A DNA stretch of 64,000 bases from Frigoriglobus tundricola. GTDB lineage: Bacteria > Planctomycetota > Planctomycetia > Gemmatales > Gemmataceae. Shown piece after piece: positions 1 through 64,000 of this stretch. The stretch spans positions 7,812,001-7,876,000 of the forward strand of contig NZ_CP053452.2 in assembly GCF_013128195.2 (NCBI RefSeq). Direction: 5' to 3'. The notes under the pieces are model-generated. The model was not told the DNA's origin. It made no database searches and saw only the letters and a list, made by a program, of their open reading frames with translations. Position 1 is the stretch's first letter. Each line of letters opens with the position of its first letter. Position numbers and translations under genes: made by a program.

Positions 1-88
1 CCGAATCCGCACTTGCATCTTTTCGTTGCCCTGGATAAAGGCCGCCCCTAATTGTTTCGGTCGCGCATTGCTGTTCGGGGGAGTAGCC

Positions 89-1273
89 ATGACGCCAGGG
101 CGTTTACTTGTCGGGCTCGGAATACTGATAGCGGTTGTGGGGACCGCGACCGCACAGCCGGCGTTTCCGGTCAGTTCGGGCAGCTCGCCCGGGCCGAACG
201 GGAGCGGGTTCCCCGCGCCGGCACTGGGGCTGCCACCCGTGGCACCACCGGGCGAGTCCAGCATTCAGACGCTTTCCGCGCTGGTGGACGACCACCCGCC
301 GGTGAAAGAGCTCCCCTCGGGGCTGCCCGAACTCGTCCCGCCGCCGGACAAGCACCACAGTGACCACGAGATCCCCGGTGCCATGACCCCGTTCTACCCG
401 GGCCGCAGCGGCTGGTACACGAGCGGCGAGTTCCTCCTGATGCGGCCCCGGACGACCAACCTGGATTACGCGGTCCTCGGCACCAGCAACGGTCTGGGTA
501 CGGTCGGGCCGGTCGAATCGCTCGGGTACAAAGTGGGCACCGGGTTGCGGGCCGAGGCCGGGTACCGGTTCGGCGAGGGGAAGTGGGAAGCGGCGTTCGC
601 GTACACGTACCTCGAAGCCACCGGCGCCAGCAGCATCGTCGCCCTACCCGGCGAGGTCCTGTACCCCACGTCGACCCGCCACGGGCTGACCGACCGGGCG
701 ACCAGCGCGGGCGGGAACACCGACCTGGACTACATGCTGTTCGACATGCTCGTCGCCCGGCGCATGCTGATCGACGACCACTTCGCCCTCCGGTGGCTGG
801 GCGGCGGTCGGTTCGCGGACATCCGGCAGGTCGATAACACGTACTTCAACGGCGGCGACGCCCGCGGCGCCGCGGTCCTCACCCGGTCGCGGTTCCAGGG
901 CTTCGGACCGATCATCGGGGTCGAGGGGATATTCGGCTCGTGGCACGGCTTCCACCTGTACTCGCGGGCGACTATCGGTTTGGTCTCCGGGCGGAACACG
1001 AACCGTCTGGTCGAAACCAATGACAGCGGGGCCACCACGTACGTGAACACGAGCTACGACCTGTGGAAGGTCGTGCCCACGGGGAGCCTCGCGATCGGGT
1101 TCGGGTGGCAGTACAAGAACCTGTCGCTCCGGGCCGGGTACGAGATCCAGCAGTGGCAGGGGATCTTCGAACGGGTCCAGTACACCGACGACGTGGCCCA
1201 GGGCAGCTTCAACGCCCGTTCGACGAACTTGAGCATCCAAGGGCTCTTCCTGCAATCCGTTCTCAATTTCTGA
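89..1273 (+). CDS. BBP7-type outer-membrane beta-barrel protein
   Basis: Predicted exported 394-aa protein. The ATG at 89 is chosen over upstream in-frame codons because a G-rich ribosome-binding site (GGGGGAG) precedes it and a signal peptide follows (MTPGRLL, then a hydrophobic run ending near ATAQ). After a Pro/Gly/Ser-rich linker (about residues 25-110) comes a segment starting GWYTSGEFLLMRP and alternating aromatic/polar strands to the C-terminus (VQYTDDVAQGSF, ending SVLNF, a terminal aromatic residue as in barrel proteins). This fits the planctomycete BBP7 family (Pfam DUF1551/BBP7 as I recall). Role unknown, presumably an outer-membrane or surface barrel. It stands alone; 206 bases separate it from the kinase gene. 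Confidence 0.82.
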   Translation: MTPGRLLVGLGILIAVVGTATAQPAFPVSSGSSPGPNGSGFPAPALGLPPVAPPGESSIQTLSALVDDHPPVKELPSGLPELVPPPDKHHSDHEIPGAMTPFYPGRSGWYTSGEFLLMRPRTTNLDYAVLGTSNGLGTVGPVESLGYKVGTGLRAEAGYRFGEGKWEAAFAYTYLEATGASSIVALPGEVLYPTSTRHGLTDRATSAGGNTDLDYMLFDMLVARRMLIDDHFALRWLGGGRFADIRQVDNTYFNGGDARGAAVLTRSRFQGFGPIIGVEGIFGSWHGFHLYSRATIGLVSGRNTNRLVETNDSGATTYVNTSYDLWKVVPTGSLAIGFGWQYKNLSLRAGYEIQQWQGIFERVQYTDDVAQGSFNARSTNLSIQGLFLQSVLNF

Positions 1274-1479
1274 CGCCGCGGCGGGCAAACGGTCCGGGTG
1301 CTGGGGGCGAAGTCCCCGGCCCCCGCAGACGCTCACGTGATGGACGCGCCGCCAAAGGGTTTCAACACTCCCGCTCGCCGATCCCTCTCTTCTCGCTCGT
1401 TCGTTCGGCCGTTGCATATCGCCTGCGCGCGGACTAAAAACACCATTGGTCCTCGCTCCGCCCCATCACTGAGCCTGCA

Positions 1480-3910
1480 ATGCCCGTCGAAGGACCCGAC
1501 CCGAACGTGCCACGCGCTGCCGGTTCGCCCGGTACCACCGGTGGCGGGCCGGACGAGTCCGTCTCCCTCGGCGGGACCATCGAACAGGTCGCGCCGCCCT
1601 CGTGGGCGCTGTCCGGGGGTACGCCCGCCTCCGGCTCCTCACAGTCGGGAAAGGCGGTCTACGACCTCGACCGCGAGATCGCGCAGGGCGCGGCCGACGT
1701 GGCCGACGGGTACACGCTCGTCAAGAAGCTCGGGACCGGCTCGTTCGGCACCGTCTGGGAGGCCGAGGACCGGCTCACCGGCGAGCGGGTGGCGATCAAG
1801 TTCTTTACCGCCGGGGACGCCGACTGGGCGAAGCTGCTCGGCGAGGTGGGACTGCTCCAGGCGGTCGAGGGGTGTCGCGGGATCGTGATGGTGAAGCAGG
1901 TCCGCACCGGTGGTCCCGGCTGCCGGCCCCACTACGTGATGCAACTCGCCAACAGCGGGTCGCTGGCCGACTGGCTCAAGGGCGCGTCAACTCTTCCCCC
2001 GCGCGAGCGGGTCCGGCAGGCCGCCGCGTTCTTCATGCGCGTCGCGCGGGCGATGGCGGCGGTCCACCGCCGCGGCATTCACCACTGCGACCTGAAACCG
2101 CACAACATCCTGCTCCACCGGGCCGAACCGGGCGCCGACCCGGAACCGCTCGTCGCCGACTTCGGCCAGGCCCACCTCGCCACCGACGACACGCCGGCGC
2201 TGGGCACCTTCTTCTACATGCCGCCCGACCAGATCGAGGCCGCACAGGCCGGCACCCCGCCGGACACCCGCTGGGACGTGTACGCACTCGGCGCCGTGGT
2301 GTACGAGGTGCTCACCGGGGAACCGCCCCGGCGCTCGCCCGAACTGACCGAGCGGATCAAGAGGGCGCCGAAGCACCTGCCGACCAAAATGGCCGTGTAC
2401 CGCGAGGGCATCTTGGCCGCGGCGCGCCCGGAGGCGCACCGGCGGGTCGCCGATCCGCTGCTGGCGCGGATCATCGACCGGTGCCTGAACCTGCGGCCCG
2501 ACCGGCGCCCGGCCGACGCCGGCGCGCTGGTCGCCCTCCTCGAAGCCCGCGCGCGGTGGCGGCGCACCCGGCCACTTCTGGCCCTGGCCGCCATCGCGAC
2601 GCTGCTGCTCGTGTCGATCGTCGCCTCGGCGGGGGCGGCCGCCAAGGCGGTCACGGAGGAGAGCGAGCAGAACGTGACCACGGAACTGGCGGCCAGCCTG
2701 GCGCGGACCGCGGGGTACAGCGTGCCCGCCGTGGAGCGGCGGCTCCAGAACCGGGTGAAGATTGTGGAAACCGCGGCCGAACGGGTGCCCGACCCGGTCC
2801 GGGCGGCGCTGGCCCGCCTGGGCCGCGGGCCGCACGGGCGCCCGGCTCGATCCCGCCGCAGTTCCGCTCGCCGATCGCGAGGCGTTCGCCGCGTGGCTGA
2901 AGCACATCGTGGCCGACCGCCACCAGACCGGCGCCAGCCCCGACAGCATTGCCTCGATCACGCTGCTCCTGGTCGCCGACGCCGACGGTCCCGGCGGCTC
3001 GCGGGGGTTCGTCGTCGCCCGGGCCCACCCCGACGGCACCACGGAACACGCCACCAGTACCAAACGGCCCCAGGTGTTCACCCGCGATTTCTCGTTCCGG
3101 GACTACTTTCACGGCGCCGGCACACGGGAGGGGGAGGAGGGGAAACCGCACCCCGTCGCCCGTGCCACTCACATCTGCAACCCGTACCGCTCGCAGGGCG
3201 ACGACCGCTCCTCCACGGGAAAGCTCATCCACCGGCCGTGGAAGGTGGACGCCGTGACCCCGATTTGCGAGGCGCCCGGCGGCCGGGTGGTCGGGCTGCT
3301 CAGCTTCGGGTTGAACCTCGAATCGGACGTCGTCTCGCTGCTGGAACCGGTCGATCTCGGTGCCCGCGGGAGCGCGAAGTTGGACATTGCCAGCAAGGTG
3401 AAGGTGGTGCTGGTGGACGACCGGAACAACTGGGTGTGGCACCCCGACTGCCGGAACCGGCTCAAGGACGACCGGCCCGGCGTGCGCCTGCCGCACGACT
3501 ACCGGGCGCTGGCCCTGGCCCGCGGCGTGGACCCGGCCGACGCGCTGCCCTGGCTCGGGATCGGGGTGCCGGAGGAGGGGCGCCCGTTCGGGTACGCGAA
3601 GGCGGACCGGTACGTCGACCTGGTGGAGGCGCAGCGCGAGGACGCCGACCCGAACGACGCGCCGGAGATCGCCTGCTTTACCCTCTTCCACCCGTACGCC
3701 CAGAGCAAGTACGAGGAGATGAGGCCGCGGCGGTGGGTGTTCGTCGCCCAGGTGGACCGCCAGGCGGCCCTGGCCCCCCTCAACGATCTGCGGACCAGCA
3801 TCGTCAAGGTCGGTGCGGTCGCCGGGGCGGTGCTGATCCTGATCGCGCTCGGGTTGTGGGTCGGGCTGGTGGTCGTCCTCCGCCGAGTGGAGTTCGCGTC
3901 TCATGGCTGA
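1480..3910 (+). CDS. Ser/Thr protein kinase with Cache-like sensor, interrupted by a frameshift
   Basis: Membrane receptor-type kinase, read here as one gene in two frames. The first frame (from ATG 1480) gives a Hanks-type kinase: Gly loop GTGSFGTVWEAE (residues 85-96), VAIK Lys107, catalytic HCDLKPHN (Asp204), DFG Asp227, then a transmembrane helix (about 364-386). Near 2835 coding sense moves one base over: the first frame becomes Arg/Pro-rich, while the second reads on with ARLDPAAVPLADREAF, a Cache-like extracytoplasmic domain (RDFSFRDYFHG, VVLVDDRNNWVWHPD) and a second transmembrane helix before the stop at 3908-3910. Joined, it is about 809 aa. The first frame alone would run on to 4071 as nonsense. 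Its stop overlaps the next gene's start by 8 bases, so the two are probably co-translated. Sequencing error or a real mutation cannot be told apart here. Confidence 0.8.
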
Positions 3911-5810
3911 CCTGGAAGCACTCACCCGCATCGAACCCGTCAGCGCGGGCTCCGCCGTCCAGGCCGCGCCGGGCCAGTACAGTTGGCGCTACCCGCTCCC
4001 CGAGAAGAGGGTCCTCCGCCTCGGGAGCGACCCCGGGTACTGCGACTGGGTGGTGCCCGAGGACCGGATGATCTCGCGGTTCCATGCCACACTGGAGTGG
4101 AACGGGACCGCGCTCACCGTTACCCGCCGGGGCGTCCTCAAACCGGACTTCCCCAACCCGCCGCAGAACCAGATCTGGTTCCGGAACAAGCCGGTCGAGA
4201 CGTGCACCGTCAAGCCGAGCGAATGGTTCGTCATCGGTCAGACCCGGTTCACACTGCGCGGCGATGCCGAAGTCGAGCCCGATAGCCCGGTGGACGGGAC
4301 GCTCATCCAGCGCCAGGAGGAGCGGAGCCGGGCGGAACTGGAACACGTCAACTTCACGAACCCCGCTCTGGTTCTCAAGGCGCTGGAGCGCCTGCCCCAG
4401 CACCTGAAGGTGGTGACGACCGAAGCCGCGCTGTTCCGGCAGATGCTGAAGGTGGCACTGGAGGCGATGCCGAAGTGCGACACGGCGGCGATCGTCCGCG
4501 TGCCGCCGGACTGCGCCGTGGGCGACCTGCGGGTCACGGTGGTGGAGCAGAACGTCCGGAACCCGGCGGCCGGGTCGGCGGGCGAGGTGGCGCCGTCGCG
4601 GCGGCTGGTCCGCCGGGCCGTGTGCGGCCAGCGGAAGAGCTGCCTCCACGTCTGGTCCACGAACCCGACCGACTTCTCCACGGCGAACAGCGGTTCGGAC
4701 TACAACCTCACCCTGGGGATGATGCACCAGCAGGGCGCGATCCCCTGGGCCATCTGCACCCCGTTTCAGGACGGGTCGCAGCACGGGTTGTACGTGAGCG
4801 GCCGGCTGCTGGCACGGGGGCCGGGTGAGGCGGCCCCGGACCAGAGCCACCTCACCGAGTACCAGAAGTTCATCGAGATCCTCGTCGGCCTGCTCGAAAC
4901 GACGCGGCGCACGCTCCGGCTGACGCGCCAAAACGCCGTGATCCGCGAGGCGTGGCCGACCGGCGTGCGCAAGTTCCTCGAAGACCCGGACCGGCTGGAG
5001 GCGCTGCTCCGCCCACAGGAGCGCGACGTGACCGTGCTGTTCTGCGACCTGCGCGGGTACAGCGGGTACGCGGAAGAGCAGGGGGCGAGCCTGTCGGCGG
5101 CGTGGGGCGAGATCCAGAAGGCGCTCGACACGATGAGCGGCGCGGTGACGGAGAAGGGGGGCATCGTGGCCGGGTTCCGCGGCGACGCGGTTCTCGGCTT
5201 CTGGGGCTGGCCGAACGCGCAGACCGACCAGATCGAGCGCGCCGCCGAGGCGGCCATGCACATCTACGGGCGGCTGAGCGGGTGGATGATCCAGCGGAAG
5301 TGCGGCCTGGGCATCACCCACGGGCGCGCGCTGGCCGGGCGGCTCGGTGCGCACGACCTGGCGGTAGTAGACCTGTACGGTCCGGTGGTGAATCTGGCGT
5401 TCCGCCTGGAAGAGATGACGAAGGCCTACGGCGTGGGGATCGTGGTGAGCGACATCGTGGCGAAATGGCTCCGGGGGTCCGACCCGACGTTCGCGCGGTG
5501 GCGGCTCCGCGCGCTGGGGAGCGTCCGGCCCCGCGGGATGAAAACGCCGCTCACGGCCCACGAACTCGCGCCGGTGACGCTCGACACCAACTCCTGGCTG
5601 ACCGGTGACTGGTACGCGAGTCAGCTCCCGCAGTGGTCCGAGGCGGTGGATCTGTTCATCAAGGGGCGGTGGGCAGAAGCGACCGAGCGGTTCGACGATC
5701 AGTTCCCGGACGACCCGGCGGCGCGGTGCTTCGTCCGCTTCATGAAGCGGACCAACGGCACCCCGCCCGCGAACTGGGACGGTGCGTTCACCCCGCGGCC
5801 GGAAGAGTGA
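3903..5810 (+). CDS. FHA domain - GAF-like - class III adenylate/guanylate cyclase
   Basis: 635-aa cytoplasmic signalling protein. An N-terminal FHA phosphothreonine-binding domain (about residues 30-120) shows LRLGSDP and ISRFHATLEW. The middle (about 150-345) looks like a GAF-type sensor domain but is not diagnostic. The C-terminal class III cyclase domain (about 370-550) has the metal-binding aspartates in VTVLFCDLRGYS and GFRGDAVLGFWG, and the VVDLYGPVVNLAFRLEE segment typical of bacterial cyclases. It overlaps the upstream kinase by 8 bases (ATGGCTGA). A kinase followed by an FHA-cyclase suggests phosphorylation of the kinase or a partner recruits or controls cNMP synthesis; that link is inference. 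Whether the product is cAMP or cGMP cannot be read from the motifs. Confidence 0.88.
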   Translation: MADLEALTRIEPVSAGSAVQAAPGQYSWRYPLPEKRVLRLGSDPGYCDWVVPEDRMISRFHATLEWNGTALTVTRRGVLKPDFPNPPQNQIWFRNKPVETCTVKPSEWFVIGQTRFTLRGDAEVEPDSPVDGTLIQRQEERSRAELEHVNFTNPALVLKALERLPQHLKVVTTEAALFRQMLKVALEAMPKCDTAAIVRVPPDCAVGDLRVTVVEQNVRNPAAGSAGEVAPSRRLVRRAVCGQRKSCLHVWSTNPTDFSTANSGSDYNLTLGMMHQQGAIPWAICTPFQDGSQHGLYVSGRLLARGPGEAAPDQSHLTEYQKFIEILVGLLETTRRTLRLTRQNAVIREAWPTGVRKFLEDPDRLEALLRPQERDVTVLFCDLRGYSGYAEEQGASLSAAWGEIQKALDTMSGAVTEKGGIVAGFRGDAVLGFWGWPNAQTDQIERAAEAAMHIYGRLSGWMIQRKCGLGITHGRALAGRLGAHDLAVVDLYGPVVNLAFRLEEMTKAYGVGIVVSDIVAKWLRGSDPTFARWRLRALGSVRPRGMKTPLTAHELAPVTLDTNSWLTGDWYASQLPQWSEAVDLFIKGRWAEATERFDDQFPDDPAARCFVRFMKRTNGTPPANWDGAFTPRPEE

Positions 5811-6328
5811 GCCCCGCGCGCGGATGTGTTACTCCGTTGTGTAGGCGCTTGTGTACTTGACGCGTTCAAGCGTGACACATTTTCCCGCTACCCGCGTTTG
5901 GAAGTTGTGGGCCATTCGGCTGATGTCTCCCCAGAGCACGCCGGGAAGCGTCGACAACCGCATCAGACCATCCAAAAAACGGCGATTTTCGGGTGGGCCG
6001 CTGTCTCCGACAGCGACGGCGTGCGGGTCGCTTCGAAAAGAACCTCGTTGCGACACCCGGGGTGCGCCCACCGATTGTCGGAGACCGTCGGCCACCCGAA
6101 AATCGCCCGCCTTGTGTCACTCCCGGTGACACAATGGCCACTGAGCGTGAGTGCCTGCCCGTCGCTGTCCACCCTCCGGTGGATTGCCATCCGGTATTCA
6201 GCTTCTCCCCCGGGGCCTTTCGGTTCTTCCCCGTTTTCGGAGCCATTCCCCCTGATCGCATCCCGTCTGGGAGCGTGTGCCGTTACGTCCGGGATTGAGC
6301 GCATCGTTCGACCGCAACTCGAGTGAAC
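5811..6328. other. Intergenic region between cyclase and tetR, no gene supported
   Basis: About 520 bases between the cyclase stop and the end of the converging tetR gene. Open frames here have no recognisable protein features and mirror each other through an inverted repeat (listed separately). No tRNA or convincing promoter seen. Confidence 0.5.
5982..6107. repeat. Imperfect inverted repeat of about 34 bp
   Basis: Arms at 5982-6015 and 6072-6107 are near reverse complements: both contain GCGATTTTCGGGTGG and the TCTCCGACA core, with a few mismatches, around a spacer of about 56 bases. It could be a MITE-like element or a structured RNA. No second full copy was seen in the window. Confidence 0.6.
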
Positions 6329-6937
6329 TCACGGCCGAGTGAGAACCTTCCAGGCCGCCATCGCGCCGTCCACCACAGCGGAAAGGGTGTCGCGGGAGGC
6401 GCCGTCCCGGGCCTGGATGGTCAGCCCGTGTAGAACGGTCGTGTAGAACGCCGCGACGGCGGCCGTGTCGATGCCCGTGCGGAGGTCGCCGTCGGTGATC
6501 CCGCGCTCCAACCGTTTCTCGATCACTGTTGGGGTCTGGAGGCGCAGTTCCTTGAGGTGCTCCTGCACTCGCTTGCTGGCCGGCGAGCCGTTCATGGCCC
6601 CTAACACCACCAGACAGCCCGCGGGCACTCCGCCCCTCGTGAAACTCGCGACGGCCTCGCGGAGCACCGCCTCAACAGCCGCGCGAGCGGTCGGCTGGTC
6701 CGCGAGCGCCCGGGAGGTCGTGGAACCGTCCGACGCGCGGTAGAGTTCCACGGCTTCCAGGAAGAGGGCCTCCTTGGAACCGAACGCAGCGTAGAAGCTC
6801 GGCGAACCGATCCCCCCCATCGCGGCCTTGATGTCCTCAAGGGTCGTGGCCTCGTACCCGCGCTCCCAGAACAACTCCATCGCCCGCCGCAGTGCGGCCG
6901 CACGATCGAAGCTGCGAGGGCGGCCCCTGTCCGCCAT
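6329..6937 (-). CDS. TetR/AcrR family transcriptional repressor
   Basis: 202-aa DNA-binding repressor. The N-terminus (GRPRSFDRAAAL, ERGYEATTLEDIKAAMG, FYAAFGSKEALF) is the TetR helix-turn-helix, where the usual YYHFGSKE-type recognition segment appears as FYAAFGSKE. The C-terminal ligand domain includes PAGCLVVLGAMNGS, seen in the AefR/TetR_C-type subfamily. It is transcribed away from the MFS transporter gene at 7094, with a palindromic intergenic segment at 6960-6999 as likely operator, so it probably controls itself and the pump. The inducer is unknown. Confidence 0.92.
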   Translation of the reverse strand: MADRGRPRSFDRAAALRRAMELFWERGYEATTLEDIKAAMGGIGSPSFYAAFGSKEALFLEAVELYRASDGSTTSRALADQPTARAAVEAVLREAVASFTRGGVPAGCLVVLGAMNGSPASKRVQEHLKELRLQTPTVIEKRLERGITDGDLRTGIDTAAVAAFYTTVLHGLTIQARDGASRDTLSAVVDGAMAAWKVLTRP

Positions 6938-6959
6938 ATCCGTTCCTTTCTGTCGAGTT

Positions 6960-6999
6960 CAGTACAGATTGCCCTTGCAATTCTGTACTGCATTGTACA
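6960..6999. promoter_or_regulatory. Candidate TetR operator between tetR and the MFS gene
   Basis: CAGTACAGATTGC at 6960-6972 and GCAATTCTGTACTG at 6977-6990 form an inverted repeat broken by one unpaired base around a 4-base centre. A further GTAC half-site follows at 6995-6998. The site starts 23 bases from the tetR start and lies upstream of the pump start, the usual place for a TetR operator. Confidence 0.65.
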
Positions 7000-7093
7000 C
7001 AATTACCCGGGTTGAAGGAAACCGCTCAGCGGGCCGCTCTCCGCGGACCGGGGAGACGAGTTCGGCTGGCTCGTTCAACGGAGCACGGAACCA

Positions 7094-8746
7094 GTGACGA
7101 ACCCGACGCCCGGCCCGGTTTCGGCGGAGAAGATCGCGATCCTCGGCGCGGTTTGCCTCGCGGCCCTGGTCCTGCCCCTGAGCTTCGCGGGCGGGGCGGT
7201 CGCCACCCCGACGATCGGACGCCACCTCGGTGGCGGACCCGTGGCTCTGAACGGGATCACCAATGCGTTCATGCTGACGTTCGGTAGCTTCCTGATGGCC
7301 GCGGGCACTCTCGCCGATCAGTTCGGCCGCAAGCGCGTGTTCGTGACCGGGGTCGGTCTGTTCGTCCTGTTCTCGTTGGCCCTGAGCGCCTCCCCCAGCG
7401 TCGCTGTCATCGATCTTCTCAGGGCCTTCCAGGGCGTCGCGGCGGCCGCCGCCCTGGCGGGCGGGACCGCGGCCCTCGCACAAGAGTTCGAGGGGGACGC
7501 GCGGACCAGGGCCTTCAGCATGCTCGGCACCACCTTCGGCACCGGGCTGGCGTTCGGCCCGGTCCTTGCGGGCGTGCTGCTCGAGCACTTCGGCTGGCGG
7601 TCGGTATTCGCCTCCAGCGCTCTCGTCGGGGCGCTGGCCCTGGTGCTCGGCGCCCCGCGCATGCGCGAAACACGCGACCCTGGCGCGGGCGGTCTGGATT
7701 GGGCCGGTATGGGTACTTTCACCGGTGCGCTGACCCTCTTTACGGTCGGAGTGATTCAGGCGCCCGAAAGCGGCTGGTTGAGCCCGTTGGTGGTCGGGCT
7801 GTTGCTCGGCTCGGCGCTATTGCTGGTCGCGTTCATCGGCATCGAACTCCGCACCACGCGGCCGATGTTGGACCTCTCCCTGTTTCGCTACCCGCGCTTC
7901 GTCGGCGTTCAGGCCCTCCCGGTCGCCACCTGTTATTGCTATGTGGTTCTACTCGTCCTGCTCCCGCTCCGCTTCATGGGCGTCGAGGGACGCAGCCCGG
8001 TTGATGCCGGGCTGTTGATGATCGCACTGTCGGCCCCCATGTTGGTGGTCCCGTTGTTGGCGGCGGTGCTGAGCCGGTGGCTCTCGGCGGGCGTCCTTTC
8101 GGGAATCGGCCTCCTGATCGCGGCAGCGGGCTTGCTGTGGCTCGGTCGCGGCACAGAAATGAGTACGGGTCGCGCCGTCGTCTTCCCGCTGTTGCTGATC
8201 GGGTTCGGGACGGGGCTCCCTTGGGGCTTGATGGATGGCCTGTCCGTTAGCGTCGTGCCCCGGGACCGAGCCGGGATGGCGACCGGCATCTTCAGCACCA
8301 CGCGGGTCGCCGGCGAGGGCATCGCGCTGGCCGTCGTCAGCGCGGTCCTCGCCGCGCTCGCGCACTCCGGTTTGCGTGACCTGTTGGTGCAAGTAGCACC
8401 GGGCTCGGCGCTCGACCCGTCTGAGGCGGCACAAGTGCTCGCCTCGGGTGACCTCGAGCGGAGCGCCGGGCTTCTTCCCGAGGTGAACCGCTCGTTACTG
8501 CTTCAGTGCCATGCCGACGCCTTCCAGAAACTACTCTACGTCTTGACCGGAATTACGGTCGTCTCGGCACTCGTCGTTTTCGCGTTCCTCGGCCGACCTC
8601 CCCACCAGACAACAGGACCGGAGTCCGTTGCTCCTCCGGCCCCCCCACTTCCGGTGGAACCGGATTCGATCGGCGCTCAACGAGATACCCGTTCGACTGC
8701 GGACATTCGTCACATTCAACCGGCCTCGACCCAGCTAAAGGGCTAA
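7094..8746 (+). CDS. MFS transporter, DHA2-like drug/proton antiporter
   Basis: 550-aa inner-membrane transporter starting at GTG 7094. The chain is almost continuous hydrophobic helices, consistent with the 14-helix DHA2 (EmrB/QacA-like) type. Between helices 2 and 3 is the signature ADQFGRKRVFVTG, and a motif-C-like run GTTFGTGLAFGPVLAG follows around helix 5. The C-terminal tail (about 60 aa) is hydrophilic and proline-rich. It is divergent from tetR, the standard arrangement of an efflux pump under a dedicated repressor. The next gene starts 2 bases after the stop, so the two probably form an operon. Substrate unknown. Confidence 0.88.
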   Translation: MTNPTPGPVSAEKIAILGAVCLAALVLPLSFAGGAVATPTIGRHLGGGPVALNGITNAFMLTFGSFLMAAGTLADQFGRKRVFVTGVGLFVLFSLALSASPSVAVIDLLRAFQGVAAAAALAGGTAALAQEFEGDARTRAFSMLGTTFGTGLAFGPVLAGVLLEHFGWRSVFASSALVGALALVLGAPRMRETRDPGAGGLDWAGMGTFTGALTLFTVGVIQAPESGWLSPLVVGLLLGSALLLVAFIGIELRTTRPMLDLSLFRYPRFVGVQALPVATCYCYVVLLVLLPLRFMGVEGRSPVDAGLLMIALSAPMLVVPLLAAVLSRWLSAGVLSGIGLLIAAAGLLWLGRGTEMSTGRAVVFPLLLIGFGTGLPWGLMDGLSVSVVPRDRAGMATGIFSTTRVAGEGIALAVVSAVLAALAHSGLRDLLVQVAPGSALDPSEAAQVLASGDLERSAGLLPEVNRSLLLQCHADAFQKLLYVLTGITVVSALVVFAFLGRPPHQTTGPESVAPPAPPLPVEPDSIGAQRDTRSTADIRHIQPASTQLKG

Positions 8747-8748
8747 TC

Positions 8749-9843
8749 ATGAGTTGGAGTAACATCCTGTTCCTGATTGCGAGCAGCTTTGCGCTGTTGT
8801 TGCAGGCCGGGTGTCGACCTGCTGACCCGGGGCCTACGGAGGAGTACCAGGCGGCCGAACCCGCCGCCACGGGTGTGAAGCGCGCAGAAGACCTGGTGCG
8901 CCTACCGGGCACGAATTGGATCGTGGCGAGTTCGATGCGCGGGGCCGATGGGGAGCCCGGAGCGCTCTACGCCCTCGACGCAAGCGGCGCATCACGCCCC
9001 GTGAAGCTCTACCCGTCAGAGCCCGGCGCCGACGAACTCGATCGAGCCCGATTCCGCGATCGCCCCGGACCCCCGGACGCCAAGTCGTTCTGCCCCCACG
9101 GGCTCAACGTCCGACCACTCAACGAGACCGACATCGAGCTCTACGTCGTGAATCATGGGGGGCGGGAGTCAATCGAATTCTTTCGTGTCCGGGTCAACGG
9201 CCCGATGCCCCGCGCGCACTGGATCGGGTGCGTTCTCCTGCCGGATCACGCCTTCGGAAACGGAGTTGCGCCGCTGCCCGATGGAGGGCTCGTCGTGACG
9301 AACATGTACGACCCTTCAGACCGGTCATTTATGAGCAAGTTTGCCGCCGGGCGGCCAACGGGAGGCGTGCTGCGCTGGGAGCCCGCGGCCGGTTGGAGCC
9401 AAGCCGTGTCCCATCTGTTATCGGGTGCCAACGGTGTTGAGGTCACCCCCGACGGGGACTCGATCTTTGTCAGCGAATGGGCAGCTCGGAGGCTCTGGTC
9501 GTTTTCTCTCACCGACAAATCAGCGGCGCGGAGTATCGACCTCGAGTTCTTGCCCGACAACCTCCGCTGGACCGAACGCGGGACGTTGTTGCTTGCGGGG
9601 CAGGACGCCCGCCCGGAGGAGGTCTTCGGCTGCGAGGGGCGACACGCTCCCTGTCCGCTCGGGTTCACTGTTGCGGAGGTGGTTCCCGAGCGGCTCAGTT
9701 CCCGGGTTCTTGTGCGGGGCGGGGACGGGAGCTTCGGCGGCGCCACGGGCGCGCTTTTGGTCGGCAGTGATCTTTGGGTCGGCAGTTTCCGAGGGGATAT
9801 CGTTGGGAGATTCATACCAGCCGCGCGAAAGGAGGGGCGCTGA
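8749..9843 (+). CDS. Lipoprotein with SMP-30/paraoxonase-like beta-propeller
   Basis: 364-aa predicted lipoprotein. The signal peptide ends in a lipobox (LLLQAGC), so it is likely anchored outside the cytoplasmic membrane. The rest resembles six-bladed SMP-30/gluconolactonase/arylesterase propellers: FCPHGLNVR, ELYVVNHGGRE, FGNGVAPLPDGGLVVTNMYD, GVEVTPDGDSIFVSEW. These families hydrolyse lactones or esters using a central metal; the substrate cannot be inferred. It starts 2 bases after the MFS gene stop and probably shares TetR control, which hints at an extracytoplasmic detoxifying role alongside the pump (inference). Confidence 0.78.
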   Translation: MSWSNILFLIASSFALLLQAGCRPADPGPTEEYQAAEPAATGVKRAEDLVRLPGTNWIVASSMRGADGEPGALYALDASGASRPVKLYPSEPGADELDRARFRDRPGPPDAKSFCPHGLNVRPLNETDIELYVVNHGGRESIEFFRVRVNGPMPRAHWIGCVLLPDHAFGNGVAPLPDGGLVVTNMYDPSDRSFMSKFAAGRPTGGVLRWEPAAGWSQAVSHLLSGANGVEVTPDGDSIFVSEWAARRLWSFSLTDKSAARSIDLEFLPDNLRWTERGTLLLAGQDARPEEVFGCEGRHAPCPLGFTVAEVVPERLSSRVLVRGGDGSFGGATGALLVGSDLWVGSFRGDIVGRFIPAARKEGR

Positions 9844-9989
9844 GTTCGCCCCCCGATGGTCTCCGTTGATCGATAGCGACGGGGGAAGATTGTCAGAGTG
9901 TCGCGCGTCGGAAAATCGAAGACCCGAAGGGGTACGAGCTTTCCGACTTATCGACTTGTCGACTTGAGACCCTACGCAAACGGGCCGAC

Positions 9990-10436
9990 TCAATCGCTGT
10001 CCTTTTTGGGCGCTTCTTTTTGGGGCTCCTTCTTCTCGACGACCTTCTCGAACTCCTCCTTGATTCCTTCCGGGTCCTCGAGGAGGAGCCGCTCGTCGGT
10101 CAGTTTCTTGATTTTGGAGGTTTCCCCGCGCTCGTTACCGTCCTCGTTGATGGTCCACTCGATCTTCTCGTCGCCAACCACCTTGTATTTGCCTTCGTGT
10201 ACGGTCGGTTTGCCGTCTTTCTCTTTCGGGGTGATGATGAACGCCAGCGCCCCCTTCGGTTTGTACTCGATGACGAATTCGGCACCCTCGGGGAGGTTGG
10301 TATCCGTCTTCACGAGCTTCCACTTCCCGATCAGTTTCTCCTCCGTCGTCTTGTCCTTCGCTTTGGGCACCGGGGCCGCGTTCAGCCCGCCCGCCAGTAG
10401 CACGCCGCACACGGCCGTGAGGATCGGCATTCGCAT
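9990..10436 (-). CDS. TIGR03066-type secreted protein (lipocalin-like)
   Basis: 148-aa predicted secreted protein. The ATG at 10436 is preferred because GGAG lies 7 bases upstream; an in-frame TTG at 10451 and an ATG at 10430 are alternatives. A signal peptide (MRMPILTAVCGVLLAGG, cleavage after LNA) precedes a short beta-rich domain with KLIGKWKLVKTD and EGKYKVVGDEKIEWTI, then a charged Lys/Glu tail. The KLIGKWK...Y...W pattern matches the Gemmata paralogous family TIGR03066 and related lipocalin-like proteins, as I recall them. Function unknown. Confidence 0.75.
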   Translation of the reverse strand: MRMPILTAVCGVLLAGGLNAAPVPKAKDKTTEEKLIGKWKLVKTDTNLPEGAEFVIEYKPKGALAFIITPKEKDGKPTVHEGKYKVVGDEKIEWTINEDGNERGETSKIKKLTDERLLLEDPEGIKEEFEKVVEKKEPQKEAPKKDSD

Positions 10437-10639
10437 CGCACATCTCCGCAAGGATTTGAGACGCCCACCGAATGTTACCGGACCGGCGAACGATTGGCAA
10501 ATGCCGCTGGCGGCTGAGAACGGCCCGGGAGAGCTGCCAAAACCGGTTGCGGTTGATGCGGCCGCTCGAACTCCCCGCCCACTCGGCTTCCCTTCGGCTC
10601 CGCTTTGTGGTTACGCGGCCGTCCGGGTAGAATGCCCGA

Positions 10640-12064
10640 ATGAACACCACACCTGCCCACTCGGGGACCGATCCCACATTAACGTTCTGGGGCGCCGCCG
10701 GCGGCGTCACCGGGTCCATGCACCTGCTCGAGGCCGGCAACCACAAGGTTCTGCTCGACTGCGGGCTGCACCAGGGCCGCCGGGAGGAGGCGCGGCAGCG
10801 GAACGGGCACTTCCCGTTCCACCCGCACCAGATCGACGCCGTCGTGATCAGCCACGCCCACATCGACCACTGCGGGAACCTGCCCACCCTCATCCGCCAG
10901 GGCTTCGAGGGGCCGATCTACTGCACCCCGCCCACCCGCGATCTGCTCCGCGTGATGCTGGCCGACTCGGCCAAGATCCAGGAGGAGGACGCGGCCCACA
11001 TCAACATCGCCCGCAACTACGCCGAACCGTGGGTGCAGCCGCTGTACACCGTCACCGACGTCGAGAAAGTGTTCAGCCGGCTCGTCTCGGTGCCCTACGG
11101 CCGCGACACCGACGTGACCCGGACCGTCCGGTTCCGCTTCATCGAGGCGGGGCACGTGCTCGGCTCGGCGATGATTCACCTCGTTGTGGCGGGTGCCGAC
11201 CGGGACCACACGGTCACGTTCAGCGGCGACATGGGCCGCCGCGGGCTGCCCATCCTCAAGCCGACCGGCACCATCCCGCCCGCGGACGTGCTGGTGTGCG
11301 AGAGCACCTACGGCAACCGCACCCACCGCTCGTTCGCGGAGACGGTGGAAAAGCTGTACGCCGCCATTCGTGACACGGTCGATCGTGGCGGAAAGGTCCT
11401 CATCCCCGCGTTCAGTCTGGGCCGCACGCAACTGATCATCCACGTCCTGCAACAGGGACTGCGCGAGCGGAAGATCCCCGAGATCCCGGTGTACGTGGAC
11501 AGCCCGCTCGCGTCGGAGGTGGCCGCGGTGTACCGCGCGCACCCGAACAGCCTGTCGGCCGAGATCGCCCAGGCGCTCCGCGAGGGGCACGGGTTGCTCG
11601 GCGGCGACGGCGTCACCTACGTCCGCGACTTCGAGCAGAGCACGCTCCTGGCCTCGCGCCCCGGCTCCAGCGTCATCATCGCGTCGAGCGGCATGTGCGA
11701 CGCCGGCCGGATCCAGCAGCACCTGAAGCAGTTGGTGGACGACCCGCGGTGTTCGATCATTCTGGTGAGCTACCAGGCACAGGGCACGGTGGGCCGGAAG
11801 CTGCTCGACAACAAGCCGACCGTGCGGTTCCAGGGCCGCGACTGGAACAAGTGGATCGACGTCCTGCACCTCGACGGGTTCAGCGGCCACGCGGACAAGA
11901 ACGACTTCATCGCGTACCTGGGTGGGCTGGCGGGTCGGGTCGGCAAGGTGCGGCTCATTCACGGCGAACACGAACAGGCGGACGCGCTGGCGCACACGCT
12001 CCGCGACCTGGGCTTCGCGGACGTGGCCGTCCCCGGTCCCGGCGACCGGGTGAGTGTCGGGTGA
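10640..12064 (+). CDS. MBL-fold beta-CASP RNA/DNA-processing hydrolase
   Basis: 474-aa cytoplasmic protein. The N-terminal metallo-beta-lactamase fold carries the zinc motif HAHIDHCGNLP, preceded by GVTGSMHLLEAG and followed by the conserved AGHVLGSAMIHL. The beta-CASP part has GKVLIPAFSLGRTQ, SSGMCDAGRIQQHL and DGFSGHADKNDF with the C-terminal histidines (GFSGHAD, IHGEHEQ). This is the CPSF73/YSH1-like bacterial group, usually RNA endo- or exonucleases. Length is normal for the stand-alone family. The Uma2 gene follows 38 bases later. Confidence 0.9.
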   Translation: MNTTPAHSGTDPTLTFWGAAGGVTGSMHLLEAGNHKVLLDCGLHQGRREEARQRNGHFPFHPHQIDAVVISHAHIDHCGNLPTLIRQGFEGPIYCTPPTRDLLRVMLADSAKIQEEDAAHINIARNYAEPWVQPLYTVTDVEKVFSRLVSVPYGRDTDVTRTVRFRFIEAGHVLGSAMIHLVVAGADRDHTVTFSGDMGRRGLPILKPTGTIPPADVLVCESTYGNRTHRSFAETVEKLYAAIRDTVDRGGKVLIPAFSLGRTQLIIHVLQQGLRERKIPEIPVYVDSPLASEVAAVYRAHPNSLSAEIAQALREGHGLLGGDGVTYVRDFEQSTLLASRPGSSVIIASSGMCDAGRIQQHLKQLVDDPRCSIILVSYQAQGTVGRKLLDNKPTVRFQGRDWNKWIDVLHLDGFSGHADKNDFIAYLGGLAGRVGKVRLIHGEHEQADALAHTLRDLGFADVAVPGPGDRVSVG

Positions 12065-12102
12065 GCGGGCCCGTTGCGCAGAGGCGAGTGGGGAGGAAAA
12101 CC

Positions 12103-12828
12103 ATGAGCGGTAATCGCCCAGTCCCGCCGTTCGGGCTGGTGTTTCCCGATTCGGACGGGCAGCCGATGGCCGAGAACACCCGGCAGTACGAAGCGATCGT
12201 CACCTTGAAGGGGAACATTGAGGCGTTCGCGCCCCGGACCGCGTTCGTGGCCGGCGATCATCTGATTTACGTGGACCCGCAGAATCCGGCCGCGCGCCAG
12301 GCCCCGGACGTGTACGTCGCGTTCGACCGCCCGCGCCGACACCGCGGCAGTTACAAAGTGTGGGAAGAAAACAACGTTTTCCCGCAAGTGATCTTCGAGG
12401 TCCTTGGCCCGAGCAACACCGCGGCCGAGATGCGGGACAAGCGTCGGTTTTACTTTAATCAGGGTGCCGAGGAGTATTACGAATTCGACCCGGAAGCCGG
12501 CACGTGGATCGGATTCGTGCTGAATGCTGAGACCGGCTTGCCGGACCAGATTAAGACGATGGACGACTTCGCCAGCCCACGGCTTGGAATGCGGTTCGCG
12601 TTCCGCCCGCTGGAGTTGCTGGTGTACCGCCCGGACGGGTCGCGTTTCCTCTCGTTCCAGGAGATCAACGACCTGGCCGAAGCCGAGCGCCAGCGCGCCG
12701 AGGCCGAGCGCCAGCGCGCCGACGACGCGCGGCAACAAGTCGAGCGCCAGCGCGATGAGAACGACCGCCTGCGGCACCTGCTCCGCGCCGCCGGGATCGA
12801 TCCGGACAAACCGGTTTCACCGCCATGA
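12103..12828 (+). CDS. Uma2 family (DUF820) putative endonuclease with C-terminal coiled coil
   Basis: 241 aa, preceded by a strong ribosome-binding site (GGGAGGAAAACC before ATG 12103). The DUF820/Uma2 fold, a PD-(D/E)XK nuclease relative common in cyanobacteria and planctomycetes, is visible as APDVYVAFDRPRRHRGSY, FEVLGPSNTAAEMRDK, and a KRRFYFNQGAEEYYEFDP segment. The last 60 residues are a charged coiled coil with direct repeats (AERQRAE twice) ending LRAAGIDPD, a frequent tail in this family. Function unknown. Its stop overlaps the next start (ATGA), so translation is coupled to the TIGR02996 gene. Confidence 0.85.
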   Translation: MSGNRPVPPFGLVFPDSDGQPMAENTRQYEAIVTLKGNIEAFAPRTAFVAGDHLIYVDPQNPAARQAPDVYVAFDRPRRHRGSYKVWEENNVFPQVIFEVLGPSNTAAEMRDKRRFYFNQGAEEYYEFDPEAGTWIGFVLNAETGLPDQIKTMDDFASPRLGMRFAFRPLELLVYRPDGSRFLSFQEINDLAEAERQRAEAERQRADDARQQVERQRDENDRLRHLLRAAGIDPDKPVSPP

Positions 12829-13421
12829 CCCCCGACAACCCGTTCCTGCATGCGCTCCTCGCGGACCCGGACGACGACACGCTCCGGCTGGCGCTGGCGG
12901 ACTGGCTCAACGAAAACGACCAGGCCGCACGGGCCGAGTTCGTTCGCGTTCAACTCGAACTGGCCCGCGGCGCGCCGGACCGCGACCACCGGCGGCGGCT
13001 CGAACTGCGCCAGCGCGACTTGCTCGTCGCACACGACGCGGAGTGGGTCGCCCCGCTCGCGCGGGTGCTGCGGTGTAAAACGGGGCAGTGGGGCGGCTGG
13101 GTGTTCCGCCGCGGGTTCGTCGAGTACATCCACCTGCCGGCCGCGGTGCTCCTTGCGCACGGCGACCGGCTCGCGGCGCGCACCCCCGTTCGCGAACTGT
13201 TCCTGCGGCCGTGCGGCTCGGAAGAAGTCGTTGCTCTGTACCGGAAGCGGTGGATGATCTCGGTGACGCACCTCTACCTCGAGGGCGTTTCCCTCACGGT
13301 CGGCGCGCAGCGGGCGGTGCTCGACTGCCCGTACCTGACGAACCTGCGCGTCTTGCGGCACGATGTCGCGTCTACAGAAACGGTGCTGGAAGAACTCCTC
13401 CGCCGCTTCCCGGCCCGCTGA
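12825..13421 (+). CDS. TIGR02996 domain protein
   Basis: 198 aa. The first 45 residues carry the Gemmata 'repeat-companion' domain TIGR02996 (FLHALLADPDDDTLRLALAD, then WLNENDQ and AEFVRVQLELA), normally found before leucine-rich-repeat-like stretches. The rest (WVFRRGFVEYIHLPAA, VTHLYLEGVSLTVG, LTNLRVLRHD) is short and only weakly repeat-like. It overlaps the Uma2 gene by 4 bases. No function is known for the domain. Confidence 0.83.
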   Translation: MTPDNPFLHALLADPDDDTLRLALADWLNENDQAARAEFVRVQLELARGAPDRDHRRRLELRQRDLLVAHDAEWVAPLARVLRCKTGQWGGWVFRRGFVEYIHLPAAVLLAHGDRLAARTPVRELFLRPCGSEEVVALYRKRWMISVTHLYLEGVSLTVGAQRAVLDCPYLTNLRVLRHDVASTETVLEELLRRFPAR

Positions 13422-13446
13422 TGGCGAATCCCCACCACGAGCGATC

Positions 13447-14199
13447 ATGAGCGATCACGACGCCCTCCTGCGCGCGATCGGCGAGCACCCGGAAGAGGAC
13501 ACGCCGCGCCTCATGTACGCCGACTGGCTGGAGGAGCAGGGCGAGTCCGATCGGGCCGACTTCGTGCGTAACCAGGTCGAGTTGGCACGGTGCGACTCGA
13601 ACGACTTGAGCCGCTACCTGCGCGTCCGGAAGAACGTTTACTACCTGACGACCTTCGTCCCACGATGGAAGGCCGAACTCCCGCAGCTCGAAGGGATCGA
13701 GTGGGGCGACTTCAACCGCGGGCTGATCGAGGAGGTTCGTGCGGCTTCGGGGGCGCCGCTCGTCCGTCACGCGGCCGCCGTCTTCGCCGTTCCCGGCATC
13801 CACGTTCTCCGGTTCACGCGCCTGAATGAAGGGCGCGGCCTCTCGCGCCGAGCGGAGTTGGCCCGACTGCGGGCGCTCAGGCTGGTCGGCGCTCGCGCGC
13901 CCGCGGCCGAGTTGTACCGGTTGCTCGCGTCGCCGCATCTCGGTTCCCTGCGTGTGCTGGACCTGGACGGAAACGGGGCCGACGATTCGATCGCGTCCCG
14001 CATCGCGGACGGGCTGTTTCCGGAGCTTGCGGAGTTGTGGCTGGGCTCGAACGTGATCGGCGACCGTGGCGCGATCGCCCTCGCGAACTCGCCGCACGTG
14101 TCGCGCCTGCGGGCCCGTGACCTGCGGGACAACCGCGTGGACGGCTACGCGGCGCGGGCCGCGCTGCGCCGGCGGTTCGGTGCCGCGCTGAAACTGTGA
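13447..14199 (+). CDS. TIGR02996 domain protein with leucine-rich repeats
   Basis: 250 aa from ATG 13447, chosen because the domain begins immediately (MSDHDALLRAIGEHPEEDT, YADWLEEQGESDRADFVRNQ). Downstream residues form irregular leucine-rich repeats (LGSLRVLDLDGNGADD, ELAELWLGSNVIGDRGA), as usual for this companion domain. It is the second of three neighbouring family members and lies 25 bases after the first, probably a local duplication that has diverged. Role unknown; presumably protein binding. Confidence 0.85.
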   Translation: MSDHDALLRAIGEHPEEDTPRLMYADWLEEQGESDRADFVRNQVELARCDSNDLSRYLRVRKNVYYLTTFVPRWKAELPQLEGIEWGDFNRGLIEEVRAASGAPLVRHAAAVFAVPGIHVLRFTRLNEGRGLSRRAELARLRALRLVGARAPAAELYRLLASPHLGSLRVLDLDGNGADDSIASRIADGLFPELAELWLGSNVIGDRGAIALANSPHVSRLRARDLRDNRVDGYAARAALRRRFGAALKL

Positions 14200-14245
14200 C
14201 GCCGGCGTGCGCGTCACCCGAACCGTCCCGCCGGCCCGCACGCGC

Positions 14246-15355
14246 TCAGTCCACGATCACCGCGTCCGGGAAGCGCGTCTGGAGTGCGGCCCGCTGTGAG
14301 AGGGTGAGACCGTTGCCGCTCATGTCCAGGTGGTAGAGGTTCAGTTTCGTGCTGTCCGAGTGGATCAGCGCCCGGACGCCGTCCGCCCTGACGCGATTGT
14401 TCGCCAGGCTCAGCCGCCGCAGGGGAGCCGGATCGCGCCGCCGGTTCAGTTCCATCACGATCTGTTCGGTGCCCGGATCGCCCACGCCCTGTCCGTTCAG
14501 GTCGAGTGTCCGGAGCCGGTTCCAGGGGATGATCCCGAAGCTCAGATCCAGGTGCGTCAGCGCGCCCTCGCGGCCGCTCTGGGGCATCCATCCGAGGAAC
14601 AATTCTTCCACGTTTCTTAGGCACCGACTCGCGAGTATCTGCTTGATCTCGTGTGAAGTGAACCGGATGCGGCTCAGGTCGAGTCGGGCGAAGCGCCGGT
14701 GGTCGGCTCGAGAGAGGGCGCTGGCGAGGCACGGGCCGAGGTTCGCCACGTCAGCGAGGTCGAGGCCCGCGAGGGCGGGCAGGGCCGTTCCGATCAGAAG
14801 GGCCGCCAACCGGTCGGGCGGGACCGGGGTGTTTCGCAGGCCGAGGTCCGTGAGAGGCGCCAGGTGCGGGCACTCGAACAGCAGCTCGATTTCGTACGGG
14901 GCGACCCAGAGGTTCGTGAGGTCCAGGCGGGTGACGCGCGCCAACTGCGGGGTACCGAAGAACGGGTCCAACTCGTGTTCGGGAGCCGTCCGCACCATCC
15001 TCAGCGACCGGACCGGTTCTGCGGCGAACAGGGCCGCCGCGTCCCTCGGAAAGGTCGCCACGTTCACCGTTGCGTGATCGATGAACCCGCGGCGGAACTC
15101 CGCAGCCAGTACCCACGGGTGGACCCGTTTCGCCCAGGCCTGGCGTGCCGGATCGAGTAACCGTTTGGCGGTTGCGGCGTGCTTGCGGGCCTCCGGGCCG
15201 AACGGGTCCGCTTGCGCCGCCCACACCTGGGCGCGGATGAACGCCGCGCGGTCGGGCTGGCCGTTCTCGTCGAGCCAGTCGGCATAGACCAGCCGCAGGG
15301 TATCGTCGTCCGGCTGCGCGATGATGGCCCCGCGGAGCGCGTCGCCGTCGGTCAT
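14246..15355 (-). CDS. TIGR02996 domain protein with leucine-rich repeats
   Basis: 369 aa on the opposite strand, converging on the previous family member (46-base gap). I place the start at ATG 15355 because the domain begins right there (MTDGDALRGAIIAQPDDDT, YADWLDENGQPDRAAFIRAQ); an in-frame start at 15391 would add 12 residues of no family character. Repeats include VTRLDLTNLWVAPYEI, APLTDLGLRNTPVPPD, FARLDLSRIRFTSHEI and LYHLDMSGNGLTLSQ, a typical ribonuclease-inhibitor-like leucine pattern. Function unknown. Confidence 0.85.
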   Translation of the reverse strand: MTDGDALRGAIIAQPDDDTLRLVYADWLDENGQPDRAAFIRAQVWAAQADPFGPEARKHAATAKRLLDPARQAWAKRVHPWVLAAEFRRGFIDHATVNVATFPRDAAALFAAEPVRSLRMVRTAPEHELDPFFGTPQLARVTRLDLTNLWVAPYEIELLFECPHLAPLTDLGLRNTPVPPDRLAALLIGTALPALAGLDLADVANLGPCLASALSRADHRRFARLDLSRIRFTSHEIKQILASRCLRNVEELFLGWMPQSGREGALTHLDLSFGIIPWNRLRTLDLNGQGVGDPGTEQIVMELNRRRDPAPLRRLSLANNRVRADGVRALIHSDSTKLNLYHLDMSGNGLTLSQRAALQTRFPDAVIVD

Positions 15356-15433
15356 GGATCGGTCACCCAAAGCGAGCGGCGTGGCGGCCACGGATCACTC
15401 GAATCTATTGTGCCCCAGGTGTCATTTTTGCCC

Positions 15434-15453
15434 GCGGGCCGCGCGCGGCCCGC
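15434..15453. repeat. Perfect 20-bp GC palindrome
   Basis: Positions 15434-15440 and 15447-15453 are exact reverse complements around GCGCGC, so the whole 20 bp reads the same on both strands. It lies between the divergent TIGR02996 and DUF1559 genes (15356-15670), which otherwise shows nothing I recognise. It could be a regulator site or an RNA hairpin. Confidence 0.55.
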
Positions 15454-15670
15454 AGAGTGACCGCGTTTTATTCGAAACGCCTGAGAAAAAATTGACAAAA
15501 ATCGCTTGCTGGGATGGCACCTGGCCCGCGCCGCCGCATCTTTTTTTGCGTGCGGGAGTTTCGTTTTCTATATTACACAGCGACCAACTTCTCCCCGGTT
15601 TGTCAGTATAGCCCCGTCCCGCCTTGTTTTGAGGCGGGCGTGCTCGTTTACGCGTCCAGGAGTCGATTCA

Positions 15671-16516
15671 ATGCAGGTCCGTGCGCCTCGTCGCGGTTTC
15701 ACGTTGATCGAGCTTTTGGTGGTGATCGCGATCATCGCCATTCTCATCGGCCTCCTTCTGCCGGCGGTTCAGAAGGTCCGCGAGGCCGCCGCTCGCATGA
15801 GCAGCAGCAACAACATTAAGCAACTGAGCCTGGCCATGCACACGATGGCCAGCGCGAACAACGACGCGTTCTGTCCCGGCTTCGGTGCGTTCCCCGCGAG
15901 CAGCGCGGGGGCGCCCGCCCCGTGGACGTGGTGGATCCTGCCGTACATCGAGCAAAACAACGTGTACACACTCGGGTACGGTAACGCGCCCGCCACGACC
16001 ATCAAGACCTTCTATGCACCCAACGACTCCAGCTTCGTTTCCGGGAGCCCCTGGACGAGCTACACCGGCAACAGCCTGGTTCTGTACCCGACGAGCATCT
16101 CCGCGAACCTGAAAGCGACCTTCTCCGACGGGACCTCCAACACGATCGTCTACCTCGAGCGCTACGCCATGCCCGGTACCGGTCCGGTCACCCCCACCCC
16201 CCCCGGCGTGCTGGGCGCTCACGTGCTGTACCCGCCGGTGACGACATCATCGTCTGGCTATTCGTATGATTACACGCGCGTGCTGATTACCCCCTTGTCT
16301 GTTGCGAACGGCGGCGGGACGGCCCCGTACCCGTTCCAGATCAAGCCCGCAGCGGCGGCCGCAGTGGACGCCGTGCCCCAGGGCATGTCGTCTGGTATCA
16401 TGCAGGTCGGGTTGGCGGACGGCAGCGTCCGCGGCATCTCGTCGGGCGTGTCCGCGGGCACCTTCTACTCCGCCTGTACCCCGAACGGCGGCGAGGTCCT
16501 CAGCAGCGATTGGTAA
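15671..16516 (+). CDS. DUF1559 prepilin-like protein
   Basis: 281 aa. It begins with a short basic leader and a class III/type IV prepilin cleavage and methylation motif ([19 protein letters not shown]), then the DUF1559 continuation [15 protein letters not shown]. The C-terminus ends with the family motif: [14 protein letters not shown], then [10 protein letters not shown]. Planctomycetes carry many such pseudopilin-like proteins, thought to be exported and processed by a prepilin peptidase; actual function is unknown. A good intrinsic terminator follows at 16546. Confidence 0.9.
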
Positions 16517-16545
16517 GCCGACTCGGGTCGTTGTCCCGACATCAG

Positions 16546-16566
16546 CCGCCCGGGCAACCCGGGCGG
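16546..16566. terminator. Hairpin terminator between converging genes
   Basis: Perfect 9-bp stem (16546-16554 with 16558-16566, sequence CCGCCCGGG) with a 3-base loop, followed by a modest T-rich run. It lies 30 bases after the DUF1559 stop and just before the converging propeller gene end, so it may serve both directions. Confidence 0.7.
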
Positions 16567-16570
16567 TTCG

Positions 16571-17440
16571 TCATTTCACCTCGATCACGTACACGTCACT
16601 CCCGCCGTTCCGGGTGGACACGAACGCGAGCGTCTTGCCGCTCGGGTGCCAGCACGGCGCGGTGTCCTGGGCCGAGTGGTTCGTCAGGTTCGCCAGCTCC
16701 TTTCCTTCGGCCGTCATCAACCAGATGTCGTAATTCCCCGTGCGGTTGGAAACGAAGGCGATGCGCTTGCCATCGGGGCGCCACGCGGGCCAGGCGTCGA
16801 GGGACGCACCGTCGGTGAGCCTGGTTACGCTCCCCCCGTCGGCGTTCATAACGTGGATCTTCTGCTTCCCGCTCCGTCCGCTGGCGAACGCGATCCGGGT
16901 GCCGTCCGGGTGCCACGCCGGGTGCAGGTCGAGCGCCGGGTCGTTCGTGAGCCGCGTCACGCCCTTCCCATCGGTCCCGACGGTGTACAGGTCCGGGTTG
17001 CCGTCCCGCGTGGACACCCACAGCACCTTCTTGCCGTCCGGGCTGAACCGCGGCGACTCCTCGAACGCCTTGTGCGGCACGAGCGGCTGGTCGTCGGAAC
17101 CGTCCGCGGCACACGTGTGGATGCGCAACTGGCCGTCGGTGCCCTGGACCTGGTCGTACACGTAAACGATCCGCTTGCCGTCGGTGGAGAAGTGGCCGTC
17201 GAAGTGGGGTTCGGAGTGGTCGGGGAGGAGGCGGGTCATCTCGCCGCCGCCGGCCGGCACGGTCCAGAGCGCCATCTTCCCCTTGTGGATGCGCGTGAAG
17301 AGGAGCGTCTTGCCGTCCGGCGACCACGCGAGGTGCTGTTTGAAGCTGCCGTCGGTGGTCAGCCGCGTGGGTTCGCCGCACGGGCTCACGGCGGGCACGA
17401 GGGGCAGACACAGTAGCGCGAGTGCGACGCGGCGGCTCAT
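16571..17440 (-). CDS. TolB-like WD40/PD40 beta-propeller protein, secreted
   Basis: 289 aa with an N-terminal signal peptide (RRVALALLCLPLVPAVSP). The mature part is six repeats of the PD40 pattern, for example LAWSPDGKTLLFTR, RFSPDGKKVLWVSTRDG, AWHPDGTRIAFASGR, AWRPDGKRIAFVSNRTGN, CWHPSGKTLAFVSTRNG. Such propellers occur in TolB and in periplasmic protease or sensor modules; here no other domain is attached, so it is probably a protein-binding periplasmic propeller. An AGGGGG ribosome-binding site precedes ATG 17440. Confidence 0.87.
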   Translation of the reverse strand: MSRRVALALLCLPLVPAVSPCGEPTRLTTDGSFKQHLAWSPDGKTLLFTRIHKGKMALWTVPAGGGEMTRLLPDHSEPHFDGHFSTDGKRIVYVYDQVQGTDGQLRIHTCAADGSDDQPLVPHKAFEESPRFSPDGKKVLWVSTRDGNPDLYTVGTDGKGVTRLTNDPALDLHPAWHPDGTRIAFASGRSGKQKIHVMNADGGSVTRLTDGASLDAWPAWRPDGKRIAFVSNRTGNYDIWLMTAEGKELANLTNHSAQDTAPCWHPSGKTLAFVSTRNGGSDVYVIEVK

Positions 17441-17497
17441 GAGTCCCCCTACGTTTCATACCCGGAGGTACCGGGCCGGTTTTCGGTCGCGGTTCGG

Positions 17498-18844
17498 TCA
17501 GGACCCGGGCGCGGCACCGCCAAAGCCGAGCAGCGCCCGGGTCATCGTTCCGCCCGCGACGAGGAGCTCGGCGAGCGCCTCGTCCATCTGGTGATCGGTG
17601 ACGACGAGGTCCCCGCCCGCGCTGTCCGCCTCGGCGGCCAGCACGGCGGCCTTGCGGAGCAGCTCGCGGATGAACGCGGCGCTCACGCCCTTCGTGCGCC
17701 GGAGCCACACGTCGGGGTCGGCGAGTACGAGTGTTAGTCCGCGCCCGTAGAGGTCGAACAGCCGCTTGCGGCACGCCTCGTCCGGGAGCGGGACCTCGAT
17801 GGCGAGGTCGATGCGGCCCGGCCGGGCCGCCAGCGCCGGTTCCAGGAAGTCGGGGCGGTTGGTCGTGAGGATGAACAGGATGTCCGCGTCCTCGCCCAGA
17901 CCGTCCATCTGGTTGAGCAGTTCGAACAGCAGCGCGTTGGCGCCGACCGACTGCTGCTCGCGCTCCGTGCCGATGAGGTCCACGTCCTCGAGGACAATGG
18001 TCGCGGGTTCGAGCAGGCGGGCGAGGGCGCAGGCGGTTTCGATCGCCCCGACCGCCCCGCCGGTGAGGACCAGGACCGTGCGGCCGGTCATGCAGGCGGC
18101 GAGGTACATGGCCGAAAGGGTCTTGCCGGTCCCGGGCTTGCCGTGCATCAGGATGCCGCGCTTCATGTGCCGGCCCGCGGCCCTCAGCCGGGCGGCGTGT
18201 TTGGTCAGCCCCATGGCCTGGCGCTCGATGCGGCGGAGCAGGTCCTCGGGCAGGATCAAACTGTCGCGGGTCACGTTCGGGAGCTTGTGGAACCGGACGA
18301 CGGTGTCCCCGTAGCCCCCCTTTTCGACCGAGAGCACCTTTCCGCGGAACGCGCTCCCGTGGCGGACCCCCGCGCTCAACTTGCGGGCGAACCGCTCGGC
18401 CGCTTCGCGGTCGCCCGCCATCACCGCGACGTCCAGCCCCTTCTCGGAGCGGTAGGTGTCCTCCTCGGTGACGAACAGCGCGACCGGTCGGCCGTCGTCG
18501 CGGAACGTGTACAGCCCCTGCTTGACACAGGCGAGCTTCTGGTCGTCGGCGAGGGGCACGTCCACGTATTCGACCGGCCCCTCCTCGTACCCCTTCGCGG
18601 TCTCCGGCCGCGCCAGCTTGGCGAGCGAGACGCCGGAGTACTGGCTCGGCAGTACCACGCCGGCGAGGGCCGGGGGCGGCACCGAGGGCGCGAGTAACTG
18701 CTGGACCGTCAGGTGCAGGTTGGCGCGGTCGTACCCGGGGAACGTCTGCTGGACCACCGGCAGCCGGGCCGGGTCGGTGCCGAAGTGCTTCCGGAGGCGG
18801 GCGAACAGGGCGGGTACTCGGGGCCTCTTTCTCGCCTTCGCCAT
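17498..18844 (-). CDS. AAA+ family ATPase
   Basis: 448 aa. The N-terminal half (about 210 aa, including VPLADDQKLACVKQGLYTF) is not recognised and may be a substrate-recognition region. The C-terminal half is a classic AAA domain: Walker A HGKPGTGKTLSA, Walker B TIVLEDVDLIG, sensor/arginine-finger region LTTNRPDFLEPALAARPGRI and the lid ending AAFIRELLRKAAVLA, as in Cdc48/spastin-type ATPases. Start ATG 18844 is preferred over a TTG 15 bases upstream because GAGG precedes it. Partner and substrate unknown. Confidence 0.87.
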   Translation of the reverse strand: MAKARKRPRVPALFARLRKHFGTDPARLPVVQQTFPGYDRANLHLTVQQLLAPSVPPPALAGVVLPSQYSGVSLAKLARPETAKGYEEGPVEYVDVPLADDQKLACVKQGLYTFRDDGRPVALFVTEEDTYRSEKGLDVAVMAGDREAAERFARKLSAGVRHGSAFRGKVLSVEKGGYGDTVVRFHKLPNVTRDSLILPEDLLRRIERQAMGLTKHAARLRAAGRHMKRGILMHGKPGTGKTLSAMYLAACMTGRTVLVLTGGAVGAIETACALARLLEPATIVLEDVDLIGTEREQQSVGANALLFELLNQMDGLGEDADILFILTTNRPDFLEPALAARPGRIDLAIEVPLPDEACRKRLFDLYGRGLTLVLADPDVWLRRTKGVSAAFIRELLRKAAVLAAEADSAGGDLVVTDHQMDEALAELLVAGGTMTRALLGFGGAAPGS

Positions 18845-18914
18845 CGTGGCCTCGATCAACGGGTGCGCGAACGGGTGTCGCCGGACGGGCTCCGGGCGTG
18901 CGGCCGAGGGGCGT

Positions 18915-20300
18915 TCAGAACAGCTCTTCGATCACGCGACCGACGGGGGTGAGGCCGAGGCCGGTGAGCTGTTCGCTCGTCAGGCCGATCGCGTGCTGGA
19001 CGGTCGCGTTCAGGTCGGCCGGGGTGAGCGGCGTGTCGGCCGGCCGCGCCGCCCGCGCGTCGCTGGTCCCCACGAACCGCCCGCCCCTCGTTCCGCCGCC
19101 CGCGATCAGGGCCGAGTAGCAGTCCGGCCAGTGCTCGCGCCCGGCCTTGTCGTTGATCTTCGGCGACCGGCCGAACTCGCCCGCCGCGAGGACCAGCGTG
19201 GACGCGAGCATGTTGCGGTCGCGGAGGTCGGTGAGCAGCGCGCTCATCGCCTGGTCCAGCCACGGCGCGTGTCGGTCCTGCATGATCTGGAAGTTGCGGT
19301 AGTGGTGGTCCCAGCCGCCGTCGCCGCCGTCCTCTTCGGCTTCCACGTGGTCGCTCCAGTTCACCTGCACGAACGGGACCCCGGCCGCGACCAGCCGGCG
19401 GGCGAGCAGGCACGACTGACCGAACCGCGTGCGGCCGTAGGCGTCCCTCACGCGGTCCGGTTCCTTTGAGAGGTCGAACCCGGCCGCGGCGGTGGGCGAC
19501 GTGAGCATCGCCAGGGCCCGCCCGCGGTGCTCGTCGAGCGCGCCGGCCGCGCCGAGCTGGTCGGCGCGCCGGGCCGCGCCGCTCAGGGCCGCGAGCAGGT
19601 GCTGTCGGTCGGTCATCCGCTCGGGGGTCAGGTCCGCCGGGAGCTGGAGGGCGGGGACCTTTGTACCGGTGGCCGGGTCGTACTCCAGCCGGAACGGGTC
19701 CCAGGCGGCGCCGAGGGGGCCCCCGCCTTCACCGATGATCGCCCTCTTGCCCTGATGGAGCTTGCCGCCGATCACGAAGAACGGGTGGATCCCGCTCGCG
19801 CGAGCCCGGCGCCCCGCGCCGAGCGCTTTTGCGACGACCGAGCCGAGCGCGGGGCGCGACGAGCCCGGGAGCGGCTTGCCGTCGAGCCCGGTGCCACCGG
19901 CGGCGCTGCCGGTGAGGCCGATCGTGCCCGCGATGCCGTGGTCGTTCGACTGTGTGGTGAGGGTGCGGAGCACCGCGAGCGTGTCGGTGTGCTTCGCGAG
20001 TTGCGGGAACAGTTCGCAGAACCGGACGCCGGCGATGCGCGTCGGTACGGTTCCGAACGGCCCGCGGTCGTCCAACGGGGCGTTGGGTTTGGGGTCGAAG
20101 GTGTCGAGCTGGCTCGGGCCGCCCCACAGCCACAGCACGATGACGGCTTTCGCCTTCGCCCCCTCGCCGCCGCCCGCGGCGCGGGCCCGCAACAGGTCCG
20201 CGAGCGACAGGCCGAGGGCGGACGCCGCCCCCACCTGGAGGAACGCGCGGCGGTGCGGCCCGGCACAGGTGTGCGTGTTTCGACGGCCGACCAGGAGCAT
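18915..20300 (-). CDS. DUF1501 domain protein (Tat-exported, sulfatase-like fold)
   Basis: 461 aa. ATG 20300 is chosen because GGAG lies 8 bases upstream. A twin-arginine signal (HRRAFLQVGAASALGLSLADL) suggests folded export. The body has DUF1501 hallmarks: VIVLWLWGGPSQLDTFDPKP, DHGIAGTIGL, and the C-terminal TLVLAAGEFGRSPKIN with REHWPDCYSALIAGGG. The family is related to alkaline phosphatases/sulfatases but its activity is unproven. In planctomycetes it usually sits beside a DUF1549/1553 cytochrome-type partner; here the neighbours are an AAA ATPase and a kinase, so this copy is an orphan. Confidence 0.88.
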   Translation of the reverse strand: MLLVGRRNTHTCAGPHRRAFLQVGAASALGLSLADLLRARAAGGGEGAKAKAVIVLWLWGGPSQLDTFDPKPNAPLDDRGPFGTVPTRIAGVRFCELFPQLAKHTDTLAVLRTLTTQSNDHGIAGTIGLTGSAAGGTGLDGKPLPGSSRPALGSVVAKALGAGRRARASGIHPFFVIGGKLHQGKRAIIGEGGGPLGAAWDPFRLEYDPATGTKVPALQLPADLTPERMTDRQHLLAALSGAARRADQLGAAGALDEHRGRALAMLTSPTAAAGFDLSKEPDRVRDAYGRTRFGQSCLLARRLVAAGVPFVQVNWSDHVEAEEDGGDGGWDHHYRNFQIMQDRHAPWLDQAMSALLTDLRDRNMLASTLVLAAGEFGRSPKINDKAGREHWPDCYSALIAGGGTRGGRFVGTSDARAARPADTPLTPADLNATVQHAIGLTSEQLTGLGLTPVGRVIEELF

Positions 20301-20500
20301 GGGAGGGTCTCCACGGGTGGACCTATTATCGGTCCTCACGCGGAACGGGACAAGAGAGCGCCCGGGTCGGTGTGTTGATTATTTGTTGTGTCGTAAGAGT
20401 GAAAGTTGTAGGTGATCGCGAGGGTTGTTCTTGGAGATAATTTGGCACTCGCCCATGAGGGCGAGTGCCGGGCGGGCCGACCGACCCGGACGCCGGGGCG

Positions 20501-22711
20501 TCACAGCCCCTGGTGGATCTGGTCGAACCGGGGGGCGACGGCGGCGAACGCCGCCAGGAGCGTCGGGTCGTACTGGCCGGGCGAGTCCTGGGAGATGAGC
20601 CGCACCGACTGGGCGTGCCCCAGCGGCGGGCGGTGCGGGCGGCGGCTCCGCAGCGCCTCGTACACGGCCACCAGGCCGACCACGCGGGCGGCCAGCGGGA
20701 TGTCCTCGCCGGCCAGCCCGTCCGGGTAGCCGGTGCCGTCCCAGCGCTCGTGGTGGCTCCGGGCGATCTCGGCGGCGAGGTCCAGGCCCGGCACCTCGCC
20801 GCCGCACGTCTGCGCGACCCCGATCAGGACCTCCGCGCCGATCGAGCAGTGCGTCTGCACCACCGACCGTTCGGCCGCGTCCAGCCGGTCGGGCTTCAGC
20901 AGCGTGTGCCGCGGGACGCCCAGGAGGCCGATGTCGTACACCGGGGCGACGGCGGCCAGGAGCGAAACGTAGCGCTCGTCCTTCAGCCGCGCGTACTCGC
21001 CCTGCTCGGGCACCGCGCGGGCCAGCGCCCGGACGTACCGCGCCACGCGGGTCCACTGCCCCTCGGAGATCAGTTGGGTCTCGGCCAGGAGCCGGGAGAC
21101 GGTCAGCGAGAGCGCCTCGGCGCCGGCCGGGCGGTCGCTCCCGCCGGGCGGCGGGGTCTGGGCGATGATGGAGTCGCCCGGGCGCGACGGCTTGCGCATC
21201 AGCAGCGCGCGCACCCGGGACAGGAACTCGACCGGCGCGAACGGCTTGCTGATGAAGTCGTCGGCGCTCGAAACGGACAGCCCGCCCAGGGCCTCGGCCG
21301 GCAGCTCGCCGGAGGTGAGCAGCACCTTCAGCCGGTCGCTCTCCAGGCCGGCGGCGCGGGCCTTGTCGATCAGCTCCGTGCCGCTCAGCCCCGGCAGCCC
21401 GACGTCCACCACCGCCAGATCGGGCGGGTCGCGGAGCAGCTCGGCCAGGGCGGACTCGCCGTCCTCGGCCTCGCGCACGTCGCACTGGTCCTGGAGCAGG
21501 GCGATCATCAGCCCGCGCACGCTCGGGTCGTCCTCGACGATCAGCACCCGCGGCTGCCCGGGGGCGGTGATGCGCGACGCGGACGCGGCCGGCGTGGTGC
21601 CGTGCGGCAGCCACAGGGTGAACCCGGTCAGCGCGGCGGACACGGTCCGGGCCGACGGGAACCGCATTTCGGGGTCCGGGTCCATGAGCCGGGTGACGAG
21701 GTCGGACACCTCGGCCGGCACCTCCGGGCGCACGCGCCGCACCGGGACCGGGGTCGTGGTGAACCGGCGGTGCAGGTCCTGGACCGGGTTGCCGGACTCT
21801 GGGTACGGGTCGCGGCCGGTCAGCGCCCAGTACAGGGTGGCGCCGAGGCTGAACAGGTCGGCGCGGCTGTCCACCGAGTGCGGGTCCCGGGCCTGCTCCG
21901 GGGCCATGTAGCCGATGGTGCCGAGGACCACACCCGGCTCGGTCATCTGCTGCGTCGGCAGCCGGGCGAGGCCGAAGTCGAGGACCTTCGCCTGCCCCTC
22001 CGGCGTGACGAGGACGTTGCTCGGCTTGATGTCGCGGTGCACGAGGCCGTGCCGGTGGGCCTCGCCCAGGGCGTCGGCCACCTGGCGGAAGATGTCGCAC
22101 GCCCGCAGCGCGGAGAGCGGCCCCTGCTCGCGGACCAGGTTGAACAGGTCCTGACCGGGGATCAGCTCCATCACGAAGTAGTCGCGCGGCGAGCTGCCGG
22201 CTTTGGCGTGCCGGCCGGCGTCGAAGCAGGTGACGATGTGCGGGTGCTGGAGCCGGGCGACGGCCCGGGCCTCGCCGTAGAACCGGTTGATGAGCCGCGG
22301 GCTGACGTCGGTGGAGCGGGCCATCACCTTGAGCGCCACCTGGCGGCGGAGCTGGAGGTGCTCGGCCCGGTACACCGTGCCCATGCCGCCCTGACCGAGG
22401 ACGTCGAGCACGCGGTAGTTGCCGAGCACCAGGTCGTCGGTGAACCCGCGCCGGATGGTGTCCACCTGATAGCGGGTGAGCAGGTGCAGGGCCAGGAGCT
22501 TGCAGAGCAGCACCTCGGCCGAAACGACGTGCGTGAGGGCCTCGCGGTCGCCCGCGGACACCTCCTCCCATTCCTCCGGTAAGAGCACCTGGGCCGCCAG
22601 CAACCGGGTGAGGAGCGCCTGGGCCGGCGCGATCGGCGCCTCCGACGTCCCGTACCCGAGGCCCGGAGCCGACCCCCGCTCGGCGTGGACGGCATCGTAC
22701 AGAGGCGTCAT
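20501..22711 (-). CDS. Ser/Thr kinase - response regulator receiver - degenerate HD-GYP fusion
   Basis: 736 aa; ATG 22711 chosen for the GGGAGGG ribosome-binding site 4 bases upstream. Domains: Hanks kinase (about residues 99-365; GQGGMGTVYRAEH, Lys128, HRDIKPSN Asp227, DFG Asp245), CheY-like receiver (388-505; VEDD, phospho-acceptor Asp436, Lys489), and an HD-GYP-type domain (about 535-735; SHHERWDGTGYPDGLAGEDI). The HD dyad is lost: the segment reads VYDIGLLGVP where HD-GYP phosphodiesterases have LHDIGK, so Tyr592 replaces the metal-binding His. Later histidines (621, 653, 654) and the GYP motif remain. The output domain may bind but not cleave cyclic di-GMP (inference). The gene is monocistronic. 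Confidence 0.9.
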   Translation of the reverse strand: MTPLYDAVHAERGSAPGLGYGTSEAPIAPAQALLTRLLAAQVLLPEEWEEVSAGDREALTHVVSAEVLLCKLLALHLLTRYQVDTIRRGFTDDLVLGNYRVLDVLGQGGMGTVYRAEHLQLRRQVALKVMARSTDVSPRLINRFYGEARAVARLQHPHIVTCFDAGRHAKAGSSPRDYFVMELIPGQDLFNLVREQGPLSALRACDIFRQVADALGEAHRHGLVHRDIKPSNVLVTPEGQAKVLDFGLARLPTQQMTEPGVVLGTIGYMAPEQARDPHSVDSRADLFSLGATLYWALTGRDPYPESGNPVQDLHRRFTTTPVPVRRVRPEVPAEVSDLVTRLMDPDPEMRFPSARTVSAALTGFTLWLPHGTTPAASASRITAPGQPRVLIVEDDPSVRGLMIALLQDQCDVREAEDGESALAELLRDPPDLAVVDVGLPGLSGTELIDKARAAGLESDRLKVLLTSGELPAEALGGLSVSSADDFISKPFAPVEFLSRVRALLMRKPSRPGDSIIAQTPPPGGSDRPAGAEALSLTVSRLLAETQLISEGQWTRVARYVRALARAVPEQGEYARLKDERYVSLLAAVAPVYDIGLLGVPRHTLLKPDRLDAAERSVVQTHCSIGAEVLIGVAQTCGGEVPGLDLAAEIARSHHERWDGTGYPDGLAGEDIPLAARVVGLVAVYEALRSRRPHRPPLGHAQSVRLISQDSPGQYDPTLLAAFAAVAPRFDQIHQGL

Positions 22712-23337
22712 ATACCCTCCCAGGTCGGGGCGCCGCGGCCGCCGATCCGGTTTCGTCGTGGGCGGAAGGCTGACCGGTACGGCCGCCGCCGGAACCCGTC
22801 GCCGCCAACGGACGTGCGACGGGCTCCCGGTATGAGCTTGGGTCACAATTCCGCCGCTGACAAACGACGGACCGGAGATCGCTAAACGATAATAACGGAT
22901 ACCGGCCCGTTCGTGCCGCGGGTCTGAATTCTTGGTCCCGGCGCGAACGATCCGTTCGGGCGAGAGCGCGCGAAGTGTGGCGAGGGCGAATGCCCGCGTC
23001 CCCGAGGGGCGGGCGTCTGCACCAGGATTTCACCGCGGCTTTGTGCGTCTTGCAAAAAATCGGCGGTGCGAAGGGTCATGCCGGCGTCGATTGACTTTTC
23101 AATTCGCCGGAAGAGTGACGGAGGGGCGGGCAAAGCGGATCGTATTGGACGTGCGCACTGGGCACCGGAGGGACGACCGTCTAATAGAATCTGTCCGTGG
23201 AATCGAATTGTTCGCTCATACACGCGGCATTGACAGTCGGTGGCGATGTCATCCCTGACCGTTTCGTCGGTTGGTGACAGACACCGCGGCGCGCTTGCCG
23301 ATGCCTTCGGGTGCTCCTCCGGTTCCGAGCCCCAACT
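22712..23337. other. Divergent intergenic region between kinase fusion and CHAT gene
   Basis: About 630 bases holding the promoters of two divergent genes. An open frame on the minus strand (22882-23421) runs into the start of the CHAT gene, has no recognisable features and is not supported. I see no clear repeat or RNA here. Confidence 0.4.
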
Positions 23338-26270
23338 ATGCTCGAACTCGACTTCGTCGCCGGTCCGCCGTCGGAAGCCCGCTGGCTGCGGGACGGTCAA
23401 CCCCTCGGACCGGCGATCCACCTCGACGGCGCGATCTTACGCCGCCTGGACGAAATCCGGGTTGCGTTTGCCCAGCCCTTCGACCGAAAAACCGTGCCGC
23501 TTGTAGATCCGGACGAGGTCCGGGCGCTCGGTCGCGCCTTGTATGACGTGTTCTTTCGCCCCGTCGAATCGCACCTGCCCAGCCCCGCAGATCCCGGCCC
23601 GCACACGCTGCTGATCCGCAGTGTGGACCCCAAGGCGTTCAACCTGCCGTGGGAACTGGTCGAATTGCCCGGCCGAAATCTGCCCATCGGGTGCGATTCG
23701 GCCTGGGTGGTCCTTCGGGTGCCCCGCGCTTCGGCGGGGATTTCGGTCCCGCCACCCGATCCCGGACCGCTCCGCCTCCTGTTTCTCGCCGCGGCGCCCG
23801 ACGGCGACGTGCCGCTCGACTTCGAGCGCGAGGAAGAGGTGATGCTGCGGGCCACCGAACGGCTCGACAAAAGCGTTGTCGTGATGCCATTTGCCGAAAC
23901 AGGTGGGATCGACGAACTGGCCCGGCTGGTGGCCGAGCACCGCCCCCACGTCGTCCACCTCTCCGGCCACGGGATCGTCAACGAAAAGGGCGTCGGCTAT
24001 TTCGCGTTCGAGAACGAGCACGGCCGCCCGGACGCGCGACCGGCTGATCAGATTGCAGAACGGGTGTTCCGCGGGGCCGCCGTCCGGTGCGTGGTGCTCA
24101 ATGCGTGCCAGACCGGACTGGCTGCGGCGACGGGCCTGGCCGACCACCTCGTCTCAACTGGCGTGCCGGTTGTCCTCGGGTGGGGCGCGTCGGTGGGCGA
24201 CGACATCTCCACTCGGTTCATGTCCAGCTTCTATCGGTTCCTGGCCACTGGGAACACGGTGCCGCTGGCGGTAGCGAAGGCCCGGCACGCCATCTGGGAG
24301 TCCGGCCGGCGCGACCACGCCGGGCACACGCTGTGGGATCTGACGTTCGCCCTGCCGCGGCTGTTCGCCATCGACCCGGACTGCGCCCTCGTCGATCGAT
24401 CGGCCCCACCACGGCCGTACACGGGGCCGAAAACGGAGCCGGTGCTCCTCGGCGACGACATCAAGGGCTTGCGGGAAGGGTTCGTCGGCCGACGGAAGGA
24501 CCAGCAGCAACTCATTCCCCCGCTTCGGGACGGAACCTTCTCCGTCCTCGTCCTGACCGGGATTGGCGGAATGGGCAAGAGCACACTGGCGACCCGAGCG
24601 ACCAGTCGGCTGCGCGAGGCCGGGTTCGAGGTATACGGAGTGAAGGCGATGCGGGATTCGACCCGGCCGAGGCCGGGCGGTTGTTCCTGCTCGAAAAGCT
24701 CTTGCCCACGCTTGCCCGCCCGTTCATGGTCACCGCCGCCGACACCTACAAGGCCATTCGGAACGGCGAGTTCCCGGTCGAGGATCGCGTTGCCCTGGCC
24801 GTGGACGAGTGGAAGAAGCGGAAACTCGCCCTGGTGATCGACAACTTCGAGGACGTACTCGACCCCGATCGGACGATCGCCGACCCCGGCCTCCGGTCGG
24901 CTTATCGGGTGCTGACCCGAAACCTGACAGACGGTTCCCGACTTGTCGTGACCTGTCGGTACGTTCCGCTCGACACCCCGAATCCCGAATCGACACCCCA
25001 CGTTCGAGTTTGGGCCGTGCCGGAGTTGAAGCCGTTCGAGTTGCGGAAGTTCCTCCGCCGGGACGAGAAGGTTGAGGACCGGTTGCGAACCGGCGACATT
25101 TCCGAACCGTTAATCCAGCGGTTGCATCGGGTGTTCGGCGGAACGCCCGGGTTCCTGGTTCTGGTGCGGTCGTGGCTCGGCACTGGTGATCTGAGCGATT
25201 GGGAAGACGAAATCCCGGATGACACTCCGCTCGAAGAGGCCCGACGACGGTACTGCGAAGACCTCATGCTCCCGCGTTTGTACGAATTGCTGCCGGAGGC
25301 CGGGCGGGCTCTTGTCAGTCGGTTGGCCGTGAGCGAACTGCCGCTCCCGGCGGATGGATTGGCCCAACTCGCGGACGGTGCCGACCCAGCGACGATTGAT
25401 TCAGCAGTGGAGTACGGACTGGCCCAGCGGTTTACTGAACCCGGCCGCCCGGCTCTTTTCGCAGTCCCTGGTTTGATCCGCAACTGGCTCGCGGGGGAAG
25501 ATCGGCTCCCGTCAGCCAAGCGGCGTGGAGTTGATGCCGTATTGGCGCGGTTCTGGAAGGCGAGCTATGAGGAGGACCGCGAGGCCGAACTCCGCGTGGC
25601 TGTTGACGTCGAGCTACTGACTTGTCGAACGCATGCCGCGCGTGCAGGGTTGAGGGACGTGTTGAGGTGGGCGACAATCCGACTGAGCAACGGATTGAAC
25701 GCGCGCGCCGAGTGGAAAGCCGCCCGTGCGCTTCTGGAGGATATTCCCGAGGGCGAACGTGACGGAGCCATTTGGCACAGCCTGGCGAGCATCGACCTAA
25801 GAGAGGGGAGTTACCCGGCGGCCCGTGAGAAGTTGGCCACGTCGCTGGGCATCAAGCAGGCGATCGGTGACAAGGCCGGGGAGGCCGCCACCTGGCACCA
25901 ACTGGCGAGCATCGACCTAAGAGAGGGGAGTTACCCGGCGGCCCGTGAGAAGTTCGCCACGTCGCTGGGCATCAAGCAGGCGATCGGTGACAAGGCCGGG
26001 GAGGCGGCCACCTGGCACCAACTGGGCATTATCGCATGGAAAACCAACCACAAGTCCGAAGCACCGAAGTTCGTTGTCGTCAGTTTATTGCTTTTCCAAA
26101 CGGTCGAAAGTTTCAATAAGGATCAAGTCGGGAAAAACCTGTCGGGGATGTGCAGCGAACTGGGATTTTCAGAAGAGCAGTTCGAAGAGATGTTGCAAAC
26201 CGTCGTCGCTTCCTACCAGCAGGACCGGGGCGCGTCACTTCTGGCTGCGGCCTTCCCGCCAGAGGGGTAA
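23338..26270 (+). CDS. CHAT protease - STAND NTPase - TPR protein, interrupted by a frameshift
   Basis: Joined length about 977 aa. First frame: CHAT caspase-like protease with the catalytic pair His211 (VHLSGHGIVN) and Cys257 (LNACQTG), then FVGR linking to a STAND P-loop GIGGMGKSTLA (Lys414). At 24649-24656 coding sense moves back one base; the second frame continues with AEAGRLFLLEKLL, Walker-B-like LALVIDNFEDVLD, the sensor segment RLVVTCRYVPL, a winged-helix-like region and C-terminal TPRs including two almost identical 40-aa units. The layout is that of bacterial death/defence ATPases: ligand binding by TPRs, STAND oligomerisation, CHAT protease activation. It ends exactly where the converging 77-aa gene ends. 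A one-base deletion would explain the split; it may be an assembly error or a disabled effector. Confidence 0.85.
25782..26021. repeat. Tandem 120-bp duplication encoding a 40-aa TPR
   Basis: Two direct copies, 25782-25901 and 25902-26021, differ at only a few bases by eye (one changes LATSLG to FATSLG). Each encodes one TPR unit (ASIDLREGSYPAAREK...). A third unit starts (HQLGIIAW) but has diverged. The near identity implies recent duplication or conversion within the recognition domain. Confidence 0.9.
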
Positions 26271-26504
26271 TCACCGCTTCTTCGGCTGGCCGACGACCTC
26301 CAGCCGAACCGGGACACCGTCTACCTCGGTGGGCAGGATCGCGTCGGCGGGGGGTGGGGTCAGGAGATTCACCTTCAGCCCGTAACCGTTCTCGACCCGC
26401 GTGATGCCGACCCCGACAACCTTGACCAGCGCCTCAAAAACCTCCTGAGCACGCGACTTCGCCGCGCGGGCTTCCTCCAGGGTGTGCGTGTTCAGGTGGT
26501 CCAT
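26271..26504 (-). CDS. Small protein resembling the N-terminal companion domain of trypsin-like proteases
   Basis: 77 aa, abutting the CHAT gene end and 22 bases after the protease gene on the same strand, so probably co-transcribed with it. The pattern KVVGVGITRVENGYGLKV, then LPTEVDGVPVRLEVVG, resembles the VVGVGxG...IPxEIDGVPTDVxxVG segment that precedes many bacterial NAL1-like S1 proteases in one chain. Here it is a free-standing protein. It may be a regulator, prodomain or substrate-like piece for the neighbouring protease (inference). The ribosome-binding site is weak. Confidence 0.72.
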   Translation of the reverse strand: MDHLNTHTLEEARAAKSRAQEVFEALVKVVGVGITRVENGYGLKVNLLTPPPADAILPTEVDGVPVRLEVVGQPKKR

Positions 26505-26526
26505 ATCATTTTACCCTACCCGGAGT

Positions 26527-27537
26527 TCAGTCGCTGACCAAGTCTACCTTCAGTGCGTCCAGTACGGTTCGGAGCGGGTTCGCATAGGTCAACCCCTGGT
26601 CGTTCGACCCACCCGATTCGGTGCCGGCGAATAATAAGCCGATCGCCAGACGGGTACTGGCTTCCAGGATCAGCGATCCGCTGTCGCCGCCCGAACTGAA
26701 CGGCTCGTCCCCGGCCCCTTCGATCTCAAACTGGCCGTCGAAGCGCCGTAACCCGGTGTCGAACTCGACCACCACGTTGTCGAGTTCGAATGCGGTGACC
26801 ACGCCGCGCGTCAGCCCGGTTGTCCTACCGAGTTTCGCGACCTCGGTTCCCACGTCCACGAACGCCGCACCCAACCCGGCCAACTTGCCCAACCCACGCA
26901 CGGAACGGGGATCGAACTCGATCTTGGGAACCAGTTCGGCAACCGCTGCATCAACGGCGTTCGGTTTGGCCTTCGCAATCCGAACCATGTCTGCCAGCGT
27001 GGCGATTCGGTCGGTCGGGTCGGTGCCACCGTCGAAGGCACCGGCCTGGAGGACCGCATCCCCGATCTTACCGCGATTTTCGTTCGCGAGAACGTGGTTG
27101 TTCGAAAGGATCAGTGTCTCTTTGGCGGACCCGCGGTGCTTCACGAACGCCCCGAGAGTGCCGGCCGTGACCTTGACGTGTCCGACCGAGATGCCGATTT
27201 TGAGCGGGCGGTGCCGCTGCTGAGTCCAGGGAAGTTCGGCCCGTTTGGTGATGGTTCCGACGAACCGAACGTCCACCTCGTCCTTGGTCTTCTTCCGGAT
27301 CTGTGCGATCTCTTTGCCGGTCATCAGCTCCCGGCGCTGGCAGCGGACGGCGATCCGAAAATCGTTGCCCGTCCCGCGGCCGATGCCCAGCGCGATCGAC
27401 GGCTGGACCGGAGCGACGGCGGCAACCGGCCCCGCGGGCACGGCGAGCGCTTTGGCGGTCGGCCCGTCTCCCGTGAACGGCGCGAGTGCGGTTTCGGTGA
27501 GCGAGAGCTTCAAGTCGCGGGCGGAGTCGAGCAGCAT
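26527..27537 (-). CDS. Trypsin-like (S1 family, NAL1-like) serine protease
   Basis: 336 aa without a signal peptide, so likely cytoplasmic. The catalytic triad is visible: His148 in LSNNHVLANENRGKIGD, Asp196 in NAVDAAVAEL and Ser286 in SSGGDSGSLILE. The first 125 residues (FRIAVRCQRRELM, VDVRFVGTITKRA, LKIGISVGHVKVTAGTLGAF) are an N-terminal domain seen in these bacterial proteases. It is transcribed toward the CHAT-STAND gene, upstream of the 77-aa protein. Trypsin-like proteases co-occurring with STAND/CHAT proteins are reported in bacterial conflict systems; that link is from general knowledge and was not searched. Confidence 0.88.
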   Translation of the reverse strand: MLLDSARDLKLSLTETALAPFTGDGPTAKALAVPAGPVAAVAPVQPSIALGIGRGTGNDFRIAVRCQRRELMTGKEIAQIRKKTKDEVDVRFVGTITKRAELPWTQQRHRPLKIGISVGHVKVTAGTLGAFVKHRGSAKETLILSNNHVLANENRGKIGDAVLQAGAFDGGTDPTDRIATLADMVRIAKAKPNAVDAAVAELVPKIEFDPRSVRGLGKLAGLGAAFVDVGTEVAKLGRTTGLTRGVVTAFELDNVVVEFDTGLRRFDGQFEIEGAGDEPFSSGGDSGSLILEASTRLAIGLLFAGTESGGSNDQGLTYANPLRTVLDALKVDLVSD

Positions 27538-27718
27538 GGCGAACCCGGTGTCGTTATGGTCGCATCGGAGATGATTCTACCGACCGACCCGAAAACGACG
27601 ACAAGGGCTACCAGTGACAACAGTTGTGCGATTCCTGTCATGTGACGCAGAACCGCCGGTATGTTCACGACATACCGGCCATCGCCCGCACTAAAACCAG
27701 GTCGTGTGGATTGCTGAC
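27538..27718. other. Upstream region of the protease gene
   Basis: Part of a 316-base gap before metK. It should contain the protease promoter, but I cannot point to a convincing one. The rest of the gap is the 113-bp inverted-repeat element. Confidence 0.35.
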
Positions 27719-27831
27719 CCTGGGACCGCGGGCGTCCCGCCCGCTGCGTTGCGGATTAATTCGCGATACGAGGCACGCCGGCGCGAGTTCGTGGGCGTAG
27801 CAAGCGGGCGGGACTCCCGCGGTCCCAGGGC
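27719..27831. repeat. 113-bp element with terminal inverted repeats, copy 1
   Basis: Ends CCCTGGGACCGCGGG and CCCGCGGTCCCAGGG, with arms of about 27 bp carrying one or two mismatches. A second copy lies inverted at 40787-40899 with the same length. Similarity continues beyond the right arm (CTACCGATCAA, GATCCCGTAT) up to the metK stop. It is non-coding and MITE-like or REP-like. Confidence 0.85.
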
Positions 27832-27853
27832 TACCGATCAACATGATCCCGTA

Positions 27854-29119
27854 TCACACCCCGGCGGCCTTCTTGAGCGCCTCGGCCTTGTCCGTCCGCT
27901 CCCAGGTGAACTCCGGCAGCTCGCGGCCGAAGTGCCCGTTGCGGGCCGTGTTGCGGTAGATCGGCCGGCGCAGGTCCAGCGACCCGATGATCCCCTTCGG
28001 CGTCAGCTCGAAGTGCGAGCGGATCAGCTCGATCAGCTTGTCCTCCGGCACCTTCGCCGTCCCGTTCGTGTTCACCCACACGTTCAGCGGGTCCGGGTAG
28101 CCGATCGCGTAGGACAGTTGCACCTCGCACTCGCGGGCCAGTCCGGCCTTCACGATGTTCTTCGCGATGTACCGGCAGATGTACGCCGCCGACCGGTCCA
28201 CCTTGGTCGGGTCCTTGCCGCTGAACGCGCCGCCGCCGTGCCGGCCACGCCCGCCGTAGGTGTCCACGATGATCTTCCGCCCGGTCAGCCCGCAGTCGCC
28301 GTGTGGGCCGCCCTGGAGGAAGCACCCGGTCGGGTTGATGTGGCACGCAATGTCGTTCTCGCCCAGCTTCGGTGCCTTCTTGTTCGGCTGGATCATCACC
28401 AAGTTGCCCTTCACCAGGTCCTTCCGCTCGGCCTCCAGCGTGGGGCGGATGAGCTGGTCGATGATGAGCTGTCGGGCGTCGTCGGTGAAGTAATCCAGGT
28501 TGTCCTGGCTCACCATCACCTCGCGGGTGTGCTGCGTGCTGAGGACGACGGTGTGGATGCGGTGCGGGGTGCCGTCGGCGTTGTACTCGACCGTGACCTG
28601 GCTCTTGGCGTCCGGCCGCAGCCACTTGAGCTTGCCGCTCTTGCGCATGTCGGCGTGGTGCTCGACCAGCCGGTGGGCGAGGTGGATCGGCAGCGGCATC
28701 AGGGTCTTGGTCTCGTCACAGGCGAAGCCGAACATGAGCCCCTGGTCGCCCGCGCCGCCGGTGTCGACGCCCTGGCTGATGTGCGGGCTCTGGGCGTGGA
28801 TCCGGCAGTCCACCTGGCACGCGTCGGCGGTGAACCCGATCTCCTCGGCCTCCTCGCGGGTCTTCGCCACGTAGCCGATCTCGGTGATGACCTCCCGAAC
28901 CAGCGCGTCCACGGCCTGCCGGGTGAGCGGCGCCTTCGTGGTGATCTCGCCGGCCACCACCGCGAGGTCGGTGGTCACCAGCGTTTCGCACGCCACGCGG
29001 CTGGTCGGGTCGGCCTTGAGACAGAAGTCCAGAACGGCGTCGGAGATCTGGTCGGACACCTTATCCGGGTGCCCCATCGAGACGGATTCGCTGGTGAACA
29101 GGTAGCGGCTAGCGGTCAC
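27854..29119 (-). CDS. metK: S-adenosylmethionine synthetase (methionine adenosyltransferase)
   Basis: Makes S-adenosylmethionine from methionine and ATP in the cytoplasm. 421 aa from GTG 29119, chosen because AAGGAGAGG precedes it and the mature family start follows ([20 protein letters not shown]). The ATP- and metal-binding motifs are intact: [21 protein letters not shown], and [19 protein letters not shown]. It is slightly longer than the roughly 384-aa E. coli enzyme, with extra residues around [16 protein letters not shown] and at the C-terminus. Single gene, divergent from rpmI-rplT. Confidence 0.97.
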
Positions 29120-29455
29120 GGCATTCCTCTCCTTGTCGGTGGGCTTGCCGGAAGGCGCGGCCCCGATCGAAACTTCCCACACAGACGAATACGCATTTTA
29201 TATGAGCGCTCCCCCATGTGTGCAATTCGAGTGGCCCGCGCGGGATTTGCCGCCGTGCGCGTCTTCCCGGTCGGCGGAACGCTCTCTACAATCTCTGTTC
29301 CGAGATTTCGACCGAGGCGCGCTGCGCGTTCGGTTTTTGCGAACGACCAACTCGGACGGCGCGGCATGCCCGCCGGGTCGTTTCGTTAACCCAGTGCCAC
29401 GGGGAACCCAAGCCGGGGGCATCGACCCCCGCTCCCCCGCACGGAGCATCGGACC
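29120..29455. other. Divergent leader between metK and rpmI
   Basis: 336 bases holding the promoters of metK and of the L35-L20 operon. No infC lies upstream of rpmI, unlike the common infC-rpmI-rplT order. No riboswitch or clear L20-type pseudoknot was recognised. Confidence 0.4.
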
Positions 29456-29662
29456 ATGGCCACCAAGAACAAGACGAACAAGAGTGTGAAAAAGCGGGTA
29501 CGCGTGACCGCCACCGGCAAGCTGAAATACGGCAAGGTCGGGCGGCGGCACTTGAACGCGCACATGAAGACGAAGCGGAAGCGCCAGCTCCGCGCTGCGG
29601 GCATCATCGCCCACCGTCCGAAGGTGCAGAAGAAGTACAAGATCGCACTCGGCGTCCTCTAA
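29456..29662 (+). CDS. rpmI: 50S ribosomal protein L35 (bL35)
   Basis: 68 aa, normal length. Very basic, with the family pattern NKSVKKRVRVTATGKLKYG and RHLNAHMKTKRKRQLR. ATG 29456 has GGAG 9 bases upstream. First gene of an L35-L20 pair; rplT follows after 140 bases containing two small hairpins. Confidence 0.95.
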   Translation: MATKNKTNKSVKKRVRVTATGKLKYGKVGRRHLNAHMKTKRKRQLRAAGIIAHRPKVQKKYKIALGVL

Positions 29663-29680
29663 GGGTGAAGAACCCACACC

Positions 29681-29729
29681 CCCTCCCTTAGATGGGAGGG
29701 GAACCGGACAATGCCCTCCTTCAGGGAGG
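29681..29729. repeat. Two small hairpins between rpmI and rplT
   Basis: 29681-29687 pairs with 29694-29700 (CCCTCCC/GGGAGGG), and 29714-29719 pairs with 29724-29729 (CCCTCC/GGGAGG). They share the same CCCTCC core, like a dispersed repeat family. They may affect processing or attenuation between the two genes. Confidence 0.6.
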
Positions 29730-29802
29730 GGCTGGGGCGGGTCTCGAGAATCCACACACTCGGTTCGTAACCAAACACACGTTCATATAAGGGGCCAGGG
29801 TC

Positions 29803-30180
29803 ATGGTTCGCGCTCGTAGCAAAGCAACAACGGCCGCTCGTAAGAAGCGCACGCGGAAACTGACGAAGGGGTTCCGTCTGGGTCGGCACAATCTGTACCG
29901 GCAGGCCCGGGTGACGCTGATCCGGGCGCGGAAGTTCGCGTTCCGCGACCGCAAGGCGAAGAAGCGGCTGTTCCGCCGCATGTGGATCGTGCGCATCAAC
30001 GCGGCCTGCCGGATGCGCGGCATGCGGTACAGCGAGTTCATCCACGGGCTGCAACTCGCCAACGTGGCACTCGACCGCAAGTCGCTGTCGGAAACGGCCA
30101 TCCACGATCCGGCGACCTTCGACAAGCTGGTCGAAATCGCTCGGGCGCACCTGCCCAAGCCGACCGCCGCCGCGAAGTAG
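29803..30180 (+). CDS. rplT: 50S ribosomal protein L20 (bL20)
   Basis: 125 aa, close to the usual 117-120. Early assembly protein of the large subunit. Conserved: ARKKRTRKLTKGFRLGR, RDRKAKKRLFRRMWIVRIN and YSEFIHGLQLANVALDRK. In many bacteria it represses its own operon through the leader; no such site was identified here. Confidence 0.96.
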   Translation: MVRARSKATTAARKKRTRKLTKGFRLGRHNLYRQARVTLIRARKFAFRDRKAKKRLFRRMWIVRINAACRMRGMRYSEFIHGLQLANVALDRKSLSETAIHDPATFDKLVEIARAHLPKPTAAAK

Positions 30181-30373
30181 GCGATTACCGCTCGCAATAG
30201 CAGTAGCCCGTTACCCGTCGCGAACACCCACCGCCCCTGGCTGGCGGGTGTTCGCGGTCTCACGTCCGGCGTTCTCCTTCATCACATCCACATAATCGAA
30301 CGCGTTTTCAACTCTACGCGATCCCGAGCGAAGTACACTGCGAGTAATCCATCGTCTCTCACGGGGTTTGCCC

Positions 30374-31825
30374 ATGACTCCTGATCGTGGCCCGTTGCTC
30401 GCGCGCGTCCTGGCATTTGACATCGACGGTGCCGAAGCTGCCCTCCCGTTCGCGGCTCGGCTGGCCCGTGAAAACGGCTGGTCTCGGTCCTACGCCGATC
30501 GTGTCATCGAAGAGTACAAGCGGTACGCGTTCCTCGCCGCGACCGGATCGGCTCCCGTCTGCCCCTCCGAGGATGTGGACGCCGCGTGGCACCTGCACCT
30601 GACCTACACGCGGTCGTACTGGCAGCGGTTCTGTGGCGACGTTCTCGGCCGCCCACTGCACCACGAGCCGACCCGGGGCGGCCCGGCGGAGGGCGCGAAG
30701 CACTTCAAGATGTACGCCGACACGCTCACCGCGTACCGCGCCGCTTTTGGCCACAGCCCACCCGCAGACATCTGGCCCACTCCGGCGGAGCGGTTCGGCG
30801 ACGACACGAAGCACCGCGCCGTCAACACCGCCCGCAACTGGGTGATCCCGAAGGCGCCCGTGAAGCGGGTTGCGACCCTGACAGCCGCGTTCGCGGTGGC
30901 CGCTGTCCTCGTGCCCGGCTGTCAAGGCGAGCTCAACCCGCTCGATTGGACCAACACCGATTTTCTGACCGTTCTGGTTGTGGCGCTCGTTGCGGCCGTC
31001 TGCATCGGCCGGGCCGTGCGCTCGGTCGTGCGGACCCCGAACCCGCTGTCGGACGATGACACTCTCGAACTCGATTGGGAACAGACCGCGTACCTCGCGG
31101 GCGGCGCGGGTCGGCTCACGACCGCAGCGGTCGCGCGACTGGTCGGCCGGGGGCTCGCGCAACTCGGCGACGACGGCAAAGTCCTGGAGCCAACCAGGAC
31201 CGGGGCGAGCGAGTTGAGCGTTTCGGAGAAGGCGGTTCTGAACGCCCTACCGGTGACAAACGAGGCGCGCGCGCTCAAACCGGTGCAGGACGCGGTCGAG
31301 GCCGCGTTCGCTCGGGAGGCCGCCCGAATGGAACGGGACGGCTGGACGCTCACGGCACTGGAGCGGGCACGGGTGGCGCTCGTCTCGCTGGTACCGCTGG
31401 CGCTCGTGTTGGTGTGCCTCGCGACGCCGCGCCTGGTGAACGGGGTCCGGGGCGGTCACCCGGTTCAGTACCTCGTCACCATCATGGCCGTGGGCGGGAT
31501 CTTCGGAATGGTCGTCACTCTGGCCGGCTCGCTGCGGTTGAGCAACCGCGGTCGGGCGCTCCTCGCGCGGCAGAAAGATCGGAACGCGGCGTTGAAGGTC
31601 GGCACCCGGTGGGAGAGCAGCGGCGACGCCGGAATGGCAGTGGCCCTGTTCGGCACGGCGGTGCTGGCCGGGACCATGATCGCCCCGCTTCAGACGTGGT
31701 ACCCGCGGCAGACGAGCGAGTCGTCGTCGAGCGGGTGCGGCTCCGGCTGCGGTTCGGGTTGTAGCGGCGGGGACGGTGGGGGCGGGGGTGCGGCGGTGGG
31801 TGTGGCGGCGGCGGAGACTGAATAG
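30374..31825 (+). CDS. TIGR04222 domain membrane protein with Cys/Gly/Ser-rich tail
   Basis: 483 aa. The N-terminal part has the glycine-rich-domain-protein/DUF1399-like motif EDVDAAWHLHLTYTRSYWQRF (partly shown). The middle has two pairs of transmembrane helices (about residues 162-220 and 335-385), with another hydrophobic stretch near 425, separated by a soluble region (LTTAAVARLVGRGLAQLGDDG) fitting TIGR04222. The last 45 residues are low complexity (GCGSGCGSGCSGGDGGGGG). The Cys-rich tail resembles those of several uncharacterised small-export families, but no function is established. ATG 30374 is preferred to TTG 30368. A hairpin terminator follows at 31883. Confidence 0.75.
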   Translation: MTPDRGPLLARVLAFDIDGAEAALPFAARLARENGWSRSYADRVIEEYKRYAFLAATGSAPVCPSEDVDAAWHLHLTYTRSYWQRFCGDVLGRPLHHEPTRGGPAEGAKHFKMYADTLTAYRAAFGHSPPADIWPTPAERFGDDTKHRAVNTARNWVIPKAPVKRVATLTAAFAVAAVLVPGCQGELNPLDWTNTDFLTVLVVALVAAVCIGRAVRSVVRTPNPLSDDDTLELDWEQTAYLAGGAGRLTTAAVARLVGRGLAQLGDDGKVLEPTRTGASELSVSEKAVLNALPVTNEARALKPVQDAVEAAFAREAARMERDGWTLTALERARVALVSLVPLALVLVCLATPRLVNGVRGGHPVQYLVTIMAVGGIFGMVVTLAGSLRLSNRGRALLARQKDRNAALKVGTRWESSGDAGMAVALFGTAVLAGTMIAPLQTWYPRQTSESSSSGCGSGCGSGCSGGDGGGGGAAVGVAAAETE

Positions 31826-31882
31826 CAGAACTGACAAACGCATTGACTGGGTCGTCGAATGCTTGCGACCTTCCAACCGGAT

Positions 31883-31914
31883 GGCGAGTGGTCGACGTGA
31901 ACCGGCCACTCGCC
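31883..31914 (+). terminator. Probable terminator after the TIGR04222 gene
   Basis: A 9-bp stem (31883-31891 GGCGAGTGG with 31906-31914 CCACTCGCC) is followed by TTTGTC, 57 bases after the gene stop. The remaining gap to 32270 shows no gene or repeat that I recognise. Confidence 0.6.
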
Positions 31915-32270
31915 TTTGTCGCGCCGACGGTTGCAAGTCGTTGTGATACCGGTTGAAATGACTGCCACGCACGGACGGCACGTCTTCTCGATGTTCGATG
32001 CCCGGCTGAGTGGAGCCCTCGAACCGGCCGTAGCGGTTCCATTTCGGCCGCTGGTTCCGCGGTGATTCCCAACGCTCTCGTTTCACTTCTGTTGCAATCC
32101 TTGCGTTGGCGTGGCGATCGGGGTACTCTCATACACAAGCATCCCTCCGTGTTCCCGCCGCGCCAGTTTCCGACCGCGATCTGCTTTTTCCCGCCCGCTC
32201 CGTTCCGGGGTGCCGTGTTCGCCGCACTGCCGTGCTATGCCGCGGCCGGACCCCGGTTTCGGAGGTCGCC

Positions 32271-34928
32271 ATGCGTTTTCTTTCCCTCGTGCTTCTGCTC
32301 GGTCTTTCGGGCGTCGTGCGCGGTGCCGAACCCCCGATGTGGTGGGCCTTCGAGCCGATTACGCGGCCGAAGGTGCCGGACCGCACACACCCGGTCGATC
32401 ACTTCATCCTCGCCCGGCTCGGCGACAAGGCGCTGTCGCTCGCTCCCGGGGCCGACCGCCGCACGCTGATTCGCCGCGTCACCTTCGGGCTCACCGGCCT
32501 GCCGCCCACGCCGGAAGAGGTGGAGGCGTTCGTCTCGGATTCGGACGCCAACGCATACGAGAAAGTCGTTGATCGGCTCCTGGCCTCACCGGCATACGGC
32601 GAGCGGTTCGCGCGGCTGTGGATGGACGCGGTCCACTTCGCCGAAACGCACGGCCACGACCAGGACCGCGTGCGCCCCAACGCGTGGCGCTACCGCGACT
32701 ACCTCATCGCCGCATTCAACGCCGATACGCCGTATTCGCGGTTCGTGCGAGAGCAGATCGCGGCCGATGTGCTGTTTCCCGACGAACCGAAGCTGGTCCC
32801 AGCGCTCGGCTTCCTCGCGGCCGGTCCCTGGGACGAGAGTTCGCTCCGCGACATCCGCGAGGACAGCATCGACCGCGAGATCGGCCGCTACCTCGACCGC
32901 GACGACATCGTCACCACCGTGATGAACACGTTCGCCGGGCTCACGGTCCAGTGCGCCCGCTGTCACGACCACAAGTTCGACCCGATTCCGCAGGACGATT
33001 ACTACCGACTCCAAGCGGTGTTCGCGGGCGTCGGCCGCGGCGACGTGCCGTTCGAGGCGGACGCAAACGCGCGGCAGAAGCGGCGCGCGGCGCTCGCGAC
33101 GCTGGCCGCCATCGCCCGGAACGACCCCGCACTCGAACTGAACACGCCAGAATTGAAGAAGGCGGTCGCCGCATGGGAGGTGCGCCATAGCGGGGCCGGG
33201 ATCACCTGGACGGTGCCGGAGTTCACCCGGATCGCGTCCGGCGGCTCGACACTTTCGCGGCAGAAGGACGGCTCGGTTCGCTCCGAGGGCACCCGCCCGG
33301 AAAAGGACACGTACGCGCTCGTGGCCCGCGTGAAGGGCCAGCGCGTCACGGCCGTGCGCCTGGAACTACTGACCGACGACGCGCTTCCCCACCGCGGGCC
33401 GGGGCGACAAGACAACGGCAACCTGCACCTGAGCGAGTTCACGGTAACGGCCGCCGGGAAGTCGGTGAAGATTCGCAGCGCGAATGCGGACTTCGATCAG
33501 GCCGGTTGGACCGCCGCACACGCGATCGACGGGAACACATCGACCGCGTGGGGCATCTATCCGCAGGTGGGGCAACCGCACGAAGCGGTCTTCGAGTTGG
33601 CCGAGCCGGTCGGAGGCGAGGGCGAAGCGGAACTCACGTTCGCGCTCGACCAGCTCCACGGCGGCGGGCACCTCATCGGCCGCTTCCGCATATCCGTCAC
33701 CGATGCGGCGCTGCCGGTGAAAGCGTCCGCGGTGCCGCCCGCGCTGCGGGCGATCCTCGCCACGCCCGCCGCGAAACGCAGCGAGCAACAGGCGCGCGCC
33801 CTTGCGTTGCACGTTCTGAAGGAACAGACGACCGAAGCACTCGGGGCACTCCCCGCGCCGGCAATGGTGTACGCTGCCGCTCCGAACTTCGTGACCGACG
33901 GCACCCACCGCCCTACCCCGACGCCGCGTGAGGTTCATGTCCTCAAGCGCGGCGACATTCGTAAGCCGGGCGATCGGGCGGAGCCGGGCGCGCTCTCGCT
34001 CTTGCCGAAGTTGTCGGGCGAGTTCGGTTTGCCGAAGGGCCACACCGAGGCGGACCGCCGCGCCGCTCTTGCGAAGTGGTTGACCGATGCCAACAACCCG
34101 CTCACGCGGCGAGTGATGGCGAACCGCGTGTGGCAGTGGCACTTCGGCACGGGGCTCGTCGGCACGGCGAACGACTTCGGCAAGATGGGCCAGCAACCGA
34201 CGCACCCGGAGTTGCTCGATTTCCTCGCAAGCGAGCTGGCGAACCCCGACCCGAGCGGGGGGCATAAGCCCCCTGTGTCGGCTTCTCTCAAGTACCTTCA
34301 CCGGCTTATCGTCACAAGTGCCACTTACAAGCAAGTCTCCACTTCGCGGCCGGACGGCATGAAGGCCGACGAGGACAACAAGTTGCTCTGGCGCCAAAAC
34401 CGCACGCGCCTGGACGCGGAGCAAGTGCGCGACGCGATCCTCGCGATCAGCGGGCGGCTCGACCGCACGATGGGCGGGCCGTCGGACCGACAGTTCGATC
34501 TGAAGCCGGGTATTCACGTCACGCCGGTGGTGGATTACGGTAAATTCGACTGGGACCGCAAGGAGGGCCACCGCCGCAGCGTGTACCGCTTCGTGTTCCG
34601 CACGCTTCCCGATCCGCTCGTGGAGTGCCTCGACGGCGCCGATGCCTCGGCGCTCACGCCGAAGCGCTCGGAGTCCGTCACCGCGCCGCAGGCGCTCGCG
34701 TTGCTGAACAACGAGTTCGTGCTGGTTCACGCGAAGGCGATGGCCGCGCGTTTGGAGAAGCACTCGACGGAACGGCCGAAGCAGATCGAGTATGGGTGTC
34801 GACTGGTGTGGGGACGCGCACCGACCGCGGAGGAGGCTGAGCGGTTCGCAGGGTACACGAAGAAGCACGGCCTGGCGAACCTGTGTCGGGTGCTGTTCAA
34901 CACCAACGAGTTCCTCTTCGAGGATTGA
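32271..34928 (+). CDS. DUF1549/DUF1553 domain protein
   Basis: 885 aa, exported (signal MRFLSLVLLLGLSGVVRGA) with a strong GGAGG site before ATG 32271. DUF1549: HPVDHFILARL, RRVTFGLTGLPPTPEEV, WMDAVHFAETHGHD, VQCARCHDHKFDPI. DUF1553: TRRVMANRVWQWHFGTGLV, PTHPELLDFLASEL, LHRLIVTSATYKQVS, NNEFVLVHAKAMA. A discoidin-like insert lies between them (about residues 310-470). The usual N-terminal cytochrome c module is absent, although CARCHDHK within DUF1549 has a CxxCH that could bind haem. In planctomycetes it is normally paired with a DUF1501 gene; here that partner is 860 bases away, after a hypothetical gene and an inverted repeat. Confidence 0.9.
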   Translation: MRFLSLVLLLGLSGVVRGAEPPMWWAFEPITRPKVPDRTHPVDHFILARLGDKALSLAPGADRRTLIRRVTFGLTGLPPTPEEVEAFVSDSDANAYEKVVDRLLASPAYGERFARLWMDAVHFAETHGHDQDRVRPNAWRYRDYLIAAFNADTPYSRFVREQIAADVLFPDEPKLVPALGFLAAGPWDESSLRDIREDSIDREIGRYLDRDDIVTTVMNTFAGLTVQCARCHDHKFDPIPQDDYYRLQAVFAGVGRGDVPFEADANARQKRRAALATLAAIARNDPALELNTPELKKAVAAWEVRHSGAGITWTVPEFTRIASGGSTLSRQKDGSVRSEGTRPEKDTYALVARVKGQRVTAVRLELLTDDALPHRGPGRQDNGNLHLSEFTVTAAGKSVKIRSANADFDQAGWTAAHAIDGNTSTAWGIYPQVGQPHEAVFELAEPVGGEGEAELTFALDQLHGGGHLIGRFRISVTDAALPVKASAVPPALRAILATPAAKRSEQQARALALHVLKEQTTEALGALPAPAMVYAAAPNFVTDGTHRPTPTPREVHVLKRGDIRKPGDRAEPGALSLLPKLSGEFGLPKGHTEADRRAALAKWLTDANNPLTRRVMANRVWQWHFGTGLVGTANDFGKMGQQPTHPELLDFLASELANPDPSGGHKPPVSASLKYLHRLIVTSATYKQVSTSRPDGMKADEDNKLLWRQNRTRLDAEQVRDAILAISGRLDRTMGGPSDRQFDLKPGIHVTPVVDYGKFDWDRKEGHRRSVYRFVFRTLPDPLVECLDGADASALTPKRSESVTAPQALALLNNEFVLVHAKAMAARLEKHSTERPKQIEYGCRLVWGRAPTAEEAERFAGYTKKHGLANLCRVLFNTNEFLFED

Positions 34929-34940
34929 CCGGAGGGCGCA

Positions 34941-35627
34941 ATGAACGAAGAGGAATGGCTGGCGTGTGAAGACACACAGCGCCTGATGGAATACCTCGGG
35001 TGGTTTCTGCGTGGTGCGCAGCGACGGGAGCGTAAAGAACTCCTGTGCGAGGTCGCGTGTTGGAGGCGCATCTTTCCTTTAATCAAGCAATTTGGCCGGA
35101 CAGCGGTCGAACAATACGAGCGGATGGCAGATGGTTTAGTTTCAGAAGACGAGGTTGAAGCCGCGAGGGCCGCCGCAATTACGGCGTGCGAACAAGGTGC
35201 GGAGAACGCATCCTGTCAGGCTGTACTCAACTTGGAGGCCGCAAGGGAGGCAGTCGGATGCGAGGCGGTTCGATGCGTGAGACCCCCGGCATTCGATCCA
35301 GACGATCCGGCGCAGAGCCAGATTGATAATGCCGCCTTCAGACGCGCTTGTGCCGACGAAAATGCAGCGCAATGTGTGATCTTCCGTGAAATCTTCGGGA
35401 ACCCATTCCAACCTGTATCGTTTGATCCCACATGGCGAACGTCTGACGCTCTCCTCTTAGCGCAGGGTATCTACGAAGAACGGGCGTTCGACGGGATGCC
35501 GATCCTGGTGGATGCGCTCCAGGACGCCGGGTGCGACAGCGCCGACATCCTCAACCACCTTCGCGACGTGGGCGCGACGCATGTACGTGGCTGTTGGGCA
35601 CTGGATTTGGTGCTGGGCAAGGAGTGA
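34941..35627 (+). CDS. Uncharacterised planctomycete protein of the PILxDALxDAGC type
   Basis: 228 aa, no known function. Family features recalled from Gemmata-type genomes: N-terminal EEWLACEDTQRLMEYL, a cysteine-bearing ELLCEVACWRRI segment, an Ala-rich middle, IFGNPFQPVSFDPTW, then AQGIYEERAFDGMPILVDAL, QDAGCDSADILNHL and the C-terminus RGCWALDLVLGKE. A remnant of the same family occurs at 47908-48110. The gene sits between the DUF1549/1553 gene (12 bases) and a 42-bp inverted repeat. Codon use looks less GC-rich at third positions than its neighbours in the first half. Confidence 0.8.
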   Translation: MNEEEWLACEDTQRLMEYLGWFLRGAQRRERKELLCEVACWRRIFPLIKQFGRTAVEQYERMADGLVSEDEVEAARAAAITACEQGAENASCQAVLNLEAAREAVGCEAVRCVRPPAFDPDDPAQSQIDNAAFRRACADENAAQCVIFREIFGNPFQPVSFDPTWRTSDALLLAQGIYEERAFDGMPILVDALQDAGCDSADILNHLRDVGATHVRGCWALDLVLGKE

Positions 35628-35633
35628 CGTTCT

Positions 35634-35782
35634 GTAGGTCGCGGTCGAGCGTGGCTTTGCACGCGAGGCCCGACGACCAACCACCGTCGCGGTTTACGCT
35701 TGCGTGCCGCGAGCCAGGGCGGAACCGCATAACAGCCCGCCGTCGGGCCTCGCGTGCAAAGCCACGCTCGACCGCGACCTAC
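35634..35782. repeat. Perfect 42-bp terminal inverted repeats flanking 65 bp
   Basis: Arms 35634-35675 and 35741-35782 are exact reverse complements by eye (outer ends GTAGGTCGCGG / CCGCGACCTAC). The 149-bp unit has no coding capacity and stops 6 bases before the DUF1501 start. It is MITE-like, or it can form a very stable hairpin in the transcript. Confidence 0.9.
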
Positions 35783-35788
35783 GACCTG

Positions 35789-37234
35789 ATGGCGGATACG
35801 CTTATGACCACGCAATCCCGACGCGACTTTCTCTTCCACTCCGGCGGCGGGCTGGGCGGGCTCGCGCTCACGCAACTGCTCGCGGAGGCGGGCGAACTGC
35901 CCGGCGGCGCGAAACCGAAGGCCGAGTTCAACGGCGGGCTCCACCACCGCGCCAAGGTTCGGCGCGTCGTGCAACTGTTCATGAACGGCGGCGTCAGCCA
36001 GCCGGACACGTTCGACTACAAGCCCGAACTCGAGAAACGCCACGGCAAGCCGTTCGACCCAGGAACCGCCGAGAAGCCCGAAGGCGTCACCAGCACGCCG
36101 GGCAATCTCATGAAGTCGCCGTTCGCGTTCGCGCAACACGGGCAGTGTGGGAGATGGGTCAGTTCTCTGTTTCCGCACACCGCGCGACACGTCGATCGCA
36201 TGGCGTTCTTGATGGCGGTCGCGTCCAAGTCGAACGTCCACGGCCCGGCCAGCTACATGATGAATACCGGGTTCATCCTTCCGGGCTTCCCCTGTATGGG
36301 GGCGTGGCTCTCGTACGGCCTCGGTCGGATTACGGACAACCTCCCAACGTTCGTTGTGCTGCCGGACGCGCGGGGATTGCCCTACAACCAGAAGGGCAAC
36401 TTCGGCGCGGGCTTTCTCCCCGTCGCCCACGCGGGCACCATCCTCAACGCGAGCGGCAACCCGCCTGTTGCGGATCTGGTTCCGTCTCCGAAACAGCCGT
36501 TCGTGACACCAGACGCAGACCAGGACGCGCTCGAACTGCTCGGCACGGTGAACCGCGCTCACGCCGCGGCGCGGCCCGGTGATTCGCGCCTGGACGCGCG
36601 GATCGAGAGCTACGAACTGGCGGCGAAGATGCAACAGCACGCGCCGGAGGCACTCGACCTGAACCGCGAAGCGGCGAAGACCCGAACGAAGTACGGCCTC
36701 GACGACCCCGCGACCGCCGAGTTCGGCCGCCGGTGCCTTCTCGCGCGCCGACTGCTCGAACGCGGGACCCGGTTCGTGCAGGTCTGGAGCGGCGCGGGCG
36801 GGCCGTCCAACAACTGGGACAACCACGGCGACATCATCAAGGAGCTGCCACCCATGGCGCGGTCGGTCGATCGGCCCGCCGCGGCGCTGCTCCAGGACTT
36901 AAACGACCGCGGGATGCTGGCCGATACGCTCGTGGTGTTCAGCACCGAGTTCGGGCGCCAGCCGTTCACGCAGGGTGCGACCGGGCGCGACCACAACCAG
37001 GGCACGTCGGTGGCATGGGTGGCGGGGGCGGGGGTGCGGGGCGGTGTGGCTTACGGCGAGAGCGACCCGTGGAGCTGGCGGGCCGGAGAGGGGAAAGTGT
37101 ACTGCTACGACCTGCACGCCACGGTTCTGCACCTCATGGGCATCGATCACACGAAACTCTCCGTGCGGCACGACGGCACCGACCGCCGACTCACGGACGT
37201 CCACGGGCACGTGATCGAGGCGGTCTTGAGTTGA
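35789..37234 (+). CDS. DUF1501 domain protein (Tat-exported)
   Basis: 481 aa from ATG 35789; ATG 35804 (MTTQSRRDFLFHSGGG) is an equally plausible start because the twin-arginine signal SRRDFL follows directly. Body: VVQLFMNGGVSQPDTFDYKP, SNVHGPASYMMNTGF, ARRLLERGTRFVQVWSGAG, TLVVFSTEFGRQPFTQ and GRDHNQGTSVAWVAGAGV. This is the usual partner of the DUF1549/1553 protein encoded upstream, a pair repeated many times in planctomycete genomes and suspected of polysaccharide or sulfate-ester metabolism without proof. An inverted repeat lies immediately upstream and may affect its expression. Confidence 0.9.
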   Translation: MADTLMTTQSRRDFLFHSGGGLGGLALTQLLAEAGELPGGAKPKAEFNGGLHHRAKVRRVVQLFMNGGVSQPDTFDYKPELEKRHGKPFDPGTAEKPEGVTSTPGNLMKSPFAFAQHGQCGRWVSSLFPHTARHVDRMAFLMAVASKSNVHGPASYMMNTGFILPGFPCMGAWLSYGLGRITDNLPTFVVLPDARGLPYNQKGNFGAGFLPVAHAGTILNASGNPPVADLVPSPKQPFVTPDADQDALELLGTVNRAHAAARPGDSRLDARIESYELAAKMQQHAPEALDLNREAAKTRTKYGLDDPATAEFGRRCLLARRLLERGTRFVQVWSGAGGPSNNWDNHGDIIKELPPMARSVDRPAAALLQDLNDRGMLADTLVVFSTEFGRQPFTQGATGRDHNQGTSVAWVAGAGVRGGVAYGESDPWSWRAGEGKVYCYDLHATVLHLMGIDHTKLSVRHDGTDRRLTDVHGHVIEAVLS

Positions 37235-37292
37235 GCCGCGATCCGGGGAATCGAGCGAGGGATTGGTGTCGGGTTTGTTTGGTTTCTCAGGC

Positions 37293-37320
37293 TTGTGCGC
37301 GAACCGGGAGCTTGTAGAAT
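37293..37320 (+). promoter_or_regulatory. Sigma70-type promoter upstream of the tRNA-Thr/Tyr/Gly/Thr-tuf block
   Basis: TTGTGC (37293-37298), 16-base spacer, TAGAAT (37315-37320), 148 bases before the first tRNA. The same arrangement with related sequence occurs before tRNA-Trp at 55747-55774 (27 of 34 positions identical by eye), which supports function. Confidence 0.6.
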
Positions 37321-37467
37321 CGCTCTTGGACATTGTGGCCGCCCCGCTGAAACGGGTTTGTGGACACGGTCGGTGGCGTCAACGAGGTTCTTGGCTCGAG
37401 CCGAAATGACCGGACGTGGTCGAGAAGCTCGGAAGTGGACAGAAATGCACGTGTTCGCCGTTAATCC

Positions 37468-37539
37468 GCTCGCGTAGCTCAGTGGTAGAGCAGCGGTTTT
37501 GTAAACCGCTGGTCGTGGGTTCAACTCCCTCCGCGAGCT
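37468..37539 (+). tRNA. tRNA-Thr (anticodon TGT)
   Basis: Cloverleaf read by eye: 7-bp acceptor GCTCGCG/CGCGAGC, D arm GCTC...GAGC, anticodon loop TTTGTAA with TGT, and T arm GTGGG TTCAACT CCCTC with one mismatch at its first pair. No CCA encoded. First of four tRNAs before tuf. Confidence 0.95.
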
Positions 37540-37618
37540 TTTCGATCTGCTCTCCGGGTCCTATAACGAGGAGAAGACGGGGCCTCGAACGACGAGGCGA
37601 GAGGCGAGAGAGGCAAAT

Positions 37619-37701
37619 GGGTAGGTGGCAGAGTGGTCAATTGCACCAGACTGTAAATCTGGCTCCTTCGGGATTCGGGGGTTCAAATCCCTCCCTACCC
37701 A
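37619..37701 (+). tRNA. tRNA-Tyr (anticodon GTA)
   Basis: Acceptor GGGTAGG/CCTACCC, anticodon GTA in CAGACTGTAAATCTG, and a long variable arm (CTCCTTCGGGATTCG) as expected for bacterial tRNA-Tyr. T loop GTTCAAAT. Confidence 0.95.
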
Positions 37702-37821
37702 CTTCGGAAGAAAGGACATGGGATGAGTGCCGCGGGGTGAGCGGAAGGCGGAAAGCCAACGATCTGATAATCGAAGCTTTCGAACCTTGCTTCATCCACG
37801 AGCGTTCATCCGTTCCGCCCT

Positions 37822-37893
37822 GCGGGTGTAGCTCAGCGGTAGAGCTCTTGCCTTCCAAGCAAGATGTCGTGGGTTCAAATCCCATCGCCCGCT
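37822..37893 (+). tRNA. tRNA-Gly (anticodon TCC)
   Basis: Acceptor GCGGGTG/CGCCCGC, anticodon TCC in CTTGCCTTCCAAGCAAG, T arm GTGGGTTCAAATCCCAT. Third of the block, in the place of E. coli glyT. Confidence 0.95.
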
Positions 37894-37961
37894 CTGGCCG
37901 GAGTCGGCCGCCCCTCGTATGACTGGCAGAGCCGTTTTGCCGGACTGCCGGTGTCGTCGCC

Positions 37962-38034
<73 letters not shown>

Positions 38035-38207
38035 CTCGGATTAGACGGGAACCCGGTCGGTCGCTCGCCCGGTCCCTTCGGTCACACGCGTGGCCGAGGG
38101 GCGGGCGGAAAAACGGGAAACGTCCGACGTAACCATTCCAGGGTGCCCGGCCCTCCGGCCGCGGACCCCAAACACCATCTGGTGCAACAGCGGAGGAGTG
38201 AGGAGCG

Positions 38208-39509
38208 ATGGCAAAGGAGAATTTCGCGCGGACCAAGCCGCACGTCAACGTCGGGACCATCGGTCACATTGACCACGGCAAGACGACGACGACGGCCGCG
38301 ATCATGGCCCGCAACGCGCACTTGAACAAGCTCAAGGAGTTCAAGACCTACTCGGAAATCGCGAAGGGCGGCATCGTCCGTGACGCGAACAAGACGGTGA
38401 CCATCGCCGTCTCGCACGTCGAGTACGAGTCCAACGACCGCACCTACGCCAACGCCGGCGCGCTGCCTTACAAGGACCTGCTCGACTACCCCGGGCTCGA
38501 CAAGATCGACTTCAGCCAGACGATCAAGGGCCGGCACTACGCCCACATCGACTGCCCCGGCCACGCCGACTACATCAAGAACATGATCACCGGCGCCGCC
38601 CAGATGGACGCCGCCATCCTCGTCGTCGCCGCCGACGACGGCCCCATGCCGCAGACCCGCGAGCACATCCTGCTCGCCAAGCAGGTCGGCGTGCCGAACA
38701 TCGTCGTGTACCTGAACAAGTGCGACAAGGCCGACCCCGAGCTGATCCCGCTCGTCGTGATGGAGCTCCGCGACCTGCTCAGCAAGTACGACTTCAAGGG
38801 CGATGACATTCCCATCGTCTACGGCCGGTCGAAGGAAGCGCTCGAGAACCCGACCACGGACAACCCCGGGTCGCTGTCCGTCGACGCCCTGATGTTCGCG
38901 CTCGACACTTTCATCCCGCTGCCGGTTCGCGAAGAGGACCGGCCGCTGCTGATGTCGGTCGAAGACGTGTTCTCGATCAAGGGCCGTGGCACCGTGGCGA
39001 CCGGCCGCGTCGAGCGCGGTACCGCCCGGGTCGGCGACGAAGTCGAGATCATCGGGCTGCGGAAGGACAACGTCAAGACGGTCATCACCGGCCTCGAAAT
39101 GTTCCAGAAGACGCTGGACAAGGCCATCGCGGGTGACAACGTCGGCGCGCTCCTCCGCGGGATCGAACGTGACGGCATCGAGCGCGGCCAGGTCATCGCG
39201 AAGCCGGGCAGCATCACCCCGCACACCAAGTTCGAGGCCAACATCTACGTGTTGTCCAAGGACGAGGGCGGCCGCCACACGCCGTTCTTCAGCAAGTACA
39301 AGCCGCAGTTCTACTTCCGCACGACCGACGTGACCGGCTCGATCACCCTGCCCGACGGGGTGGAAATGTGCATGCCCGGTGACAACGTCAAGATCACGGT
39401 GGACCTGATGGAAGGGATGCCGGTCGCTATGGACGAAGGGCTCCGCTTCGCCATCCGCGAAGGCGGCAAGACTGTCGGCTCCGGCGTCGTGACGAAGATT
39501 CTGGTCTGA
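38208..39509 (+). CDS. tuf: Elongation factor Tu with atypical switch I and an insertion
   Basis: GTPase delivering aminoacyl-tRNA to the ribosome. 433 aa against about 394 in E. coli. The P loop (GHIDHGKT), DCPGHADY and NKCD motifs are intact, as are domains 2 and 3 to the C-terminus ([14 protein letters not shown]). Two oddities: the near-universal EKARGITI of switch I is replaced by DANKTVTI (residues 59-66, Thr of the Mg-binding position kept), and about 32 extra residues (about 75-108, [16 protein letters not shown] included) sit between VEYE and HYAHIDCPG. The G5 SAL motif is also changed (GRSKEALE). No frameshift, so these look real. Preceded by four tRNAs in E. coli tufB-like order; a clear terminator follows. 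Confidence 0.95.
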
Positions 39510-39659
39510 GTCGGAAGAATACGGTTGCCAGCAGTCGGCGAATAGTGGCCCCGGTGGCCAGTTAGCAACGAACGAGAAGGGCTGTGTGTGCTGTCCTTCT
39601 CTGACTGATAACTGGCTGCGAGTCGCACGGAGCTGACGGTCGGCGACGGGCAACTGTCC

Positions 39660-39711
39660 ACGACCGCAGCTCAACGGTCGAGCAGCGGTGTCCAAAACGG
39701 TTCAATCACGA
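39660..39711 (+). pseudogene. tRNA-Trp-like remnant just after tuf
   Basis: Positions 39660-39696 match the first 37 bases of the intact tRNA-Trp at 55938 in 32 places by eye: acceptor 5' strand, D arm (GCTCAACGG), anticodon stem and loop with CCA (GTCCAAA). After it about 12 bases are missing, then TTCAATC resembles the T loop. It lacks a T stem and 3' acceptor strand, so it cannot fold as a tRNA. Its site after tuf is where trnW stands in many bacteria. Confidence 0.7.
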
Positions 39712-39745
39712 GAAACCCCCGAAAATTCGGGGGTTTCTTCATTTT
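39712..39745 (+). terminator. Intrinsic terminator of the tuf transcript
   Basis: Nine-bp stem GAAACCCCC (39712-39720) with GGGGGTTTC (39729-39737), extended inward by GAA/TTC, followed by TTCATTTT. It directly follows the tRNA-Trp-like remnant. Confidence 0.85.
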
Positions 39746-39931
39746 ACCTGACACCAGTTGCCCCCGTCCGACCGCTGATAGCGGCTGTCAGACGCCGACG
39801 GGGCGGTGCGTTGGAGTCGGCACCATGCACGAGATTGAGCCGCTGAAGTTGAAGCCGCACAGCGGATTGCCTTTGACCCACGGCCCGTTTGCAGCGATCA
39901 TTTTTTCGTTCGCCTCCTACAGGGGTTCGTT

Positions 39932-40645
39932 ATGATCCGCGCAGCGACTGTTCTCGCGTCACTGTCGGTCGCCGCGGCGTTCGCCGCACCCGTCCCGCCG
40001 CCGACCGAGAAGGAGCGGTTCGCGAAAGAGTGGGGGAAGACCTATGGCGCTAGCGAGTTCGAGCTGAGGGGCAAGCAACTCATGGTGCGGACGACGACCG
40101 GCAAGCCCACCGTAGACCAGTGGCAGGATGAGGTCGTCGGCGAGCCGCGCACCGCACTCGTTGTTAAGGGCGAGTTCGAGATCACTGTGCGGGTTCTGGA
40201 CGTCGTGCCGCCGCGGAAAGACGCGAAGAACGTCGGGGTGGTGACGACGTTCGCCGGCTTGTACCTCGAAGGCCCCGCTTTCCGAATCAACGGCTTCGTC
40301 CATCAGTTCTACGATCTGCCCATCGGCGCCGAGTCCGAGCTGAAGCGCTGCCTGAGGATAAGCGGCACCGTGCCCGGCCTCGGGTTAGATGAGGTCCTGC
40401 CGGAGGCCGAAAGGGGCCAAGCGAGCTTTCTTCGTATGCACCGCAAAGGTAACCTACTCACGATGTCGAACAGTATTGACGGCAAGAAGTGGACGGAGCC
40501 CAAGAACCCGTTTGCCGGTCACGAGGTGGAGATTCCCGACGCACTCCGGGCCGGCGTCTTCTTCGGTCACTCGACCAGTCAGTTCGGGCACGCCACGTTC
40601 GACAGGTTCACGGTCGAAAAGCCGATGGGCGAAAAGGCAAAGTGA
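39932..40645 (+). CDS. Secreted protein, DUF1349/concanavalin-like fold suspected
   Basis: 237 aa with a signal peptide (IRAATVLASLSVAAAFA, then APVPPP). The body is beta-rich: GEFEITVRVLDVVPP, TTFAGLYLEG, FLRMHRKGNLLTMSNSIDG, KKWTEP, LRAGVFFGHSTSQFGHATFD. The pattern 'exposed to measured light... SxDGKxW... GxFFxHST...xFDxF' resembles DUF1349/laminin-G-like domains of planctomycete secreted proteins. Function unknown. First gene of the segment between tuf and tRNA-Trp; preceded by 186 bases after the terminator with nothing recognised. Confidence 0.78.
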   Translation: MIRAATVLASLSVAAAFAAPVPPPTEKERFAKEWGKTYGASEFELRGKQLMVRTTTGKPTVDQWQDEVVGEPRTALVVKGEFEITVRVLDVVPPRKDAKNVGVVTTFAGLYLEGPAFRINGFVHQFYDLPIGAESELKRCLRISGTVPGLGLDEVLPEAERGQASFLRMHRKGNLLTMSNSIDGKKWTEPKNPFAGHEVEIPDALRAGVFFGHSTSQFGHATFDRFTVEKPMGEKAK

Positions 40646-40786
40646 AGCCGGCCGCGGCTTCCGCCTTGTGCCCGGCCGGCGCGGGCAGAGGTCGGCGTTG
40701 AGGGGGTGGCCCCCGGCACCCTCACCTTATCCCAAGATTGAGAAGTCTCGTCCCGGGTAGTCATACGGGATCGTATTGATCGGTAA
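40646..40786. other. Start of the 435-base gap before a DUF1559 gene
   Basis: No gene is supported between 40646 and 41080. The gap holds the second 113-bp inverted-repeat element; the segment from about 40765 already matches, inverted, the sequence flanking copy 1. Confidence 0.45.
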
Positions 40787-40899
40787 CCCTGGGACCGCGG
40801 GAGTCCCGCCCGCTTGCTACGCCCACGAAATCGCGCCGGCGTGCCTCGTATTGCGAATTGATCCGCAACGCAGCGGGCGGGACGCCCGCGGTCCCAGGG
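40787..40899. repeat. 113-bp element with terminal inverted repeats, copy 2
   Basis: Same length and ends as 27719-27831 but in opposite orientation; the interior (GCTTGCTACGCCCACGAA, GCCGGCGTGCCTCGTATTGCG) matches copy 1 with only scattered differences. Flanks are also related on both sides (GATCGGTAAC / GTTACCGATC), so the mobile or amplified unit may be about 150 bp. Confidence 0.85.
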
Positions 40900-41080
40900 T
40901 TACCGATCAACACGACTTAGTATCAGTCCTTACTTCTTCCGGTCAGTTACACTGACCGGAAGGGGCGGTATCGGTCGCCGTAGCCTTTTCAGCCGGTCAC
41001 GCGGTCTGACTGTTCATGGCGAAGGGGCCGCGGCAGTGGCAACACGACAATGCCGCAGGGATTTCACGACACGACTTGCG

Positions 41081-42082
41081 TCACTGGGCCGGGACCACTT
41101 CACCGCCGTTCCGGGTGCTGAGGATCTCCAGCATTGCGAGCGGGGTCGTGACGGGCAGGAAGCGGATGCTGCCGTCGGTCATCGCGACGTTCACACCACC
41201 CGTGTGGTAGCTCCCGTAGGCACCGAGCCGCGCCCACCACAGATCGCTCAGCGGCCCCCAGGGGACCGGAGGGGCGGGGGGCGGCGGGAGCCCGAACCCG
41301 GGTGATGTCGGCGGTATCCAGGGTACCGGCATCACCCAGTTAATCGGGGCCTGGGCGCTCATCAGCCCGCCGGCGGCGTTTTCGTTCAAGGGCGGGGCCC
41401 AGACGCAGTAGGCCAACTCGGACTGGACACCCGGGTTTGATGGGGCGGGTGAGAGCGGGGCGTTGAGGTACGAGTCGAGTGCGCCGTCCCCGACAATACG
41501 CTCACCGAACAGGATCGTGTTACTCGTCCCGTCGGTTACGCTCAACAGGGTTGTGGGCGATTGGTTGGCCCGTGGTTGTGACCCGGGTCCGATCGTCGAA
41601 AACATCCCGTCCATTGTGGCCTGCGCCGGTGGGAACGTCTTCGTTCCACCGTTCCCGCCGTAGGTGGTCAGGGCGACCGGCCCCGCCGGCGCCGGGATCG
41701 GGTTCGGGCTGAGCGGGTGGCTCGGGCAGGTGTACACCGAAATCACCACCCCGGCCCGCGCGTTCGTCCCCGCGAAGTTCGCGGCCGGGTTGTTGAAGTC
41801 CCACTGCGCATAAAGCGGCGACTGCTCGATGAAGGGCAGCAGTTCCACGAACAGGCTGGTGTACCGCGTCAGCCCCAGGTCCACCCCGCCGGGGAAGTGG
41901 TCGTAGGTGTCGTGGTAGGAGTGGGCCGCGAGGCCGAGTTGTTTGAGGTTATTGGTACACTTGGCCCGGGATGCGGCTTCGCGGACCTTTTGAACGGCCG
42001 GTAACAGCAACCCGACCAGAATCGCGATAATCGCGATCACCACCAACAGTTCAATCAGCGTATAGGCCGTACGGGAACGCAT
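41081..42082 (-). CDS. DUF1559 prepilin-like protein
   Basis: 333 aa. ATG 42082 is chosen because GGGAGGG lies 5 bases upstream and the prepilin motif follows ([19 protein letters not shown], then VREAASRAKCTNNLKQLGLA). It ends with the family signature VNVAMTDGSIRFLP and NGGEVVPAQ. The interior has a proline-rich stretch (LPPPPAPPVPWGPL). Unlike the copy at 15671, the residue before the processed Phe/Tyr position is Ala rather than Gly (TAYTLIE), which might alter prepilin peptidase cleavage. Function unknown. Confidence 0.9.
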   Translation of the reverse strand: MRSRTAYTLIELLVVIAIIAILVGLLLPAVQKVREAASRAKCTNNLKQLGLAAHSYHDTYDHFPGGVDLGLTRYTSLFVELLPFIEQSPLYAQWDFNNPAANFAGTNARAGVVISVYTCPSHPLSPNPIPAPAGPVALTTYGGNGGTKTFPPAQATMDGMFSTIGPGSQPRANQSPTTLLSVTDGTSNTILFGERIVGDGALDSYLNAPLSPAPSNPGVQSELAYCVWAPPLNENAAGGLMSAQAPINWVMPVPWIPPTSPGFGLPPPPAPPVPWGPLSDLWWARLGAYGSYHTGGVNVAMTDGSIRFLPVTTPLAMLEILSTRNGGEVVPAQ

Positions 42083-42473
42083 GCGAGCCCTCCCGGCGGT
42101 CAAGCGTCGGAGTTCCGTCATCTTCCAGAACCGGCGGTCGCATGTCCACGCTGAACCTTCCCATTCTGAAGGAACCGACCGACCCGGACCCTCCAGTCCG
42201 GCGCCCCGGAACGTTGGACGGCGAACGAACACGCCCGGGAGCGGTGAGCCTTCGGGTCTGACTCACACATCCCGCACGCTTCAGTCAACGACCGCGACGC
42301 GCGGACCGACCCGTATGAGGGACTCTTGCGGCAGAACAAGAAGGCAAGGATGCACTGGTGCTCCCGGAACGAGTCCGGGAACGTCGGCAACCCGGCGACA
42401 GTCTCGGCACGGACGTTGATCGGACCGGGCTAGCCGGCGTTGGACCAGTACGGCGTCACACCCCGACCTGTGG

Positions 42474-42770
42474 GTGTCGGCGCTGGGATTCGGTCCGCCC
42501 CCGCTCGCTATTGGTGACTCGTCATGGGACGGCGCGGGCAACCGGGGAACGGTCCGCGTCGGCGCGGCGCTGGGCGTGTTCGCGCGGGGGATGCTCGCGG
42601 AGATGGACGTCGCGCTCGGCGAGTGGTTCGCAGTCGCACCCCGCGCGCTGGCCGCGTGGTCGATCGAGCGGGTCCGCACGATAAACGTTCCCGGCCTCTC
42701 GTTCGTGATGGCGCGCATCGAACAGGGCTGGCCCAGCACCGGAAGATGCGGCGTCGGAACGTGCCACTGA
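42474..42770 (+). CDS. Uncertain coding remnant
   Basis: A 98-aa frame with strongly GC-biased third positions (TVRVGAALGVFARGMLAEMD, LGEWFAVAPRALAAW). A second coding-like stretch in another frame follows (about 42750-42990: GDVALADAAGAVLTQFSAD, EARVRGAAHECALIVDDL). Together they look like one or two decayed genes rather than an intact one. No family recognised and no convincing start. The rest of the 42083-43154 gap shows nothing else. Confidence 0.3.
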   Translation: MSALGFGPPPLAIGDSSWDGAGNRGTVRVGAALGVFARGMLAEMDVALGEWFAVAPRALAAWSIERVRTINVPGLSFVMARIEQGWPSTGRCGVGTCH

Positions 42771-43154
42771 CCGGGGGTGACGTCGCGCTCGCCGACGCCG
42801 CCGGTGCGGTACTCACTCAGTTCTCTGCCGACCGGGCCGCCGACCAGTCCTTCGTGGACTGCGAGGCGCGGGTTCGCGGGGCCGCACACGAATGCGCCTT
42901 GATCGTGGACGACCTGAAGGACGCGGCCGGGGGGCCGTGGCCGCGGCCGCCCCGATGCCCGACGGCGAAGCCGACGGCTCCTTGACCGGCACGCGTTCCT
43001 CTGCTCCAATCCCTTCATGCTCGCCCTGCGAGCTCATCTGGCCCTGCATTCCGCGTTCCTGTGGTCGCGGTCTTCGTCCTCAGGTTCAGGCGGCGTTCGC
43101 CACCGTGCGGGTGCCCCGCGGTCCACGTGTGGCCATCCCCTGAGGACTCGACCC

Positions 43155-46100
43155 GTGCGCACCACGTTCGTGTTCGGTTTGCTCGTTGCTCTCCTCCCGG
43201 CACCCGCACCCGCGGTCGAACCGGCACCTCGCTATAAGGCCGGGGCGGCGAAAACCGAAATCACTCCGGCCCACCCGATCCGGCTCAACGGGTTCGGTTC
43301 GCGCCGCACCGAATCGGAAGGGGTCTATCACCCGATTCACGCCCGCGCGCTCGCGCTCGACGACGGCACCGCGCCCGCGGTGCTGCTCGCGGTCGATGTC
43401 CTCGGCATCCCGGCCGACAGCTACGACGAACTCGCCCGCCGCTTGGAGAAGCGAGCGGGCGTTAAGAAGGAGCGGCTCGCGATCACCGCGACGCACACCC
43501 ACACCGGTCCGATGCTCACCGGCGCGAACCCCACGCTGTTCGGCGTGCCCGTCCCAAAGGAGCACCGCGCGAACATCGACAAGTACACGCCGGTGTTCAT
43601 CGACAAGCTCGAAGCGGTCGCACTCGCGGCGCTCAAGGAGATGAAACCGGCGGTATTCGAATGGGGCGTCGGGCGGGTCGGCTTCGCGACGAACCGGCGC
43701 ACGAAGGGCGGCCCGACCGATCACGACCTGCCGGTGCTGTTCGTGAAGGACCTCAAGGGCGCGGTGCGGGCGGTTTATCTGAACTACGCGTGTCACTGCG
43801 TCACCCTCTCGAGCAATCAGCTCGGCGGCGACTGGGCCGGGTTCGCAGCCAGCGGGATCGAGGACACCTTCCCCGGCGCGGTCGCGCTGGTCGCGATCGG
43901 GGGCGGCGGGGACCAGAACCCGAGTTCCGGGGTCGCGGGGGCGAAAGAGGACCTTGCGGCCGCGCAGGGGCGCGAGATCGCGGCCGAGGTGCGCCGGCTG
44001 TCGCGGCACTACCTCGCACCGGTCACGGGCGCGATGACCGCGAAGGTCACGCCCCTCGACCTGCCCCTCGCGGACCTCCCCACGAAAGCCCAGTGGGAGG
44101 AGAAGGCGAACCGCATGGACGCGATCGGCCACCACGCCCGCGTCACGCTGGCCAAGCTCGCCGCGGGCGAGAAGCTCCCGACGAAGGTCGCGTACCCGGT
44201 GCAAACCTGGGCCTTCGGCGACGCGCTCGCGATGGTTCACCTGCCCGGCGAAGTGGTGGTCGATTACCCACTGCGGTTGAAGAAGGACCTCGACGGCCGA
44301 CGGCTGTGGGTGACCGGCTACGCGAACAACGCCCCGTGCTACATCCCGAGCGAGCGCGTGCTGAAGGAGGGCGGCTACGAGGGCGGCGGGGCGATGATCT
44401 ACTACGACCTCCCGGCCCCGCTCGCCCCGGGGCTCGAAGACAAAATCGTCGGCGCGGTGAAGGAACAGATCGGCAAGCCGTTCGCAGCAACGTTCGACCC
44501 GAACAAGACCGGCGGCACGCTCCCCCTGTCTCCGCAGCAGTCGCACGCGGCCATCAAGACGAAGCCGGGCCTGCGGGTCGATCTGGTCGCGGCCGAGCCC
44601 CTCGTCGCCGACCCGGTCGCGCTCGCGTTCGGCCCGGACGGCAAACTGTGGGTCGCGGAGATGGCGGATTACCCCAGCGGCCAGCGCGGGGCGTTCGAGC
44701 CGGGCGGGCGGATCGTGTTCCTCGAAGACACCAACGGCGACGGCACCTTCGATAAGCGCACCGTGTTCCTCGACGGCCTGCCGTTCCCCACGGGCGTGCT
44801 GCCCTGGCGGAAGGGCGTGCTCGTGTGCGCGGCCCCCGACGTTCTGTACGCCGAGGACACCAACGGTGACGGCACGGCCGACACGGTCACGAAGCTCTAC
44901 AGCGGCTTCGGCACGGACAACTACCAGGGGCGCGTGAACAGCCTCCAGTACGGCCTCGATGGCTGGGTGTACGGGTCGTGCGGCCTCTTCGGCGGGGAGA
45001 TCCTCTGTCACCGCACACGGGCGACGGTCGCACTCGGCGACCGCGACTTTCGCATCAAGCCGGACACGGGCGAACTCGAACCCGCGACCGGGCGCACGCA
45101 GCAGGGGCGCGTCCGCGACGACCGCGGAAACTGGTTCGGCTGCGACAACAGCACCCTTCTGCGGCACTACGTGCTCGACGACCACTACCTGAAGCGCAAC
45201 CCGCACGTCGCGTACCCCAACGCGTCGGTGAACGTGGCACCGTCCAACCAGCTCTTCTCGCTGAAGCGCGACGCGCAGCGGTTCGCGCTCTCCGGCCCGC
45301 CGAACACCGTGACGGCGGCGTGCGGCCTCGGCATCTATCGCGACGACCTCCTGGGCGCGGAGTTTTACGGCAACGCGTTCACCTGCGAGCCCGTGAACCT
45401 GCTCGTCACGCGGCGGGTTCTTAAACCGACCGGGTCGACGTTCACCGGCGGCCGCGCCCCGGACGAAACGACCAGCGAGTTCCTCGCCTCGACGGACGGC
45501 TGGTTCCGGCCGGTTCATGCGGTCACCGGACCGGACGGCGGCTTGTGGGTCGCGGACATGTACCGTTATCTGATCGAGCACCCGCGCTGGATCCCGCCCG
45601 CGGACCTCGCGCGGATCGATGTGCGGGCCGGGGCGGGGCTGGGGCGCATCTACCGCGTGCGGCCGGCGGACACGCCGCTCCGCCCGTGGGCGCGGCTCGA
45701 CCGGCTCGACACCGCGGGGCTGGTCGCGGCGCTGGACAGCCCGAACGGCTGGCAACGCGACACCGCGATGATGATGCTGGTCTGGAAGAACGACCCGGCC
45801 GCGAAGGGGCGGTTGGAGAAGCTGGTGCGCGAGTCGAAGAACCACCTCGCGCGGATGCAAGCGCTGTGTACGCTGGGCGGGCTGGGGGACGTGTCGCCCG
45901 ATTTGTTGAGCCGGGCACTCTCGGACACCGAGGCGGGCGTCCGCCGGCACGCCATCCGGTTATTGGAGTCGCGCGCCCCGGGCGCGCCCGGGGAAGACCC
46001 CGTGGGGATATCCGAATGGAACCGGCGCGACAGTGACACGGACCCGCAGGTCTGGTTACAGTTCGCTTACTCCCTCGGGGCGGCGCGCCCGAGGGACGAT

Positions 46101-47834
46101 CTCCGCGGCCTCAAACTCGCATCGGTGATGTTCCGATCGGCGGACGACCCGTATCTCGTCGCCGCCGCGCTAAGTAGTTTGAACAAGGACAACGTCCGCG
46201 CGGTGGTCGAGGGTGTTTGGCGGCTGTTCGAGATCGACAAGTCCTTCGATCCGCGCCCACAGATCATGCGCGACTTTGTCGCCTCCGCGGCGGGCATCGA
46301 CAACGGTGCGGCCCTGCCCGACGTGCTCAAGGCCGTGACGACGCTCCCGCCCGAGCGCGCGTTCCAGCCCTGGCAACTCGCGGGCGTGCTCGGCGCGCTC
46401 GATTCGCTCGAGCGCCAAGGGAGGTCGTGGGACAAGCTCGCGCCGGAGGTACGCAAGTCGGTGGACCCGGTGATCGCGCACGCGCGAAGCGTCTGTGCGA
46501 AAGAGAACGTGGGCGGAGCCGACCTGCTCACGGCAATGCCGCTGCTGGGGCGCGACCCGGCCACGCGGGCCGGTGATCTGGAGCGGGTCGTGGGCCTGCT
46601 CGATGCGGCCCGCCCGGCCGCGGTCCAGTCGGCCGCGATCGCGGTACTCGCCCGGGGTACCGACGCCGGGACGCCGTCCGCGCTCCTCGGCGCGTGGGGG
46701 CGTGCGACACCGGCTCTTCGCGCGCAGATCCTCGACACGCTGCTCAGCCGCCCGAAGTGGCACCCGGATCTGCTCGCGGCTATCGAAAAAGGTACGGTGC
46801 CCGCGGGGCAGATCGACGCGGCCCGCCGGCAGCGGCTCACCGGTTCCCCCGAGGCCGGGGTGCGCAGACTGGCGGTGAAACTGTTCGCGGGTGGGAACAA
46901 CCCGGACCGGCAGAAGGTCATCGACGACTACAAGGCCGCGCTCGCACTGAAGGGCGACAAGGGCCGCGGGAAGGCGGTGTTTCTGAAGTCCTGCTCCGCG
47001 TGCCACGCGCTCGACGGCACCGGTCACGCCGTCGGCCCGGACCTCGCGGCGCTGGCCAACAAGTCACCGCTGTACCTGCTCACCGAAATTCTCGACCCGA
47101 ACCGCAACCTCGACTCGCGCTACGCCGAGTACCAGGCGCTCACCAAGGACGACCGCACGGTGAGCGGCCTCCTCGCGGCCGAGACCGCGACGAGCATCAC
47201 GCTCCGCGGCCAGCAGGCGAAGGAAGAAACGATTCTCCGGACGTTTATTCAAGCGCTGCGCGGCTCGGCGAAGTCACTCATGCCGGAGGGGCTGGAGAAG
47301 GACGTCACGAAGCCGGACATGGCCGACCTGATCGCGTACCTCACCGCGCACGACCCGCCCCACAAGACGTTCGCGGGCAACGCCCCGGCGGAAATCGAGA
47401 TGAAAGCCGGCACCCTGACGCTCCCCGCCACGAAGTGCTTCGTGTACGGCGATGCGGTCCGCTTCGAACCGGATTTTAAGAACATCGGCTTCTGGCACCG
47501 GGAGGCGGACCACGTCGTGTGGAAGGTGAAACTGGGGACGGCCGCGGAGTTCGACGTGTACCTCGAGTACGCGTGTGCGAACGGCTCCGCCGGCAACCCG
47601 TTCGCACTCGACGGAACGGAACCGGCGCTGCGCGGAACGGTCGCGGCCACCGGCGGCTGGGACAAGTACGCCCTGCAGAAGCTCGGCACGGTGAAGCTGC
47701 CCGCCGGAGCGGGGCGCGTCACGTTCCGGCCGGACGCCCCGGTGAAAAATGCCCTGCTGGATCTTCGCGCGTTGATCCTCGTCCCGGTCGGCACCAAGCC
47801 GGATGTCGCCGCCCCGGCTGACCCGCCGCGGTGA
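43155..47834 (+). CDS. Neutral ceramidase-like domain fused to a PVC dehydrogenase / cytochrome c protein
   Basis: 1559 aa from GTG 43155 (TGAGGA site 6 bases upstream) with a signal peptide (TTFVFGLLVALLPAPAPA). Part 1 (about 25-450) resembles neutral/alkaline ceramidases: AAKTEITPAHPIRLNGF, ITATHTHTGPMLTG, YACHCVTLSSN, GGGGDQNPSSG. Part 2 (about 470-900) is the PVC membrane-bound dehydrogenase/glucose-sorbosone-like propeller (GLRVDLVAAEPLVADPVALA, FLEDTNGDGTFDKRT, WVADMYRYLIEHPRWIP). Then HEAT-like helices, a PVC-type haem domain with Cys1280-Ser-Ala-Cys1283-His1284 (CSACHALDGTGHAVGPDLA), and a C-terminal beta domain (about 1410-1559) like a carbohydrate-binding module. Probably periplasmic and able to bind one c-type haem. 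Substrates unknown. Confidence 0.88.
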   Translation: MRTTFVFGLLVALLPAPAPAVEPAPRYKAGAAKTEITPAHPIRLNGFGSRRTESEGVYHPIHARALALDDGTAPAVLLAVDVLGIPADSYDELARRLEKRAGVKKERLAITATHTHTGPMLTGANPTLFGVPVPKEHRANIDKYTPVFIDKLEAVALAALKEMKPAVFEWGVGRVGFATNRRTKGGPTDHDLPVLFVKDLKGAVRAVYLNYACHCVTLSSNQLGGDWAGFAASGIEDTFPGAVALVAIGGGGDQNPSSGVAGAKEDLAAAQGREIAAEVRRLSRHYLAPVTGAMTAKVTPLDLPLADLPTKAQWEEKANRMDAIGHHARVTLAKLAAGEKLPTKVAYPVQTWAFGDALAMVHLPGEVVVDYPLRLKKDLDGRRLWVTGYANNAPCYIPSERVLKEGGYEGGGAMIYYDLPAPLAPGLEDKIVGAVKEQIGKPFAATFDPNKTGGTLPLSPQQSHAAIKTKPGLRVDLVAAEPLVADPVALAFGPDGKLWVAEMADYPSGQRGAFEPGGRIVFLEDTNGDGTFDKRTVFLDGLPFPTGVLPWRKGVLVCAAPDVLYAEDTNGDGTADTVTKLYSGFGTDNYQGRVNSLQYGLDGWVYGSCGLFGGEILCHRTRATVALGDRDFRIKPDTGELEPATGRTQQGRVRDDRGNWFGCDNSTLLRHYVLDDHYLKRNPHVAYPNASVNVAPSNQLFSLKRDAQRFALSGPPNTVTAACGLGIYRDDLLGAEFYGNAFTCEPVNLLVTRRVLKPTGSTFTGGRAPDETTSEFLASTDGWFRPVHAVTGPDGGLWVADMYRYLIEHPRWIPPADLARIDVRAGAGLGRIYRVRPADTPLRPWARLDRLDTAGLVAALDSPNGWQRDTAMMMLVWKNDPAAKGRLEKLVRESKNHLARMQALCTLGGLGDVSPDLLSRALSDTEAGVRRHAIRLLESRAPGAPGEDPVGISEWNRRDSDTDPQVWLQFAYSLGAARPRDDLRGLKLASVMFRSADDPYLVAAALSSLNKDNVRAVVEGVWRLFEIDKSFDPRPQIMRDFVASAAGIDNGAALPDVLKAVTTLPPERAFQPWQLAGVLGALDSLERQGRSWDKLAPEVRKSVDPVIAHARSVCAKENVGGADLLTAMPLLGRDPATRAGDLERVVGLLDAARPAAVQSAAIAVLARGTDAGTPSALLGAWGRATPALRAQILDTLLSRPKWHPDLLAAIEKGTVPAGQIDAARRQRLTGSPEAGVRRLAVKLFAGGNNPDRQKVIDDYKAALALKGDKGRGKAVFLKSCSACHALDGTGHAVGPDLAALANKSPLYLLTEILDPNRNLDSRYAEYQALTKDDRTVSGLLAAETATSITLRGQQAKEETILRTFIQALRGSAKSLMPEGLEKDVTKPDMADLIAYLTAHDPPHKTFAGNAPAEIEMKAGTLTLPATKCFVYGDAVRFEPDFKNIGFWHREADHVVWKVKLGTAAEFDVYLEYACANGSAGNPFALDGTEPALRGTVAATGGWDKYALQKLGTVKLPAGAGRVTFRPDAPVKNALLDLRALILVPVGTKPDVAAPADPPR

Positions 47835-47907
47835 CCAGCGGACCCCGCGAGACTTCGCCTCGACGATTCGCCGCCGAACGATTGCCGTCAAGGCGGGAGC
47901 CGAGTCT

Positions 47908-48110
47908 TCAGATGTCGTCGGGTTGGGCGGGCAGGACCGGGCGGCCTTCGCCCGTCGCCTCGCGCCACCATTTGCCGAACACCAGGCCCATGACCCGGAA
48001 CCCGCGGACTTGCGGCCCCCGGCCCGCGGCAGTGGTCGAGGACGCCTACGTTGTCGCAGCCGGCATCCTCAAGGGTGCCGGCCATGATCGGCATCGCGGA
48101 GAAGTCGCTG
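47908..48110 (-). pseudogene. Truncated, frameshifted remnant of the PILxDALxDAGC family
   Basis: Reads MPIMAGTLEDAGCDN, then VLDHCRGPG, then shifts frame at a run of five G (48016-48020 on the plus strand) and continues PQVRG, VMGLVFGKWWREA to a TGA at 47908. It matches the C-terminal third of the protein encoded at 34941-35627 (MPILVDALQDAGCDS). The first two thirds are absent. The rest of the 47835-48201 gap has no gene. Confidence 0.7.
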
Positions 48111-48758
48111 CACTCGTCCGTCTGCGAAGCGAGCGGGACGGCGGTTGTGGTGCCCGGGCAGGGAGAGAATGTGACCGGGATTGCGACACGACCGGTCGTC
48201 GTTACTTCGGCGGAGCTTTGGGCTGGAGCCGCGAGCCGGAAATCTTACACCTCGGTAGCGCCTTCTGGAGTTCGTTCACGCCGGCTTGTGTTGCCTTTGT
48301 GCGGAACAGGTTGAGTTCTGCCAGGTTCTTGAGGGCGGCCAGTTCTTTCAACCCTTCGTCCGTAAGGTCGTTATTGCTCAAGGACAGTGTTGTGAGCTTG
48401 GTGAGCGCGGCCAATTCTTTCAGGCCCGCGTCCGACATCTTGGTGCTATCCAGGTGAAGCGTGGTCAGGTTCTTGAGCGCGGCCAGTGACGCCGCTCCCT
48501 TGACCGTTATCCCCGCCACGCCGCTCAGGTAGAGGTCCGTAAGGGCCTCGAACCGAGCAAGTTCTTCCAGCCCCGCGTCTGTCGTTTGGGTCCCGTTCAG
48601 GGCGAGTTGAGTGAGTTTCTTAAGCGGGGCGAGCTGCTTTATTCCCGCGTCCGTAACCGCCGTTCCGCTCAGATAGAGTCGGGTCAGACCGGTGTGCGCG
48701 GCCACGTACTTCATCCCCTCGTCCGTCACCTTGGTCCCGCGGAGATCGAGTTCTATTA

Positions 48759-49911
48759 CTTCGGCAAGGAAGTTGCTCAAAACTAGACGAGTCCACATTG
48801 AGGCCCTGATGGGTCTTGCCATCGTCCGATAGGTTGCTGTGTCATGGCGATCACCTTGCCGGATTCTCGTGGGCTGTCCGACGACGTCATGCAGGCGTTG
48901 CGCGTGCGCGCGTTGCACGCGATCGAGTCCGGGTTCTCGCAAGCCGATGTGGCCCGCGTGCTGGGTGTGGCGGGTGAAACGGTGTCGCGTTGGTGGACGG
49001 CGTACACGACCGGCGGGTTGGACGCCCTGCCCCAGGATCGCACCGGGCGCCCGGTCGGAACCGGGCGCACCCTTTCCGACACACAGTGTGCTCATCTGCA
49101 ACAGCTCCTGGACACAAAGAGCCCGGCGGATCTGGGGATCGCCGCGCCGGTGTGGAACCGTCGCGCGGTTCGCGATCTGATCCTCAAGGAGTACGGGCTC
49201 CGGATGCCGATCCGCACCGTGGGGGAATACCTGCGGCGCTGGGGCTACACGGCCAAGAAGCCGTCCCGCCACGCCCGCAAACAAGACCCCGACGAAGTGC
49301 GGGAGTGGCTCGAGCAGACGTACCCGGCCATTGAGAAGCTGGCCCGGGTGGAACGGGCCACCATCTTCTGGTGCGATGAAACGGGGGTCGCCGCCGACGC
49401 GTATCCCGGTTACGGGTACGCCCGCGCGGGCGAACGGGCGACGATCCAGGTTCCCGATCCGCACATCCGGATCAACATGGTGTCCGGGATCAGCAACACG
49501 GGCGAGGTGCGGTTCATGACGTACGCGGGGACGATGACCGCCGAACGGTTCATCGCGTTCCTGAAGCAGCTGCTGGCGACCGTGCCGGGCGCGATCTTTG
49601 TGATCGTGGATAGCTTGTCGGCCCACACCACGGAGACGGTCGCCACGTGGGTACAAGAGCATGAGGAACGCGTGGCCGTGTTTTATCTGCCCCGGTACAG
49701 CCCCGAATTGAACCCCGACGAATATCTCAACAACGACCTGAAGGGGAACGTGCATGACGCCGGCTTGCCCGACACCAGCAAGACCTTGCGATCGCGCGTC
49801 CAACGCTTCATGCACAAGCTCCTCATGCTCCCCAAACACGTGATGAGCTACTTCCTCCACCCCAAGATCAGCTATTGCTCATCAGATTAATGACAATCTT
49901 GTTTGCCGAGG
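48759..49911 (+). mobile_element. IS630-type insertion sequence
   Basis: 1153 bp flanked by the TA target duplication typical of IS630/Tc1 elements (48757-48758 and 49912-49913). Ends are imperfect inverted repeats: CTTCGGCAAGGAAG at the left against the complement of the right end CTTGTTTGCCGAGG. It carries one transposase gene and sits inside the leucine-rich-repeat gene. Confidence 0.88.
48844..49890 (+). CDS. IS630 family transposase
   Basis: 348 aa in one frame, apparently intact. The N-terminal helix-turn-helix (SGFSQADVARVLGVAGETVS, WWTAYTTGGLDAL) is followed by a winkled-helix linker (RMPIRTVGEYLRRWGYTAKK) and a DDE nuclease domain with FWCDETGV, FVIVDSLSAH and YSPELNPDEYLN. The last acidic residue is in NPDEY, where the family often has NPIE; the general position is kept. 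Since the ends and gene are whole, the element could still be active. Confidence 0.93.
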   Translation: MAITLPDSRGLSDDVMQALRVRALHAIESGFSQADVARVLGVAGETVSRWWTAYTTGGLDALPQDRTGRPVGTGRTLSDTQCAHLQQLLDTKSPADLGIAAPVWNRRAVRDLILKEYGLRMPIRTVGEYLRRWGYTAKKPSRHARKQDPDEVREWLEQTYPAIEKLARVERATIFWCDETGVAADAYPGYGYARAGERATIQVPDPHIRINMVSGISNTGEVRFMTYAGTMTAERFIAFLKQLLATVPGAIFVIVDSLSAHTTETVATWVQEHEERVAVFYLPRYSPELNPDEYLNNDLKGNVHDAGLPDTSKTLRSRVQRFMHKLLMLPKHVMSYFLHPKISYCSSD

Positions 49912-50322
49912 TAATACGAGGCCCTTGGTCGCGCCGAACTCTTTCATCCCCGCGTCCGTCACCAGGGTGTGAGCGAGGTGGAGGCGCTGGAGCTTCGGGA
50001 GCGCGGCGAGTTCCTTCAACCCCGCGTCCGTCACCTTTGTGCGGTAGAGGTCGAGTCGAACGAGCTTCTTGAAGGCCGCGAGTTCTTTCAGCTCCGAGTC
50101 GGGAATTTTCGAGTCGAGCAGACGCACTTCCACGACCGGACCCTGCGGTTTGTTACCCTCGCGGGTGACGGTCCCACCCCACTTCTTCACGACCGCGACG
50201 GCCTTCTCCTCGTCGGCCCGCACCTCGATCGCCGAAATCAGGATGAACCACACGGCCGCTCCGCCCGACACGCGCAACATGAAGTGCTCCCCGCAGTGTG
50301 AGTCGTGAGTCGAACCTGTCAC

Positions 50323-50350
50323 AGCATGACCGATCCGGCGTTAGACGCAA
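50323..50350 (-). promoter_or_regulatory. Candidate promoter of the leucine-rich-repeat gene
   Basis: On the minus strand TTGCGT (50350-50345), 16 bases, CATGCT (50328-50323), 42 bases before the start. The motif and part of the spacer (CGCCGGATC) recur before the membrane protein gene at 51406-51433. Confidence 0.45.
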
Positions 50351-50368
50351 GCCCCGCTAAAAGGGAAC

Positions 50369-50393
50369 GGGCCGGGGAATCATTCCCCGGCCC
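50369..50393. terminator. GC-rich hairpin
   Basis: GGGCCGGGGAAT (50369-50380) pairs with ATTCCCCGGCCC (50382-50393), a perfect 12-bp stem with a one-base centre. It may end a minus-strand transcript arriving from 50849, or simply be a palindrome. The remaining gap 50394-50848 contains only a weak minus-strand frame (50514-50762, LTTEADAALVARDGREPGAR) that I do not support as a gene. Confidence 0.5.
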
Positions 50394-50848
50394 CTGTCGA
50401 TGAGCGGTGCCGGCCGGCTCGCGCCTTGTGCCCGACCCGCTTCGCAGGCGCGCTTCAGTCCGGTGGGCCGCGGGCCGGTCCCGGGTCTTCGAGGTCCGCG
50501 ACCCGGCGCATCCTCACCCGCGTCGGCCGCCCCATAACAGAACCGGCGCGCCGCGCCGTTCGACCCGTTCGAGCAACCGCCTCGCACCCGGTTCGCGTCC
50601 GTCCCGCGCCACCAGCGCCGCGTCCGCTTCGGTCGTCAGGTCCACGTCCCCGCGCTCCTCGGCGTCACCGGGGGACCGGCGGTAGTCCGGCACGAACGGG
50701 GTCACGGTCGGCCCGCGGGTCCTGGCGCAGCGGGCCACGAGCGCTGGGTACATCCCGGACACTTATGAGGCAGTAACATTTTGACGTTTTCAGATCCCAA
50801 GCGTGGGTTCCGGGTGTGCGGTGTTGAAGCGGCGAGGTGGTCTGAGAG

Positions 50849-51382
50849 TCACAAGTCGAGTGCCGCGGCGACGGCGATCAGTGCGCCGGTGACGGATGCC
50901 GTGACAAACAGGCCGACAGTGTAGTGGATGAAGGCGACCAGTGCCGCGCGTCGGATCGTCACAGGCAGAGCCAGAGCCAGAAGCGGTGTCAGACCGGCGA
51001 AACCGAACAGTATGCTGAATACCGCGATCCCCACCCGTGTCCACCTGTCGTTCACGTCGGCCAAGTTGCCCAAGTCGAGGAGCAGTAATAGACCGAAGAA
51101 CGCGCCGGCTTCGAGAAACGCGGCCAGGAACGCGATTACTAGTGCGGTGCCGCAGCCCGGCGTCGGGATCGCCCGCTCATCCTCGTTACTGTGCGGGGCG
51201 ACCGGTTCCCAGTGGTCGTCACCATGCCAGTCCGCTGCGGCCGAATCGGCTGGCCATTCCTTTACCGGATCGAGCACTCGGTTGGCGACCGCGACTGCCG
51301 CGCGCACGAGAAAAGCGCCGACCAACAACTCGACCGACACGCCCGCACAACAGAGTGCGCCCACTAACTGGCCGATTCCCAT
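50849..51382 (-). CDS. Small integral membrane protein, unknown function
   Basis: 177 aa with four predicted helices (about residues 5-35, 82-105, 118-140, 146-175) separated by a polar loop (ADSAAADWHGDDHWEP). No family recognised. Codon use is coding-like and a promoter-like motif lies 23 bases upstream of ATG 51382. The neighbours give no clue. Confidence 0.65.
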   Translation of the reverse strand: MGIGQLVGALCCAGVSVELLVGAFLVRAAVAVANRVLDPVKEWPADSAAADWHGDDHWEPVAPHSNEDERAIPTPGCGTALVIAFLAAFLEAGAFFGLLLLLDLGNLADVNDRWTRVGIAVFSILFGFAGLTPLLALALPVTIRRAALVAFIHYTVGLFVTASVTGALIAVAAALDL

Positions 51383-51405
51383 CGTTCACCCCCGGAAACC
51401 GCTCC

Positions 51406-51433
51406 AGCATGCCTGATCCGGCGGCGGACGCAA
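51406..51433 (-). promoter_or_regulatory. Candidate promoter of the membrane protein gene
   Basis: TTGCGT (51433-51428), 16 bases, CATGCT (51411-51406) on the minus strand, with the spacer element CGCCGGATC shared with 50323-50350. Two independent occurrences at similar distances from start codons make a promoter or operator role plausible. Confidence 0.45.
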
Positions 51434-51597
51434 GCCCTCCCCCGAACGCGAAAACCTCGCCAGGCGGGCGTAGTGGGAAGGTGGTGGTCGGTACCGGGTC
51501 AGCGCTTGCGGGAAGCCGCTCAGATTCACGCGGCCGGGTCAAGGATCTGCGGCCCCTCGTTCTTCGGGCTGTTCACCAGCGGGTCCGTTGCCACGGA

Positions 51598-53481
51598 TCA
51601 CTTCACTCGCGGTTTAAGGATGTCCCCCAGTACGTCCGGCGTGGATGGCACGCGCTCCAGTTCCAGGTAACGCAGTCCGTCTGAGTAGGGTACCACGATC
51701 GTGCGGAAGTCCTCTCCGTCTTCGACCAGCAGTTCGACCTTCTTGCGGGAAACACTGTCGGCGATCGCGTCCCGCAGCCGGTTCGGGCTGAACCTCTTGC
51801 CGTTAACGCCGATCACCTTCATGCCCGGTGCCAGTCCCGCCTTGTCCGCCGGCAGCCCGGGGTCCACTGTCGTCACCACCCCTCCGGGCAGCGACAGACC
51901 GAGGGAGTCCGCGGCGGGGTTCTCCGGCGGCACGCCCAACTGCCCCGCCCCGGGCAACTTGTCGGCGTATTTGAGCCGGTAGCCGAGCCGCCCCACCACC
52001 TCCAGCGGGAGCGCCTCCTGCGGCGCGGTCACCCGCCGGCGCAAGAACGCCTCCCAGTCGTAATCGGCCGTCGCCTTCAGGTCTCGCACCACGTCGGCGA
52101 GGTCGTACCCGGCCACCGCCTTCTGGCCCGGCACGGCGGCGAAGAACCGCTTGCAAAAGTCGTCGAGCGACCTGGCCCCGTCGGTCTTCTCGCGGATCAG
52201 GGCGTCGCACTCGTACCAGAGCAGCATTCCCTCCATGTAGAAGTCCTGCCCCCGCCGCAACTGGTTCCACGAGTTGCCGGGGTTGCGGCCGAGGTGGGCG
52301 GCAACGGCGGTGTCTTCGAGTGGTCGCCACCGCCGACCGTCGGTCCGGGACAGCGTGCGGATCTTGTTGGTGAGCGTCAACTTGTACTCGTCCGGGGTGA
52401 GCAGCCCGGCCCGCACCGAGAGCACCTCGCCCAGGTACTCGGTCAGTCCCTCGTAGACCCATAGCAGCTTGGTCTTCTGCGGGGCGTGGAAGTCCGCCGT
52501 GATCATGGCCGCCGGTCGGCGGTACTTGCCGCACCAGGAGTGGGCGTATTCGTGCGGCAGCAGGTTCGCCAGCCACCACCCCTTGCGGAGCTTCTCGTCG
52601 ATGAGCCCCCGCTCGCCGACCCCGTTGAGGCTGCACGCCAGGTGCTCCAGCCCGAACTGGCCGAGTGCGTCGCTGCACACCACCAGGAAGTGGTACTCCG
52701 GGTAGTGGGCGCCGCCGAACAGTGCCCACGCCTCCCGCACCACCCGCGAGTACAGGCCCACCTCCTTCGGGTCCAGGTTCAGCGCCTCGGGTGACTCGGA
52801 CGTCAGGTGCAGGAACGCGGGCGGCCCGGAGCCGGCGTCGAGCTTGAACGTCTTCAGATGCCGGCCGGCGATGAGGGGGTTGTCCACGAGGGCGGTGAGG
52901 GACACGGTGCGGAAGGCGATGGCGTCGCCCTGCCCCTTCTTCTCGTGCGCCTTTAGGGCGGTAGCGTGCTTCCAGCCGTCCGGCAGCCGCAACCGAACGC
53001 TCACCGGTTGGTCGTCGGCCGCCGGTCCTTCCGGGTAGACCAGGCACGTGTTCCAGTTGATGACGCCGAGGTCCGGGGTGCCGACCGTGTGGGTGCCGGA
53101 CCGGTTCGGTCCGGCCGACTCGCAGACGGTGTCCAGCTTCACCCGGAGCTTCTCCGTGCCGTCCGGGACCTGGACCACGAAGCGGTGCAAATCCACCTCG
53201 TCGCGAGTCCAGGGCAGGACGGCGCCGGCAGCGGTCTCCACCCGGAGCCCGGCGATGTCCTCGACCCGCCCGTGAGGGCCGTGCGAGCCGGGGAACCACT
53301 TGGGGTACAGAAGCCGCAGCGGGCCGGGCTTGCAGGGGATGTCGAGTGTGGCGTGGATGAGGTGCCGCGGGAGTTCGCGGGCGTCCACCTCAAGGGCCAG
53401 ACCCGCCGCGTCGGCTCCCGTCGCCGGGCCGACTACGATGCACAGAGCCGCGGCAGCGGCAACGGAGCGAGCAAGCGACAT
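51598..53481 (-). CDS. M61 family glycyl-aminopeptidase-like metalloprotease with PDZ domain
   Basis: 627 aa with a signal peptide (SLARSVAAAAALCIVVGPATG). The N-terminal beta domain contains KWFPGSHGPHGRVEDIAGL, typical of M61. The zinc site is LLPHEYAHSWCGKYRRP (HExxH) with the third ligand in WVYEGLTEYLGEVL. A C-terminal PDZ domain follows (GVVTTVDPGLPADKAGLAPG, VIGVNGKRF). These are periplasmic aminopeptidases related to DegP-type PDZ-regulated proteases in layout. Length is typical. No partner gene nearby; 116-215 base gaps on either side show nothing else. Confidence 0.9.
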   Translation of the reverse strand: MSLARSVAAAAALCIVVGPATGADAAGLALEVDARELPRHLIHATLDIPCKPGPLRLLYPKWFPGSHGPHGRVEDIAGLRVETAAGAVLPWTRDEVDLHRFVVQVPDGTEKLRVKLDTVCESAGPNRSGTHTVGTPDLGVINWNTCLVYPEGPAADDQPVSVRLRLPDGWKHATALKAHEKKGQGDAIAFRTVSLTALVDNPLIAGRHLKTFKLDAGSGPPAFLHLTSESPEALNLDPKEVGLYSRVVREAWALFGGAHYPEYHFLVVCSDALGQFGLEHLACSLNGVGERGLIDEKLRKGWWLANLLPHEYAHSWCGKYRRPAAMITADFHAPQKTKLLWVYEGLTEYLGEVLSVRAGLLTPDEYKLTLTNKIRTLSRTDGRRWRPLEDTAVAAHLGRNPGNSWNQLRRGQDFYMEGMLLWYECDALIREKTDGARSLDDFCKRFFAAVPGQKAVAGYDLADVVRDLKATADYDWEAFLRRRVTAPQEALPLEVVGRLGYRLKYADKLPGAGQLGVPPENPAADSLGLSLPGGVVTTVDPGLPADKAGLAPGMKVIGVNGKRFSPNRLRDAIADSVSRKKVELLVEDGEDFRTIVVPYSDGLRYLELERVPSTPDVLGDILKPRVK

Positions 53482-53872
53482 AACGGTGTGACCCGAGTGG
53501 GTGGAATTCCTGTTTCGGCCCTCGTGCCGAGGCGGTCTCGGCGTCGGCCTCTGGGTGCGAGCCGGTCAAAGCGTTGTTCCCACCGGTCCGGCATTATGCC
53601 GGTAGACTATCCGATCCGATGCCCGCTTCAAGCGGGTGCACCCGGTTGACGAGCGGCGGTTCGATTCGGAAGACTGGGAACGCCGCGAGGAGCACATCCC
53701 ACTCACCGGGGACGTGCTCCTCGCCGGAATAGGGGGCGGCTCGTTGGAAGCACCGTCGGCTCGCCCGGCGGACCGCCTCGTTGGGAAATAAGGTAGGTTG
53801 TCGATAGTCCGCGGAGCCCGTGGACCGCGGTGCCCTCGTGCAAGTACCCGTGAATCCCGGAGCCGGTCCCTC
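53482..53872. other. Divergent region between the M61 and STAS genes
   Basis: 390 bases without a supported gene. Minus-strand frames through it are arginine-rich and unlike any family. Promoters for both neighbours should lie here, but none is clear. Confidence 0.4.
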
Positions 53873-54235
53873 ATGAATCACCCCCCACAGTTCAACGCGG
53901 CCCTCACGCTCGACCCGTCGGGCAAGGTGTGTGTCGTCGTCGCGACCGGCAAGCTCGATATGGTCGCGGCCGACGAATTCGAGCCCCTTCTCGAGGGCCA
54001 GTTCAGAACCGGAACCCGCCACTTCGTGTTCGACCTCGGCGGGCTCGAATACATCGGCAGTCTCGGGCTCCAGGCGTTCCTCCGTCTCGCTAACCGGGTT
54101 CGGGGCGCGGGTGCGGTTGTCCTGTGCGATGTGGCCCCGCCGGTGCGCCGACTTCTGGAACTGACGAAGGTCACGCAGGTGCTCAAACTCTACCCCTCGC
54201 GTGCGGACGCGATCGACGCCGTTCGTTCCTTGTGA
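53873..54235 (+). CDS. STAS domain protein (anti-sigma factor antagonist-like)
   Basis: 120 aa. ATG 53873 is chosen because the STAS fold begins directly; the upstream in-frame extension is arginine-rich. Core: VCVVVATGKLDMVAADEFEP, HFVFDLGGLEYIGSLGLQAF, GAGAVVLCDVAPPVRRLLEL. The conserved serine that is phosphorylated in SpoIIAA-type proteins is present (IGSLGL, against the common ISSAGL). No anti-sigma kinase or sigma gene lies nearby, so the partner is encoded elsewhere. Confidence 0.85.
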   Translation: MNHPPQFNAALTLDPSGKVCVVVATGKLDMVAADEFEPLLEGQFRTGTRHFVFDLGGLEYIGSLGLQAFLRLANRVRGAGAVVLCDVAPPVRRLLELTKVTQVLKLYPSRADAIDAVRSL

Positions 54236-54426
54236 GGGAGGTCGCGCCTGGCCCTGAAGCCTTGTTCGTTGTCGCTGGGCGCCTGCAACAAATTGAAGTT
54301 CACGCGGGTGCGATCCGCTGGTGACCGCGGGTCGCCGGTACGCGCGTGGCGCAGCACGTCGTTCGCGCGCACGATGTCGTCCGGGTCCATCGCGCACCGC
54401 CCGTGAATGGAGCGGTTCGACCCGCG

Positions 54427-54723
54427 TTACGCGCGGCGCTCCGAGCCGGCGTCCGCCTCGATCGCGGCGACCTTGTAAAAGCCGGCCGTCTCGAACGGGC
54501 CGCCGCGGCTCACCTCCACGACCGCGTCGCCGCCGGCCGAGTTGTACACCACGAACGCGACATCGGCTCCCCCGCCGTGGCTATCCCGGTAATCCTTCTC
54601 GGCCCCGGCGACCGCCGCGCCCAGCGTCGGGTACTCGTCCGTCAGCGGGACGAACACCCGCAGCCGCAGTGCCGGATCCTCGATCCCCACATACGCGCCC
54701 ACGACGTACACCTTGTCGGCCAT
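54427..54723 (-). CDS. Hypothetical 98-aa protein
   Basis: Small acidic protein (VYVVGAYVGIEDPALRLRVF, DAVVEVSRGGPFETAGFYKV). AAGGAG stands 8 bases before ATG 54723, and third-position GC is high, so it looks translated. Family not recognised. Confidence 0.55.
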   Translation of the reverse strand: MADKVYVVGAYVGIEDPALRLRVFVPLTDEYPTLGAAVAGAEKDYRDSHGGGADVAFVVYNSAGGDAVVEVSRGGPFETAGFYKVAAIEADAGSERRA

Positions 54724-54933
54724 CTCGTTCGCTCCTTATGGTGCGCCGGTTCGGGACGTTGGCCCGAAGAGCGCCCCTGTCGTTGTACGGGAACACCGGC
54801 CACCTGCGCCCGCAGGGACGGACGGTAGTCAACGCGGTGACTGTTTCGGTCGGCGGGCCGCAGCGCCGCGGCCCGCCGACCCGGCGCGCCAGGGCCAAGA
54901 GCCCATGAGTAACTGATCGCCGAAAACGAACAA

Positions 54934-54971
54934 GCCCCGGTACTCGCCGAAGCAAGTACCGGGGCGTTTTT
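54934..54971. terminator. Bidirectional hairpin terminator
   Basis: Eleven-bp stem GCCCCGGTACT (54934-54944) with AGTACCGGGGC (54955-54965), followed by GTTTTTC on the plus strand. On the minus strand it lies downstream of the decayed integrase and is followed there by TTGTTCGTTTT. Confidence 0.8.
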
Positions 54972-55134
54972 CGTGCGACTCGGTCCGTCCAGTCGTCGTC
55001 ACGTCGCCGAACGGCTGATCGCCCCGATCGGCTCCGGGGGCACGTCCCCGCGAGCGTCCGGGCCTCTGGGCCGGCACCTTGAGCTTGAGGCGCACCTTGC
55101 GGACCGCCTCGGTCCCGGAGCGGTTCTCCGCGGA

Positions 55135-55787
55135 CAGCTCCGCACGCGGCCTCGATCAACTTCCGCAGCTCGTCGGCCTCGAACATCCGCGGCCCCGTTT
55201 CGGCGCAGTTGAGCCGGAGCGTTTTCTTACTCGGCCGCTTGAACCCGGGGCCGAACCGGACGGGGACCGCGAACAGTTCCGAATCGTACCCGTACTTGAA
55301 GATGCTCCGCGTCTCTTGAGTCTTGTCCCCGGCCCGCACCGATCCCCAGTTCTTCGCGAGATGCGTTCGCAGGCCGGCGAAATCGTCGGCTCGCAGGTTG
55401 CTCACCAGGCGCCCCTTGCCGAAGTGGGTGACGATCAGTTCGGCCGTCTCCCGGTAATTATCCCTGGTCCGCGGCGAGAGGTCGCCCGCGTCGAGTCCTT
55501 CTTTCTTGTGGTTGAGGAGCTTGTTGGCGAGCACCTTGACCGTGACACCCGCTGACTCCTGCTCGTCGCGGGGGCTTGCGACCGGCGTGAAGATCGTCCC
55601 TTTCGGCGTGGTACTTCTTCAGCGTCGCGTCGGTATCGCTCCAGGGACCGAAGTCGCGCAGTTTACCACGGATCTTCTTGGCCTAGAGCTTCGTGGCATG
55701 TGGGAAGAGCGGGAATTCGGGGTAAGGCTTGTTAGGCTTCGGCGCCTTGTCAGCGAACCCCGAGCCCGTAGAATTGCTCTCAACCAT
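55135..55787 (-). pseudogene. Decayed tyrosine-type integrase next to tRNA-Trp
   Basis: Reading from ATG 55787: KAPKPNKPYPEFPLFPHATK, then a TAG stop at 55685 where related integrases have an aromatic residue, then AKKIRGKLRDFGPWSDTD and YHAERDDLHAGRK, a one-base shift at a run of five G (55570-55574), then ANKLLNHKKEG, LSPRTRDNYRETAELI (SAM-like core-binding domain), VRFGPGFKRPSKKTLRL and GPRMFEADELRKLIEAA. The catalytic domain with R-H-R-Y residues is missing; beyond about 55135 the reading is unrelated. Three separate lesions mean it is dead. It lies 151 bases from tRNA-Trp, pointing away from it. Confidence 0.85.
55747..55774 (+). promoter_or_regulatory. Sigma70-type promoter of tRNA-Trp
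   Basis: TTGTCA (55747-55752), 16 bases, TAGAAT (55769-55774), 164 bases before tRNA-Trp, overlapping the 5' end of the dead integrase on the other strand. It closely resembles the promoter at 37293-37320, and some similarity continues for about 40 bases downstream. Confidence 0.6.
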
Positions 55788-55937
55788 ACGGTCGTTCCGC
55801 GAAAACGGTGGTATGGAATTGACCGGGGCGGCGGCAACCGTTCCCGGTTAGCGCAGGTTACCGGGTGTCTCAACGGGTGTCAAAGGTAGTTGAGCGAGCC
55901 GGGCGTGACGGTAGAAAGCCTTGAAAAGCTGACATTT

Positions 55938-56009
55938 ACGAGCGTAGCTCAACGGTAGAGCAACGGTTTCCAAAACCGTCGGTTGGGGGTTCAAATCCCT
56001 CCGCTCGTG
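55938..56009 (+). tRNA. tRNA-Trp (anticodon CCA)
   Basis: Acceptor ACGAGCG/CGCTCGT, D arm GCTC...GAGC, anticodon stem ACGGT/ACCGT with loop TTCCAAA, T arm GGGGGTTCAAATCCCTC, discriminator G. Classic position upstream of secE. Confidence 0.96.
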
Positions 56010-56249
56010 CTGTCGCGGGGATCGTCTTGGGTCCTCGACCGTGCCGTGCCGTCCCGCGACGTCTGCGAGTGCCGGTCGGCTCGCCGCGCGAAGCTCGACA
56101 CACGTAGCCGGCCGCCGAACCGGGGAGAGTGCCCCTGTTCCGCGGCCGATTCGCTCGTTGGAGCCCGCAACGGCCCGCGAGCGCGAGCCCGCACGCTGCT
56201 GCGGGCGATCACGACGGACCGCACCACGACGGGATGGAGAGGACGGAGC

Positions 56250-57206
56250 ATGGCGACCGCCGTTGAGCCCAGTTCCGCGCCCAGTGCGCCGGGCAAACTT
56301 CTGAGCCTGCCGATCGCGAGTCTGATCGGCGCGATTTACGTGCTGGCGGCACTGGCCGTCGTCTTCTACGCCGTGCCGGTCGTGTGGGCCGACTACGTCG
56401 GCTCGACGGACAGTTCCGGCAACCTCTTGATGGCGCGGGTCGCCGTCCAGATCGCCGCGATTGTTGCGCTGGTCTGGTTCGGGGTCAAGCTGGCCGGGGA
56501 CGCGCCGCCCAAAGGCGTGCGCGGCGGGGTTTTCCTGATGATCGCGTCGGCAGCGGTCATTTTCTTCGTGGCCCGCTTCTTTGCGATGGCCGTTGACGGG
56601 GTGCCCGGTCAAATCGTCGGGGCGGCCGTCGGGGCCGGCCTCCTTTTCCTCGCGGTGCGGTTTTTCACCGGGCGCATCGGGGAGCGGTGGATGGTGGCGA
56701 TGGAGGAGCAGGGCTGGTTCTCCTCCGCGTCGTACAAGCCCTCGCTCGGCGTGCGCGTGCGCCGGCTGACGATCCTCGGGATCCTGCTCGTCGGCGGTAG
56801 CGGCGTGTACTCCATGCACAATCACGGCGTGCTGCCGGACAGGTGGACGCTCTCGATGCCGTTCGACCTGGACCCGATCACGGTGGTCCGGGACGCCAAG
56901 TTCGTCATCCCGATCGTGCTCCTGCTCGCGACCATTTGGGTCGCGTTCCGCGCGGTGAACGTGCCCGACTTCGCAGAGTTCCTCATCGCCACAGAGGCGG
57001 AGATGAACAAGGTGTCGTGGTCCACCCGCAAGCGGCTCTTCCAGGATACTGTTGTGGTGCTGCTCACCACCCTCATTATGACCGTGTTCCTGCTCGTAGT
57101 GGACCTGTTCTGGGGCTGGTTGCTGAGTCGGTCCACGGTCGGCGTGCTGCCCAGTCGCTCCACCAGCCCGGAAAAGGGCGCCCAGGTGAAAGAAGCGAAG
57201 TGGTAA
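56250..57206 (+). CDS. secE: Preprotein translocase subunit SecE with multi-helix N-terminal extension
   Basis: SecE clamps the SecYEG channel. Only the last 75 residues match the canonical protein: FAEFLIATEAEMNKVSWSTR, KRLFQDTVVVLLTTLIM, then the conserved membrane helix. In front lie about 240 residues with roughly five extra hydrophobic helices (for example LIGAIYVLAALAVVFYAVPV and VFLMIASAAVIFFVARFFAM) and polar loops. Total 318 aa against about 65-127 in most bacteria. Placement between tRNA-Trp and nusG confirms identity. GGACGGAG precedes ATG 56250. The role of the extension is unknown. Confidence 0.92.
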   Translation: MATAVEPSSAPSAPGKLLSLPIASLIGAIYVLAALAVVFYAVPVVWADYVGSTDSSGNLLMARVAVQIAAIVALVWFGVKLAGDAPPKGVRGGVFLMIASAAVIFFVARFFAMAVDGVPGQIVGAAVGAGLLFLAVRFFTGRIGERWMVAMEEQGWFSSASYKPSLGVRVRRLTILGILLVGGSGVYSMHNHGVLPDRWTLSMPFDLDPITVVRDAKFVIPIVLLLATIWVAFRAVNVPDFAEFLIATEAEMNKVSWSTRKRLFQDTVVVLLTTLIMTVFLLVVDLFWGWLLSRSTVGVLPSRSTSPEKGAQVKEAKW

Positions 57207-57233
57207 GGCGCAGGCGGAGAAATAATGTACCGC

Positions 57234-57308
57234 CCGTTTGTGTTGTGGTGCAGGCGTCTCGCCTGCCAAAGCGAGGCAGGCGAGACGCCTGCACCACAAC
57301 ACAAACGG
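57234..57308. repeat. Perfect 34-bp inverted repeat between secE and nusG
   Basis: Arms 57234-57267 and 57275-57308 are exact reverse complements by eye (outer CCGTTTGTGTTG, inner GTCTCGCCTGCC) with a 7-base loop. As RNA it would form a very stable hairpin without a following U-run, so it is more likely a dispersed repeat or processing site than a terminator. Confidence 0.88.
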
Positions 57309-57381
57309 ACCTCTGCGGTCGATCATTTTTCCGCTTCTGCCTAACGCGGGAACTCACGAGGCGGCCACCGGCCGATCTCCC

Positions 57382-58398
57382 ATGAACGACGATCCCACGC
57401 CCGATACCGTCGAGACGGTCCCGCAGACCGAGCCGACGCACGCGCCCGAACCTCACAACGAGGACGTCGCACCGGAAGCCGAGGCGGGTGTCGAACAGGT
57501 GACCGAGCCGGACCCGGAACACGCGCCCGAGCCCGCCCCGGTGTCACCGCCGGAGTTGGCGGACGTCGCGCCGGCGGTCGTCGCCCACGACGCGGTCGAT
57601 GTGGCTGGCACGGAGGATCCCGCGGCGGAAAGCGAGTCGCCCAAACAGACCAAGCGGGCGAAGAAAACGGCAAAAGCGGCTGATCTCGACGACGCCGGGA
57701 CTGCGGAGCTGGCCCCGTCCGCGGCGGCTGTTGCTCAGGAGGGGGCGCCGGGAGAGCCGGCCGAAACACAGCCGGAAAACAAAAAGAAGTGGTACGCAAT
57801 CAAGGTCCAGAGCGGTCGCGAGGACACGATCAAAGCGGCCATTTTGCGGAAGGTCGCGATCGAAGGGCTCGAAGAATACTTCGGTCAGATCCTGATCCCG
57901 TATGAAGAAGAGATCGTCAAGAAGACGGTCCGCGTAAAGGACAAGAAGACCGGCGAGTACACCACGCAGGAAAAGAAGGTCACCCGGAAGAAGAAAAAGT
58001 TCCAGGGCTATTTGTTCGCGGAGCTCGAGTTCAACGACCGCATCTTGTACCTGTTCCGCGAAACGAGTGGCGTGGGCGACTTCCTGAACCTGCGCACGAA
58101 GCCGGGCCAGCAGCCGACGCCCGAGCCGATGCCGGAACACGAAGTTCAATCGATGCTCACGGGTGTGAACGTAAAAGACCCGTCGAAGAAGGGCGGCAAG
58201 GTCAAGGTCAAACTGGACTTCGAGAAGGGCGACCGGGTCCGCATCCGCGACGGCTCGTTCGCGAATCAAGAGGGCGAAGTCAAGGCGGTCACGGAGCCGA
58301 AAGACCCCACCGACACGCCCAAGGTCACAGTCATCCTGACCTTCTGGGGCCGACCGCTCGAAGTGGAACTCGACTACTGGCAAGTGGAAAAGGCGTAA
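57382..58398 (+). CDS. nusG: Transcription antitermination factor NusG with long acidic N-terminus
   Basis: Binds RNA polymerase and couples it to the ribosome or Rho. 338 aa against 181 in E. coli. Residues 1-130 are disordered, acidic and Ala/Pro-rich (PEPHNEDVAPEAEAGVEQV). The NGN domain starts at KKKWYAIKVQSGREDTIK and includes FQGYLFAELEFND, with a lysine-rich insert (VKDKKTGEYTTQEKKVTRKK). The KOW domain follows (FEKGDRVRIRDGSFANQEGE). ATG 57382 starts the protein after the secE-nusG hairpin. The first residues are conserved in tone with planctomycete NusG proteins, but I cannot verify that. Confidence 0.93.
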   Translation: MNDDPTPDTVETVPQTEPTHAPEPHNEDVAPEAEAGVEQVTEPDPEHAPEPAPVSPPELADVAPAVVAHDAVDVAGTEDPAAESESPKQTKRAKKTAKAADLDDAGTAELAPSAAAVAQEGAPGEPAETQPENKKKWYAIKVQSGREDTIKAAILRKVAIEGLEEYFGQILIPYEEEIVKKTVRVKDKKTGEYTTQEKKVTRKKKKFQGYLFAELEFNDRILYLFRETSGVGDFLNLRTKPGQQPTPEPMPEHEVQSMLTGVNVKDPSKKGGKVKVKLDFEKGDRVRIRDGSFANQEGEVKAVTEPKDPTDTPKVTVILTFWGRPLEVELDYWQVEKA

Positions 58399-58544
58399 CG
58401 GTCCGATCGGGGCGGGGGATCGGTGGTCGCGAGTCGGAGCCCGCGTGAGCGGGCGGCGCGATTCTGCGTAGCCGGTCCGATGCCGTTCTCCGGTCGAAAA
58501 CCTACAATACGTAATCTTACATACGTTTCGAGTAAGGTGCAGCA

Positions 58545-59012
58545 ATGGCGAAGCAGGTGACGGCGCAGGTGAAGCTCCAGTGCCCCGGCGGTTCGGCCAC
58601 GCCGGCCCCGCCGGTCGGCCCGGCCCTCGGTGCCCACGGCGTCAACATCGGTATGTTCGTGAAGCAGTTCAACGACAAGACCTCGGCGCCCGCCATGAAG
58701 GGGCTGATGCTCCCGGTCGTGATCACCGTGTATTCCGATCGCAGCTTCGAGTTCAAGATCAAGAGCCCGCCCGCGGCGATTCTGCTGAAGCTCGCGGCGA
58801 AGATCCCGCACGCCAAGAAGGCCGGCAAGGAAGTGATTCCCGCCGACTCCAAGAAGGGCGGCAAGTACAAGGGCTTCTCCGTCACCAAGAAGCAGGTCAA
58901 GGACATCGCCACCCAGAAGATGGCGGACCTGAACGCCCGCGACGTGGACCACGCCTCCCGCATCATTGAGGGCACCGCCCGCAGCATGGGGCTGACGGTT
59001 GTGGAAGGCTGA
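58545..59012 (+). CDS. rplK: 50S ribosomal protein L11 (uL11)
   Basis: 155 aa (E. coli 142). Binds 23S rRNA at the GTPase centre. Conserved: [45 protein letters not shown], and [13 protein letters not shown]. The loop after the C-terminal lysine patch ([17 protein letters not shown]) is slightly extended. First ribosomal gene of the rplKAJL-rpoB cluster. Confidence 0.96.
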
Positions 59013-59233
59013 GTCGTCTTGCGGACTCGGACGGCGCGTCTCGCACACCGCCCGCGCGGACTCGTTCCGCCGGGTGATGTCAAGAGAAAAATGCCCCACT
59101 CCCGTTGCCGCCGATAGTCTCATGTTGTAATCGTTATCTTCTCACACACTGCCGTAGCCGTACCGGCAAACGGCGGGAGGGGACGTAGTCGCAAACGGCG
59201 ACGAACCCCGCTATTCGAGAGGTTCGCTACTTA

Positions 59234-60142
59234 ATGTCAAAAGATAAAGACAAGCCCAAAGAATCGGGCGCAGCGCCCGCGCCGGCACCCGTGGGCGAGC
59301 CGGCTGTCCCGGCAGCCGCTCCTGCTGCTTCGGCTCCTGCTGACGCTCCGGTGCCGGCCGTCGCGGCCGAGAAGAGTGAGAAGGCCGAGAAGGGTGACTC
59401 AGCCGAGGTGCCGCAGCAGAAGAAAAAACCGGGCGTTCCGCCGCGCCGCGGCAAAAAGCTCCGAAACCACCTGAAGAACGTCGCCAAGAAGCTCCACGAC
59501 GCCGGTCCCGTGTCCGTCAAGCAGGCCGTTGCTGAGCTGAAGAAGCTCAAGCGAGCGAAGTTCGACGAGACCGTCGAGATCCACATCAACCTCGGTATCG
59601 ATCCGACCCAATCGGACCAGATGGTTCGTGGTGCGATTCCGCTGCCGCACGGCATCGGTAAGAGCGTGCGGGTCGCGGTGTTCTGCCAGGGCGATAACGT
59701 CGCGAAGGCGCAGGCGGCCGGGGCCGACGTGGTCGGCGGGGCGGACCTCGTCGAGAGGGTCCAGAAGCAAAACTTCCTCGACTTCGACGTGGCCCTGGCG
59801 TCGCAAGACATGATGGGTATGGTGTCGCGGCTCGGTAAAGTGCTCGGGCCGCGCGGCCTGATGCCGACCCCGAAGGCCGGAACCGTGGTGCCCGCGTCCG
59901 GCGACCTCGCCGCCGCCGTCCGCGAGTTCAAGGCCGGTAAGGTCGAGTACCGGTCCGACAAGACGGGGCAGATCCACGCCGGTGTCGGCAAGATGAGCTT
60001 CGACGAGACGAAGTTGGTTGAAAACATCAACGCGTTCGTCGAGCAGGTTCGGTCGGTCAAGCCGTCGGGCGTGAAGGGGAACTTCATCAACGGGGTGGTG
60101 CTGTCGGCCACCATGTCGCCGGGCATCCGGCTGGCCGTCTGA
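59234..60142 (+). CDS. rplA: 50S ribosomal protein L1 (uL1) with Ala/Pro-rich N-terminal extension
   Basis: 302 aa against 234 in E. coli; the extra residues are a low-complexity N-terminal tail (about 1-70, Ala/Pro then Lys/Glu). The L1 core is clear: FDETVEIHINLGIDPTQSDQ, VRGAIPLPHGIGKSVRVAVF, GRLGKVLGPRGLMPTPKAGT, and VKGNFINGVVLSATMSPG. ATG 59234 has no upstream alternative. L1 usually represses its operon by binding an rRNA-like leader; I could not identify that site. Confidence 0.95.
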   Translation: MSKDKDKPKESGAAPAPAPVGEPAVPAAAPAASAPADAPVPAVAAEKSEKAEKGDSAEVPQQKKKPGVPPRRGKKLRNHLKNVAKKLHDAGPVSVKQAVAELKKLKRAKFDETVEIHINLGIDPTQSDQMVRGAIPLPHGIGKSVRVAVFCQGDNVAKAQAAGADVVGGADLVERVQKQNFLDFDVALASQDMMGMVSRLGKVLGPRGLMPTPKAGTVVPASGDLAAAVREFKAGKVEYRSDKTGQIHAGVGKMSFDETKLVENINAFVEQVRSVKPSGVKGNFINGVVLSATMSPGIRLAV

Positions 60143-60267
60143 GTGCGTTTAGTGCTGACGCGGGCGCGTTCGGGAAGAGGTTCGGGGCCGCGTGCCCCGT
60201 TGACGCTCCCGGCGCCTTGTGCCGAGTGCGAAACGCGAAACGCCTAACACCAAAAAACGAGCCGACG

Positions 60268-60816
60268 ATGAGCAAGAAAATCAAAGAGTTCGAGCTGAAC
60301 GACCTTCGCAAAACGTTCAAGGGTGTCCGCGACTTCGTGCTGCTCGAGCCGTTGAAGCTCGATTCGGCCGCGGATTACACGTTCCGGAAGGGGCTCCGCG
60401 AGAAGAAGGTCCGCGTGAAGATGATCAAGAACTCCTTCGTGAAGAAGGTGTTCACCGAGAACGGCGTGAAGGTCGATCCGGGGTCCGGTCCGACGCTTTT
60501 GTGCTGGGGCGCGGACAGCGCGAAGGCGCTCGGCCTCGCGGTCGATGCCATGCTCAAGCAGCTCCGCCCCGACCCCAAAGTGCCGGCGAAGATCAAGGAG
60601 AAGATCGGGGTCGCCGACGGCGAAGCGATGCCCCTGGAGAAGCTCAAAGAGGTTCCGACCAAGCAAGAGGCGATCGGGAGCGTTATTGCGGCGATCCTCG
60701 GCCCCAGTGCGGCAATCGCGGGGGCCCTGGCCGGTCCCGGCGCTCAACTCGCAAGCATCCTCAAGACCATCGAAGAGAAGGGGGCCGCTGGCGCCCCGGC
60801 TCCTGCGGCGGGGTGA
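60268..60816 (+). CDS. rplJ: 50S ribosomal protein L10 (uL10)
   Basis: 182 aa, normal length. Base of the L7/L12 stalk. ATG 60268 chosen; an upstream in-frame ATG region (from 60217) is arginine-rich and unlike L10. Conserved elements: RGVRDFVLLEPL-type N-terminus (FKGVRDFVLLEPLKLD), LREKKVRVKMIKNSFVKKVF and the C-terminal SVIAAILGPSAAIAGALAGP that binds L7/L12. Confidence 0.94.
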   Translation: MSKKIKEFELNDLRKTFKGVRDFVLLEPLKLDSAADYTFRKGLREKKVRVKMIKNSFVKKVFTENGVKVDPGSGPTLLCWGADSAKALGLAVDAMLKQLRPDPKVPAKIKEKIGVADGEAMPLEKLKEVPTKQEAIGSVIAAILGPSAAIAGALAGPGAQLASILKTIEEKGAAGAPAPAAG

Positions 60817-60945
60817 ACCTTACGGTTCGTCCGGCTGTCAACTGTACATCAAAACACCGCCCGCTTCAGCGCGGGCTCTACCCGGCTGCTATTACGCTAC
60901 CCCGCCGGACCGCTTCATCCGGCACTGATTTGAAAGGGACTTACC

Positions 60946-61335
60946 ATGCCTTCCGTTACCGAACTCGGCGATGCTCTCGCCGGCCTGACGCTCGTGCAGG
61001 CTGTTGAGTTGAAGACCTACCTGAAGGAAAAGTACCAGATCGAACCGGCCGCTGGTGCGGTCGTCGCCGGTCCGGCGACCACTGGTCCGGTGGCCCTGGC
61101 TGCCCCGGCTGCCGAGGTGACCGAGTTCAACGTGATCCTGGAAGCCTTCACCGACAAAGTGAAGACGATCAAGGTGGTCCGCGAACTGACCGGTCAGGGG
61201 CTCGGCGAGGCCAAGGCGACCGTCGAAGGCGCGCCGAAGGCCATCAAGGAAAACGTGGACAAGAAGACCGCCGAAGACGTCAAGAAGAAGCTCGAAGAGA
61301 CCGGCGCGAAGGTCACCGTCAAGCCGGCCGGCTGA
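60946..61335 (+). CDS. rplL: 50S ribosomal protein L7/L12 (bL12)
   Basis: 129 aa, normal length. Dimerisation domain at the N-terminus (ELGDALAGLTLVQAVELKTY), Ala-rich hinge, and the factor-binding C-terminal domain (EFNVILEAFTDKVKTIKVVR, LGEAKATVEGAPKAIKENV). Recruits elongation-factor GTPases. Spacing of 129 bases from rplJ. Confidence 0.96.
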   Translation: MPSVTELGDALAGLTLVQAVELKTYLKEKYQIEPAAGAVVAGPATTGPVALAAPAAEVTEFNVILEAFTDKVKTIKVVRELTGQGLGEAKATVEGAPKAIKENVDKKTAEDVKKKLEETGAKVTVKPAG

Positions 61336-61452
61336 TTCGGCTCACACGCGAGAGGGTCCGAGAGGGCTCTCTCCGCCAGTTTCGAGAATGCCCGATTCTT
61401 CACGTTCGTCGGTCCTGCACGAACGGGCGATTTGGGCGCAGTGCAAAAAAAA

Positions 61453-61489
61453 TGCCCAGTTGGGGTGACTTTTCGGCCCCATCTGGGTA
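61453..61489 (+). promoter_or_regulatory. Stem-loop after rplL, possible attenuator or processing site
   Basis: TGCCCAGTTGGGG (61453-61465) pairs with CCCCATCTGGGTA (61477-61489) with one mismatch and one G-T pair, followed by TTATTGT. It lies 118 bases after rplL. In E. coli an attenuator and an RNase III site occupy this position; similar use here is inference. Confidence 0.55.
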
Positions 61490-61906
61490 TTATTGTCGTG
61501 TGGCGGGACTCCGCCTCGATCGGTTCTGTTACGAACCAGCGCTCCCACGACCCTCACGTCGCTCCACCCTTGGCGGTGTGAAAGATGCGTGTGGTGGTGG
61601 GGCGACCCGCGTAGCCAGTGGTGACAATGCGCACGACCCACTCGCTCCGATGTGTCGTACCCCTTCGATTCAGCACCATGCCGATGCCCACTGACATCCC
61701 TGCTCCGAACCCGCCGGCTCGTGAAACCGGCTGGTGTGGGGCGGGCTTGTTGTTTCGTGTGCCACCCTCTCGCGCGTCCGATCGCCGCGCGTCGAACGGG
61801 GGTCTGATCGCCCCGGACGCCCGCGACCTCGTTCAGCAATAACGCCCTCAGCCAGCCGACGCAAGGTCCGTTGCCACCAGGGGCGACGGAATCCGGGCGT
61901 CCGCCT

Positions 61907-62020
61907 CGTGTTTGGTGTTTGGTGTTCCGCGTCCGGTCGTGCCCGCTGCCGACCCCAGCGCTGTTCGCCGGGATGACCGAAACGTGCCGACGAAACACCA
62001 GACACGAAACACCGAACACA
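61907..62020. repeat. Imperfect inverted repeat in the rpoB leader
   Basis: GTGTTTGGTGTTTGGTGTT at 61908-61926 is nearly complementary to 61995-62018 (CACCAGACACGAAACACCGA and following). The two arms, 70 bases apart, could fold the leader just before the rpoB ribosome-binding site. Confidence 0.5.
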
Positions 62021-62039
62021 CCCAGTGAAGGAGCCGCCG

Positions 62040-64000
<1,961 letters not shown>

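Follow-up and report, generated by a model that had tools for sequence, protein, structure and literature searches.

The window analyzed here, a single stretch of 64,000 nucleotides, belongs to a genome of 9.86 Mb in two contigs. In this window the tuf gene is followed, 151 nt past its stop codon, by a fragment resembling the 5' half of tRNA-Trp, and the intact tRNA-Trp gene lies 16.3 kb further on, ahead of secE and nusG. This separation agrees with the approximately 16 kb given by an earlier, sequence-only reading of the same DNA. The features of the locus are as follows.

38208-39509, plus strand: tuf (EF-Tu), left flank of the insertion; TIGR00485 611 bits (cut-off 522), Pfam EF-Tu domains
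39510-39659, plus strand: tuf–trnW spacer on the remnant side, recognized by position and folds; the relatives' version is a long hairpin adjoining tRNA-Trp
39660-39699, plus strand: displaced tRNA-Trp 5' half; 35/42 identical, 0/1000 shuffles, similarity to nt 1-42 reaching 39701
39700-55976, no strand assigned: inserted element of about 16.3 kb, absent between tuf and trnW in 17 relatives
39700-39800, plus strand: left (P') arm; hairpin at 39710-39739, then the conserved TGACACCAGTTGCCCC at 39749-39764, then degenerate repeats
48844-49890, plus strand: DDE_3 transposase (Pfam DDE_3, 5.6e-35)
55154-55787, minus strand: tyrosine integrase relic; two frames cover residues 1-72 and 74-209 of 400, and the catalytic part is missing
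55863-55882, plus strand: right (P) arm direct repeats with 12-nt spacing, at -74 and -62 from the tRNA; the exact pattern occurs once in the window
55938-56010, plus strand: restored tRNA-Trp(cca); ARAGORN, Rfam 71.1 bits
56011-56260, plus strand: ancestral 3' flank of tRNA-Trp, ahead of secE; blastn to 16/17 relatives, SecE ORF at 56250-57206

The element carries ORFs with Pfam matches that include DUF1559, DUF7133/cytochrome c, M61 peptidase and LRR domains; the DDE_3 transposase is probably a later passenger. Near-palindromic repeats surround gatcggtaaccctgggaccgcggg at 40720-40915. The EF-Tu encoded at 38208-39509 has an insertion of ~30 residues (residues about 78-108) ahead of the DCPGH motif. 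This insertion is common to the 17 same-genus homologs, and the homologs of other families align as blocks 1-78 and 108-432 only.

The tRNA-Trp 5' half and its ancestral site

EF-Tu homologues were sought in 30 relatives. In all 17 same-genus genomes with a tuf match an intact tRNA-Trp was found 104-154 nt after the tuf stop codon (an eighteenth, 65% complete, gave no tuf match and stands outside the comparison), and in 11 more distant loci it was found 64-527 nt past tuf. The sequence-only reading had placed the remnant at the ancestral position of tRNA-Trp and had proposed the orthologous site in relatives as the check; the comparison bore this out. The 3' flank of the intact gene was matched by blastn in 16 of the 17 relatives. 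Neither the 250 nt directly upstream of the intact gene nor the 230 nt that follow the remnant had a blastn match in any of them. The spacer between tuf and the remnant also failed to match the spacers of the 17 relatives by blastn, which counts against this reading; these spacers differ greatly among the relatives themselves and are fast-evolving in all.

In the 17 relatives the tuf–trnW spacer (103-153 nt) forms a long hairpin adjoining tRNA-Trp, with z < -3 in 13 of them, and the hairpin arms are species-specific short repeats whose pairing is preserved. In the window (39510-39659) the hairpin persists on the remnant side only, with z of -1.9.

An ungapped alignment of the remnant with the first 42 nt of the intact tRNA-Trp (55938-56010) gave 35 identities over 39660-39701 and mismatches at nt 5, 8, 20, 26, 31 and 40; the figure of 32 matches in 37 positions previously given is exact for nt 1-37. 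The Smith-Waterman score was 54, compared with a mean of 14.7 (sd 2.4) for 1000 first-order Markov shuffles of the 160-nt region, none of which reached 54. In a scan of 793 windows of 160 nt, from which those around the intact tRNA-Trp were omitted, this score was attained twice, by the remnant and by a window with a real tRNA-Thr(tgt). The match stops at the 3' side of the anticodon loop, in agreement with the earlier description of a similarity running through that loop, and the block common to the two copies most likely ends near nt 39-40. The span of 39660-39711 proposed earlier holds as tRNA-derived to 39701; 39702-39711 is non-tRNA and is the start of the element's own arm, homologous to that arm in other elements. 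A T-loop-like GGTTCAA after the remnant was considered as a T arm retained after a deletion, and this was rejected because the motif is the start of the element arm; the blocks in other elements likewise stop at nt 37-43.

The covariance-model check suggested with the sequence-only reading goes, as worded, against the remnant: the Rfam tRNA model was silent, with no RF00005 match by cmscan (E up to 10) within 39510-39935, and ARAGORN found no tRNA at the remnant. This was not taken as a refutation because no score is expected from half a tRNA that has only the D arm and an anticodon stem with mismatches. The permissive Rfam matches were to unrelated leaders and sRNAs on the terminator-like hairpin and were disregarded. 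At the level of sequence, 39660-39701 is confirmed as a real tRNA-Trp 5'-half remnant. As had been claimed, the T arm and the acceptor 3' strand are absent from the left copy, but their loss by erosion there is improbable. Given a crossover in the anticodon arm, they would have stayed at the right junction, and the left copy would never have been more than a 5' half.

The left arm of the element has homologues among those of sister elements (7/12 at E 3.8e-5 or better, blastn), and this, together with the empty site in the 17 relatives, supports the proposal that the remnant marks the left junction of an island. The arm contains a terminator-like hairpin of 13 bp at 39710-39739, and a terminator scan of 39500-39950 found one terminator, compared with 0.6 in shuffles. 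Such hairpins were found in 8 of 24 left arms; control windows taken within elements had them in 6 of 240 cases, and shuffles gave an expectation of 0.3 in 24. Since only 8 of the 24 arms have one, the hairpin marks a subgroup and is not a general feature.

At the right junction, the ancestral 3' flank and the integrase relic adjoining the intact gene agree with the earlier claim that the functional gene was rebuilt there. On the match of the 3' flank, nt 1 to about 39 of tRNA-Trp(cca) would have been brought by the element and nt 40-73 would be original. In 20 of 32 elements, direct repeats spaced by 11-13 nt lie near positions -75 and -63 relative to the tRNA; the motif set was picked after inspection, and the repeat sequence varies between elements. 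We infer that these repeats are putative integrase arm sites. The G+C content averages 37% in the last 25 nt before the restored tRNAs and 55% further upstream. No sigma-70 consensus stands out upstream of these tRNAs (best score 5.1, versus 4.4 in shuffles). In the window one sigma-70 match was found, at 55747-55774 within the integrase relic (shuffle mean 0.0), and none within 70 nt of tRNA-Trp. The window thus has an intact tRNA and a same-strand fragment bracketing the element, an integrase relic on board and absence of the element in 17/17 relatives, the features expected of a tRNA island.

The integrase family and its target tRNA genes

The two pieces of the relic are 62.5% and 58% identical (tblastn, E 1.7e-66) to an intact 400-aa sister integrase at 0.67 Mb of the same genome, and a match to PHROG 1 integrase (3.3e-7) supports this identity. 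The relic lies just 5' of the intact tRNA-Trp and divergent from it, its start facing the tRNA 5' end. The intact sister (L121/L043) matched Pfam Phage_integrase with 43.3 bits (cut-off 27.1), XerA (5hxy) at E 9.7e-13 and also a PHROG integrase. The family is therefore one of tyrosine recombinases by the catalytic-domain profile of the intact sister, of which the window relic keeps the N-terminal half only. No match to the integrase was found in the collections of phage and plasmid records.

The active site of the family was read by eye from a HMMER alignment of 15 members. An invariant Gly (G242 of L121) stands opposite Arg I of XerA and an invariant Tyr (Y341) opposite the second-box His, each in 15/15 members. 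K267, R344 and Y375 are invariant and H366 nearly so. The invariant R265, R272 and R273 are candidates for replacing Arg I.

The arrangement seen in the window recurs in most of the family. Three sets of loci, which overlap in part, were analyzed. In the genus set, 28 of 30 integrase loci face the 5' end of an opposite-strand tRNA at the integrase start; the remaining two (L051 and L055) each lie just beyond the displaced 5' half of a neighbouring target, and for this reason they were taken as tandem islands. In a wider set 41 of 42 loci, all but L137, have a divergent tRNA, whose 5' end lies at a distance of 41-242 nt from where the integrase is projected to start. Among 70 loci on GTDB genome contigs, 53 face a tRNA 5' end and two (L285 and L291) a 3' end; of the other 15, 11 have no tRNA within 500 nt and four have too little upstream sequence. 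The targets include Arg, Ser, Thr, SeC, Asp, Leu, Met, Val, Lys, Phe and Trp isoacceptors. The intact integrase was found at E 1e-40 in 29 of 95 genomes of the taxonomic family and in 6 of 392 genomes of a phylum sample, the window's genome included. The 5' geometry thus recurs in most members of the integrase family, across several planctomycete genera. Within the window's own genome, 35 places with a Pfam integrase were examined: ten face a tRNA 3' end within 1.3 kb and four face a 5' end, namely three members of the family and L237. The latter is not in the integrase family and faces a tRNA-like 5' end (a 30.9-bit match), which counts against a restriction of this geometry to the family.

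The other end of the operon, at tRNA-Thr(tgt) before Tyr-Gly-Thr-tuf, is also a target: family integrases were found 5' of this gene in genomes G002, G016, G007 and G008 (L016/L041, L003/L034, L002/L042 and L009/L059, respectively).

For 32 integrase–tRNA pairs, the window included, up to 80 kb on the integrase side was searched with the intact tRNA. A 5'-half copy was found in 23 of the pairs, starting at nt 1-3, ending at nt 37-43, on the same strand and 2.3-71.8 kb upstream. Intact sister elements measure, for example, 49.6 kb at Arg-cct of G000 and 12.7 kb at SeC. Most copies are 97-100% identical to the intact gene; that of the window is 86% identical and that of Thr(tgt) in G008 89% (34/38). 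Within the searched stretch of 80 kb or less, the remaining nine pairs lacked a 5'-half copy of the annotated tRNA. For one of them, G013 Ala, the target is a neighbouring tRNA, and the other eight had no copy at all: Arg-acg, Ser-cga, Arg-tcg and Val of G008, Val of G013, Thr of G002, Val of G010 and Ser of G011, the last on a short contig. By the same test no 3'-half fragments were found except for G013 Ala, where the 3' half of the neighbouring tRNA-Met lies 48 nt upstream.

As a control, the tRNAs of 16 pairs were searched against the stretches of other pairs, which gave 19 hits at E 1e-6; these were real tRNA genes, the remnants themselves or a few unannotated tRNA-like stretches. One of the tRNA-like stretches is a tRNA-Arg(acg) 3' fragment that lies beside a 3'-facing integrase, at 8.8 kb from the intact gene, indicating that the test detects the classical 3' kind as well. 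A classical 3'-fragment island of about 8.8 kb, with a 3'-facing integrase, lies at tRNA-Arg(acg) at about 8582.5-8591.4 kb of contig C1 of G000.

One locus bears on the point of exchange. Near 7699.9 kb of contig C1 of G013 (L052) a tRNA-Met was left unrepaired, with nt 26-76 intact on the right and nt 2-39 located 21.3 kb to the left. If this arose by a single conservative event, strands would have been exchanged between nt 26 and 39, in the anticodon arm, in agreement with where the 5'-half blocks end. Four insertions at Arg(cct) provide thin additional proof of empty sites: blastn similarity between their left flanks was found in one of six genome pairs (G008-G013).

Unintegrated forms were sought in IMG/VR, where 39 relatives of the integrase were found, five of them with an intact tRNA facing its 5' end. 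We examined 36 loci (25 viral, 11 genomic) with no intact tRNA and at least 200 nt upstream. In six of the 36 a tRNA 5' half of 38-40 nt lies at the expected place and strand beside the integrase: L325, L334, L337, L338 and L347 (5 of the 25 viral loci) and the genomic L321. L338 has, directly behind the 5' half, a 13-nt T-loop-like match. The other 30 have no 5' half; six of these have a 3'-half match in the same geometry, as in the unrepaired G013 case, and among the viral loci that lack a half, many share only some 30% identity with the integrase family. The 5'-half sites beside the integrase may be read as attP or as displaced attL. Half-tRNA sites of this kind are thus present at sister loci (6/36), the element of the window being itself fixed.

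Origin of the displaced fragment

Very probably, a tyrosine-integrase island inserted in tRNA-Trp between tuf and secE, and the fragment is what remains of its left attachment site. The remnant, the empty sites, the integrase relic, the homologous arm, the family-wide geometry and remnants, and the half-tRNA attP-like sites are all seen in the sequence and argue for this. The attP of the element would have carried the first ~39 nt of the tRNA, and the integrase would exchange strands in the anticodon arm, both the exchange point and catalysis by this integrase being presumed. The original 5' half, with the host upstream region, would then stay behind tuf on the left, and a whole gene would be rebuilt at the far end from the 5' half of the element and the 3' half of the host. 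By this route the host tRNA-Trp would have lost its own upstream region, now lie behind the right arm of the element, cut off from tuf, and probably have its promoter supplied by the element. Elements of this family thus appear to restore the tRNA 5' half and to replace the sequence upstream of the tRNA. The insertion is old, since the remnant has drifted at 5 of 39 sites and the integrase is without its catalytic part. The restored 5' half is identical to that of 11 of the 17 relatives over nt 1-39.

Planctomycete genomes rearrange, and the segment contains a DDE transposase; a second tRNA-Trp copy might have arisen next to tuf by ancestral or segmental duplication and then decayed, the 16 kb having arrived otherwise, for instance by transposition or rearrangement. 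We regard this as improbable, since two copies were found in none of the 17 relatives, the similarity of the remnant to the tRNA breaks off at the anticodon loop, where an arm with homologues in other elements takes over, the integrase relic adjoins the intact gene, and the same layout is seen at many other tRNAs. Still less probable is an ordinary 3'-restoring island that was turned round afterwards, either by inversion or because tRNA genes recombined homologously. The ten 3'-facing integrases within 1.3 kb of a tRNA show that integrases of that orientation are common in this genome, but the ancestral order and strand are kept at both junctions and the 5' geometry is found in most of the integrase family, in several planctomycete genera. 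A chance or functional resemblance, 39660-39711 being part of a tuf 3' leader or terminator structure, would suit the silent covariance model and the strong terminator-like hairpin into which the stretch runs, but it is hardly credible and is already refuted by the alignment score, reached by none of 1000 shuffles, and by a position that is the same as that of tRNA-Trp in 17 relatives.

Under the preferred reading, that of a left attachment-site remnant, the remnant taken alone is ordinary, and it is the family behind it that seems new. A bolder proposal, which we offer tentatively and hold to be rather unlikely, is that this integrase family, with its unusual active site, is specialised in replacing tRNA promoters. 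The attP would be a cassette of an element-borne upstream region, the tRNA 5' half and, in one subgroup, a terminator, from which the free element would make a short 5'-half RNA. Integration would put the host tRNA under the element upstream region, leaving the host promoter to make a terminated 5' half only, and the element would so control the host tRNA supply. If true, the supply controlled in this way would include single-copy or rare tRNAs, such as tRNA-Trp and tRNA-SeC. The family would offer naturally occurring replacements of the promoters of essential RNA genes, which makes it testable whether mobile elements take over the host tRNA supply. It also provides a rule for delimiting planctomycete islands and prophages: where an integrase is divergent from a tRNA 5' end, nt 1-39 of that tRNA should be looked for upstream.

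Comparison with known systems

Our literature search, in which few subscription papers were covered, found no paper that brings together Gemmata, an integrase, a genomic island and tRNA, nor, among the titles listed, any on planctomycete integrases of this kind. According to the available text of the Islander study, the displaced fragment is a 3' one in 3760 of 3919 islands and a 5' one in 159 (PMC4383910). The islands described there share with those analyzed here a tyrosine integrase, a split tRNA, a restored gene with a displaced fragment, tandem arrays and anticodon-centred crossovers, whereas here 5' fragments are left by one integrase family, in 23 of 32 pairs. In the IntDOT subgroup, as far as it is described in the part of the source available (PMC8138268), the first catalytic arginine is, like that of this family, away from the usual place. 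Another arginine substitutes for it in IntDOT; here there are candidates only and, in addition, a Tyr at the place of the usual second-box His.

The lysogeny described for mycobacteriophages as tRNA-dependent (PMC10865867, from the text accessible) also involves integration in a tRNA gene by a crossover in a short core, and the tRNA-Met of G013 is likewise not rebuilt; that phage carries a whole spare tRNA, whereas most of the elements described here rebuild the host gene. The G013 tRNA-Met case resembles this form of lysogeny, without a known spare gene. In the window itself tRNA-Trp is whole and ARAGORN found no other tRNA within 39700-55937, so that neither the unrebuilt gene nor the spare tRNA of that system is present.

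There is also a likeness to the pTN3-like integrases of Thermococcales, for which the accessible text reports that attP and attB have 41 bp of the tRNA 5' half in common and that the restored tRNA-Leu is parted from its original promoter (PMC8371274, PMC5495485). The pTN3 integrase is archaeal and its gene is split on integration; in the family studied here the gene is whole and divergent from the tRNA, and many isoacceptors are used. Use of the 5' half with a change of tRNA promoter is described in those sources as seldom met in bacteria (review; PMC8371274, PMC5495485). In Sinorhizobium meliloti, 9 of 88 integrated sequences had an attR that matched the 5' end of the tRNA, which was kept intact (PMC11476347); these were a minority among mixed integrases, and the available part of that report does not describe 5' integration as the property of a single family. 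The usual tRNA islands rebuild the 3' half, so that the gene stays under its own promoter, whereas this family does the opposite at many isoacceptors. Insertion that restores the 5' half is thus known but rare, and the apparent novelty lies in a family of bacterial integrases dedicated to the 5' mode.
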